Virus record (IMG/VR): IMGVR_UViG_3300027413_000014
Coordinates: 1 to 41,003 of that record
Reading direction: 5' to 3' (one strand)
Source of the DNA: a virus
Length of the DNA: 41,003 nt
Each line of letters starts with the position of its first letter. Within the stretch, counting starts at the first letter, position 1. The notes beneath the pieces were generated by a model that was not told the DNA's origin, made no database searches, and was given only the letters and a program-made list of their open reading frames with translations. Made by a program: the position numbers and the translations under genes. Positions 1 to 41,003 of the stretch are shown piece after piece.

Positions 1-129
1 ATCCGCTCGTACTTGTATTGCGTTTGCTACCACAGCACTTTCCTGAAAGTCAGGCCAATCACTTATGTTTGCAGAATTATCAAATACTGCACCAAGACCA
101 GTTTCTTTGTTATAAAATATTTTAGACAT
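1..129 (-). CDS. Partial hypothetical protein at left edge of tail-fibre cassette
   Basis: Only the first 43 codons are inside the window; the gene continues past position 1. It starts at the ATG whose complement is 127-129, preceded by the same AGGATTTCATA leader that serves two other genes of this cassette. The visible N-terminus begins MSKIFYNKETGLGAVF and has no signal peptide. I do not recognise a family. Strand, position and shared leader make a structural or fibre-associated protein likely, which is inference. Confidence 0.6.
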   Translation of the reverse strand, partial: MSKIFYNKETGLGAVFDNSANISDWPDFQESAVVANAIQVRAD

Positions 130-166
130 TATGAAATCCTTACTAGTATATTATATTGTATAGTCT

Positions 167-1321
167 TTAGACATGATAATCTCTCATGTTTCCATTTGCA
201 CCATTTCCGCCAACTGAAAGACCTTCCATAGAACCTCCGCCGCCACCGCCAGGGTATGTACCATGTGTTGCTGAAGCTGTTACTGAACCATCACCACCAT
301 TACCTGCAAATTCGCTAGTATTTCCAGGAATTCCAGAAGAAGATTGATTAGATTTACCGCCACCACCACCGCCGGCGAATAGATGATGTGTTAAAAAATC
401 GGCAGGAACTGTATTAATTTGTGAACCCAAGCTGTGAAATGGATGGGGATACATTCCAGTAGGCACGGTATTATCCCAACTGGCGGATGCTGTTGTAGAT
501 GCATATACTACATAATCATTTAAACCTGTTAAACTTATTGTAGTTTTTGAACCGCCTGTAGGTAGACTTGTTCCACCACCAAAAGTGTTTGTGTTCTGCG
601 CGGCGCTATTGGCTGTGCTGAAAGTGGCACCACCATTAGCTTCCGTTAAAGTAAAAGTTGTTGGATTACTTAAAGCGGCGTTGTGACTACCTGAAACGCC
701 TGACGTACCTGATCCTATAACGTAGACTCCTCCATCTAAAACACCTGCTTTAGCGTAAATCATATGGGCAAATCCACCAGTTCCTCCAGCCGACCGCTGA
801 CCTGAACCAGAACTGGCTGCACCGCCTCCGGCACCACCAGCAAGCAAATATATCCAAACATAGTCATCGGCTGTCAAGGATCCTTTTGACCAAGTTCCAC
901 TAGTTGAATAAGTGTTTGTTGGTGAACCCCAATCAGAAGGAAAAACAACATCGTAATCTGTTGATATACTACTTAGGTCTGCATGATTTGCTAGTTTAAC
1001 CCAGTTGCCAGCATGAGCAAAGTAACCCGCACCAGTAGCATGAACATGTGCAAACATACCATGATAGGTTGTAGCACTTGGCAAATCACCTTCTGTAGTA
1101 TACATGTTTGCAAATAATACTTTGTTGCCTCCGGCATCAATATTACCCGTAATTCCATAACCTGATAATGTAGTTGGAGTACTTGTTAAATCAGAAAATG
1201 CTACAGGCGCTGCTAAGGTTCGTGAAAGTCCTAATTTTGACCAGTTCGTACCATCATATTTCCAAGTTTTTCCACTTAAAATATGTGTATCACCTGCTGT
1301 CGGGTTTGTTGGATATGACAT
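167..1321 (-). CDS. Tail fibre / glycine-rich adhesin-like protein
   Basis: The 384-residue protein opens with MSYPTNPTAGDTHILSGKTW, an N-terminal module shared with the genes at 1321-2469 and 3233-4504. It then has an AFSDLTSTPTTLSGYGIT linker and a central block (around TEGDLPSATTYHGMF) that is nearly repeated in the gene at 1321-2469. The C-terminal half has runs such as GGAGGGAASS, GGGGGGK and PGGGGGG, typical of polyglycine receptor-binding tips of phage fibres. It probably contacts the host surface. Its ATG overlaps the stop of the upstream gene by one base (TAATG), so it is likely translationally coupled. The exact fibre type is not assignable. Confidence 0.75.
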   Translation of the reverse strand: MSYPTNPTAGDTHILSGKTWKYDGTNWSKLGLSRTLAAPVAFSDLTSTPTTLSGYGITGNIDAGGNKVLFANMYTTEGDLPSATTYHGMFAHVHATGAGYFAHAGNWVKLANHADLSSISTDYDVVFPSDWGSPTNTYSTSGTWSKGSLTADDYVWIYLLAGGAGGGAASSGSGQRSAGGTGGFAHMIYAKAGVLDGGVYVIGSGTSGVSGSHNAALSNPTTFTLTEANGGATFSTANSAAQNTNTFGGGTSLPTGGSKTTISLTGLNDYVVYASTTASASWDNTVPTGMYPHPFHSLGSQINTVPADFLTHHLFAGGGGGGKSNQSSSGIPGNTSEFAGNGGDGSVTASATHGTYPGGGGGGSMEGLSVGGNGANGNMRDYHV

Positions 1322-2469
1322 TATGAAATCCTTAGAAATATAGTAACTGTTGTTGATTTCGCAGCGGTTGTTGTGTCATTATAAGCCCCGCCGACAGACA
1401 TGCAGCGCCATGTGCCGCTAGGCGCAGACCCTGACATGCCATAGTAACTTGGACTGTAAGAATAAGTGCTACTATACCGAAGTGAACTGCCCGAAACGTC
1501 TGTACCAAGGCTCGTAGTGCTACCATCAGTTTTACCGAGTAGTGAGTAAGTACCAACACCTCCAGCTGTTGTACTACCTGATACACTACTCAGGTCTGCA
1601 TGATTAGCTAGTTTAACCCAGTTACCGCCATGAGCAAAGTAACCTGCTCCTGTACCGTGAACATGAGCAAACATACCGTGATAGGTGGTCGCACTTGGCA
1701 AATCACCTTCTGTAGCATACATATTCGCGTATAGTATCTTTCCTGTGGTAGTGATATCAAATGTCTGTGCGTCCAGATTGCCACCAAGCTGTGGTGTGGT
1801 ATCTTCAACTATGTTGCTGAGAGAACCGCCACCGCCTCCAGCAGACGTTGCTTGATATTTAATACAAGCAAGTAGGGCTATGTTTCTTGGGCGGGTTTCT
1901 GATCCGCCAGTGCTACTTGTGGTAACAGTCCCTGTTGGGGAAGAAGTCCCCTGCAGTGGTACGCCGCCAGCCCCCGTATTATAGTGTGTTGAGAATGTGT
2001 GAGTGTGTGCCTTTAGTTCATCAGCTTGAGATGAGCCAAAGTTACGACCATTATCAATTCCACGACTATCATCCCAGCCACGCATAAACTCACCACGAAG
2101 GTCAGGCACGTTAAATGTAGTGGACCCATCACCAGCACCATACGTAGTTCCAATAACTGTAAACAAATCAGAGTAAGTTGTCCTCGATACAGCATCACCA
2201 TTGGCTTTTATGAAATTCGTAGGTGGTGTGTTGGCTGAATGATAAATTACTGTACCAACTGGAACTGATTCACTTGTTCCTGTTGCACCATCTGTAATTC
2301 CGTAGCCGGCTAAGGTAGTCGGAGTACTTGTTAAATCTGAGAATGCTACACCAGCACTACTACCTGATGCAAACGTTGCTTGATTTGCCCAGTTCGTGCC
2401 ATTGTAGGTCCAAGTTTTTGATCCTAAAGTGTATGTATCACCAGACGTGGGGTTTGTTGGATATGCCAT
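1321..2469 (-). CDS. Tail fibre protein with phage tail collar domain
   Basis: The 382-residue protein has the shared N-terminus (MAYPTNPTSGDTYTLGSKTW) and the AFSDLTSTPTTLAGYGIT linker. It then has a recognisable tail-collar domain at about residues 70-195: PVGTVIYH, PDLRGEFMRGWDD, the AHTH motif and ETRPRNIALLACIKY are hallmarks of that family, found in T4 gp12-type short fibres and many adhesins. The last ~60 residues (SGTWRCM ... IFLRIS) match the C-terminal tip of the gene at 4504-6177. Its final codons also carry the ribosome-binding site of the next gene. Role: late structural fibre or receptor contact. Confidence 0.85.
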   Translation of the reverse strand: MAYPTNPTSGDTYTLGSKTWTYNGTNWANQATFASGSSAGVAFSDLTSTPTTLAGYGITDGATGTSESVPVGTVIYHSANTPPTNFIKANGDAVSRTTYSDLFTVIGTTYGAGDGSTTFNVPDLRGEFMRGWDDSRGIDNGRNFGSSQADELKAHTHTFSTHYNTGAGGVPLQGTSSPTGTVTTSSTGGSETRPRNIALLACIKYQATSAGGGGGSLSNIVEDTTPQLGGNLDAQTFDITTTGKILYANMYATEGDLPSATTYHGMFAHVHGTGAGYFAHGGNWVKLANHADLSSVSGSTTAGGVGTYSLLGKTDGSTTSLGTDVSGSSLRYSSTYSYSPSYYGMSGSAPSGTWRCMSVGGAYNDTTTAAKSTTVTIFLRIS

Positions 2470-2493
2470 TTCTGTTTCTCCTGATTATATATC

Positions 2494-2910
2494 TTATACA
2501 GGTTTCTCTGGCCAAGTTACATTTGTTGGAAACCCTGACTGTTGTGGTACATTTAATAAGTCAGTTCTATATTGTGTCCACTCTGTTTGCTTATCAGATG
2601 TAAGTTCTGCCCAACGTAAAGGGTTAGTTACTATAGGGTCCAATTCTTCTACTAACTTCTGGTCACGTTGACTTCTTAGATTTGCTTCAAGTTCTGCATC
2701 TAACTCTGCCTGAGTAGGTGCTACATAAGATGTAAAGTTTGTGCTTATCAAAGACATTACAGCATTGTTATCGATAGTCATATCAGTATCGCTAGGGTCC
2801 AAAGTGTAAGGTATCCAACCGTAATCGGGATGATTAATTTCTACATCATATGCAGTATTCTCTACGTTAAGTGATTGTGCATTACGCACTTGTGTAATTG
2901 TAATAGACAT
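2494..2910 (-). CDS. Phage tail assembly chaperone-like protein (copy 1)
   Basis: The 138-residue protein ends with a domain containing LRSQRDQKL, a tryptophan-bearing helix, YRTDLLNVPQQSGFP and NVTWPEKP. This is the signature of the small tail-fibre assembly chaperone family (Phage_tail_APC type), whose members usually sit directly beside fibre genes. It probably assists folding or attachment of one of the flanking fibres. The C-terminal domain is closely repeated in the next gene (2937-3224). Its leader AATCAGGAGAAAC matches the one before the gene ending at 2469. Confidence 0.7.
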   Translation of the reverse strand: MSITITQVRNAQSLNVENTAYDVEINHPDYGWIPYTLDPSDTDMTIDNNAVMSLISTNFTSYVAPTQAELDAELEANLRSQRDQKLVEELDPIVTNPLRWAELTSDKQTEWTQYRTDLLNVPQQSGFPTNVTWPEKPV

Positions 2911-2936
2911 TCTCGTTTCTCCTGATTATGCATATT

Positions 2937-3224
2937 CTATTCGGGTTTAGTTGGCCAAGTTACATTTGTGGGAAAACCGTCTTGAAGAGGGACATCTCGT
3001 AAATCCTGAAGATACTCTTTCCATTCATTAGTTATACCTGTAGTTGTTAATAATTTGAGGGTTTTCTTATCTGCTATAGAAAGTAAAGCATTACGTTCTA
3101 ACCTCCTGTTAGCCTCAAGATTAGGTTCTACATCAGCATACTCAGGATACTCACTCAGATCAGTATCAACAGGCATTGTAATTTTAGTTCCATCTGTGAG
3201 ATGGTATAATGTTTTATAATCCAT
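2937..3224 (-). CDS. Phage tail assembly chaperone-like protein (copy 2)
   Basis: The 95-residue protein shares with its neighbour the helix LEANRRLERNALL, the segment LRDVPLQDGFPTNVTWP and a C-terminal KPE. It is therefore a shorter paralogue of the gene at 2494-2910. The N-terminal part (MDYKTLYHLTDGTKITMP) is different, so the pair probably recognise different partners through variable N-termini. It lies immediately downstream of the glycine-rich fibre at 3233-4504. Confidence 0.65.
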   Translation of the reverse strand: MDYKTLYHLTDGTKITMPVDTDLSEYPEYADVEPNLEANRRLERNALLSIADKKTLKLLTTTGITNEWKEYLQDLRDVPLQDGFPTNVTWPTKPE

Positions 3225-3232
3225 ATTACCTC

Positions 3233-4504
3233 TTAACTGTAGTATTCTATTATTATCATAGATGCTTCTACTCCGGTAGAACCTCCTTGAGCGCCATAGT
3301 CACTTGGTCTACTTGGGGAGTTAGTCGAACTAATGAAATTGGATTCGTAAGAGGATCCAGAAGTATTTGACCCATATTGTGGATGGCCATTATTATTAGG
3401 GTGTGGGTAAGTGAAACCCTTGAAATTATCAATAGTTTCTAACGGGACAACGCCGGCAGCTTCTGTAGTTCCGGCATATCCTCCGAAAGTTGAACCGGAA
3501 GCATTAGTTCCTGGTCCAGTTCTTGAGCCAGGACCGCCGCCACCGCCACTGGCCCCGCCAACACCATTACCGCCATTTGCGTTGAAAGTTCCACCGGAGG
3601 CAGTACCTCCTGTCGTAGAGCCATTAGAAGATGGATAACAATATAAAGTAGTAGTACCATCTGTAAAGGTTGTGGTTGTTGGAGTAGCTGTGGATGATGG
3701 AGCGCCCGCTCCACCAGTTGCTACGTGATGACCTGCTCGTGATAATAAATAAGTATACGTTGAACCATTATTGGTGAACTTATGTTCAGAATAGGCTCTA
3801 CCTCCTGTACCTGAAACAGTGCTATACACTGAAAGGTTTGAGTAGGCATTTGTGTTACCAGAACAACCAGAGGCACCCCATAACATTACATGAAACTTTG
3901 TACAAGTTGCAGGTGGTGTGTAAGTACCACTTAGATTACTTGAGCCGTGTCCAGCACCACCTGCTAATTTAATATAAGTAGCTGGATTTGTAAGTGAGAT
4001 ATTAGATGACCAAGAGGAGATCCACGTAGGTGATAACCCTGTGTTGTTCCATTTATTCCCATCAGAATCGTAAGTATAAGAGTACTGATTAAGGAACATT
4101 AATGCCCCTTGAGTAGCACCATTAGCTGCAGTTAGTGTAGTAACATGAGCAGAACCTTCAGCGTCGCCAGAAACTGAGAGTGATCTTATGTCGCTTATCC
4201 AAGCACCTGCATCAATACTATACACAAACGAACCACCTGAGGTTCCATCAAACCAAGTCGAACCATTTGATGGACTTGCAGGTGCTGTAGATGATAGTAC
4301 AGTGCCTACACTGGCGGATGTTGCCCCATCTGTAATTCCATAGCCAGCTAATGTAGAAGGCTTACTTGTTAAATCGGAGAATGCTACATCTGCAGATACA
4401 GTTTGTGAAAGTCCTAATTTTACCCAGCGCGAACCGTTGTATTTCCAAGTTTTTGATCCTAAAATATATTCGTCACCAGTTGTCGGGTTTAATGGATATG
4501 GCAT
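3233..4504 (-). CDS. Tail fibre / glycine-rich adhesin-like protein
   Basis: The 423-residue protein has an N-terminal module MPYPLNPTTGDEYILGSKTW and the linker AFSDLTSKPSTLAGYGITDG common to this cassette. A segment around SPSNGSTWFDGTSGGSFVYS resembles one unit of the 46-residue repeat in the upstream gene. The C-terminal ~200 residues are rich in glycine, serine and threonine (GGNGVGGASGGGGGPG), consistent with a receptor-binding tip. Its start codon overlaps the stop of the gene at 4504-6177 by one base, so the pair is probably coupled. Confidence 0.75.
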   Translation of the reverse strand: MPYPLNPTTGDEYILGSKTWKYNGSRWVKLGLSQTVSADVAFSDLTSKPSTLAGYGITDGATSASVGTVLSSTAPASPSNGSTWFDGTSGGSFVYSIDAGAWISDIRSLSVSGDAEGSAHVTTLTAANGATQGALMFLNQYSYTYDSDGNKWNNTGLSPTWISSWSSNISLTNPATYIKLAGGAGHGSSNLSGTYTPPATCTKFHVMLWGASGCSGNTNAYSNLSVYSTVSGTGGRAYSEHKFTNNGSTYTYLLSRAGHHVATGGAGAPSSTATPTTTTFTDGTTTLYCYPSSNGSTTGGTASGGTFNANGGNGVGGASGGGGGPGSRTGPGTNASGSTFGGYAGTTEAAGVVPLETIDNFKGFTYPHPNNNGHPQYGSNTSGSSYESNFISSTNSPSRPSDYGAQGGSTGVEASMIIIEYYS

Positions 4505-6177
4505 TATGAAATCCTCACAAATAAACTGCCAGATACGTTTGCGTTACTTGCAGTGGTACCTTGATTATAATAGCCTATGTTTCCCATAAGGCGCCAAGTT
4601 CCTGATAAAGTAGAAGTACTAGATCCACTCCAGCCACTTCCACCGGCATAAGTATTAGCAGTAGCAATTGAACTTCCTGAGAAAGTAGCACCTCCATTGT
4701 GAATGCCAAGTCCGGTATAGAACCCCAAACAATAAGTTCCAATGGCATTAAAGGTTGTACTACTTGATGCAGATGTAAATGTAAATCCAGCACTACCATC
4801 CGTTGTTAGTACTTGTCCGCTTGTTCCATCAGTAATACTTAGGTCAGTTAATACCGACGGTGCATCTGTAATTCCGTAGCCAGCTAAAGTAGTTGGAGTA
4901 CTTGTTAAATCTGAGAATGCTACATTAGCGACTACGCCAGTAACTTGTACCCAATTTGATGCATCATTACTATAAATAAACAGTTCTCCAGTTGCGCTGT
5001 CATCAAACCAAAAAGTACCATTTAAAGGTGCAGCTGGAGGCGTGGCGTCTATTGTTGAAAAAGAAGTGATTGATCCAGTAACTTGTATCCAATTTGACGC
5101 GCTGTCACTATAAATGAACAGTTCTCCGTCTGTTACATCATCAAACCAAAAAGTACCATCTAAAGGCGCAGTTGGAGGTGTTCCACTTATAGCTGAAAAA
5201 GAAGTAATCGACCCTGTGACCTGTATCCAATTTGATGCACTATCACTATATACAAACATTTCGCCAGATGTCACATCGTCAAACCAAGCATGACCGTTTG
5301 AAGGTGAAGTTGGAGCTGTTCCACCTAATCTCACAGACCCGACTAACGATGGATCAACTGTTATTACTCCGGCATTAGTCATCGTAACATCGCCTGATAA
5401 TGTTGCAGCCGTAAATCCTGCTCCGTTATTAATTAAAATTTGAGTATCTGTTAAAGTTTTTGCTGATATATCTCCAGCTGCAGCTCCGTCTCTAACTAGA
5501 ATTGAATTGGCGCCTGCATCTTGAATTTTAGCATATGTAACATTATCATCTAGAATTTTAACAGTAGTAATAGCGTCATCTGCAATCATTCCAGTTTGCA
5601 CTTGAGTTTCTGTTATAATTCCATTTGCGGTTGAACTTCCAAGCACTCTGTTTGCAGTTACAATGTCTTGCATTTTATCATAAGTTACAACATCAGATTC
5701 AATCGTAACAGCACCAGTATTTGTCATAGTAACATCGCCTGATAATGATGCTGCAGTAAATCCTGCTCCGTTATTAATTAAAATTTCAGTATCTGTTAAA
5801 ACTTTATCTGACAAAACTCCATCTGTTCCTGCATCTCTAACTTTAATTGTATTAGCTGGCATAGATCCTAACATAGCATTTTCTAATGCTCCAGAGCTTA
5901 TACTTAAACCATTTGCATCTTGAGTTAATCCGTTTCCAGCTAAAACAGTAAATGCGCCTGAAGAATCTCCGCTAGTTGATTTGCTTATTCCAAGACCTGC
6001 TGTGTATTGTCTTCTATTATAAAATGCCCAATTTATAGCTTCTACGAAATCAGAATCATGATTGGTAAATTCAGTAGACAATAAGTCTAAATCACCTATC
6101 AAACTACTAAGAGCATTTGTCTTTATTCTCCAAGTGTTAATAGTGTCACTTAAGTTTACAGTTATGCGTCTAGCCAT
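4504..6177 (-). CDS. Large tail fibre protein with internal repeats
   Basis: The 557-residue protein is the first gene of the minus-strand late operon. Its N-terminus (MARRITVNLSDTINTWRIKTN) differs from the other fibre genes and may be the attachment domain. The middle has two copies of a module containing LINNGAGFTAA followed by LSGDVTMTN, and then three tandem 46-residue units built on FWFDD ... LFIYS ... SNWIQVTG. After the shared AFSDLTSTPTTLAGYGIT linker, the C-terminal tip ends SGTWRLM ... LFVRIS, like the collar protein at 1321-2469. A TATAAATA promoter lies just upstream on this strand. Confidence 0.8.
   Translation of the reverse strand: MARRITVNLSDTINTWRIKTNALSSLIGDLDLLSTEFTNHDSDFVEAINWAFYNRRQYTAGLGISKSTSGDSSGAFTVLAGNGLTQDANGLSISSGALENAMLGSMPANTIKVRDAGTDGVLSDKVLTDTEILINNGAGFTAASLSGDVTMTNTGAVTIESDVVTYDKMQDIVTANRVLGSSTANGIITETQVQTGMIADDAITTVKILDDNVTYAKIQDAGANSILVRDGAAAGDISAKTLTDTQILINNGAGFTAATLSGDVTMTNAGVITVDPSLVGSVRLGGTAPTSPSNGHAWFDDVTSGEMFVYSDSASNWIQVTGSITSFSAISGTPPTAPLDGTFWFDDVTDGELFIYSDSASNWIQVTGSITSFSTIDATPPAAPLNGTFWFDDSATGELFIYSNDASNWVQVTGVVANVAFSDLTSTPTTLAGYGITDAPSVLTDLSITDGTSGQVLTTDGSAGFTFTSASSSTTFNAIGTYCLGFYTGLGIHNGGATFSGSSIATANTYAGGSGWSGSSTSTLSGTWRLMGNIGYYNQGTTASNANVSGSLFVRIS
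4940..5330. repeat. Three tandem imperfect 138-bp repeats inside fibre gene
   Basis: Units begin at 4940, 5078 and 5216, an exact 138-bp (46-codon) period. Each starts with a variant of GTAACTTGTACCCAATTTGA. The third copy is incomplete at its far end. A related single unit appears in the gene at 3233-4504. In-frame periodicity means copy number can change fibre length without disrupting the frame. Confidence 0.85.
5369..5805. repeat. Pair of ~90-bp direct repeats in fibre gene
   Basis: Segments at about 5369-5460 and 5713-5805 are near-identical over stretches such as CATCGCCTGATAATG and CCTGCTCCGTTATTAATTAA. They encode the two LINNGAGFTAA / LSGDVTMTN modules of the large fibre protein. 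Spacing between copies is about 344 bp. Confidence 0.75.
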
Positions 6178-6219
6178 TAAAATTACACCATTACTTAATT
6201 TGATATTATATTATACATG

Positions 6220-6227
6220 TATTTATA
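6220..6227 (-). promoter_or_regulatory. Late promoter (TATAAATA), minus strand
   Basis: The complement reads TATAAATA, the T4-family late promoter element recognised by the gp55 sigma factor encoded at 9357-9947. It lies 43 bp upstream of the fibre gene starting at 6177 and fires leftwards. Confidence 0.75.
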
Positions 6228-6238
6228 TATAAAAAAAA

Positions 6239-6246
6239 TATAAATA
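6239..6246 (+). promoter_or_regulatory. Late promoter (TATAAATA), plus strand
   Basis: An exact TATAAATA octamer lies 23 bp upstream of the tail-tube-like gene at 6270, followed by an AAGGAG ribosome-binding site. Together with the element at 6220-6227 it forms a compact divergent late promoter pair. Confidence 0.85.
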
Positions 6247-6269
6247 GTAATAATTCAAGGAGTTATAAT

Positions 6270-6788
6270 ATGGCAGCACTAACTACTAATATCAATTTTC
6301 TACAGAGTACACAGTTTAAAGTAATAATCGATAGAAAAAAATTCGGTAATTTAGAATTTTTTGCTCAAGCTTTTCAGCATCCAGGTGTTACTGTAACTTC
6401 TGCTCCAATGGCGTATAAAAGAATTGCTACTGTTGGTCTACCTGGTGACACTTTAACTATTGATGAATTAGGTTTTGAAATTATAGTAGATGAAAATATG
6501 AATTCTTACATTGAAATGTATAATTGGGCAAAATCGCAGACAGAAGACAGAAGAGGACTTTCAGGAAATAATCCTTTATATCGTGATATACCATCAGCTA
6601 CTGACACAAATGAAGCTGATATTACTGTTTTGTTAATGACAAACTCAAACAATGTTGTTCGAACAATTAAATATGTAGATTGTGTTCCTACTTCTTTAAG
6701 TGGTTTAAATTTCTCAGCTACAGTTGGCGAACCAAGTCAAGTCACATTCCAAGCATCATTTAGGACTGAATATTTTATTATAACTTAA
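6270..6788 (+). CDS. Tail tube protein-like (T4 gp19-type)
   Basis: The 172-residue protein has the order expected of contractile-tail tube proteins: an N-terminal strand (FKVIIDRKKFGNLEFF), an AFQHPGVTVTSAPM loop, LPGDTLTIDELGFEIIVDENM, and a C-terminal strand pair ending VTFQASFRTEYF. T4 gp19 is of similar size (163 residues) and layout (VAGDRTFDDWTVTVMNDE, FEVTFAYDYWE). It is preceded by a late promoter and strong ribosome-binding site, as expected for an abundant structural protein. A paralogous tube-like baseplate protein cannot be excluded. Confidence 0.65.
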   Translation: MAALTTNINFLQSTQFKVIIDRKKFGNLEFFAQAFQHPGVTVTSAPMAYKRIATVGLPGDTLTIDELGFEIIVDENMNSYIEMYNWAKSQTEDRRGLSGNNPLYRDIPSATDTNEADITVLLMTNSNNVVRTIKYVDCVPTSLSGLNFSATVGEPSQVTFQASFRTEYFIIT

Positions 6789-6820
6789 CGTATATATACT
6801 TTATATTATGGAGAATTGAA

Positions 6821-7267
6821 TTGTTAACACTTGAAAATATACTTGAAGAATGGCAGCAAGACTGTCAGTTAGATGAAAATAACTTAGATACCAGCTCAAT
6901 CCAAATAGCTAAGTTTCATGCCAAATATCTTGAGATGCTGTCTATCACAAAACTTAAACTGAAAAAGACAGAATTAAATCAGAAAATATTGCTGAAAGAA
7001 AAATGGCTTTATTATAACGGTAAACTGACTGAAGATGAATTAAAAGAAAAAGGCTGGGAATATGATCCTTTTCGTGGTATGAAAATCATGAAAGGTGACA
7101 TGAATCGCTATTATGATTCTGATATAGATATACAACAGAGCGAAGAAAAGGTGGTGTATTTTAAGACTATTGTAGAGACTCTTACTGAAATAGTCGATAC
7201 TCTAAAATGGCGGCACCAAACAATTAGTAATATTATAAAATGGAAGATGTTTCAAGCTGGTGGATAG
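6821..7267 (+). CDS. uvsY: UvsY recombination mediator
   Basis: The 148-residue protein is close in length to T4 UvsY (137). It shares the helical layout of an acidic N-terminal helix, a lysine-rich middle (KLKLKKTELNQKILLKEKWLYY matching the ALKARLDYY region of T4) and a C-terminal SNIIKWKMFQAGG resembling IQDMRAFEAGK. UvsY loads the UvsX recombinase on gp32-coated single-stranded DNA. The start is a TTG at 6821 behind GGAG. The end overlaps uvsW by 8 bp, the T4 neighbour arrangement. Confidence 0.85.
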   Translation: MLTLENILEEWQQDCQLDENNLDTSSIQIAKFHAKYLEMLSITKLKLKKTELNQKILLKEKWLYYNGKLTEDELKEKGWEYDPFRGMKIMKGDMNRYYDSDIDIQQSEEKVVYFKTIVETLTEIVDTLKWRHQTISNIIKWKMFQAGG

Positions 7268-8762
7268 AATTTTATTACAGAAGAAAAATGAAGCAATGTT
7301 ACTCATTGGATGCGATAATGGTATAGCAATGGAGCTTAGCGAATTCTTTTCGTTCTTTGTTCCAGGTTACAAATATATGCCTTTATTTCGTAACAAGGTG
7401 TGGGATGGTAAAGTAAGGTTATTTAATCCTGCAAGCTATGAGTTGCCAGTTGGTTTATTATCTTATGTAAGAGAATTTGCTGAAAAGCGTGACTATATAG
7501 TAGAATATGAAGACGGACCGTTTGGTCCACCTGAATCGTTTAATAAAATTGACGTCAAAGATATTATGAGCTTTATAGAATCACTTAAACTTCATAGCAA
7601 AGGAAAAGCAATTGGTGTAAGAGATTATCAGTTTAATGCTATATGTGAAAGCATTCGTAAGAAACGAGCAATCTTATTATCTCCTACAGGCTCAGGTAAA
7701 TCGCTTATAATATATGTTTTGATGAGATGGTATATGGCTAACCATGAAGATAAGGTTTTAGTCATTGTTCCAACTACTTCTCTTGTTCAACAAATGTTAT
7801 CAGACTTTGATGATTATTCATCTGAAGATGACAGCTTTTCAAAAGATGATTGCCATGCTATCTTTTCTGGTCAAGCTAAAATGAATATATCTGAAAACGT
7901 TTTTATTAGTACATGGCAATCAATATATAAATTACCCATGACATGGTTTAGTCAATTTGGTGTTATATTTGGTGATGAGGTTCATGGTTTTAAATCAAAA
8001 TCTCTGTCCAATATTATGAATAAAGCTAAGACAACAGCATATCGTTTTGGTACTACAGGAACACTTGATGGAACACAGACTCATAAGTTAGTTCTTGAAG
8101 GTTTGTTCGGTAAAGTAATGAAAGTCACTACAACTAAGGCATTACAAGATAAAGAGACATTAGCAGCTCTTGATATTTTTATTTTAAGATTGGAACATGG
8201 CGAAGATGTAAGACAATTAATAAGCGGATCTACATATCAACAAGAAATAAATTTTATAATTGGAAATGAAAAACGTAATCATTTTATAAGAAACCTAGCT
8301 CTCGATCAAAAAGGTAATTCATTAGTCTTATTTCAGTTCGTCGAAAAACATGGTAAGATTTTGTATGAACTGATACAATCTAAAGCTGATATAAATAGAA
8401 AGGTATTCTTTGTTAGTGGTGCAACTGAAGCTACTGATAGAGAAGCTATAAGAAAAATAACGGAGAAACAAAAAGATGCGATTATCGTGGCTAGTCTCGG
8501 GACTTTTAGTACAGGCATTAACATACGTAATCTTCATAACATCATTTTTGCGAGCCCATCAAAGTCACAAATTAAAGTCCTCCAAAGTATTGGTAGAGGA
8601 CTCAGAAAAAGCGACAATGGAGTAACTACTAAACTATATGACATATCAGATGACATACAGCACAAATCAAAGAAAAACTATACGCTGTTACATTCCGAAG
8701 AAAGAATCAAAATATATAAAAGAGAGCAATTTAATTTCAAAATATATAAAATAAAGGTTTAG
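7260..8762 (+). CDS. uvsW: UvsW RNA-DNA / recombination helicase
   Basis: The 500-residue protein starts at a GTG overlapping uvsY. It has an N-terminal domain like T4 UvsW (ELSEFFSFFVPGYKY, FRNKVWDGKVRLF) and an SF2 helicase core: Walker A SPTGSGKS at 141-148, DEVH at 239-242, TTGTL at about 265, and motif VI SIGRGLRKS near 440. In T4 the enzyme unwinds R-loops and branched DNA and shuts off origin-dependent replication late in infection. T4 has DECH where this protein has DEVH. Confidence 0.95.
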   Translation: MDRILLQKKNEAMLLIGCDNGIAMELSEFFSFFVPGYKYMPLFRNKVWDGKVRLFNPASYELPVGLLSYVREFAEKRDYIVEYEDGPFGPPESFNKIDVKDIMSFIESLKLHSKGKAIGVRDYQFNAICESIRKKRAILLSPTGSGKSLIIYVLMRWYMANHEDKVLVIVPTTSLVQQMLSDFDDYSSEDDSFSKDDCHAIFSGQAKMNISENVFISTWQSIYKLPMTWFSQFGVIFGDEVHGFKSKSLSNIMNKAKTTAYRFGTTGTLDGTQTHKLVLEGLFGKVMKVTTTKALQDKETLAALDIFILRLEHGEDVRQLISGSTYQQEINFIIGNEKRNHFIRNLALDQKGNSLVLFQFVEKHGKILYELIQSKADINRKVFFVSGATEATDREAIRKITEKQKDAIIVASLGTFSTGINIRNLHNIIFASPSKSQIKVLQSIGRGLRKSDNGVTTKLYDISDDIQHKSKKNYTLLHSEERIKIYKREQFNFKIYKIKV

Positions 8763-8766
8763 AGTA

Positions 8767-9201
8767 ATGATTGTAGATAACGTTAAACAGATTAAAATGG
8801 TAAATGGCGATGAAATTATTTGTGAAATTTTAGAAGAACTCGAAGATGATTTAGTTGTAAGATATTGTTTACTAATCGATAAATTTAGAACTACAAGCAT
8901 TGAAGAAGAATATACTACTACATTATATGTACTTAAACCTTGGATGACATACATTGAACAAAAAGATGAAGTAATTACTATTAATGCTTATCATTGCATG
9001 GCACTGTCTAATCCACACATTGAATTACTAAAGCAATACGAATCTGCTCTATCGAAAATCATAGAAATGTCGAATGAAGAAATTAAAGAAAAAGAAAATA
9101 CTTTGGACACTTTAGCAAAAATTCTTGATGAAGATGACAGCGAACTTAAAAATGTTGTGACTTTAACATTTGCAAAAGCACCAAAAGATAGAATGCATTA
9201 G
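8767..9201 (+). CDS. Sm-like beta-barrel protein, conserved in marine T4-like phages
   Basis: The 144-residue protein opens with VKQIKMVNGDEIICEILEE followed by DDLVVRYCLLI. This short beta-strand pattern is seen in Sm/Lsm-like proteins that marine T4-like phages carry near this locus. The C-terminal half (from about residue 80) is acidic and predicted helical (ESALSKIIEMSNEEIKEKE). Function is unknown; RNA binding is only suggested by the fold resemblance. It follows uvsW by 4 bp and may be co-transcribed. Confidence 0.5.
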   Translation: MIVDNVKQIKMVNGDEIICEILEELEDDLVVRYCLLIDKFRTTSIEEEYTTTLYVLKPWMTYIEQKDEVITINAYHCMALSNPHIELLKQYESALSKIIEMSNEEIKEKENTLDTLAKILDEDDSELKNVVTLTFAKAPKDRMH

Positions 9202-9237
9202 CAGATACTACCTTCCCTTTAAAGAATACTCTTTATT

Positions 9238-9258
9238 ATACCACATTTCTTGCGGTAT
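9238..9258. other. Imperfect stem-loop in uvsW/55 intergenic gap
   Basis: ATACCACA and TGCGGTAT flank a TTTCT loop and pair with one A-C mismatch. It lies in the 155-bp gap between the Sm-like gene and gene 55. There is no T-run after it, so it is weak evidence for a terminator. An RNA-processing or attenuation role is possible. Confidence 0.3.
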
Positions 9259-9296
9259 GTAAACAGTTATTTTCAATATTTTAAAAAATAAATTTA

Positions 9297-9325
9297 TGTA
9301 CAAACAGCAAAAAATAGTTTATAAT
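9297..9325 (+). promoter_or_regulatory. Sigma70-like promoter upstream of gene 55
   Basis: TGTACA at 9297-9302 and TATAAT at 9320-9325 are separated by 17 bp. This is the same geometry as the TTTAC-type promoters before 45, 43, uvsX and others. It lies 32 bp upstream of the gene 55 start. Confidence 0.6.
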
Positions 9326-9356
9326 TATTAATATATTCTGTGGAGATACAAATATT

Positions 9357-9947
9357 ATGCCTAAAAAAAATAAAAACGTACATTATGTAAATAATGCTGA
9401 ATTTTCATTATCAGTAGTTAACTATGTAAAAACTGTTTCTGAAGCTAAAGAAAATAGCGATGTTTTACCAATTGTTCCCGATGATATTGCTATATCTTTT
9501 TTAAAAATTGCTGAAAATCTTTCACATAAATCTAACTTTATACGATATACTTATCGTGAAGAAATGGTTATGGATGCAGTTGAAAATTGTCTAAAGGCCG
9601 TTGAAAATTATAATATTGATGCTAAAACTCGGTCAGGCAAACCTAACGCTTTTGCTTATTTTACGCAAATTATTTGGTTTGCTTTTCTTCGTAGAATCAC
9701 AAAAGAAAAGAAGCAACAAGAGATCAAAGAAAAATATATGTTGCAATCTGGAGTTGAGGCGTTTATCACTTCTTCTGGTAGTGAAGAGTCAACACAGGTA
9801 GCTACCCATTTTGTTGATACATTGAAGGACAGAATTAATAAAGTTAAAGAGTATGATACTGAACTTAAAACTTATGCTAAAGCTAATAAACCACCAAAGA
9901 AAAGAGCTCGTATAGTTGACTCAGACTTACAGGATTTCTTAGAATGA
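9357..9947 (+). CDS. 55: Late-transcription sigma factor gp55
   Basis: The 196-residue protein matches T4 gp55 (185 residues) in its N-terminus (HYVNNAEF against YNYVNNKEL). The sigma region-2 like core also matches: LKIAENLSHKSNFIRYTYREEMVMDAVENCLKA, where T4 has LIAEGLSKRFNF ... EMIADGIEASIKG, then NAFAYFTQIIWFAFLRRI. The C-terminal tail DSDLQDFLE resembles T4 SLDFLYE, the sliding-clamp-binding end. It directs host RNA polymerase to TATAAATA promoters, four candidates of which are in this window. An overlap of 4 bp links it to the next gene. Confidence 0.93.
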   Translation: MPKKNKNVHYVNNAEFSLSVVNYVKTVSEAKENSDVLPIVPDDIAISFLKIAENLSHKSNFIRYTYREEMVMDAVENCLKAVENYNIDAKTRSGKPNAFAYFTQIIWFAFLRRITKEKKQQEIKEKYMLQSGVEAFITSSGSEESTQVATHFVDTLKDRINKVKEYDTELKTYAKANKPPKKRARIVDSDLQDFLE

Positions 9948-10165
9948 GTAAGATACAAGAAAGAATTAAGCTTCATATGGATGCTATTCAAGCTATTATG
10001 GAGTCACCTGGACAAGATCATTTGATAGAAGGCAAAACTGATCTATTAAATCAAATGGCCAAAGTTAGTTTATTTGCTGTACATATGAACGACGAGGACA
10101 AAGATTACTATCAAGCAGTACAATTTGTACTTGAAGAAAAAGCTGATTGGAACATTAAAAAATGA
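9944..10165 (+). CDS. Hypothetical small protein between 55 and 47
   Basis: The 73-residue protein has ATGA overlaps on both sides, so it is firmly part of the 55-47-46 unit. It is acidic and helical (MSKIQERIKLHMDAIQAIME, then DKDYYQAVQFVLEEKADW), with no membrane segment or known motif. I do not recognise it beyond small genes seen at the same position in related marine phages. Confidence 0.7.
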   Translation: MSKIQERIKLHMDAIQAIMESPGQDHLIEGKTDLLNQMAKVSLFAVHMNDEDKDYYQAVQFVLEEKADWNIKK

Positions 10166-11223
10166 AAATAGCGGTCTTGAATGATACTCATTGTGGTATT
10201 AGAAATAGCTCAGACATATTCTTAGATAATGCAAATACCTTTTATGATAAAATATTCTTTCCATATTGCAAAGAACATAATATTAAACAAATAATTCACT
10301 TAGGTGATTATTACGATCATCGCAAGTTTGTTAATTTTAAAGCTCTTAATTCGAATAGAAAACATTTTCTTAATCGATTAAGAGACCTTGGCATTGCTAT
10401 GGATATTATGCCAGGCAATCATGATACCTATTATAAAAATACAAACGATCTAAATTCATTAAAAGAATTACTAGGTCACTTTATGAACGAAATTCATATT
10501 GTAATGAAGCCAACAGTAATGGAATACGATTCATTTAAATTTGCAATGTTACCTTGGATTACACCAGAAAATCATGATGAGTCGATGAACTTTATTAAAA
10601 ATTGTAAGGCTGATTGGCTGGGCGGCCATTTAGAATTATCTGGTTTTAATTTAATGGCTGGTATTGTTAACCAACATGGTATGGATCATAATATTTTCAA
10701 TCGATTTGAAAAAGTACTATCGGGTCATTTCCATACAAAATCACAACGAGATAACGTAATGTATCTTGGATCACAGATGGAATTCTTTTGGAATGACGCA
10801 CACGATAACAAATATTTTCATGTTATCGATACTGAAACTCGAAACATTGAAGCTATTCGTAATCCTCATACTCTATATGAACGAATTATATATGATGATT
10901 CGAATTATAATTATTTAGATATGAAACTAGATCATTTAGATCATAAATTTGTAAAAATAGTTGTAAAAAATAAACAAGATCTATTTACATTTGATAAATT
11001 TGTTGATAGAATACAGAATAAGAAGATACATGAACTAAAAATTGCTGAAAACTTTGAAGAGTTTATTGGAGAAAATGTTGAAGATGAAGGTATATCACTT
11101 GAAGATACTTCAACATTGTTAGACAGTTATGTTGAATCTGTTGACACAGAATTAGATAAAGATAGAATTAAGATTGATATGAGAAAACTTTTAACAGAAG
11201 CACAGGCGCTTGAAGTAGTATGA
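10162..11223 (+). CDS. 47: gp47 recombination endonuclease subunit (Mre11-like)
   Basis: The 353-residue protein is a calcineurin-like phosphoesterase. Metal-binding motifs are D8-T-H10 (NDTHCG), GDYYDH at about 48-53, GNHD at 85-88 and GHFH near 188-191. T4 gp47 is 339 residues. With gp46 it forms the Mre11-Rad50-type complex that resects double-strand ends for recombination-dependent replication and host DNA degradation. Overlaps of 4 bp on each side support co-translation with gp46. Confidence 0.95.
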   Translation: MKIAVLNDTHCGIRNSSDIFLDNANTFYDKIFFPYCKEHNIKQIIHLGDYYDHRKFVNFKALNSNRKHFLNRLRDLGIAMDIMPGNHDTYYKNTNDLNSLKELLGHFMNEIHIVMKPTVMEYDSFKFAMLPWITPENHDESMNFIKNCKADWLGGHLELSGFNLMAGIVNQHGMDHNIFNRFEKVLSGHFHTKSQRDNVMYLGSQMEFFWNDAHDNKYFHVIDTETRNIEAIRNPHTLYERIIYDDSNYNYLDMKLDHLDHKFVKIVVKNKQDLFTFDKFVDRIQNKKIHELKIAENFEEFIGENVEDEGISLEDTSTLLDSYVESVDTELDKDRIKIDMRKLLTEAQALEVV

Positions 11224-12935
11224 TAGTATTTAAAAATCTTAGATGGAAAAACTTTTTGTCGACTGGTAATAAGTGGACAGAGATAAACTTAAATAAAATA
11301 TCTTCAACATTAATTGTTGGACATAATGGGTCTGGTAAATCTACTATGCTAGATGCGCTGTCTTTTGCGTTGTTTGGAAAACCTCATCGTAATATTAATA
11401 AGCCTCAATTAGTAAACTCTATTAATAATAAAGATTGTATTGTTGAAGTTAATTTTGTAATTGGTAAATTTGAATATAAAGTTGTACGAGGAATTAAACC
11501 TGGAATATTTGAAATTTGGCGTAATGGTGAATTATTAAATCAATCATCACATTCTAAAGAATATCAAAAAATACTTGAACAAAATCTTCTTAAATTGAAT
11601 CATAAATCATTTCATCAAATTGTTGTTCTTGGTAGTAGTTCATTTATTCCATTCATGCAGTTACCAGCTCAACACCGAAGAGATGTGATTGAAGATTTAC
11701 TTGATATCAATATATTCTCAAAAATGAATATTCTTATTAAAGAAAAAAATGCTATATTAAAAGAAAATCTTAAAGAATTAAATTATAAATTGGACATTGT
11801 AAAAAATAAAATAGAGTCTCAAAAGAAATATATTAGAGATATAACTCAAATTAATACGGATGAGATAAATGATAAAGAAGAAAAAATTAAAGAAGTACAG
11901 GAGATCATCACGAAATTACAATTATCTAATTCCGAACTTAGCACTTTTATTCAAAAAAACGCCGAAATCTGCGCAGACGCAATTAGTACAGCCAATAATA
12001 AAAAACAGATCGTATTGTCAGATAAGGCTACAACATCATCTTCCATTAAAAACGTCGTCATCGCTTCGAAATTTTACAAAGAGAATGACAGCTGTCCTAC
12101 CTGTACGCAGACGATTGAACCGAATTTTAAGCAGGGGAAGGTTGATAGTCTCAAAACCGAAGCGATCGCTCTCAAGAACACGTTGGATACATTACAGGAA
12201 CAAGCCGAAGAGATAACAGAGAATTTAGATAAGTGGACAAAAGCACACGAAGAAATAAGAAAAAAACAATCCGATGTTCATTCTAATAATAAGAACATTG
12301 AGATATATCAAGATCAGATTACTGGCTACAATGCTGGTATTGCTAGATTAACTTCAAGAGAAGGTGATCTTTCTACTGCTAATTCTGATTTACTTGATAT
12401 GCGTACTAAAATTGAAGGATATATGGAATCAAGATACGAATTAAATGAGCAATATTCTTACAATAGTGTTATGAGTGAAATGCTTAAAGACACTGGAATC
12501 AAAACAAAAGTTATTAAACAATATATACCTGTTATCAATAAACTTGTTAATCAATATTTACAGGTATTAGATTTCTTTGTTCATTTTAATCTAGATGGCA
12601 GTTTTCAAGAAACAATACGATCTCGGCACAGAGATGCTTTTTCGTATGACTCATTTTCAGAAGGAGAAAAACAACGGATTGATTTAGCACTTCTCTTTAC
12701 TTGGCGGCAAATTGCTAAAATGAAAAACTCAGTCGCAACAAATCTTTTGATACTTGATGAAACATTTGATAGCTCTCTTGATCATGATGGTGTAGATAAT
12801 CTAATGAAAATACTACATACACTTGATGATGATACGAATGTGTTTGTTATCTCTCATAAGGGAGAGATTCTTGATGGAAAATTCAAAGAAAAACTTGAAT
12901 TTTATAAAGATAAAAATTTTAGTAAAGTCAAATAA
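11220..12935 (+). CDS. 46: gp46 recombination endonuclease subunit (Rad50-like ATPase)
   Basis: The 571-residue SMC/Rad50-type ATPase has Walker A GHNGSGKST at 34-42 and a long coiled coil interrupted by a zinc hook CPTC at 292-295. The signature (FSEGEKQRIDLALLF) and Walker B (LLILDETFDS, about 508-517) lie in the C-terminal lobe. It partners gp47. The coding DNA from roughly 11900 to 12240, covering the coiled coil and hook, is visibly richer in G and C and uses C- and G-ending codons unlike the rest of the gene. Confidence 0.95.
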   Translation: MIVFKNLRWKNFLSTGNKWTEINLNKISSTLIVGHNGSGKSTMLDALSFALFGKPHRNINKPQLVNSINNKDCIVEVNFVIGKFEYKVVRGIKPGIFEIWRNGELLNQSSHSKEYQKILEQNLLKLNHKSFHQIVVLGSSSFIPFMQLPAQHRRDVIEDLLDINIFSKMNILIKEKNAILKENLKELNYKLDIVKNKIESQKKYIRDITQINTDEINDKEEKIKEVQEIITKLQLSNSELSTFIQKNAEICADAISTANNKKQIVLSDKATTSSSIKNVVIASKFYKENDSCPTCTQTIEPNFKQGKVDSLKTEAIALKNTLDTLQEQAEEITENLDKWTKAHEEIRKKQSDVHSNNKNIEIYQDQITGYNAGIARLTSREGDLSTANSDLLDMRTKIEGYMESRYELNEQYSYNSVMSEMLKDTGIKTKVIKQYIPVINKLVNQYLQVLDFFVHFNLDGSFQETIRSRHRDAFSYDSFSEGEKQRIDLALLFTWRQIAKMKNSVATNLLILDETFDSSLDHDGVDNLMKILHTLDDDTNVFVISHKGEILDGKFKEKLEFYKDKNFSKVK

Positions 12936-12938
12936 CTG

Positions 12939-12967
12939 TTTACACTATTGCTAAAATATGATATAAT
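12939..12967 (+). promoter_or_regulatory. Sigma70-like promoter for gene 45
   Basis: TTTACA (12939-12944) and TATAAT (12962-12967) are separated by 17 bp, 25 bp upstream of the gene 45 start, with AATGGAGA as ribosome-binding site. It sits in the short gap after gene 46. Confidence 0.8.
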
Positions 12968-12992
12968 AGACTAATATTAAAATGGAGAATAT

Positions 12993-13676
12993 ATGATGGA
13001 ACTAACTGAAAATACTCTACAAATTCTTAAGAATTTTTCAGCAATTAATTCTAATATTGTTATCAATGAAGGTTATACCTTACAGACAATTGCAGAAGCT
13101 AAAAATCTCTTAGCAAAAGCTGAAGTTGTGGAAAACTTTCCAAAAAGCTTTGGTATCTATGATCTAAACGAATTCCTTAGTGTACTTAACTTAGTCGATT
13201 CACCTCAACTAGAATTCAATGAAGAATATGTATCAATTGCTGATTCAAGTGGTAGATCTAAAATTAAATATCGATATGCTGATATTGATATGCTTACTAC
13301 TGTTACTAAAGACGTAAAGATGCCAGCTCATGATATTAGTTTTACACTTGATAATACTACACTAGGTAGAATTAAACGAGCTGCAGCTGCACTCGGTCAT
13401 AACGAACTAGTTATTGAGCCAGATGGTGACGGTCTTGCAAGTTTGACTGTAACGACTGTAGAAAATAAAACAGCAAATACTTATTCTATTTCTGTACCAG
13501 TTGAGACTAACGAGAGTATATATAAACTTGTATTTAATATTTCTAATATTAAAGTTTTAGCTGGAGATTATGTTGTCGAAGTTTCGTCAAAGCTAATTTC
13601 TAAATTTACTAACTCAGCAAATTCAATGAATTATTGGATTGCACTTGAAAAAACGTCAACTTATGGAGAACAATAA
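12993..13676 (+). CDS. 45: gp45 DNA polymerase sliding clamp
   Basis: The 227-residue protein (T4 gp45 is 228) has the clamp N-terminus LTENTLQILKNFSAINSNI against T4 LSKDTTALLKNFATINSGI. It also shares the IYDLNEFLSVLNLVDS strand (T4 IYDLNGFLGILSLVND) and the C-terminal YWIALEKTSTYG. The trimeric ring tethers gp43 and, with gp55, acts as mobile enhancer of late transcription. Two ATGs in tandem (12993 and 12996) make the exact start ambiguous by one codon. Confidence 0.93.
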   Translation: MMELTENTLQILKNFSAINSNIVINEGYTLQTIAEAKNLLAKAEVVENFPKSFGIYDLNEFLSVLNLVDSPQLEFNEEYVSIADSSGRSKIKYRYADIDMLTTVTKDVKMPAHDISFTLDNTTLGRIKRAAAALGHNELVIEPDGDGLASLTVTTVENKTANTYSISVPVETNESIYKLVFNISNIKVLAGDYVVEVSSKLISKFTNSANSMNYWIALEKTSTYGEQ

Positions 13677-13679
13677 ACT

Positions 13680-13874
13680 ATGGCCGACCACAAAAAATCT
13701 TATGATCTAATGAATCAGATCTCTCGATCTTCTATTGCTATTATTGATACTATTACTCAGCGTGGTGGTTTTCGAGGTGAAGAGCTTTCCACAATTGGTC
13801 AACTACGTGATCAATGTGCTCAAGCAGTACAAGTAGTTGAATCATTTAAACAAGAAGAAGCTGAAGAAGAATAA
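13680..13874 (+). CDS. Hypothetical small acidic protein between 45 and 44
   Basis: The 64-residue protein starts 3 bp after gene 45 ends. It is helical with an acidic tail (FKQEEAEEE) and contains a GGFRGEELSTIGQLRDQ segment. There is no known motif. Its placement inside the clamp/clamp-loader cluster suggests a replication accessory role, but nothing in the sequence proves it. Confidence 0.7.
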   Translation: MADHKKSYDLMNQISRSSIAIIDTITQRGGFRGEELSTIGQLRDQCAQAVQVVESFKQEEAEEE

Positions 13875-13899
13875 ACCATCTATAAGGATAGACTATATA

Positions 13900-14844
13900 A
13901 TGAATCTTGATAATGAATTTCTGTGGGTTGAAAAATATCGCCCACAAACTATTGAACGAACTATCCTACCTTCTGAACTAAAATCAACATTTGAACAAAT
14001 TATCAAGACCGGTGAACTCCCAAATATGTTATTTACGGGATCTGCTGGTCTTGGTAAGACCACTGTTGCAAAAGCATTATGTAACTCTCTTGGCTTAGAT
14101 TATATTTTAGTCAATGGTTCTGAAGAAGGTAATATTGATACTCTCCGTGGTAAAATTAAACAATTTGCTTCATCAATTTCTTTACAGGGTGGCTATAAAG
14201 TAGTTATTCTTGATGAAGCTGATTATTTAAATGCCCAATCAACTCAACCAGCTCTTCGAGCTTTTATTGAAGAGTTCTCTAATAATTGTAGGTTTATCTT
14301 AACCTGTAATTTTAAAAATCGTATCATTGAACCACTTCATTCTCGTTGTGGTGTATATGAATTTAATACTTCAAAGAAAGATCTGACTGTTCTTGCTACA
14401 TCATTCTATAAGAGAGCACGTAATATTCTTGAGCAAGAAAATGTTACATATGAACATCAAGATCTAGTTGATATTATTATGAAACATGCTCCTGATTGGA
14501 GGAGGGTTTTAAATGAACTCCAAAGACGATCTGTGGATGGTGTACTTAGTAGCAGTGGTTCTTCTAGCTCTACTGGTACTGAAATTGATATACTCATGAA
14601 ATATATCAAAGAAAAAGACTTTAAGAAAATGCGAAGCTGGGTTGTTAATAATATTGATACCGATGCGTCATCTATCTTTCGTGGGATTTATGATCGTATG
14701 TATAATCATATGAAACCAGCATCGGTTCCTCAAGTAGTTCTTATTCTTGCTGACTACCAATATAAACAAGCTTTTGTTGCTGATCATGAATTAAATGTAG
14801 TAGCATGTATGACAGAGCTAATGGCTAATGTGGAGTTCCAATAA
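13900..14844 (+). CDS. 44: gp44 clamp-loader large subunit
   Basis: I chose the ATG at 13900 (314 residues; T4 gp44 is 319) because it follows an AAGGAT site. The longer open frame from 13837 overlaps the preceding gene. It is an AAA+ ATPase with the clamp-loader N-terminus WVEKYRPQTIE, Walker A GSAGLGKT at 47-54, Walker B VVILDEAD at 101-108, sensor LTCNF at about 134-138 and the arginine-finger SRC at 148-150. Four copies with one gp62 load the gp45 ring at primer ends. Confidence 0.95.
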   Translation: MNLDNEFLWVEKYRPQTIERTILPSELKSTFEQIIKTGELPNMLFTGSAGLGKTTVAKALCNSLGLDYILVNGSEEGNIDTLRGKIKQFASSISLQGGYKVVILDEADYLNAQSTQPALRAFIEEFSNNCRFILTCNFKNRIIEPLHSRCGVYEFNTSKKDLTVLATSFYKRARNILEQENVTYEHQDLVDIIMKHAPDWRRVLNELQRRSVDGVLSSSGSSSSTGTEIDILMKYIKEKDFKKMRSWVVNNIDTDASSIFRGIYDRMYNHMKPASVPQVVLILADYQYKQAFVADHELNVVACMTELMANVEFQ

Positions 14845-15428
14845 TGGATAATGCAGTTGTATACGACTTTGAAACCTTATCACAAGATCCAGTTAAAGGT
14901 GTAGTAATTTCATTTGCTATGCTCTCATTTGACGAATCTCGTTTTGTTGATAAACCATATTCATATGAAGAACTTTTAAAAAATTGTCATATGATTAAAT
15001 TTTTGGTAGATGAGCAAGTAAAAGAATATGGTCGATCTGTTCAGCAAAGCACTATTGATTGGTGGAAAAACCAACCAAAAGAAGCTCAATATCAGTTAAA
15101 ACCATCTACTGATGATGTATCTATTACTGAATTATATGATTTCTTTGTTGAAAATAGACCAGATGATCTTAAAAAAGTTTATACTCGAGGCAACACCTTT
15201 GACCCAATCTTTTTTGATTTTTTAATGAAAGATACCGATCAAGTTACGCCATATCCTTGGTGGACAATAAGAGATACTCGTTCTCTTATCGATGGTATGG
15301 CTTGGGGATCTTCTTTAAATAATAAATTTATGCCAGCTGATGTAGCAGATAAATTTATTCATCATGATCCAAAACATGATATTTCTGTAGATGTTATGAG
15401 AATTCAAGCATTGGCCCAAGCGCTATGA
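14844..15428 (+). CDS. dexA: DexA-like 3'-5' exodeoxyribonuclease
   Basis: The 194-residue DEDD-family exonuclease has YDFETLS at its N-terminus (catalytic D and E), STIDWWKNQPKEAQ matching T4 DexA STIEWWKNQSPEAR, RGNTFDPIFFDFL (second D) and HHDPKHDISVDV (H and D). T4 DexA is 227 residues and lies elsewhere in the T4 genome. Here the gene is inserted between 44 and 62 with one-base and four-base overlaps, tying its translation to the clamp loader. Confidence 0.88.
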   Translation: MDNAVVYDFETLSQDPVKGVVISFAMLSFDESRFVDKPYSYEELLKNCHMIKFLVDEQVKEYGRSVQQSTIDWWKNQPKEAQYQLKPSTDDVSITELYDFFVENRPDDLKKVYTRGNTFDPIFFDFLMKDTDQVTPYPWWTIRDTRSLIDGMAWGSSLNNKFMPADVADKFIHHDPKHDISVDVMRIQALAQAL

Positions 15429-15805
15429 GTCCTTTTGACTATCTTAATAGCATCAATACAACTAAAACTAATATCATGAATGATGATTTAGATGAAAAAG
15501 CTTATTCAGCTTTTATGATTAATCGTAGTCTTTCTTATTTTAATGATACTGTTTTAATGGCTAATGAGATGAATCTTAATCATAATCTTGATAGCCGGCT
15601 TCAGTATGACTTTTATCTTGAAATTGTTCGTAAAAGAAAAAGGTTTTCTAAATGGACTAAAGAAGATAAATCAAAAGATGTTGATGCTATTAAAGAATAT
15701 TATGGATATTCAAAAGCAAAAGCATATCAAGTTCTACCGTTAATAACAAAAGAACATTTGGAAAAAATTCATTCATCAATTAGTAAAGGTGGTAAAACCC
15801 GCTAA
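15425..15805 (+). CDS. 62: gp62 clamp-loader small subunit
   Basis: The 126-residue protein is shorter than T4 gp62 (187) but has the family N-terminus SPFDYLNSI and the motif AYSAFMINRSLSYFNDTV, followed by YDFYLEIVRKRKRFSKW. Position between 44 and regA is as in T4, apart from the inserted dexA. It would be the single delta'-like subunit bridging four gp44 subunits. Confidence 0.85.
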   Translation: MSPFDYLNSINTTKTNIMNDDLDEKAYSAFMINRSLSYFNDTVLMANEMNLNHNLDSRLQYDFYLEIVRKRKRFSKWTKEDKSKDVDAIKEYYGYSKAKAYQVLPLITKEHLEKIHSSISKGGKTR

Positions 15806-15817
15806 AAATTTAATTAG

Positions 15818-15825
15818 TATAAATA
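15818..15825 (+). promoter_or_regulatory. Late-type promoter (TATAAATA) before regA
   Basis: An exact TATAAATA octamer in the 75-bp gap between 62 and regA, about 55 bp upstream of the regA start. It would allow late expression of regA and possibly hsp20. Confidence 0.55.
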
Positions 15826-15880
15826 TATCTATCATGAGTACATTATCGTGAATAGAATATATTAAAAGTGAGTTGAAAAA

Positions 15881-16294
15881 ATGAATGAAGAAGCTACTTT
15901 AGTAGACTGGTCTCCTGAATCTATGTTGGAGATTACTCTTAACGATCCAGATGATTTTTTAAAAGTTAGAGAAACTCTTACACGCATTGGCGTTGCATCT
16001 AGAAAAGAAAAGAAATTATTTCAATCTTGTCATATACTACATAAACAAGGTCGATATTTCATTGTACACTTCAAAGAATTATTTTTGCTTGATGGTAAAA
16101 AATCTACTCTTGAAGAGACTGATATTGCTAGACGAAATACGATTGCTACGTTAATTTCTGACTGGGGCTTGATTACAATAGATAATATTCAAAAAGCTTT
16201 ACCAGTTGCACCTTTAAGACAAATTAAAATAATTTCTTTTAAAGATAAAAACCAATGGGAATTGTGTCCAAAGTATAATATTGGTCGAAAATAA
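15881..16294 (+). CDS. regA: RegA translational repressor
   Basis: The 137-residue protein has unmistakable RegA similarity: LEITLNDPDDFLKVRETLTRIGVASRKEK, QSCHILHKQGRYFIVHFKEL and the C-terminal ISFKDKNQWELCPKYNIG, each matching T4 RegA (122 residues). RegA binds AU-rich start regions of early mRNAs and blocks their translation. The N-terminus has about 14 extra residues compared with T4, so the ATG at 15923 is an alternative start, but 15881 has the better leader (GTGAG). Confidence 0.93.
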   Translation: MNEEATLVDWSPESMLEITLNDPDDFLKVRETLTRIGVASRKEKKLFQSCHILHKQGRYFIVHFKELFLLDGKKSTLEETDIARRNTIATLISDWGLITIDNIQKALPVAPLRQIKIISFKDKNQWELCPKYNIGRK

Positions 16295-16314
16295 TTTTTT
16301 TTTGATATAAGCTA

Positions 16315-16344
16315 TTTACTTTTTTAAACAAAGTACTATATATA
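16315..16344 (+). promoter_or_regulatory. Sigma70-like promoter for hsp20
   Basis: TTTACT at 16315-16320 and TATATA at 16339-16344 are 18 bp apart. The predicted RNA start near 16351 leaves an ~88-nt untranslated leader before the hsp20 ATG. Confidence 0.55.
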
Positions 16345-16351
16345 CTATAGA

Positions 16352-16438
16352 GGCAATTCATAGGAATTGTCCAAAGACGGAGGGATGCAGAATAGTCTGG
16401 TCCCAGAACATTCTTGCTTGGAAGAGGAGAACACCAAA
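16352..16438 (+). promoter_or_regulatory. Candidate ROSE-like RNA thermometer in hsp20 leader
   Basis: The leader begins with a hairpin (16352-16371; CAATTC paired to GAATTG around ATAG). It ends with TTGCT at 16414-16418 facing the ribosome-binding site AGGAG at 16425-16429 across a six-base loop. In RNA, UUGCU against AGGAG gives U-G, U-A, G-G, C-G and U-A. This is the pairing, including the G-G mismatch, that defines ROSE thermometers of bacterial small heat-shock genes. The flanks pair poorly, so the call needs a fold prediction. Confidence 0.45.
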
Positions 16439-16909
16439 ATGACAGGCATACAAACACTATTTCCGCGATCATCTTTTGTAGGATTTGATCATCTGTTTAA
16501 TGAAATGGAACATACCGTTCGTCACGCAGCAGATCACTATCCGCCCCATAATATTATTAGAGCATCTGAGCACGAGTATCTTATTGAACTCGCAGTTGCT
16601 GGTTTTTCAAAAGATGAATTATCAATAGAAGTTAAAGATAGAACTTTGATGATAACTGGAGAACATGTAAGCAAAGGAAGAGATTTTATTCATCGTGGTA
16701 TTAGTACCAAAAAGTTTAAACGTACTTTTCGATTGTCTGAACACGTTCAAGTAAACGGAGCAGATATTCAAGATGGCATACTTGCTGTAGAACTGAAGTA
16801 TGAAATCCCAGAAGAAATGCGTCCTCGTAAAATTTCAATTGGAAAAAACGAGGAAAACTCAAATGCAACATATACTAACAAGTCACAACTACTTAACGAA
16901 AGCAATTAG
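16439..16909 (+). CDS. hsp20: Hsp20 small heat-shock protein (alpha-crystallin domain)
   Basis: I place the start at 16439 (MTGIQTLFPRSSF, 156 residues), 9 bases after AGGAG. An upstream TTG at 16367 would translate the structured leader. The IbpA-like order is an N-terminal FVGFDHLFNEM, then alpha-crystallin strands (YLIELAVAGFSKDELSIEVKDRTLMITGEH), a GIStKKFKRTFRL dimer loop, and ADIQDGILAVELKYEIPEE near the end. Hsp20 binds unfolding proteins. Marine T4-like phages often carry one, probably to help virion or scaffold folding. Confidence 0.93.
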   Translation: MTGIQTLFPRSSFVGFDHLFNEMEHTVRHAADHYPPHNIIRASEHEYLIELAVAGFSKDELSIEVKDRTLMITGEHVSKGRDFIHRGISTKKFKRTFRLSEHVQVNGADIQDGILAVELKYEIPEEMRPRKISIGKNEENSNATYTNKSQLLNESN

Positions 16910-16916
16910 TTCATTA

Positions 16917-17114
16917 ATGGATCTAATTAACGATTCTCTCAACCGTTTGTGGAATTCTATGATTAGAGCCAGACAAGTAGAAGCAAACCGAAAAATTGCT
17001 CCTATGCTAAAAAGCGAATATCCAAATATGACAGTAGATCAAATTTGGGATTTATTGAATAGAAATACCATGGGTTTAGAAAACTTAGATCATCTTCCAA
17101 AGGCAGAAAGATGA
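16917..17114 (+). CDS. Hypothetical small protein downstream of hsp20
   Basis: The ATG at 16917 gives 65 residues (MDLINDSLNRLWNSMIRARQ ... HLPKAER) and follows the hsp20 stop by 7 bp. It is basic in the first half and helical. A four-base overlap with the following small gene supports it as a real cistron. No family recognised. Confidence 0.65.
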   Translation: MDLINDSLNRLWNSMIRARQVEANRKIAPMLKSEYPNMTVDQIWDLLNRNTMGLENLDHLPKAER

Positions 17115-17263
17115 TGGAATTACTTATGAAACTATTCAAATTTGTTAAGCCTAAAACTGAGATTGAATTGAGAGATGAATATTTCTCAAAAGCTAAATCT
17201 CACGCCGATCTTGAAAGGCGAATGAAAGTATGGGAGAATGATAACCTCAGAGGTTGGGGGTGA
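17111..17263 (+). CDS. Small protein resembling DUF3563-type peptides
   Basis: The 50-residue ORF starts with tandem ATGs overlapping the previous stop (ATGA). It contains LFKFVKPKTEIELRDEYFSK followed by SHADLERRMKVWEND. A short N-terminal hydrophobic stretch and a DLERRM motif are typical of ~50-residue proteins common in marine phages and proteobacteria. Function unknown. Confidence 0.6.
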   Translation: MMELLMKLFKFVKPKTEIELRDEYFSKAKSHADLERRMKVWENDNLRGWG

Positions 17264-17338
17264 TTGTATACGTTATGGTAATGAATTACCGATTATACCG
17301 ACAAATAATAGAATATTTTTGGTATAAAATAAATTAAA

Positions 17339-17362
17339 AATTGGGGCATTTCTGCCCCAATT
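17339..17362. terminator. GC-rich hairpin, best read as a minus-strand terminator
   Basis: AATTGGGGCA and TGCCCCAATT form a perfect 10-bp stem around TTTC. On the plus strand the stem is followed by ACACAC rather than a T-run. On the minus strand it is followed by TTTTTAATTTATTTT. It therefore looks like an intrinsic terminator for antisense transcription, or a weak bidirectional one. Confidence 0.55.
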
Positions 17363-17370
17363 ACACACTA

Positions 17371-17420
17371 CACAGTTATGATTAATAAAAGATGGTTTTA
17401 TTAATCATAACACAGTTATG
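17371..17420. repeat. 15-bp inverted repeat bracketed by 10-bp direct repeats
   Basis: Arms at 17376-17390 and 17396-17410 (TTATGATTAATAAAA and its exact complement) flank GATGG. CACAGTTATG occurs at 17371-17380 and again at 17411-17420. The second copy supplies part of the ribosome-binding region of the next gene. The rest of the 17264-17429 gap holds only the short inverted repeat GGTAATGAATTACC and no gene. Confidence 0.8.
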
Positions 17421-17429
17421 GAGAATATA

Positions 17430-17735
17430 ATGAAAGAATATATTAATGATGCTTGGAACAGCGTAATGGATGCGAATATCAATCCATTAAAAAATATCCC
17501 TAATTTACAAGTCCGACATCTTATTATGCAAATTCTTGCTTGGATGTGGGTATCAGTATGCTCTATGTATATTGGTAGTATTGTTTTTTGGGGAATCAAT
17601 GCAATTGCTCACACGCTCTTACTTGCTGCTATTGTAATTACAGTTGGCACTTTTGAGACCGCAAAAAGAAATCCTAAAGCTTTTACTAGAATTGATGGAT
17701 ATAACGGTCGCCAGAAAAACGGCGAACACAATTAA
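17430..17735 (+). CDS. Small membrane protein upstream of DNA polymerase
   Basis: I choose the ATG at 17430, 8 bases after GGAG; the upstream ATG at 17418 contains that site. The 101-residue protein has two hydrophobic segments, about residues 31-53 (LIMQILAWMWVSVCSMYIGS) and 57-76 (INAIAHTLLLAAIVITVG), and a charged C-terminus. It is probably an inner-membrane protein of unknown role. Confidence 0.7.
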   Translation: MKEYINDAWNSVMDANINPLKNIPNLQVRHLIMQILAWMWVSVCSMYIGSIVFWGINAIAHTLLLAAIVITVGTFETAKRNPKAFTRIDGYNGRQKNGEHN

Positions 17736-17747
17736 AGGAACACACAC

Positions 17748-17969
17748 ATGACACAGAAAAACCCCTTTGAAATTAGAGCTGAAATGCTTCAAATGGCTAA
17801 AGACTATATGGATCAACAATATAAAATGAATATTCAACTTGCGACTGATATGTATGATCAAGGTCAAAAAAATATGGTAGAATTACAGGATGCGTATAAA
17901 ATGTATTCAGTTGAAGACATGATGGCAAAGGCCAAAGAAATGTATTCTTTTGTCTCGAAGAAAGATTAA
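17748..17969 (+). CDS. Conserved small phage protein, unknown function
   Basis: The 73-residue helical protein starts KNPFEIRAEMLQMAKDYMDQQ and continues with VELQDAYKMYSVEDMMAKAKEMYSFV. Proteins starting NPFEIR followed by a helix like this are common next to structural or replication genes in marine T4-like phages. No catalytic motif. Good ribosome-binding site (AAAGGAAC). Confidence 0.65.
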   Translation: MTQKNPFEIRAEMLQMAKDYMDQQYKMNIQLATDMYDQGQKNMVELQDAYKMYSVEDMMAKAKEMYSFVSKKD

Positions 17970-17972
17970 AGG

Positions 17973-18001
17973 TTTACATTACTTCTATATTATGTTATAA
18001 T
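17973..18001 (+). promoter_or_regulatory. Sigma70-like promoter for DNA polymerase gene 43
   Basis: TTTACA (17973-17978), 17 bp, TATAAT (17996-18001). Transcription would begin within ~20 bp of the gene 43 start codon, giving a very short leader. Confidence 0.8.
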
Positions 18002-18024
18002 TACTCCAATGACGGAGGAATGTT

Positions 18025-20616
18025 TTGAATAATTTTTACACATCAGTTAATCGGTATGGTAATACTATTTTATATAGAGGCTATACTGAAAACGGTACTC
18101 GAATAGAAGACCGAATTAAATTTGGTCCAACACAATATTTGCCATCGAAAGAACCTACAAAATTCCGTTCTTTCGATGGCGGCTATTTAAATGCTATTAA
18201 ATTTCAAAAAATGAGTGAGTCAAAAGATTTTCTTGAAACTTATAAAGAAATGGAAGGCGTTAAAGTATATGGCACCCGAAATTATATCCAACAATTTATT
18301 ACAGATAAATTTCCAACTGATATAAAATTTAATCAAAATCATATCAATATAGTTAATTTTGATATTGAAGTTGCATCAGACGATGGATTTCCTGTTCCAG
18401 AAGAAGCTGCATATCCTATTATATCAATTGCTCTTAAATCTAGTAAATCTTCCATCTATGAAGTTTGGGGATTAAACGATTATGATCCAGCAAAAACAGA
18501 ATTAGAAATGAATGGTGATCTAATCAAGTATCATAAATTTGATACTGAAAAAGCTATGTTAGCTTCATTTTTACATTATTGGGTAAACAATTATCCAGAT
18601 GTTATTACAGGTTGGCATATTCGTTTCTTTGATATTCCTTATCTTGTAAATCGTATCAAAAATATTGGTACTGAAGAAGCAGCCAATAAACTTTCTCCAT
18701 GGAAGCTGGTTAATGATAGACAAATAACTAAGATGGGCCGCACTCAATATAGTTATGAATTAGTTGGTATTCAAACCGCAGACTATATTGAATTATTCAA
18801 AAAGTTTGGTTATTCATACGGCGCTCAAGAATCTTATAAGCTTGACCATATTGCTTATACAGTTCTCAATGAAAAAAAATTATCTTATGAAGAACATGGT
18901 AATCTTCATAGTCTATATAAAGCTGACCATCAAAAGTTTATTGACTATAATATTAAAGATGTTCAACTTGTAGACCGTATTGATCAAAAAATGGGTCTTA
19001 TTAATCTTGGATTGACTATGGCATATAAAGGTGGTGTTAATCTTGGTGATACAATGGGTACAACTTCAATATGGGAATCAATCATTTATCGAAGACTTCT
19101 TAAAAATAATATAATATCACCAATTGAACAGATTAAACCATGTATGTATGCTGTTCATGGAGCTACTGAAACTTCAAAGAAAAACCCAGCTGGTAATTTA
19201 GATCGTACCCGTGAACCACAAAAATCTCACGCAATTGCTGGAGGTTATGTTAAAGATCCACATGTTGGTTCACATGATTGGGTCGTATCATTTGATTTAA
19301 ATTCTCTATATCCAAACATAATTGTTCAATCTAATATATCACCTGAAACTCTTGTAAAAGATAAATCATTTGGTCAATATCCTCAAGGCGTTGATCATTA
19401 TTTTACTGCAGGTGAGGCTGCTTCTAATGAGTATTCTATATGTGCAAGTGGTGTCCCATTTAGTAAAAATAAGCAAGGTATTATTCCTGAACTAATTGTT
19501 GAATATTATGCTGAACGTAGCGTAATTAAACAAAAAATGCTTAAGGTAAAACAAGAGTATGAGCAAACAAAAAATGTAGCTCTTGAGTCAGAAATTAATC
19601 AGCTAGAAAATAATCAAATGTCTATTAAGATTTTACTTAATTCTTTGTATGGCGCAATGGCAAATAAGTATTTTAAATATTTTGATAATGCTCTTGCCGA
19701 AAGTGTAACTCTTACTGGTCAACTTTCAATAAAGTGGGCTGAAAGAGCTATCAATATTGAAATGAATAAAATACTTAAAACTAAAGGAAAAGATTATGTT
19801 ATTGCTATTGACACTGACTCAGTCTATATTAATTTTGGTCCTCTTATTGCTCAACTGGCGCCAAAAGACCCTGTTAAAGCATTGGACAAAATATGTAAGA
19901 CACACTTCGAACCTATAATTGCTAAGTCATATGATGAATTATTTCATAGATTAAATGCTTACACTCCTCGTATGGAAATGGGCAGGGAAGTTATAGCTGA
20001 TCGTGGTATATGGACAGCGAAGAAAAGATATATTCTCAATGTACATAATAACGAGGGTGTACAATATGCTGAACCAAAACTTAAAATTATGGGTATTGAA
20101 GCTATTAAATCAAGTACTCCTGAAGTAGTTCGTGATAAATTTAAAGAAGCATTTAAAATAATTGTTACTGGATCTGAAATTAAAACTCGTAAGTTTATAG
20201 ATAACTTCAGACAAGAATTTAAATCATTATCTCCCGAAAAAGTATCATTTCCTCGTGGAGTGTCAGAAGTTACTAAATGGCAAGATAGAAATTTAATTTA
20301 TAAAAAGGGTACACCAATTCATGTTCGTGGTTCTCTTTTATATAATCACGAAATTAAAGACAAAGCTCTTAATAAAAAATATGATATGATACAAAATGGC
20401 GAAAAGATTAAATTCACTTATCTTAAGATGCCTAATCCTATTAAAGAAAATGTCATATCCTTTCCAGAATACTTACCACCCGAGCTTAATCTTCATAAAT
20501 ATATAAACTATGATATGCAATTTGATAAAACTTTTATTGAACCACTCACACCAATTCTTGACGCTGTTGGTTGGTCGGTTGAAGATAGAGCAACGTTAGA
20601 GGATTTCTTTGGATGA
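18025..20616 (+). CDS. 43: gp43 family-B DNA polymerase
   Basis: The 863-residue protein (T4 is 898) is one uninterrupted frame. Exonuclease motif I is D113-I-E115, polymerase motif A is D424 in [10 protein letters not shown], motif B starts at K535 (KILLNSLYG) and motif C is IDTDS with D596 and D598. The C-terminal LEDFFG is a plausible clamp-binding peptide. The start is TTG at 18025, 6 bases after GGAGG; the nearer ATG at 18020 runs into a stop after two codons. A strong hairpin lies 116 bases into the gene. It overlaps the PEP carboxykinase-like gene by 4 bp. Confidence 0.97.
18141..18180. repeat. 14-bp perfect inverted repeat inside gene 43
   Basis: GCCATCGAAAGAAC (18141-18154) and its exact complement GTTCTTTCGATGGC (18167-18180) flank a 12-base loop. 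It is near 50% G+C in an AT-rich gene. The stem lies close to the 5' end of the mRNA, where it could influence translation or message stability. Confidence 0.85.
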
Positions 20617-21845
20617 CAAATATTAATATTACAACAAGTCCAACAGGACGAAGCCCAGAAAATAAATACTTTTTTGGAGAAAAAACAAAGTGTTTAGACA
20701 AGACTCGACCAAAGTATTATAAAGTTGGAGAAATGGAAGATTTTCTTCAATTTGCAGATTTGATGATGCCTAGGCTAATATCAGAACATATTTATAGAAA
20801 ACCATTATATCTTGAAACATGTAATATCAGATTTAAAATAATTACTAATGATGCGAGACATGAGCAATTTGTTAAGAATATGTTTGATGTATTGCCTGAT
20901 GGGTTTGATCCTCAAGTTTATCCACATAGCGCACATGATTCTGATTGGACGATTTGGCATAACACAGAATTAAAGGTCGATGAACCAAAAATCTATGTAA
21001 ATCTTGATACTAAAACTATGTTAATTGCTGGAACAACATTTTTAGGTGAAATCAAAAAAGGTATATTTGGTATAGTTAGTTTTGAACTACCAAGATATGA
21101 TATTTTACCAATGCATTGTAGTGCCTTTACATATAATGATACAACTAATTTAATGTTTGGATTAAGTGGTACTGGTAAAACTACTCTTAGTAGCGATCCG
21201 GATTATAGATTAATTAGTGATGACGAAGTATCTTGGAATCATGATGGAATTGAAATGATAGAAACTGGTTGTTATGCAAAGAGTGAAGGGTTAACACCAG
21301 AGACACATAAGACTATATTTGATGCAGTAGAAAAAGCAAGATCAGAAGATTGCTTAGTTGTAGAAAATCCAGGTGTACCAAACGCAAGATTAAGTTATCC
21401 TATCACTTGTGTTGAAAACGCGTATCATGAACCTCAACAATTTAATCATCCAACTAATATCTTTTTTCTTACTATGGATGCAAAAGGCGTGTTTCCTCCG
21501 GTATCTAAAATTTCTGGTGAGACTGTACGACGTTTCTTTGAAACTGGATATACGAGCCAAATGCCTGGAACTGAACAAGGAGCAACAGAAATCAAGCCAC
21601 TCTTTAGTCCATGCTATGGCTCACCTTTTATGCCAAGACCGATACATGTTTATAGTGATTTACTAATGAGTAAAATTAATGATAATAAATGCAACGTATA
21701 TTTAATCAATACGGGAATGGATAAAGAAGGCAAGCGATATCCATTGGACTTTACTAGAAATTGTGTCAAGGGAGCTATTAGACGTGGTACTCATGACGAT
21801 AGTGAAAGTGTGTTAAACATTCTAGAAAGCTTAATAAATGATTAA
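20613..21845 (+). CDS. ATP-type phosphoenolpyruvate carboxykinase homologue
   Basis: The 410-residue protein has the whole PckA motif set in order. It has GRSPENK (R13), GEIKKG (K148, K149), MHCSA (H168), the kinase-1a loop GLSGTGKTT at 183-191 and ISDDE (D203, D204) followed by GCYAK. It then has NARLSYPI (R259), [18 protein letters not shown]-like PGTEQG, and DFTR (R382). These correspond to substrate, metal and ATP residues of E. coli PckA (540 residues), which converts oxaloacetate and ATP to PEP, CO2 and ADP. It is shorter at both ends. It overlaps gene 43 by 4 bp and the next gene by 8 bp, so it is co-translated with DNA polymerase. A changed substrate is possible. Confidence 0.88.
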
Positions 21846-22554
21846 TTTTATTTTTGATGTTGATGGAACCCTTACTCCAAGCAGAAGTAAAATGGATGAG
21901 GAGTTTTCAAAGTTTTTCTTTGATTTTTGTTGTTTAAATAAAGTATATTTAGTAACAGGTAGTGATATTCAAAAAACACGAGAGCAGGTTGGAGAAGTCA
22001 TTTGGGGAATGACTAAGCGTAACTATCAATGTTCCGGTAATGACGTATGGGAACGTGGTAAGAATATTCGTACTTCTACTTTAAAGTTACCAGACGAAAT
22101 GTGGGGTTATTTGAATAGAGCTATCAGTGATAGCTCATTTCCAGTTCAAAATGGACAACACATTGAGGAGCGTCCTGGGCTATATAACTTATCTATTCCA
22201 GGAAGAAATATAGGCAATCGTACTCGAATTCAATATGTAGCATATGACAATCATACTAATGAAAGAAATAATATTGCTGCTAAGTTGCAAGACCAATTTC
22301 CGTTGTTTGAATTTAAAGTCGCAGGAGAAACAGGTATAGATATTACTGCTAAAGGAAATAATAAATCACAAATTCTTGATGATTTTGATCCTTTAGATAT
22401 TATCTATTTCTTTGGAGACACGTGCGATAAGGGTGGAAATGATCATGAAATCGCATTAGCTGTACATGATCGTGGAGGAGAAAATAGTACATATCAAGTA
22501 AATAGTTGGGAAGACACCTTTTCTTATTTACAAGCTATTAAAAATGTAGTATAA
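21838..22554 (+). CDS. Eukaryote-type phosphomannomutase-like HAD enzyme
   Basis: The 238-residue protein (human PMM2 is 246) starts with HAD motif I FDVDGTLTPSR (nucleophile D7, general acid D9). It carries VTGSDIQKTREQVG, the cap-domain segment EERPGLYNLSIPGRN, ETGIDITAKGNNKSQIL and motif IV FFGDTCDKGGNDHEIA. This is the PMM1/PMM2 arrangement, not the bacterial ManB fold. It would interconvert mannose- or glucose-6-phosphate and -1-phosphate, feeding sugar-nucleotide synthesis. It overlaps the PEP carboxykinase gene by 8 bp. Confidence 0.85.
   Translation: MINFIFDVDGTLTPSRSKMDEEFSKFFFDFCCLNKVYLVTGSDIQKTREQVGEVIWGMTKRNYQCSGNDVWERGKNIRTSTLKLPDEMWGYLNRAISDSSFPVQNGQHIEERPGLYNLSIPGRNIGNRTRIQYVAYDNHTNERNNIAAKLQDQFPLFEFKVAGETGIDITAKGNNKSQILDDFDPLDIIYFFGDTCDKGGNDHEIALAVHDRGGENSTYQVNSWEDTFSYLQAIKNVV
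22118..22136. repeat. 9+1+9 bp perfect palindrome in PMM-like gene
   Basis: GAGCTATCA and TGATAGCTC flank a single G. Dyad symmetry of this kind is seen in operators and in tight hairpins. It falls within codons for RAISDSS, so it may be incidental. Confidence 0.5.
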
Positions 22555-22555
22555 T
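22527..22555 (+). promoter_or_regulatory. Sigma70-like promoter for mazG-like gene
   Basis: TTTACA (22527-22532), 17 bp, TATAAT (22550-22555), embedded in the last codons of the PMM-like gene and 26 bp before the next start. Confidence 0.7.
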
Positions 22556-22580
22556 ACTCTATATAATGATGGAGAATATA

Positions 22581-22994
22581 ATGACTAAAGTATGGTTTAA
22601 TGACATCGAGCAAATGCATAAAAAGTTTGGTGTCAACGATTGGTTTGAAGCCAATAAAGATAATAAAGAATTGATGGCAAAATATCTTGCATTTCGTATG
22701 TCAATGATTAAAGAAGAATACGACGAGACTATGGATGCTATCGAAGCAAAAGATGCTGAAGAAGTAGTTGATGGTTTAATTGATATGTGTGTATTTGCTA
22801 TTGGCACTCTTGAAGTATTAGGTGTTAATGGTAATGAAGCATGGACAAAAGTATTCAATGCTAATATGACTAAATCTCCTGGTGTTAAGCCTGGTCGTCC
22901 TAATCCGTTTGGATTACCAGATTTGCTTAAGCCTGAAGGATGGACTGCACCAACTCATAGAGGTAATCATGGAAGTCTCAGCGACATTCTTTAA
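22581..22994 (+). CDS. MazG-superfamily nucleotide pyrophosphohydrolase-like protein
   Basis: The start at 22581 follows GGAG by 6 bases; an upstream in-frame ATG at 22566 contains that site. The 137-residue protein has the all-alpha NTP-PPase pattern EEYDE at 45-49 and EEVVDGLID at 60-68, followed by GVNGNEAWTKVFNANMTK, typical of phage phosphoribosyl-ATP pyrophosphatase-like proteins. It probably hydrolyses a (d)NTP or related nucleotide to the monophosphate. The end overlaps the primase-like gene by 26 bp. Confidence 0.8.
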   Translation: MTKVWFNDIEQMHKKFGVNDWFEANKDNKELMAKYLAFRMSMIKEEYDETMDAIEAKDAEEVVDGLIDMCVFAIGTLEVLGVNGNEAWTKVFNANMTKSPGVKPGRPNPFGLPDLLKPEGWTAPTHRGNHGSLSDIL

Positions 22995-23904
22995 ATCTAT
23001 ATATGATAATAAAACTAATCGTAACATGAAATTTAATAGCTTCTCTCAATTTGAGAAGCTATTATATAAATTGTCTGAGATGCCTAGGAAAGGAAAAAAA
23101 GATGCTGAACTTATATCACCAGCTAGTTATGTTGATGATACGACTCGGGCAAACAAAAATGTTTTGGATTGGTCAGGTTGGACTGCTGTTGATGTTGATG
23201 ATCATGAGTTTAAAGGAAACTTAAAAGATGAGTTATATAATCGTTTTGGTAGTCTTTCTTATGTTTGCTATAGTACTGCTAGTAGTTCCGACAATCATCC
23301 AAAGTTTAGGCTTGTCTTCCCACTTAGCAAACCGGTTGAATCTGTTAAAATCAAGCATTTCTGGTTCGCTCTCAATAAAGAACTCGGTGAAATTGGAGAT
23401 GGACAAACTAAAGACTTATCTCGAATGTATTACATCCCTGCAACGTATGCTGGCGCTAACAATTTTATATTCAGTAATAGTGGTGTGTATATTGATCCTG
23501 AGCAGTTAATATCCAAACATCCATATACTGAAAAACGAGGGTCATCATTTATGGATAGGCTTACACCTGAAATGCAAGCTCAGGTTATAGAACATCGTAA
23601 AAATAAAATGGAAAATACTAATTTTAATTGGTCTGGATATAGAGACTGTCCATTTATCAATAAGAATCATATTAAAGAATGGTTTGCTATATCTGGTATT
23701 GATAATTCTGGTAGATACGCTATGATATATAAGATCATGGTATCAACAGCAATAAGTGCTATTAAAAAAGAATATCCAATATCGTCATATGAAATTGAAC
23801 AATTAGTAAGAGAATTGGATAATGAAACAAGCCGTAGATATGAAAAACGACCATTAAATATTGAAGCTGATAGAGCTATAGAATATGCATATAAAAATGC
23901 ATAA
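22969..23904 (+). CDS. Primase-polymerase (AEP)-like protein
   Basis: I place the start at 22969 (MEVSATFFKS, 311 residues), after AGAGG and overlapping the mazG-like gene. The core reads WTAVDVDDHEF with acidic residues 75, 77 and 78, then YVCYSTASSSDNHPKFRLVFPLS with H110 and R114. This is the acidic pair, sxH-type motif and basic residue of archaeo-eukaryotic primase folds. A helical C-terminal region resembles primase C-terminal domains. It may prime for gp41, but no DnaG-type gp61 is in view to compare. Start alternatives include ATG 23026. Confidence 0.55.
   Translation: MEVSATFFKSIYDNKTNRNMKFNSFSQFEKLLYKLSEMPRKGKKDAELISPASYVDDTTRANKNVLDWSGWTAVDVDDHEFKGNLKDELYNRFGSLSYVCYSTASSSDNHPKFRLVFPLSKPVESVKIKHFWFALNKELGEIGDGQTKDLSRMYYIPATYAGANNFIFSNSGVYIDPEQLISKHPYTEKRGSSFMDRLTPEMQAQVIEHRKNKMENTNFNWSGYRDCPFINKNHIKEWFAISGIDNSGRYAMIYKIMVSTAISAIKKEYPISSYEIEQLVRELDNETSRRYEKRPLNIEADRAIEYAYKNA
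23034..23064. repeat. 12-bp perfect stem-loop in 5' part of primase-like gene
   Basis: TAATAGCTTCTC (23034-23045) and GAGAAGCTATTA (23053-23064) flank a seven-base loop. It lies 40 bases after the mazG-like stop and 8 bases after the alternative ATG at 23026, so it could separate expression of the two overlapping genes. Confidence 0.8.
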
Positions 23905-23919
23905 TATTAAAAATAATCC

Positions 23920-23948
23920 TTTACAATCGCTCAAAAGTGTGTTATAAA
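23920..23948 (+). promoter_or_regulatory. Sigma70-like promoter
   Basis: TTTACA (23920-23925), 17 bp, TATAAA (23943-23948), followed by AAAGGAG before the gene at 23972. Confidence 0.65.
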
Positions 23949-23971
23949 GAATATAACAAAAGGAGTTACCA

Positions 23972-24160
23972 ATGAACCTATTTACTCAAACAATCGCTAA
24001 TCAAATCCCTACAGGTCTAGATCGTTACGATCAAATCTTCGCTGCTAAGAGACTTATCCTTGCATCAGACTCTCCTCTTCTAGCTACATGCAGAGAGACT
24101 CTAGAAGAAATCGAAGAAATCATCTTTCAACGAGACAGAAAGGAATTGCCAGATGCATAA
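23972..24160 (+). CDS. Hypothetical small protein with distinct codon use
   Basis: The 62-residue protein (MNLFTQTIANQIPTGLDRYD ... DRKELPDA) has its own promoter and a strong AAGGAG site. It uses many C-ending codons (ATC, CTC, TTC, TAC) where neighbours use T or A, which may reflect high expression or different ancestry. Helical, no membrane segment, family unknown. Overlaps the next gene by 8 bp. Confidence 0.65.
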   Translation: MNLFTQTIANQIPTGLDRYDQIFAAKRLILASDSPLLATCRETLEEIEEIIFQRDRKELPDA

Positions 24161-24341
24161 AGCTGAAATTAATAATTTAGTAAAAGCTTATCTTGATAAT
24201 GGTGGTAGAATTCAAAAAATTCCAACATCCAGGATCAAAAAACATACTAATTTGGAGAAACCAAATTATTATCTTAATAGAAGATCTTTATCAAAAGCAA
24301 AGGCAAACAATGCCTATGTTTCAACAGAAAGAGGAGTATAA
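24153..24341 (+). CDS. Hypothetical small basic protein
   Basis: The 62-residue, lysine- and arginine-rich protein contains INNLVKAYLDNGGRIQKIP and KPNYYLNRRSLSKAKAN. The charge suggests nucleic-acid binding, but there is no recognisable domain. It is coupled to the upstream gene by overlap and ends 1 base before the next start. Confidence 0.6.
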   Translation: MHKAEINNLVKAYLDNGGRIQKIPTSRIKKHTNLEKPNYYLNRRSLSKAKANNAYVSTERGV

Positions 24342-24342
24342 A

Positions 24343-24714
24343 ATGAAAGATAAACATTCAATTAGATTTCTGCATCAATGCGCAGAAGTACAAATCAAAA
24401 AAAGTAATGACTATCAAAATCCAAATTCTCGAGTAAAACAAGCTCACTATTATCCTCGAGGCTGTGCTAGTATTCTTGATACAATGGCTGCAAAAGTTTT
24501 GCGAATGCAGTCTGTTATCGAGGCTATGGAACTAGATCCAAACTACGCCCCAAATTTTGAATCACTTGAAGACTCTTGTATTGATCTTGCTAATTACGCG
24601 TCGTTCTTTGCTGCTTATATGAATGGTGCCATTGATGGTCAAACAGATGATCGTGATTTTTTAAATCGTCCTATAGTACCTAAAGGAAAATCAAATGAGA
24701 TCGTTCAGTCTTAA
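24343..24714 (+). CDS. Possible Nmad1 / DUF1599-type protein
   Basis: The 123-residue protein starts at 24343 behind GAGGAG; a longer frame from 24193 is a shadow over the preceding gene. The order is KKSNDYQNP, then DTMAAKVLRMQSVIEAME, then FESLEDSCIDLANYASFFAAYM. It resembles the nucleotide-modification-associated domain 1 family (a K-x-x-DY motif, a K-x-x-R helix and a final DLANYA helix). Such proteins accompany phage base-modification genes; their chemistry is not settled. Assignment is by pattern only. Confidence 0.5.
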   Translation: MKDKHSIRFLHQCAEVQIKKSNDYQNPNSRVKQAHYYPRGCASILDTMAAKVLRMQSVIEAMELDPNYAPNFESLEDSCIDLANYASFFAAYMNGAIDGQTDDRDFLNRPIVPKGKSNEIVQS

Positions 24715-25174
24715 AGATATAGATTTGATAGAACTCTTAGCCAAAGCAAAGGCTGAGAGTCAACTTATTTTTGATAAAGAGTCTACTCGTAAAGGTAGAA
24801 CTATTGATGATATTACTGTCACTAATATGTATGGTCTTGCGGCTGAACAGTTTCTTATTGAAAAATGCAATTTCACTGATAATCCTTTACCATATCAGGA
24901 TGTAATATCTCCAGAAGGTATTGATGTTGAGGTAAAAGTAACAAAAGTTTTTAACTATATTCCTAATGTGTTATATCGTTTAAAAGAAAAGCGTAAAAAG
25001 TATCCTAGCTTATACCAGCCTGATTGGGTTATCATATATATAAATGATAAAAAGACTCGGGATTATGTTTTTGCTGGTACATATAAATGGAATGGTAAAA
25101 CATATGTTACTAAAGATTGGTCTTTAGAAATTGATAGAGAATTTCTTGCAAACTATGAAGGAGCAAATAATTGA
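24695..25174 (+). CDS. PD-(D/E)XK nuclease-like protein
   Basis: The 159-residue protein contains GLAAEQFLIEK (E51) and then GIDVEVKVTK, with D77, E79 and K81 spaced as in PD-(D/E)XK nucleases, followed by WVIIYINDKKTRDYVFAGTY. The layout resembles small phage restriction-like or homing-type endonucleases. Target unknown. It overlaps its neighbours by 20 and 4 bp, inside the modification gene run, so attack on unmodified DNA is an attractive but unproven role. Confidence 0.5.
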   Translation: MRSFSLKDIDLIELLAKAKAESQLIFDKESTRKGRTIDDITVTNMYGLAAEQFLIEKCNFTDNPLPYQDVISPEGIDVEVKVTKVFNYIPNVLYRLKEKRKKYPSLYQPDWVIIYINDKKTRDYVFAGTYKWNGKTYVTKDWSLEIDREFLANYEGANN

Positions 25175-25515
25175 AATCTGGAAAAGTCTGGGGAATGACT
25201 GAACTTATTGAAGCTAATGGTACTTTAGAATTTCATCGTATTGAAATGGAAGCTACAGGAGTATGTTCAAAACATCTTCATGAATATAAATGGAATGGTT
25301 TTTATATCGAGTCAGGAATAATGCTTGTACGTGTATGGCAAAATGATTATAATTTAATTGATGAAACTGTTTTACAGGCCGGTGATTATACTAAAGTAAA
25401 ACCTGGTGTTTATCACCAATTCGAATGCATTGAGCCAGGTGTAGCTTTTGAACTGTACTGGGCAGAATTTAACCACAACGATATTATTAGGGAAACAGTA
25501 GGTCATATAGAATGA
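25171..25515 (+). CDS. Cupin-domain protein
   Basis: The 114-residue single-domain cupin has metal ligands H35-x-H37 in CSKHLHEYKWNGFYIESG and H82 in KVKPGVYHQFECIE, matching cupin motifs 1 and 2. Such proteins include sugar-phosphate isomerases or epimerases and sensors. It starts at TTG 25171 with GGAG 6 bases upstream and overlaps the cytidylyltransferase by 4 bp, which favours a step in making an activated sugar or polyol. Confidence 0.75.
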   Translation: MKSGKVWGMTELIEANGTLEFHRIEMEATGVCSKHLHEYKWNGFYIESGIMLVRVWQNDYNLIDETVLQAGDYTKVKPGVYHQFECIEPGVAFELYWAEFNHNDIIRETVGHIE

Positions 25516-25919
25516 AAGTAGGATTTACTTGTAGCACCTTTGACTTGCTTCATGCTGGACATATAATGATGCTCAGAGAAGCTAAATCACAATGTGATTA
25601 TTTAATATGCGGTTTACAAGTAGATCCCACTCTGGATCGTAAAGAAAAGAATGCTCCAATTCAAAACATAGTAGAAAGACAGGCTCAACTTACTGCAATA
25701 AAATATGTCGATGAAGTCATTATTTATTGTACAGAAGCTGATTTGTGTGATATAATAAACATGTATCCAATTAATGTTAGGATACTTGGTGAAGAGTATA
25801 GAAGCAAAGATTTTACTGGTAAGGATGAATGTCGCAATCGCGGTATCGATCTATACTTTAACAAACGTGATCATCGCTTTTCAACTAGCGATCTAAGAAA
25901 GAGAGTATGTGAACAATGA
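25512..25919 (+). CDS. TagD-like cytidylyltransferase (copy 1)
   Basis: The 135-residue protein is of the usual length of CTP:glycerol-3-phosphate cytidylyltransferases. It shows GFTCSTFDLLHAGHI with the nucleotide-binding H14-x-x-H17, YLICGLQVDPT, KYVDEVIIY, and a C-terminal HRFSTSDLRKRV in place of the RTEGIST-type motif. It would couple CTP (or another NTP) with a small phosphorylated alcohol or sugar. It sits directly before dCMP hydroxymethylase with a 4-bp overlap. Confidence 0.85.
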   Translation: MKVGFTCSTFDLLHAGHIMMLREAKSQCDYLICGLQVDPTLDRKEKNAPIQNIVERQAQLTAIKYVDEVIIYCTEADLCDIINMYPINVRILGEEYRSKDFTGKDECRNRGIDLYFNKRDHRFSTSDLRKRVCEQ

Positions 25920-26608
25920 AAATGAATTCTGTAAAAGATGTTCGTCAATTCTTTGTTGATGAACTAAATGATCAAGCATTCACTATTGATAAGACTGGCG
26001 CACGAACTATTGAAATGATTGGTGCTTCATTTATTGCAGATGAAGCATCTATATTCGGTAAACCATCTCACTCTTATATTCGAAAAGAATTGGATTGGTA
26101 CGATAGCCAATCAACTAATATCTTTGATATTAATAAAGAGTCTGGTGAAGATGCTCCTGCAGCTTGGAAATATGCTGCTAATACGCATGGTGAAATTAAT
26201 TCAAACTATGGTCATCTGATCTATGCTAATAAATATTTTGATCAATATCAAAATGCATTATCTGAATTAGATAAAAATCCTGATGGTAGACGTGCTTCTA
26301 TGATCTACAATCGGCCTTCTATTTGGGTGGAGTTTAACGAAAATGGAAAATCTGATTTCATTTGTACTAACGCTGTCACTTACTATATTCGTGATAATTT
26401 ACTTCATTGTGTAGTCCAAATGCGGTCTAATGATGTAGTGTTTGGTTATAAGAATGATTATGCTTGGCAACGACATGTACAAAATAAATTAGTAGAAGAT
26501 TTAAATAATATCCGTTTTAGTGTTAGAGATCCGGTTAGTACTGGCATGATGATATGGCAAGTACAAAATCTTCACGTATATGAAAGGCATTTTAATCTTG
26601 TCACATAA
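25916..26608 (+). CDS. 42: gp42 dCMP hydroxymethylase
   Basis: The 230-residue protein is a clear T4 gp42 homologue (246 residues): IDKTGARTIEMIGASFIADE, HGEINSNYG, GRRASMIYNRPS, the catalytic cysteine C150 in DFICTNAV, and MRSNDVVFGYKNDYAWQ. It converts dCMP plus methylene-tetrahydrofolate to 5-hydroxymethyl-dCMP, so this phage very likely has hydroxymethylcytosine DNA. The thymidylate-synthase fold is complete, although the C-terminus is slightly short. The deaminase gene overlaps its end by 29 bp. Confidence 0.95.
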   Translation: MKMNSVKDVRQFFVDELNDQAFTIDKTGARTIEMIGASFIADEASIFGKPSHSYIRKELDWYDSQSTNIFDINKESGEDAPAAWKYAANTHGEINSNYGHLIYANKYFDQYQNALSELDKNPDGRRASMIYNRPSIWVEFNENGKSDFICTNAVTYYIRDNLLHCVVQMRSNDVVFGYKNDYAWQRHVQNKLVEDLNNIRFSVRDPVSTGMMIWQVQNLHVYERHFNLVT

Positions 26609-27059
26609 TACTGATCGTCAACATAAATGGGATCTAAGATATTTAGAGCTGGCTAAAACTATTGCTGGATGGTCTAAGGATCCTTCAAGTCAGATTGGAG
26701 CTATAGCTGTAGGTTCAAAAGGACAAGTCCTAGCTCAAGGATATAATGGATTCCCACGTGGGATGATGGATAGTCAACATCTTTACATTAATAAAACAGA
26801 AAAATATGCTCGAATAATACATGCTGAAATGAATATGATCTTTAATGCATCATTTAATGGTGTGTGTCTTAATGGTTCAAGTGTATATGTTTCTGGATTA
26901 CCAACTTGTTCTGATTGCGCAAAAGGTCTTATTCAAGTTGGTGTAAAGGAATTAATCATGCCTAGAGAAAAAATTGAAGATCGTTGGTATGACTCATGGC
27001 AACGGTCAAAAGAATATTACAAAGAGGCTGGTCTTAAATATAGATGGGTCGTGCGGTAA
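26580..27059 (+). CDS. cd: dCMP deaminase
   Basis: The 159-residue zinc deaminase has H81-A-E83 and PTCSDC with C110 and C113. Flanking segments are typical of phage dCMP deaminases (LELAKTIAGWSKDPSSQIGAI and GYNGFPRGMMD). It produces dUMP for thymidylate synthesis by ThyX (35679-36350) while gp42 uses the remaining dCMP. The ATG at 26580 overlaps gene 42; a TTG at 26598 is an alternative start. Confidence 0.92.
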   Translation: MKGILILSHNTDRQHKWDLRYLELAKTIAGWSKDPSSQIGAIAVGSKGQVLAQGYNGFPRGMMDSQHLYINKTEKYARIIHAEMNMIFNASFNGVCLNGSSVYVSGLPTCSDCAKGLIQVGVKELIMPREKIEDRWYDSWQRSKEYYKEAGLKYRWVVR

Positions 27060-27067
27060 ACTTTTAG

Positions 27068-27096
27068 TTTACATTCTATTGAAAATGTAATATAAT
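27068..27096 (+). promoter_or_regulatory. Sigma70-like promoter for glycosyltransferase operon
   Basis: TTTACA (27068-27073), 17 bp, TATAAT (27091-27096), in the only sizeable gap between dCMP deaminase and the glycosyltransferase. Confidence 0.8.
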
Positions 27097-27155
27097 ATAA
27101 TCATTAAAACTGTTATAACTATAACGTGAGCTACACTGAAATAAAGGAAGTAAAA

Positions 27156-28580
27156 ATGAAAGTTGCTTTTATCTTTGGAAAAGGTATTGAAGGATGCGGT
27201 GTTACCAAAGGCGCTAACATATTCGAATCTTGGTTAGTATCTCAAGGGCATGAAACAATCGTAATTGATTTTGATAATAAACAACACTTTGGCCGCGCTA
27301 AAGATACTGAATGGAAAAGCACTATTCATCGAGTTGAATCCAATCATGAAATTAAAGATACCCAACCAGTAATTGATGAAGTAAACACTTGCGATATTGC
27401 AATCATACATTCATTCCCAACTCGCAAAAATGGAAAGTACATTGATCGTTTCCGTGAATTTGTTGAGCATATCAGTGATCCCATTATTGTAATACATGAC
27501 CATGCTATTACGAAGCAAACTATCAATAGACAAACCCAAGCTGCTGAATTATTTTCTTTAGCAGACATTGGTGTTACACAGTCGTTTGAAGGTTATTCTA
27601 ACGATTGTTATCTACACACTGATCCAGGCCTTGAAGGTTGTCTTATGGAGAATCCAATATGGGTTAATACTAGTGAATATGATAAACACCGTGCCTCGCT
27701 TGAAGACCGTAAGAAACACTTTATATACATGGGCCGCATGTCAACACTTAAAGATCCAGGTATGATCTGCCGTATTGAACCATATTTAAAGAATGATTGG
27801 GATTTAACTTTGATGGGATGTGAACGTTCAATATCATCTATTGGAATTCCAGAATCTAAAACTCTTGCCACTGATCCAGCACCTTACCATAAATCATATC
27901 AACCAAAGATTAAATTTATTGGCACAAATTCTGCAGGCGAACACTATGAACCAGCTAAAGAAAAAGAAAAGACTGGTACCACGATTACAGCATATGATAG
28001 TTACAAATATGATTTTGGAATGAATCAACTTGGTAGTTCTATGGCAGCTTGGTGTGGATATCGTCTAGGTAATCCAAAAGAGTATGGCCATCGTATGGAA
28101 TATACTGTAATTGAATCATTTCTTTTATCTCTTCCTGTCATTAGTAAACATTTTGCTGAAAACGCTGTATCACCTGAAGGTAAAAAATGGGGTGAATATT
28201 ATGGTCCACTTATATCTAAAGCAACATGTGAAGAAGAGCTAGCAGCAGAATTAAATAGGATCTATAATAATAAAGAAGAATGGATTGCTCGTACAAAAGC
28301 TTGTCAAGAGTTGGTCTATAATTTTAATGATATTGAAGTACTTGGTCCTAAGTTTTTAGATTTTGTGTTGACAAAAGGAAAAAGACGTAATAAAATAGAA
28401 TTTATAGATAGGATTTCAAGTTATTTTCCAAGCGCAAAGCAAAGACGTGAAGATGGTGAGATTATTGTATCAACACCAGGAAGTGTATTAAATGAAAAAG
28501 CGTATACATTGGTAGATGGAAAACAAAATGAAATCAAAGAACCAAAAGATGTTGGTGCAACACTTGAAGGATTTTTCTAA
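27156..28580 (+). CDS. DNA glycosyltransferase, T4 alpha-glucosyltransferase-like
   Basis: I use the ATG at 27156 after AAGGAAG (474 residues); a GTG at 27126 would add ten. The N-terminus KVAFIFGKGIEGCGVTKGA parallels T4 Agt (ARGLEGCGVTKFS). It is followed by a Rossmann domain with CDIAIIHS and VIHDHAITKQ, where T4 has CDILIINS and YQHDHSVL. The second half has the GT-B acceptor/donor features YMGRMSTLKDPG, GYRLG and EYTVIESF. It is longer than Agt (400) at the C-terminus. It lies between 42 and uvsX, where T4 keeps its beta-glucosyltransferase. Donor sugar unknown. Confidence 0.82.
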   Translation: MKVAFIFGKGIEGCGVTKGANIFESWLVSQGHETIVIDFDNKQHFGRAKDTEWKSTIHRVESNHEIKDTQPVIDEVNTCDIAIIHSFPTRKNGKYIDRFREFVEHISDPIIVIHDHAITKQTINRQTQAAELFSLADIGVTQSFEGYSNDCYLHTDPGLEGCLMENPIWVNTSEYDKHRASLEDRKKHFIYMGRMSTLKDPGMICRIEPYLKNDWDLTLMGCERSISSIGIPESKTLATDPAPYHKSYQPKIKFIGTNSAGEHYEPAKEKEKTGTTITAYDSYKYDFGMNQLGSSMAAWCGYRLGNPKEYGHRMEYTVIESFLLSLPVISKHFAENAVSPEGKKWGEYYGPLISKATCEEELAAELNRIYNNKEEWIARTKACQELVYNFNDIEVLGPKFLDFVLTKGKRRNKIEFIDRISSYFPSAKQRREDGEIIVSTPGSVLNEKAYTLVDGKQNEIKEPKDVGATLEGFF

Positions 28581-29605
28581 TGTACCATAAACGCATAGTT
28601 GTCGACTTTGACGATACTTTAGCTTTCCATCAAAACCGTAAATTCGATGAAGCACTACCAAACAAACCTCTTATTGAAAAGCTAAATAAGCTACATTCTG
28701 AGGATTGGCAAATTGACATCTTTACTGCTCGTGGTTCTATATCATGCAAAACCCGTGAAGATGCTCGTAAGAAATATGAAAAGAGCATGCTTAATTGGCT
28801 TGATAAAAATAATGTAAAGTTTAATATTCTCTCATTTGATAAGCCTTTAGCAGCTTATTATATTGATGATAAAGGTATTATGCCTGAAGATTTTCTTGAA
28901 ATTAATATTCGTGAACTCGAGGGTGGATTATCTGGCGGTGAAATCTATACCGATGGTAAAGTAGTACATAAGCAAGATAGCAATGCACATCAAACACGTG
29001 ATTGGTTTGATAACGCTAAAAAGATCGGCATTAAAACACCTAGTATTCATCGAGTTGTTGGTGAAACTATTACTATGGATTATATTAATCACGACGAAAA
29101 CTTCTTTTCAAATAATTTTTGGATGGCTTTAGCCACAGTTCAAACACAATTAGATAAAATGAAATCATTAAAAGCAGTTGACAATTTAAAGTTTAGTGAT
29201 TATATTGAGCGTATTGAAGAACATGCTAAAAATTCTAGTAAAACAAAATTAATTGAAGTGGCTTCAAGCTTAAAGCAGTATGAGATAAAACGTGGTTATT
29301 CTCATGGTGACTTTGGGATTAAAAATATGCTATTCAATAATTGTGATATGCATTTAATTGATCCAATCTGTGGAATATTTGGATCTACTGAATTGGATGC
29401 TGCAAAGTTTTGTGCAAGCTTACTTATTAATCTATACCCGATTGGATTGTTTAAGCAATCTTTAAATTATCTGGCTCTAGCTAACGATATAAATAAAAAT
29501 ATGCTGGTATCATTAGTGGCGGCAGAAGTGACTAGGGTGTACAAATACCATCCTAACAAATATTTTATTATGGAGTGTATTGATAATGTTTACAAACAAA
29601 GCTGA
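28580..29605 (+). CDS. HAD phosphatase - APH/choline-kinase-like fusion
   Basis: The 341-residue two-domain protein has residues 1-115 of a short HAD hydrolase (DFDDTLAF with D9 and D11, FTARGS, YYIDDKG), like capsule-locus phosphatases. Residues ~125-341 have the aminoglycoside/choline-kinase catalytic loop H242-G-D244-x4-N249 and metal D261 in LIDPICG. Such an enzyme could phosphorylate and dephosphorylate intermediates before nucleotidyl activation. It is joined to the glycosyltransferase by a TAATG overlap and to the next cytidylyltransferase by overlap. Confidence 0.72.
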   Translation: MYHKRIVVDFDDTLAFHQNRKFDEALPNKPLIEKLNKLHSEDWQIDIFTARGSISCKTREDARKKYEKSMLNWLDKNNVKFNILSFDKPLAAYYIDDKGIMPEDFLEINIRELEGGLSGGEIYTDGKVVHKQDSNAHQTRDWFDNAKKIGIKTPSIHRVVGETITMDYINHDENFFSNNFWMALATVQTQLDKMKSLKAVDNLKFSDYIERIEEHAKNSSKTKLIEVASSLKQYEIKRGYSHGDFGIKNMLFNNCDMHLIDPICGIFGSTELDAAKFCASLLINLYPIGLFKQSLNYLALANDINKNMLVSLVAAEVTRVYKYHPNKYFIMECIDNVYKQS

Positions 29606-30050
29606 GATAGCAAGAAAAGTTGGCAAGCCTATTGAAGAAGTAAAAATTGGTTTTACCTGTTCTACTTTTGATTTATTACATGCCGGTCATATTGTAATGC
29701 TACAAGAAGCTAAAGAGCTTTGTGATTATCTCATTTGTGGTCTACTAACTGATCCTACAGTTGACCGCCCTGATTCAAAAAATAAACCAATTCAAACTCC
29801 ATTTGAGCGCTATGTTCAATTGGCAGGTTGTCGTTTTGTTGATGAAGTCATTCCATTTAGTACAGAACAAGAAATCGTCGATATGATTTTAACTATTCAG
29901 CCACATGTTAGGATCGTTGGTGAAGAATATAAAGGCACAGATCATACTGGTATTGGATTATGTTCTATTCACTACAACAAACGTAAGCACTCGTTTTCAT
30001 CTACAGATTTAAGAAATCGTGTAGTAGAAGCAGTACAGGGAAAAAAATAA
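29586..30050 (+). CDS. TagD-like cytidylyltransferase (copy 2)
   Basis: I prefer the ATG at 29586 (154 residues; GGAG 10 bases upstream) over TTG 29580. The core GFTCSTFDLLHAGHI (H32, H35), YLICGLLTDPT, FVDEVIPF, VRIVGEEYKG and KHSFSSTDLRNRV is close to copy 1 at 25512-25919. An extra ~20-residue N-terminal helix distinguishes it. Two paralogues imply either two activated substrates or a heteromeric enzyme. It ends directly against the next ATG. Confidence 0.83.
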   Translation: MFTNKAEIARKVGKPIEEVKIGFTCSTFDLLHAGHIVMLQEAKELCDYLICGLLTDPTVDRPDSKNKPIQTPFERYVQLAGCRFVDEVIPFSTEQEIVDMILTIQPHVRIVGEEYKGTDHTGIGLCSIHYNKRKHSFSSTDLRNRVVEAVQGKK

Positions 30051-31253
30051 ATGATTTACAGACACGCGTCTATTGTACCACTTATTGGTGGTGAAACAAT
30101 CGCTCAAGAAAATGTTTTTGGAACAAGACCCGAATATATTTTAAGCTATTCCGCATTTGAAGCTAACGACAGACAATTAGTCGAATATTATAATAATAAA
30201 GTGCCTTATCATCATTTAGATGGTGATACTCATTATAGCATACCCACTGTTGACGTTATCAATACAGTTTGCCCATGCGCTGGATTATCAAGTCTTAGCC
30301 CATCTGCATCGTCTACTAATGCTAATAATGACTGGATGGTAAATACTGCTCGGCATGTTTTAAGTACACTAAAACCTAAAGTATTTTGGGGTGAAAACGC
30401 CCCGCGATTAGCTAGTAAAATGGGTGCGCCGATTGTTGAGCAGTTAAAAAGAATTGCTAGTCAAAACGGATATACATTTAGCATTTACAAAACAAAATCT
30501 ATACTTCATGGACTAAGCCAAGTACGAGATCGTACTTTTTATTTTTTCTGGCAAGGTGATAAAATACCTATGTTAAGTTATATTGAACGCAAACATGAAA
30601 AAATTGAAGATACTATTCGTAATGTAGATCTACATGAAGATGACCCTATGAATATAATTGTTAATAAAAAAATTCCAAGTGAAAATCCATTTTATAAATA
30701 TGTACTTGAAGAACTTAATAATGGTATTTGTCATTCTGAATTTCAAGATAAAATTGTAAAGAGTACTAATCCACTTGATGAAATTGAAAAATCTGGAATT
30801 AAATACGATAAAGTACACGAGTGGATGAAAGAAAAAGGATTTGAAAATGAAGCTGGTAAATGTAATCGTATGTACCACAAACTAAAAAGTGGCGGTAATA
30901 TTATGCGTAAGACTACCGAAATACCTAAAGATTATATTGGTGCGTTTGTAGGACATATGCCAGGATATCTTACTCATCCAGATGAAGATCGCTATTTGAC
31001 TATTCGAGAATGTCTTTCTATTATGAAACTTCCAGGTGATTTTATGTTACAGGGCGGAGTAAAAAATCTTAATATGATTTGTCAAAATGTTCCTGTAACT
31101 ACAGCACAAGATATGGCTGAACAAGTTCAATCTTTTGTACATGGTAGACTTGATAATCAAATGATTGATGCCAAATTTGCTATTCAGTGTAATAAAAAAC
31201 AAACTATAAATTATGAAAAAGTAAGTAACACATTAGAGGAATTTATATGTTAA
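30051..31253 (+). CDS. Cytosine-C5 DNA methyltransferase homologue
   Basis: The 400-residue protein has C5-methyltransferase motifs in order: a motif I-like N-terminus (VPLIGGETIAQENVF), motif IV CPCAGLSS with the probable catalytic C76, motif VI E115-N-A, motif VIII Q157-V-R159-D-R161, RECLSIMKLPGDF and motif X CQNVPVTTAQDMA. The target-recognition region is about residues 170-310. In a hydroxymethylcytosine phage ordinary methylation of C5 is blocked, so a specialised or altered reaction is likely. It overlaps the dehydrogenase gene by 7 bp. Confidence 0.75.
   Translation: MIYRHASIVPLIGGETIAQENVFGTRPEYILSYSAFEANDRQLVEYYNNKVPYHHLDGDTHYSIPTVDVINTVCPCAGLSSLSPSASSTNANNDWMVNTARHVLSTLKPKVFWGENAPRLASKMGAPIVEQLKRIASQNGYTFSIYKTKSILHGLSQVRDRTFYFFWQGDKIPMLSYIERKHEKIEDTIRNVDLHEDDPMNIIVNKKIPSENPFYKYVLEELNNGICHSEFQDKIVKSTNPLDEIEKSGIKYDKVHEWMKEKGFENEAGKCNRMYHKLKSGGNIMRKTTEIPKDYIGAFVGHMPGYLTHPDEDRYLTIRECLSIMKLPGDFMLQGGVKNLNMICQNVPVTTAQDMAEQVQSFVHGRLDNQMIDAKFAIQCNKKQTINYEKVSNTLEEFIC
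30520..30548 (+). other. Terminator-like hairpin and T-tract inside methyltransferase gene
   Basis: AAGTACGA and TCGTACTT are exact complements around GA, followed by TTTATTTTTTC. It overlaps the codons for the conserved QVRDRTFYFF motif, so protein constraint may explain it. As RNA it resembles an intrinsic terminator. Confidence 0.35.
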
Positions 31254-32065
31254 AATTAAAAATATCTATTATTGGTTGTGGATTTGTAGGCAAAGCTATT
31301 ATTAATGGTTTTGATGAAACCCTATGTGACATAACTCCAATTGATATTAAATATGATACTACAGTAGAAGATACTAATCCATATGATGATATTTTTTTCG
31401 TATGTTTACCAACACCTATGAATGATGATGGATCGGTTAATGCTGAACTAGTAATTGAAACTGTCAAATGGTTAAAGCTTAATAGAGCTGGCCATATTGT
31501 AATAAAATCAACAGTCACACCTGATATTATAGACAAACTTTCTGATGATAGAGTAGTTTATAATCCTGAATTTTTAAATGAAAAATCTGCAGATGAAGAT
31601 TTTATTAATCCACCAATGCATATATTTGGCGGGCATATCAAAGACACAAATAATATTGAGAAAATATATAAAAAATATAGTAAATGTAAACCTTGCCCAA
31701 GCCACCATGTGACATTAAAAGAAGCAAGTTTTATTAAATATGGAATTAATTGTTTTCTTGCTACAAAAGTATTATGGTTTAATCAATTCTATGATATAAT
31801 ACAAAAACATGATTGTAATTTTGATGAGATTACTTATGCAATGCGATCAGATCCAAGGATTGGTAACTCTCATACGAGTGTTCCAGGATTTGATGGCAAA
31901 ATGGGTTTTGGTGGAGCTTGTTTTCCAAAAGACACTTCAGCATTTTTAGATTTTGCGATATCGTTTTCTTTATTGGATGAAGTAATTAAATCAAATAATA
32001 AAATTAGATCTAAATATACAAAAGATAAAAGGGAGCTTGAACAAAATATCTCATTTAACAAATAA
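31247..32065 (+). CDS. Short UDP-glucose/UDP-sugar 6-dehydrogenase-like protein
   Basis: The 272-residue protein has a Rossmann NAD site (ISIIGCGFVGKA), VCLPTPMNDDGS, KSTVTPD, YNPEFLNEKSADEDF, K164 in SFIKYGINCF and the catalytic cysteine C225 in GFGGACFPKD. Typical UDP-glucose dehydrogenases are ~390-450 residues; the C-terminal UDP-binding domain is mostly missing. Oxidation of a nucleotide sugar to a uronate is the expected reaction. Arabinosylating T4-like phages carry related genes, which favours a DNA-sugar role. Confidence 0.82.
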   Translation: MLKLKISIIGCGFVGKAIINGFDETLCDITPIDIKYDTTVEDTNPYDDIFFVCLPTPMNDDGSVNAELVIETVKWLKLNRAGHIVIKSTVTPDIIDKLSDDRVVYNPEFLNEKSADEDFINPPMHIFGGHIKDTNNIEKIYKKYSKCKPCPSHHVTLKEASFIKYGINCFLATKVLWFNQFYDIIQKHDCNFDEITYAMRSDPRIGNSHTSVPGFDGKMGFGGACFPKDTSAFLDFAISFSLLDEVIKSNNKIRSKYTKDKRELEQNISFNK

Positions 32066-32069
32066 CTTA

Positions 32070-32098
32070 TTTACTTTATCGATATTATATGATATAAT
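32070..32098 (+). promoter_or_regulatory. Sigma70-like promoter for uvsX
   Basis: TTTACT (32070-32075), 17 bp, TATAAT (32093-32098), 25 bp before the uvsX ATG, with AAAGGAG as ribosome-binding site. Confidence 0.75.
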
Positions 32099-32123
32099 AG
32101 TCTAATAATCAAAGGAGATATAC

Positions 32124-33179
32124 ATGGCATCCATTATGGATAAACTCAAAAATAATTCTAAACTTAAAGCAACGGAAATTCTTTCTGAGTCTAAATTTTT
32201 TAATATAAAAAAACTTATTGCTACTGATGTACCAATGGTTAATGTTGCTTTATCTGGTTCAATTGACGGTGGTATGTCACCTGGCCTTACTGTGTTAGCA
32301 GGCCCATCTAAACATTTTAAAACTTCTTTTGCGCTGTTGATGGCTGGTGCATATTTGCGAGAAAAGAAAGATGCTGTCATGTTGTTTTATGATAGTGAGT
32401 TTGGTTCACCTCAATCATACTTTGAGCAATTTGGTATTGATACATCACGAGTTCTTCACACACCAATTACAAACGTAGAAGAACTTAAATTTGATCTCGT
32501 CAACCAACTTGAAGGCCTTGATGCTAAAGATGATGTTATCATTGTTATTGATTCGATTGGTAACCTTGCATCAAAGAAAGAACTTGAAGATGCTCAAAAC
32601 GAAAAATCTGTAGCAGATATGTCAAGAGCCAAACAACTTAAATCATTGTTTCGTATGACTACTCCATATCTAGCTATGAAAAATATTATCATGTTAGCGG
32701 TCAATCACACATATCAAGAAATCGGATTGTTTCCAAAAGCAATAGTTTCTGGTGGTACTGGTATCTATTATAGTGCTAATAATATTTGGATTCTTGGTCG
32801 TAGGCAAAATAAAACTGGAACTGAAGTTACGGGTTATGATTTTGTTATTAATGTTGAAAAGTCTAGATTTGTAAAAGAAAAGTCTAAAATTCCTATTTCA
32901 GTATCATGGGAAGGTGGTGTTGAAACATATTCTGGTCTATTGGATGTTGCCATGGCGGGTGGCTATGTAGTTAAACCATCTAATGGTTGGTATGCATCGG
33001 TTAATATGGACACTGGCGAAATTTCTGATAAAAAGGTTAGACAATCTGGTACTCTTGAAAAAGAATTTTGGGATCCTATTTTTGCTAATACTAACTTTAA
33101 AGAATTTGTAAAAAATCAATTTACAATTGGATATAAATCAGAAATTGATATGGATGAAATTTTAGAAATGGAATCATAA
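32124..33179 (+). CDS. uvsX: UvsX RecA-like recombinase
   Basis: The 351-residue protein (T4 is 391) has Walker A GPSKHFKT at 60-67 (T4 GPSKSFKS), Walker B VIIVIDSIGNLASK and the loop region VNHTYQEIGLFPKAIVSGG. It forms presynaptic filaments with UvsY and drives recombination-dependent replication. The ATP loop has H where many relatives have S or G. It ends in a TAATG overlap with the next gene. Confidence 0.95.
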   Translation: MASIMDKLKNNSKLKATEILSESKFFNIKKLIATDVPMVNVALSGSIDGGMSPGLTVLAGPSKHFKTSFALLMAGAYLREKKDAVMLFYDSEFGSPQSYFEQFGIDTSRVLHTPITNVEELKFDLVNQLEGLDAKDDVIIVIDSIGNLASKKELEDAQNEKSVADMSRAKQLKSLFRMTTPYLAMKNIIMLAVNHTYQEIGLFPKAIVSGGTGIYYSANNIWILGRRQNKTGTEVTGYDFVINVEKSRFVKEKSKIPISVSWEGGVETYSGLLDVAMAGGYVVKPSNGWYASVNMDTGEISDKKVRQSGTLEKEFWDPIFANTNFKEFVKNQFTIGYKSEIDMDEILEMES

Positions 33180-33469
33180 TGCAATATATAGAAAATAAAG
33201 ATTATGAATTTATTCCAGGAGATAACGATGATTGGCAAATTAGATTTTTAACTGGAGATTTTATAGAAAGTGTTATACAATATGGCACTATTCGCATGGA
33301 AGATGGTGAACAAATGACGTTTGACTTTCATGTTGAAACTAGTCCAGATGAAACATTAAATTCAGAAAATGAAGAATTACAAAAACATGCCGGCGATGTT
33401 TTGATTTCTATTATTGAAGATGCTATAGAAAATAAAGCCAGCGATCTACATATTAATGAGGTAAAATAG
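33179..33469 (+). CDS. Hypothetical acidic protein between uvsX and 41
   Basis: The 96-residue, strongly acidic protein (EFIPGDNDDWQIRFLTGDFIE, then ISIIEDAIENK) has one-base overlaps on both sides, so expression is locked to uvsX and gp41. Similar small proteins sit at this place in other marine T4-like phages. No domain is recognised. Confidence 0.7.
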   Translation: MQYIENKDYEFIPGDNDDWQIRFLTGDFIESVIQYGTIRMEDGEQMTFDFHVETSPDETLNSENEELQKHAGDVLISIIEDAIENKASDLHINEVK

Positions 33470-34851
33470 TGAATACAAATATAGAACAAGTTGTTCTTAA
33501 AAATATTCTAACTAATGAAACATATATGAGAAAAGTTCTGCCTTTTATTAAGGCAGAATATTTTGAAGGGATTTACAGAGAACTCTTTAAGCAGAGCGGT
33601 AAGTTTGTTGCTAAGTATAATAAACTACCATCAGCAGAATCTTTTAAGATTGAAATTGATTCGGCTGATAATTTTAGCGATGATAATCATCGCCAAGCAA
33701 TAGAAATTATTCCTGAACTATTCACAAAAGAGCAAAGTGATGAAGAGTGGCTACTTGATGCTACTGAAAAGTGGTGTCAAGATCGAGCACTATTTAATGC
33801 TGTTATGGAGTCAATTAGTATTATTGATGGTAAGCATCAGACGTTATCTAAAAATGCTCTTCCTGATATTCTAACTAAAGCACTTGGTGTATCGTTTGAT
33901 ACGAATGTAGGCCATGATTATCTTGAAGCATTTGAAGAACGTTATGAATTTTACCATCGTGATGAAGAACGTGTTCCGTTTGATATTGAATTACTTAATG
34001 ATATTACGAAAGGTGGTTTACCACGTAAGACCTTAAATATTATTCTAGCAGGTACTGGTGTTGGTAAGTCGTTAGCAATGTGTCACTTTGCTGCTTCTAA
34101 TCTTACCGATGGTAGAAATGTTTTATATATTACTGCAGAAATGGCTGAAGAACGTATTGCTGAACGTATTGATGCAAATCTTCTTAATGTACAAATTGAT
34201 CAATTAACCGATCTAAGTAAATCTATGTTTGCTGAAAAGGTTTATAATCTTTCAACAAAAACTAATGGTAAACTAATCGTAAAAGAATATCCAACTGGTT
34301 CAGCTAATGTTGGTCATATGCGAGCGCTATTAAGTGAACTAAAACTTAAAAAGTCATTTATGCCAGATATTATCTATATTGATTATTTAAATATTTGTGC
34401 TTCTTCTAGAATGAAAGGTATGGGCGGTGCTATTAATTCATATAATTATATTAAAGCAATTGCAGAAGAGTTTCGTGGATTGGCAGTTGAATTCAATGTC
34501 CCGATCATATCTGCAACGCAAACGACGCGTAGTGGTTATGGTAACTCGGATGTTGGGCTTGAAGATACGTCTGAGTCTTTTGGATTACCCGCTACAGCAG
34601 ATTTAATGATTGCTCTTATATCTACTGAAGAACTTGAGCAAATGGGTCAAATTGCGGTTAAACAATTGAAGAATAGATACAACGATCCAACATACAAAAA
34701 GCGGTTTGTTATTGGCGTTGATAGAGCTAAAATGAGACTATATGATGCTGAAGACTCTCAGCAAAATTTAATTGATGATACACCAGTCTTTGATAAAACA
34801 GCAATTGGCGAAAGATTGGCTAATACTAACTTTGATGGATTTAAATTATGA
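33469..34851 (+). CDS. 41: gp41 replicative DNA helicase
   Basis: The 460-residue DnaB-family helicase (T4 gp41 is 475) starts with GTG at 33469 overlapping the previous stop. It has Walker A GTGVGKS at 195-201, YITAEMAEERIAERIDANLL, Walker B IIYIDYLNIC, SATQTTRSGYGNSDV and VGLEDTSESFGLPATADLM, all characteristic. As a hexamer it unwinds the fork and recruits primase. A 9-bp stem-loop lies 67 bases after the start. Confidence 0.95.
   Translation: MNTNIEQVVLKNILTNETYMRKVLPFIKAEYFEGIYRELFKQSGKFVAKYNKLPSAESFKIEIDSADNFSDDNHRQAIEIIPELFTKEQSDEEWLLDATEKWCQDRALFNAVMESISIIDGKHQTLSKNALPDILTKALGVSFDTNVGHDYLEAFEERYEFYHRDEERVPFDIELLNDITKGGLPRKTLNIILAGTGVGKSLAMCHFAASNLTDGRNVLYITAEMAEERIAERIDANLLNVQIDQLTDLSKSMFAEKVYNLSTKTNGKLIVKEYPTGSANVGHMRALLSELKLKKSFMPDIIYIDYLNICASSRMKGMGGAINSYNYIKAIAEEFRGLAVEFNVPIISATQTTRSGYGNSDVGLEDTSESFGLPATADLMIALISTEELEQMGQIAVKQLKNRYNDPTYKKRFVIGVDRAKMRLYDAEDSQQNLIDDTPVFDKTAIGERLANTNFDGFKL
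33536..33558. repeat. 9-bp stem-loop near start of gene 41
   Basis: TTCTGCCTT (33536-33544) and AAGGCAGAA (33550-33558) flank TTATT. Position relative to the start codon is similar to the stem in the primase-like gene (67 versus 65 bases). Confidence 0.65.
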
Positions 34852-35105
34852 AACAAACTGAAGCAGAATGCCTTGTTGTAGCAAGTGAGGAATGTGCTGA
34901 ACTAACCAAAGAATGTATGAAAATTTTACGATTTGGCATGAGTACTGAACATAAAAAAAATCTTATAAATGAAATGGGAGACGTTCAATGTATGCTAGAT
35001 TTATTGGGTGATTATTTTGATATTTCTAGCGATGAAATGTTGGATGCATCTATGGCCAAAAAAGAAAAACTAAAAAAATATAGCAACTTAACTGGAGATA
35101 AATAA
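34848..35105 (+). CDS. MazG-like nucleotide pyrophosphohydrolase (second)
   Basis: The 85-residue protein has E14-E15-x-x-E18 in ASEECAELTKE and E42-M-G-D45 in NEMGDVQCMLDLL, the four-helix metal site of MazG-type NTP-PPases. It is smaller than and not closely similar to the protein at 22581-22994. Expected role: removing a specific (d)NTP or alarmone-like nucleotide. ATGA overlap with gene 41. Confidence 0.8.
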   Translation: MKQTEAECLVVASEECAELTKECMKILRFGMSTEHKKNLINEMGDVQCMLDLLGDYFDISSDEMLDASMAKKEKLKKYSNLTGDK

Positions 35106-35362
35106 TGGGTAAAGAAACATCACAGGGTATTCACAGTACTGTGAGTAAATCAATTCGTAAGGCCATGAGGAGAGACTATATGTCTTCAGGAGATAGGTTT
35201 ATGAATCAAATGAAAGCTTTAGCACAAGGTAAAGATGTAGTATTTACTATTGAAAATCCAAATAAGACTGAAACAAATAAACGATTTATTAAACAGCGGA
35301 TTTCGGGTAAAAACTATTTAAATTCACGTAAAGGAACTTTTACGATGAAAGAAGTACAATAA
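35105..35362 (+). CDS. Hypothetical basic protein
   Basis: The 85-residue, arginine- and lysine-rich protein contains STVSKSIRKAMRRDYMSSGD and NKRFIKQRISGKNYLNSRKG. The charge pattern suggests nucleic-acid contact, but no family is recognised. A perfect 14-base palindrome (35131-35144) lies in its first codons. One-base overlap with the mazG-like gene. Confidence 0.65.
   Translation: MGKETSQGIHSTVSKSIRKAMRRDYMSSGDRFMNQMKALAQGKDVVFTIENPNKTETNKRFIKQRISGKNYLNSRKGTFTMKEVQ
35131..35144. repeat. Perfect 14-bp palindrome
   Basis: TCACAGTACTGTGA reads identically on both strands, 26 bases after the start of the gene at 35105. It could be a protein-binding dyad or an incidental coding feature. Confidence 0.55.
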
Positions 35363-35366
35363 AGCA

Positions 35367-35492
35367 ATGGAAACGGTATTAGCATTTTTTATAGCAGGAT
35401 TTTTTACTGGTATTGGCTGGTGGTCTGCTGAAAAAGTAACTAATAAAATTGATACGCATTATGAACAAAAGGATGAACAAAATGAGAATTGA
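35367..35492 (+). CDS. Very small membrane protein
   Basis: The 41-residue ORF has an N-terminal membrane helix (VLAFFIAGFFTGIGWWS) followed by a charged tail ending KDEQNEN. It starts 4 bp after the preceding gene and its end overlaps the next gene by 11 bp. Compactness and overlap favour a real gene, but the function is unknown. Confidence 0.5.
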   Translation: METVLAFFIAGFFTGIGWWSAEKVTNKIDTHYEQKDEQNEN

Positions 35493-35679
35493 ACTTGAAG
35501 ATGACGCAGTATACGAATTGGTACATCAGGCTCTTATGCAACTCGAAGAAAGCTTGCCTCCAAATAAAAAATTAACAAAAGCTATTAAAAGAATTAATCA
35601 TAATATCATGATTCCATCTGAATGGGAAGAAATGTATGAACGAGACTTTATTGATTATGACAGTGGAGACTATAGCTAA
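35482..35679 (+). CDS. Hypothetical small acidic protein
   Basis: Start at 35482 after AAAGGAT gives 65 residues (MRIELEDDAVYELVHQALMQ ... DYDSGDYS); upstream in-frame starts at 35473 and 35461 are possible. It is helical with an acidic tail. It ends with a TAATG overlap into thyX, so it is translated with it. Family unknown. Confidence 0.65.
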   Translation: MRIELEDDAVYELVHQALMQLEESLPPNKKLTKAIKRINHNIMIPSEWEEMYERDFIDYDSGDYS

Positions 35680-36350
35680 TGAAGGCCAGATTAATAGGAT
35701 ATACTCAGACTCCGTCTGGAGATTTTATTGGTGTCGATGATCTACAAGACTTTGTAGCATACTGCGCTAGAGTATCAAATCCTACAAATCAAATGAGTAG
35801 TGCAACCGCAGAAAAACTTATCAGATATTTGATTAAGCATAAACATTGGTCACCTCTTGAAATGGCCTCTGCTACTATGGAGATTGAAACCACACGAGAT
35901 ATTGCTCGTCAGCTTCTCCGCCATAGATCATTTTCATTTCAAGAATTTAGCCAACGATATGCTAACCCAGCTGATATGGGTGAAACATTTGTATTGTCAG
36001 AAGCAAGATTGCAAGATCATAAAAATAGACAAAATTCAATTGAAACTAATGATGTTGATTTACAATCTGCATGGAATTTACAGCAACAAAATGTAATTGA
36101 TCAAGCTAAAAAAGCATACAATTGGGCTATTGATAATGGTATTGCAAAAGAACAGGCTCGTAAGGTTTTGCCTGAAGGTTTGACTTTATCTCGCTTATAT
36201 GCTAACGGAACTCTTAGATCATGGATTCATTATATTGAATTGAGAAGTGGCAATGGTACTCAAAAAGAGCATATGGAATTAGCTCGAGAGTGTGGTAAAG
36301 CTATTAGTAAAATCTTTCCTCTTGCTGAGGATCTAATTCAAGGAGAATAA
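35679..36350 (+). CDS. thyX: Flavin-dependent thymidylate synthase ThyX
   Basis: The 223-residue protein carries the ThyX motif RHRx7S as R81-H-R83 ... S91 (RHRSFSFQEFSQRY), KHWSPLEMA, ARKVLPEGL and the C-terminal RLYANGTLRSWIHYIELRSGNGTQKEH. It methylates dUMP to dTMP using FAD, NADPH and methylene-tetrahydrofolate. T4 uses the unrelated ThyA-type gene td. ThyX is common in marine phages and complements the dCMP deaminase at 26580. Confidence 0.95.
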   Translation: MKARLIGYTQTPSGDFIGVDDLQDFVAYCARVSNPTNQMSSATAEKLIRYLIKHKHWSPLEMASATMEIETTRDIARQLLRHRSFSFQEFSQRYANPADMGETFVLSEARLQDHKNRQNSIETNDVDLQSAWNLQQQNVIDQAKKAYNWAIDNGIAKEQARKVLPEGLTLSRLYANGTLRSWIHYIELRSGNGTQKEHMELARECGKAISKIFPLAEDLIQGE

Positions 36351-36352
36351 AA

Positions 36353-36604
36353 ATGGGCAAAAAACTTTCAACATATTATTCAGACAATGGCAATGATTAC
36401 TGTGAAATACATTTTAATTATAAAGAAGAACACGCTTATATAAAATACTTCGATGATAATGGTATTAAATATTTTGAAGAATCTTTTACTAATAAATCTT
36501 TAAATTATGTTGAAAGTGCTGCTGAAAATTGGGCGTTAGGGCATAAAGTCCTATCACCTGAGCATAACACACAATATACGCTTGATTTTAGAAAGCGGGC
36601 TTAA
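36353..36604 (+). CDS. Hypothetical conserved small protein
   Basis: The 83-residue protein has alternating strands (YCEIHFNYKEEHAYIKYFDDNG, IKYFEESFTNKS) and a helix (VESAAENWALGHKVL), suggesting a compact alpha-beta fold. Short proteins with this pattern occur in other marine T4-like phages. No function known. AAGGAG leader. Confidence 0.65.
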   Translation: MGKKLSTYYSDNGNDYCEIHFNYKEEHAYIKYFDDNGIKYFEESFTNKSLNYVESAAENWALGHKVLSPEHNTQYTLDFRKRA

Positions 36605-36605
36605 T

Positions 36606-36797
36606 ATGGGATTAGAAACTGAAAATATGCAACTTACAAATAACGCTCGTGTTCAAATCTTACAAGAAGAAGTAGATTATTATCGTACTTTAATTGAGCC
36701 TCATGATTGCGGTCATATATACACTACTATTAATTTTTTAAATGATCGTATTCAAAATCTGTTAGGTGGTAAAAAAGAGTGGCCTTTTGTAAAATAA
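36606..36797 (+). CDS. Hypothetical small protein
   Basis: Start at 36606 gives 63 residues (MGLETENMQLTNNARVQILQ ... KEWPFVK), mostly helical with a possible short coiled coil. An upstream in-frame ATG at 36582 overlaps the previous gene and is less likely. The ribosome-binding site is weak. Family unknown. Confidence 0.55.
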   Translation: MGLETENMQLTNNARVQILQEEVDYYRTLIEPHDCGHIYTTINFLNDRIQNLLGGKKEWPFVK

Positions 36798-36800
36798 TGG

Positions 36801-36829
36801 TTTACTTTTTATTTAAAACGTAATATAAT
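36801..36829 (+). promoter_or_regulatory. Sigma70-like promoter for lysin operon
   Basis: TTTACT (36801-36806), 17 bp, TATAAT (36824-36829), 30 bp before the lysin gene. Confidence 0.75.
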
Positions 36830-36858
36830 ACGTATATAACAATAAATCAGGAAACTTA

Positions 36859-37467
36859 ATGAAACTTAAACATATAGCAATGATGTTAGGCAATGCCGCA
36901 GTTTGTGGCATTGTCGGTTATGCTGCTTATGAAGGTACAAAAGTAGCTACTGAAAAAAAAGAAGAGGTACAATTACTTGCAGAACAAATGGCTAACGAAT
37001 TAGCAATCGAGCAGGAAGCTATTCGAACAGCACAAGCAGAAGAAGTTAAGCAAATACAATGCTTAGCTACAAACATATATTATGAAACCATGGCGTCTTC
37101 TTTAATAGATTCTATGGCTGTGACAGACGTGGTACTGAACAGAGTTAAACATGAAAAATACCCTGGCACTCCATGTGAAGTAGTACATCAATCGTATTTA
37201 AATGATAAGGGTGAACCACTATTAAATAAATGTCAGTTTAGCTGGTATTGTGACGGTAAAGCTGATGAGCCACAGAATGCTGAAGCATGGGAGCGATCAG
37301 TCAATCATGCTGTTACAATGTTCACTACTAGTAAATGGCGTGGAATAACTGAAGGTTCTACTCATTATCATGCAACATATGTAAGTCCTAGCTGGGCAAA
37401 ATCTTTTACTAAAATAGCTCAAATGGGAGCTCATATTTTTTATAGAATGGAAGATGGACAATCATGA
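36859..37467 (+). CDS. SleB-type cell wall hydrolase (endolysin candidate)
   Basis: The 202-residue protein has an N-terminal hydrophobic segment at about 6-24 (possible signal anchor) and a charged linker. The SleB-like domain begins CLATNIYYE with the likely catalytic E76. It continues VTDVVLNRVKHEKYPGTPCEVV, CQFSWYCDGK and STHYHATYVSPSWAKS, ending GAHIFYRM. This family cleaves peptidoglycan glycan strands. T4 uses an unrelated lysozyme. Membrane anchoring would suit a signal-anchor-release lysin. Confidence 0.85.
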   Translation: MKLKHIAMMLGNAAVCGIVGYAAYEGTKVATEKKEEVQLLAEQMANELAIEQEAIRTAQAEEVKQIQCLATNIYYETMASSLIDSMAVTDVVLNRVKHEKYPGTPCEVVHQSYLNDKGEPLLNKCQFSWYCDGKADEPQNAEAWERSVNHAVTMFTTSKWRGITEGSTHYHATYVSPSWAKSFTKIAQMGAHIFYRMEDGQS

Positions 37468-37667
37468 GTGATAAAATTAAAGCAGAAGCACAGACCCAAG
37501 CAGAGATTGCTTTTGATGGGTTTATGCTTTGGATGAAGCGTGGTACATTATATGCATGCATCTTTTTAGGTATAGTTATATTTGGCTGTAATGCTGGCGT
37601 TGAAGATGACACATATCCTGCCTACAATGGTGAACAATATGCTCCTACTAATATGGGAGATAACTAA
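37464..37667 (+). CDS. Small membrane protein next to lysin
   Basis: The 67-residue protein has one hydrophobic segment (about 27-42: GTLYACIFLGIVIFGC) ending in a cysteine that weakly resembles a lipobox, then a short acidic exterior tail. Adjacent to the lysin with an ATGA overlap, it may be part of a lysis cassette (holin- or spanin-like), which is inference. Confidence 0.55.
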   Translation: MSDKIKAEAQTQAEIAFDGFMLWMKRGTLYACIFLGIVIFGCNAGVEDDTYPAYNGEQYAPTNMGDN

Positions 37668-37855
37668 TGGAAATTATATGGGTATTAATACTAAGTGTAT
37701 GCACCACAGATCATTGTATTACACAAACAGTTTTAGAGACTACTGCTCAAGATAAGTGCTTAAATGAAAAAGTATTACATGAACAATTACCTTCAGATGG
37801 TGATTGGAAAACAGTTGAATATAAGTGTGAACTATTAAATAGTGTGGAAACATAA
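37667..37855 (+). CDS. Small, probably exported cysteine-containing protein
   Basis: The 62-residue protein begins with a short hydrophobic segment (EIIWVLILSVC) and has four cysteines, two in the first 20 residues (C12, C17), one near 31 and one near 54, compatible with periplasmic disulfides. One-base overlap with the preceding membrane protein. A spanin partner is one possibility; no family is recognised. Confidence 0.5.
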   Translation: MEIIWVLILSVCTTDHCITQTVLETTAQDKCLNEKVLHEQLPSDGDWKTVEYKCELLNSVET

Positions 37856-37861
37856 CAAACA

Positions 37862-38101
37862 ATGGTAAAACCTAATCTTAATAATTGGAAATTAAATTTA
37901 GAAGATATTCATTGGATTGAATATGCTCTTAGTTACAGACTACAAAGATTGACAATGAAAAGACTTACTGTAAAAAAACAAAGCAGTAAAAATGATATAG
38001 ATAATGAAATAAAACATATAACAGAACTACAAGGAAAGATGTTTAATCAAAAAGAGTGGCGAAGAGCAAAAGTAGGTGACACGCCATATATAAGTGGATA
38101 A
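37862..38101 (+). CDS. Hypothetical small basic protein
   Basis: The 79-residue, lysine-rich protein is helical in the middle (RLQRLTMKRLTVKKQSSKND, then IKHITELQGKMFNQKEW). Six bp follow the previous gene and three precede the next. Similar helical proteins of this size occur in marine T4-like phages. Function unknown. Confidence 0.55.
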   Translation: MVKPNLNNWKLNLEDIHWIEYALSYRLQRLTMKRLTVKKQSSKNDIDNEIKHITELQGKMFNQKEWRRAKVGDTPYISG

Positions 38102-38104
38102 AAA

Positions 38105-38479
38105 ATGGATTTATTTCAAAAACAAAAATTTACTTCACACGCCGGCATTCCTATGGAATGGAAAATAGAAATGGATGCCATATCTGATAAAGAATGGGAT
38201 TGTTTAGCTTCAATGATTATGGACTATCAAAAAGAACCATTTTCAAAAGTTGTTGGTATTCCTCGAGGTGGTGTTAAATTACAAAATGCTCTTCAAAAAT
38301 ATTCTGAATGGGAACCAAAACACCCATGGCTAGTAGTTGATGATGTGTATACAACAGGCACATCTTTCAAAGAATTTTGTACTACAAGAGAAACAATGTT
38401 CGCATACAAGTGGGTAGTGTTTGCTAGACAACCTACAGATAAAGACAGTGGTGTAAGAGCCTTATTTACAATGCCATGA
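38105..38479 (+). CDS. Type I phosphoribosyltransferase-like protein
   Basis: The 124-residue protein has VVGIPRGG at about 49-56 and the PRPP-binding motif LVVDDVYTTGTS at 76-87. It is shorter than most phosphoribosyltransferases and lacks an obvious hood, so its base substrate is unclear. It overlaps a PurS-like gene by 4 bp, pointing to purine nucleotide supply or salvage. Confidence 0.8.
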   Translation: MDLFQKQKFTSHAGIPMEWKIEMDAISDKEWDCLASMIMDYQKEPFSKVVGIPRGGVKLQNALQKYSEWEPKHPWLVVDDVYTTGTSFKEFCTTRETMFAYKWVVFARQPTDKDSGVRALFTMP

Positions 38480-38703
38480 GATATAGAGCAATGATATGTA
38501 TTCGTAGAGGAATACTTGATAACGCTGGACAGACAGTAACTTATGCGTTGCAATCATTGGGCTGGCCTGAAGTGCAAGATGTAAGGATAGATAAGGTGAT
38601 TGAATTTGATTTAGAAGAAAGTGATTGGGATAAAGCAGAAGCAATTGCAAAATCTCAAACAAATGAAGTAATGGAATATTATGAATTAGAGGAAATTAAT
38701 TAA
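38476..38703 (+). CDS. purS: PurS-like subunit of FGAM synthase
   Basis: The 75-residue protein matches the small PurS subunit of phosphoribosylformylglycinamidine synthase (about 80 residues): CIRRGILDNAGQTVTYALQS, LGWPEVQDVRIDKVIEFDLEE, and the C-terminal EVMEYYELEEI. PurS bridges PurL and PurQ in purine synthesis. Phages carry it as an auxiliary metabolic gene. No purL or purQ is in the window, so it would act with host subunits. Confidence 0.82.
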   Translation: MRYRAMICIRRGILDNAGQTVTYALQSLGWPEVQDVRIDKVIEFDLEESDWDKAEAIAKSQTNEVMEYYELEEIN

Positions 38704-39020
38704 TGAGTTTGACTTCGAAAAAATATTTACAACAATCAGTAGAACAATCTATCGATTATAAGTTTAATGAAAATAAATATATTGAAGAGTTTCAAAGATA
38801 TATTGATAGTACATATGGAGCTCATTATTCTACTAATAAATTCCAATCAACTGAAGTAATTATTGACCGTGGGCATGGTACAGGATTCTGTATGGGTAAT
38901 GTTGATAAGTATGCTAATAGATATGGTAATAAAGGAACACGTGCAGATGCTCGTAAGGACTTAATGAAAATTCTCCATTATGCTCTTATTCAATTGCACA
39001 TTCATGACGAGGAACTGTAA
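38703..39020 (+). CDS. DUF3310-like protein
   Basis: The 105-residue protein contains STEVIIDRGHGTGFCMGNVDKYANRYGNKG followed by ADARKDLMKILHYALIQL. This matches the C-terminal helix pair of the DUF3310 family (FCMGN-x-x-KY-x-x-RYG-x-K). These are common phage proteins of unknown biochemical role, sometimes labelled nucleotide-kinase-like. One-base overlaps on both sides. Confidence 0.65.
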   Translation: MSLTSKKYLQQSVEQSIDYKFNENKYIEEFQRYIDSTYGAHYSTNKFQSTEVIIDRGHGTGFCMGNVDKYANRYGNKGTRADARKDLMKILHYALIQLHIHDEEL

Positions 39021-39271
39021 TGAGTGAAGAGTCAAGATTGATTTTAATAACAGATTTTATAGAACAAAAAATAAGAAAAGAAAAAGAATTAGAATACTAT
39101 TTAAAAGAATTAGAAAAACTACAAACTAAAATTGGATACTTGAATCGAGAAGTTGGACTTACAAATCAAATAATTGATATGATTAAACACGAACAGATAT
39201 ACGATGTTAAACAAAATTTGATTGATAATAATAGTGTAAAGTCAATAGCTAATCAGAATGAAGGAAAATAA
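39020..39271 (+). CDS. Hypothetical coiled-coil protein
   Basis: The 83-residue protein is almost entirely helical with heptad-like spacing (FIEQKIRKEKELEYYLKELE, then LQTKIGYLNREVGLTNQIID). No known domain. It is the last gene before the late promoter of the fibre gene at the right edge. Confidence 0.6.
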   Translation: MSEESRLILITDFIEQKIRKEKELEYYLKELEKLQTKIGYLNREVGLTNQIIDMIKHEQIYDVKQNLIDNNSVKSIANQNEGK

Positions 39272-39274
39272 AGT

Positions 39275-39282
39275 TATAAATA
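39275..39282 (+). promoter_or_regulatory. Late promoter (TATAAATA) for right-edge fibre gene
   Basis: Exact TATAAATA octamer 34 bp before the ATG at 39317, followed by AGAGGA as ribosome-binding site. Confidence 0.8.
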
Positions 39283-39316
39283 CTTAAAATATGTATGATA
39301 AGAGGATTTATAATAG

Positions 39317-41003
39317 ATGGCAGTCAATTTTCCAGATAGCCCGAGTAATGGAGATACACATGTAGTTGGTGCACTAACATATACCTATACAGCATCTACT
39401 GATGTATGGGATGCTTCAGGTGTAACATCAGCTGCTATTCAAATTTCTGATACAGCACCTTCGAATCCATCAGATGGCGAATTGTGGCATAACTCCTCAG
39501 ATTTAAAATTATACATTTATTATAACGATGGATCGTCAAGTCAATGGGTCGTTGCTTCGCCTCAACAAATAGGTCCAACTGGAGCGGCAGGTCAAGTCCA
39601 TATGGGAATTGCTTCGCCATCAGCGCCAGCCTCTGGCGAAATGTGGTATGACACTGAAACAAACGATTTTAGTCTGTATTACCAAGACGGAACTTCTAAT
39701 CAGTGGATAACAGTTTCTGGACCAAAAGGTGACGATGGTGCTGACGCAACATTATCGTCTATTAGCGAAAGTATCATACCAGATACTGATAGCGCATACG
39801 ATCTTGGATCGCCCACAAATAAATTTAGATCACTTTATCTTAGCTCGAATACTTTATTTTTAGGAGATTCTGGTTCTATTTCAGCCGGTCCAGGAGGTGA
39901 AATAGTTTTACCTTCTATTAAGATTGGAACTGGTGCTAATGCAGTTAAGTTAGAAGCCGACGCATCTGGTAAACTTAAAACTAAAAAAATTATTAGCGGT
40001 GTAACACAAGCTGCTGAAGAACCAGGCAATGCTACGGTAGTTACAGATATGGCTGGATTGATTGCATTAACTGGTATGAGTACTGGTCAGATTGCATTAG
40101 TAAGTGCATTGAATAAAATGTTTGTTTATACTGGTACTGGTTGGTTTCTAATTGCTACAGTTACTAATTCATCGCCAACTGATATTACTGGTGTTAATGC
40201 AACGTATTCATTAGCAACAGATGGAACCGCAACCACAATCACCGCTGTATCCACCGACCCAGAAGGATTTCCTCTTACATGGTCCTATGCAGTCACAACG
40301 GGTTCTTTGGGTAGTACAGCAACGGTTTCGCAGGCAGATAATGTATTTACTATCACTCCGTCTACGACAGAGGCAGATGCCGGGACTTTCAGTATAACAT
40401 TTAGTGTGACAGATGGAGCAACTGGAGCTGTTCAGACAGTGAGTGCATTTACATTGGCATTTCGGAACGACAGTAGTATTCTATTTACCAGTGACGGCAC
40501 AATTAGTACTCACTATAATGCAGGCACCCCTACGCAACATGATTGGGTTGTTCCTACTGACGTAACCAGTATATGTGCCGTTGTTATTGGTTCTGGTGCT
40601 GGATCAACAACAGCCGATTATAGTGGTTGGGCTGGTTCTGGCGGAGGCGGTGGGGCTCTTTCATATGTCAATAACATTGCAGTTACGCCGGGCGAAACTC
40701 TTACTGTATTAGTCGGAGTTGCGTCTGGTGTTGTTTCAAGTGGTCGGGGTGCTGGTGGTTGTATAAGTGCTTTGAGAAGAGGAGGTACGGATTTATGTTC
40801 TGTAACATCTTCTCAGGGCGGAAGAGAAAGCAGCGCTATCGCTGCGGGAACTTCATACAAATCTTGGGGTGGAAACGTAGTAGTTGGCACAGGCGGTGAT
40901 GGCGGCGATGGAGGTTGGTCTACAGCGGGCAGTGATGGTTGCGGCGGCGGTGGTGCCGGTGGGTATTCTGGCGATGGAGGCACAGGCCAAGGAGATATTA
41001 GCG
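39317..41003 (+). CDS. Partial tail fibre / adhesin protein
   Basis: The frame is open from the ATG at 39317 to the window edge (562 codons visible). The N-terminus MAVNFPDSPSNGDTHVVGALTYTY resembles the short module starting the minus-strand fibre genes. Next come collagen-like stretches (GPTGAAGQ, GPKGDDGAD), a DTDSAYDLGSPTNKFRSLYLS segment, and a beta-rich Ig/cadherin-like domain (NATYSLATDGTATTITAVS). Glycine-rich blocks at the end (GSGGGGGALS, GCGGGGAGG) suggest a receptor-binding tip. It is driven by a late promoter. Confidence 0.8.
   Translation, partial: MAVNFPDSPSNGDTHVVGALTYTYTASTDVWDASGVTSAAIQISDTAPSNPSDGELWHNSSDLKLYIYYNDGSSSQWVVASPQQIGPTGAAGQVHMGIASPSAPASGEMWYDTETNDFSLYYQDGTSNQWITVSGPKGDDGADATLSSISESIIPDTDSAYDLGSPTNKFRSLYLSSNTLFLGDSGSISAGPGGEIVLPSIKIGTGANAVKLEADASGKLKTKKIISGVTQAAEEPGNATVVTDMAGLIALTGMSTGQIALVSALNKMFVYTGTGWFLIATVTNSSPTDITGVNATYSLATDGTATTITAVSTDPEGFPLTWSYAVTTGSLGSTATVSQADNVFTITPSTTEADAGTFSITFSVTDGATGAVQTVSAFTLAFRNDSSILFTSDGTISTHYNAGTPTQHDWVVPTDVTSICAVVIGSGAGSTTADYSGWAGSGGGGGALSYVNNIAVTPGETLTVLVGVASGVVSSGRGAGGCISALRRGGTDLCSVTSSQGGRESSAIAAGTSYKSWGGNVVVGTGGDGGDGGWSTAGSDGCGGGGAGGYSGDGGTGQGDIS

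Follow-up and report, generated by a model that had tools for sequence, protein, structure and literature searches.

A C5-cytosine-methyltransferase-fold protein with a rebuilt cofactor side in phage hydroxymethylcytosine cassettes

What can a homologue of the cytosine C5-methyltransferases do in a phage whose own dCMP hydroxymethylase (gp42) would already have placed a hydroxymethyl group at C5? The question is raised by an open reading frame of a 41 kb virus record (the window, i.e., the whole stretch of 41,003 nucleotides analysed here), for which a first-pass annotation had left three options: the enzyme might act on host DNA, it might act on cytosines that stay unsubstituted, or it might carry out another C5 reaction with hydroxymethylcytosine as its substrate. 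The window is T4-like, encoding gp43, gp44, gp45, gp46, gp47, gp55, UvsW, UvsX, and gp41, and the gene lies among the following neighbors:

22566..22994, + strand: MazG-like nucleotide pyrophosphohydrolase, a recurrent upstream neighbor and possibly a dCTPase
25512..25919, + strand: second cytidylyltransferase-like protein
25916..26608, + strand: dCMP hydroxymethylase (gp42), with T4 Cys148 and Asp179 conserved
26580..27059, + strand: dCMP deaminase
27126..28580, + strand: alpha-glucosyltransferase-like protein (AGT)
28580..29605, + strand: HAD phosphatase domain with a C-terminal part that appears kinase/phosphotransferase-like (sugar metabolism)
29586..30050, + strand: cytidylyltransferase-like protein, nucleotide-sugar synthesis
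30051..31253, + strand: C5-cytosine-methyltransferase-fold protein with its cofactor side rebuilt, 400 aa, ATG start
31247..32065, + strand: UDP-glucose/GDP-mannose dehydrogenase-like protein, short
32124..33179, + strand: UvsX recombinase, bordering the hypermodification region on its right

The assignment of gp42, on which the question depends, is borne out by a match to the T4 dCMP hydroxymethylase at 4.9e-68, with Cys148 (in FICTN) and Asp179 (in KNDYAW) aligned to their T4 counterparts. A separate ThyX gene at 35679 can supply dTMP, leaving the TS-family gene at 25916 free to act as hydroxymethylase. In T4-like phages, the region from DNA polymerase to UvsX is a known plastic site for the decoration of hydroxymethylcytosine, and the T4 beta-glucosyltransferase and RB69 arabinosylation modules occupy this same slot; those modules consist of glycosyltransferases and sugar-nucleotide genes, whereas 30051-31253 has a C5-methyltransferase fold (PMC6024577, PMC8056088). 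The two cytidylyltransferase paralogues (25512-25919 and 29586-30050) both belong to phrog_7878, one preceding the hydroxymethylase and the other directly preceding 30051-31253. The window further encodes a small cupin annotated as cysteine-dioxygenase-like (25171-25515), an ATP-type phosphoenolpyruvate carboxykinase beside the DNA polymerase (20613-21842; PF01293, E 6.8e-92), which is an unusual phage metabolic gene, and a eukaryotic-type phosphomannomutase homologue (21838-22554; PF03332, E 3.3e-23) that is likely involved in sugar-nucleotide supply. Its left end lies on the minus strand and carries a tail-fibre-like gene (phrog_9729), and positions 1-6200 and 40000-41003 have a G+C content of 0.39-0.47, compared to about 0.32 elsewhere.

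The protein encoded at 30051-31253 is indeed a C5-cytosine methyltransferase homologue, as the annotation had proposed: it matches the Pfam profile PF00145 (E 8.4e-19, 68.6 bits against a cut-off of 22), its AlphaFold model (pLDDT 90) superposes on HhaI with a Z of about 23, and Foldseek and VIA group this model with HhaI, HaeIII, DNMT1, and CmoX. The gene is under purifying selection, with a dN/dS of about 0.065 against relatives of 94-95% identity (range 0.064-0.153). A chance or spurious open reading frame is ruled out by the profile match, the fold match, and this selection. The motifs fall as follows:

30078..30092, + strand: motif I position, P10-L-I-G-G14 in place of F-x-G-x-G; P10, L11, G13, and G14 invariant in the family
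30273..30290, + strand: motif IV, P75-C76-A77-G-L-S80; C76 is the predicted nucleophile and A77 stands in place of HhaI Gln82
30393..30404, + strand: motif VI, E115-N-A-P118 (ENV in ordinary enzymes)
30519..30533, + strand: motif VIII, Q157-V-R159-D-R161
30561..30962, + strand: target-recognition region (about residues 171-304), unusually conserved across the family
31080..31094, + strand: motif X, C344-Q345-N346-V347-P348 in place of G-N-[S/A]-V-x

All four motifs named by the first-pass annotation (IV, VI, VIII, and X) are thus present, but three of them are non-standard (PCA rather than PCQ in IV, ENA rather than ENV in VI, and CQNVP rather than GN[S/A]VP in X), and motif I, which it had not listed, reads PLIGG. 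The catalytic cysteine that it considered likely corresponds to C76 of motif IV (P75-C76), which is invariant in all 147 full-length members of the family alignment. The same holds for E115, N116, Q157, R159, and R161, so that the residues for base attack (HhaI Cys81, Glu119, Asn120, Arg163, and Arg165, plus the Gln) are evidently under selection. The full set of invariant or near-invariant positions comprises P10, L11, G13, G14, F36, P75, C76, A77, G78, L79, S80, E115, N116, A117, and P118, together with H153, G154, Q157, R159, R161, Q345, N346, V347, and P348.

The cofactor side was compared with that of 80 control loci, i.e., viral loci retrieved with aligned sequences of ordinary phage C5-methyltransferases, using HhaI numbering. 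The controls retain both the base side (Glu119, Asn120, and the pair Arg163 and Arg165, each in 80/80) and the donor side (Gly20 in 78/78, Gln82 in 78/80, Val121 in 80/80, and Asn304 in 68/72). In the family, Gly20 is replaced by Leu (146/146, with motif I reading PL[IV]GG in every one), Gln82 by Ala or Ser (147/147), Val121 by Ala or Ser throughout, and Asn304 by Gln (147/147), the Gly303-Asn304 pair becoming [CA]-Gln. MAFFT and hhalign agree on the placement of motif I, as do MAFFT, hhalign, and hmmsearch (against HaeIII) on that of motif X. Compared to M.HhaI and other PF00145 enzymes, the family therefore shares the overall fold, the catalytic Cys, Glu-Asn, QxRxR, and the motif order from I to X, and differs from M.HhaI in Gly20 to Leu, Phe18 to Val/Ile, Gln82 to Ala, Val121 to Ala, motif X GN to CQ, and a C-terminal extension of about 35 residues; it also has no clearly conserved ribose-binding Glu, although the alignment is ambiguous there. 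Indeed, the motif II segment showed an apparent loss of this residue (HhaI Glu40) in the first alignment, whereas hhalign places a Glu elsewhere, and D40 might stand in for it. The position of the adenine-contacting HhaI Asp60 is Asp in about 70% of the family, and two glycines of motif I are retained; the altered motifs are no proof that SAM binding is lost. Gln82 and Asn304 line the transfer channel of HhaI, and both have been shortened by chemists in order to open the donor channel (PMC10666283). With a mean identity of 51%, the recognition region is better conserved in the family than in controls comparable in catalytic identity (22%), a sign that the target may be a common one or the specificity low.

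Pattern scans, with tblastn as confirmation, recovered 53 viral relatives of the window protein and 14 of the S-TIM5 type, and with the alignment as query there were at least 552 viral relatives among the 599 pattern matches listed. Among cultured phages, only Pseudoalteromonas phage XG4, the S-TIM cyanophages, and, weakly, Bacillus phage G were matched. Hits also occurred in 11 MAG or assembly contigs, of which eight carry gp42 and the remaining three are short; these contigs thus look like phage, and a cellular restriction-modification enzyme is ruled out. A plain T4-core gene is likewise ruled out, since the family reappears, in other gene orders, in S-TIM5, XG4, and phage G. We found no prior description of the family in the literature searched, in which most subscription papers were missing.

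The pairing with dCMP hydroxymethylase is nearly constant. A TS-family gene is present in 46 of the 47 family loci whose upstream DNA extends 6.5 kb or more (the lone exception, L082, is a 14 kb fragment), and it is of the Asp type wherever the motif is readable. A home-made TS profile was positive in 77 of 155 family loci, many of which are incomplete, and again all were of the Asp type; this count leaves out the hydroxymethylase of phage G, the gene lying beyond the locus DNA covered. None of the 80 control loci had a TS-family gene within the stretches covered (up to 10 kb on each side), a contrast that is partly phylogeny, as the controls are unmatched for phage clade. The pairing is itself partly shared ancestry within one T4-like clade, and only about four independent groups, not closely related, support it. 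The independent cases weigh more than the control contrast: S-TIM5-type phages have a ThyA-like hydroxymethylase of a different type (VPLDMF) in a different gene order; XG4 has gp42 about 5 kb upstream of its family gene; and phage G encodes, within about 15 kb, an Asp-type TS homologue (gp319), a dCMP deaminase (gp317), the family relative gp301, and two alpha-glucosyltransferase-like proteins, gp306 and gp313 (PMC6024577). Conversely, about 930 cultured phage records have gp42-like genes without the family protein, which is thus dispensable for hydroxymethylcytosine as such.

The position of TS Asn177 distinguishes dCMP from dUMP enzymes, and in a metagenome selection, homologues with Asp there were overrepresented among contigs with modified cytosine (PMC8670742). 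Three genes of cultured phages annotated as thymidylate synthase have Asp at this position, namely those of S-TIM5 (L057:11772-12608), S-TIM54 (L055:12120-12962), and phage G (gp319; L267:17449-18495). Judged by this residue, they are probably dCMP hydroxymethylases, and these cultured phages may therefore contain hydroxymethylcytosine derivatives. The T4 gp1-type dNMP kinase (PF21448) was not found in the complete genomes of XG4, S-TIM54, and phage G or in six long contigs (G001-G006), despite their Asp-type hydroxymethylases, and there was no obvious dNMP kinase among the larger P-loop open reading frames of XG4. Phage G gp315, near the hydroxymethylase, gave a weak thymidylate-kinase-like match.

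The surrounding cassettes vary in their decorating genes. Among 59 cassette loci, the family protein was found in 58, the hydroxymethylase in 54, and the deaminase in 55; the loci were chosen for the family protein and gp42 together, so that the counts for those two are not independent evidence, whereas the variation of the other genes is. Variants include an alpha-glucosyltransferase with an NAD epimerase and a UDP-glucose dehydrogenase; a TET-associated glycosyltransferase; a myo-inositol-phosphate synthase with a HAD-like protein and a 5-hmdU DNA kinase helical-domain protein (L074, L075, L076, L107, L148, L149, and L153), possibly serving a novel hypermodification of hydroxymethylcytosine; and a threonine-dehydratase-like gene with proteins of no assigned function (L025, L026, L028, and L152). 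A constant core with variable decorating genes is more in keeping with a function linked to hydroxymethylcytosine itself than with one confined to a particular decoration. Adjoining the dCMP deaminase in about 19 loci is a 125-aa uracil-DNA-glycosylase-superfamily-like protein (L133:1414-1788 and homologues).

Phage G gp301 is the closest viral fold to the window model, by about nine orders of E-value. It has PCSGLS, ENAP, and AQGVP, has lost Gly20, and lies in a cassette with an Asp-type TS homologue, a dCMP deaminase, and alpha-glucosyltransferases; the same four positions are changed (Gly20, Gln82, Val121, and Asn304 being Phe, Ser, Ala, and Gln), although identity in the structural alignment is only about 19%, motif VIII is M-R-R-M-R, and motif I is FGGS. 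None of the sources found describes its activity.

Could the protein nonetheless be an ordinary SAM-dependent C5-methyltransferase with a divergent donor site, directed at unsubstituted phage cytosines or host DNA? The intact fold and target-base residues and the two retained motif I glycines favor this reading, as does the occurrence of ordinary C5-methyltransferases in T4-like phages without gp42 (PMC8056088). Klebsiella phage PMBT1 and Citrobacter phage Margaery are such T4-like phages with an HhaI-like enzyme; theirs, however, have the ordinary motifs LCAGVGG, PCQ, ENV, and GNSV, and the genomes carry an Asn-type thymidylate synthase instead of a hydroxymethylase. We regard ordinary methylation as unlikely, since Gly20, Gln82, Val121, and Asn304 are nearly fixed in the 80 controls and absent from the family, changes at Asn304 and Gln82 alter methylation in engineered enzymes (PMC10666283), and a near-obligate partner takes away the substrate. 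A transfer from another sulfonium donor is suggested by CmoX, the DNA cytosine C5-carboxymethyltransferase of Synechococcus phage S-B43 (PDB 8YF3), which is likewise a phage C5-methyltransferase homologue in a hypermodification cassette, is one of the best structural matches and, at 21%, the one of highest identity among those listed, and is changed, like the family, at the donor-channel positions Gln82 and Asn304. CmoX, however, keeps Phe25, Glu47, Phe48, and Asp69 for the adenosyl part of its cofactor and needs Arg350 for the carboxylate of Cx-SAM (PMC12783734), whereas the family appears to lack conserved adenosyl contacts and has Gln345 at the Arg350 position (equivalent to Asn304) in 147/147; this last difference rules out membership of the CmoX group. 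CmoX also travels with CmoA rather than with dCMP hydroxymethylase, and no TS-family gene was found in S-B43. No CmoA-like (Cx-SAM synthase) gene was recognized among the window open reading frames scanned. A donor of this type, e.g., carboxymethyl from Cx-SAM, is accordingly given a low probability, below that of ordinary methylation.

A host-directed weapon that attacks unmodified host cytosine, by covalent trapping or deamination, while hydroxymethylcytosine shields the phage DNA (comparable to those T4 proteins whose action is confined to cytosine DNA) would account for the gp42 pairing, the conserved recognition region, and the donor-site loss, and the base-attack residues are intact. It is improbable, if marginally less so than a sulfonium-donor transferase, given that the gene is not grouped with host-takeover genes but is flanked by gp42 and UvsX inside the hypermodification cassette, and that the smaller side chains replacing Gln82 and Val121 may indicate a C5-substituted base. 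Least probable of all is a catalytically idle, base-flipping reader of hydroxymethylcytosine that guides other cassette enzymes; the degenerated donor side and the co-occurrence with many different decorating enzymes would suit it, but invariance of the catalytic Cys, Glu, and both Arg in 147/147 is unexpected in a reader.

Of the three options left by the annotation, the near-constant gp42 pairing and the replaced pocket positions favor a function in the hydroxymethylcytosine pathway with an altered donor site, although the protein may act on residual or host cytosine. In ordinary C5-methyltransferases, the Cys adds to C6 and the Glu acts at N3, whereupon C5 turns nucleophilic; bacterial C5-methyltransferases are also reported to add formaldehyde to C and to couple thiols to 5hmC. 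With 5hmC, an ordinary C5-methyltransferase becomes covalently linked, and dehydroxymethylation is reported to proceed in the absence of SAM (PMC11347137); for DNMT3A/3B this is cited in PMC12326847. The family keeps the residues that these reactions need while those for SAM methylation are altered, which favors hydroxymethyl-level C5 chemistry on DNA. The fold, the target-base machinery, the conserved recognition region, the rebuilt cofactor side, and the near-obligate gp42 pairing, all supported by sequence and model, point to an enzyme that acts on DNA within the hydroxymethylcytosine pathway and has given up ordinary SAM methylation, a proposal to which we assign an even balance of belief. 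More tentative is its specific form, in which a C5-methyltransferase fold that has abandoned SAM would now handle the hydroxymethyl group on DNA cytosines, by adding, removing, or replacing it, and would be a permanent cassette component beside dCMP hydroxymethylase, dCMP deaminase, and the decorating transferases.

Such an enzyme would flip 5hmC or leftover C out of the DNA, Cys76 would add to C6 with assistance from Glu115 at N3, and the ensuing chemistry at C5 would involve the hydroxymethyl group. In order of preference, the hydroxymethyl group could be transferred onto cytosines that escaped the nucleotide-level pathway, it could be removed as formaldehyde at chosen sites, or its hydroxyl could be replaced via an exocyclic methylene intermediate. 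No one of these is rated above unlikely: transfer leaves the constant retention of gp42 unexplained, removal clashes with a low-specificity enzyme, and replacement fits poorly with cassettes that glycosylate the hydroxyl.

Ordinary C5-methyltransferases can act on or remove the hydroxymethyl group of 5hmC in vitro, and this family is a concrete candidate for an evolved enzyme of that kind. Its members number in the hundreds, largely in phage sequences of marine origin, and occur in three groups of cultured phages (phage G, XG4, and S-TIM5). An enzyme active on 5hmC in DNA would be a useful tool to edit or label this base. If the proposal is true, the hydroxymethylcytosine biology of phages has a step that is absent from the T4 textbook scheme.
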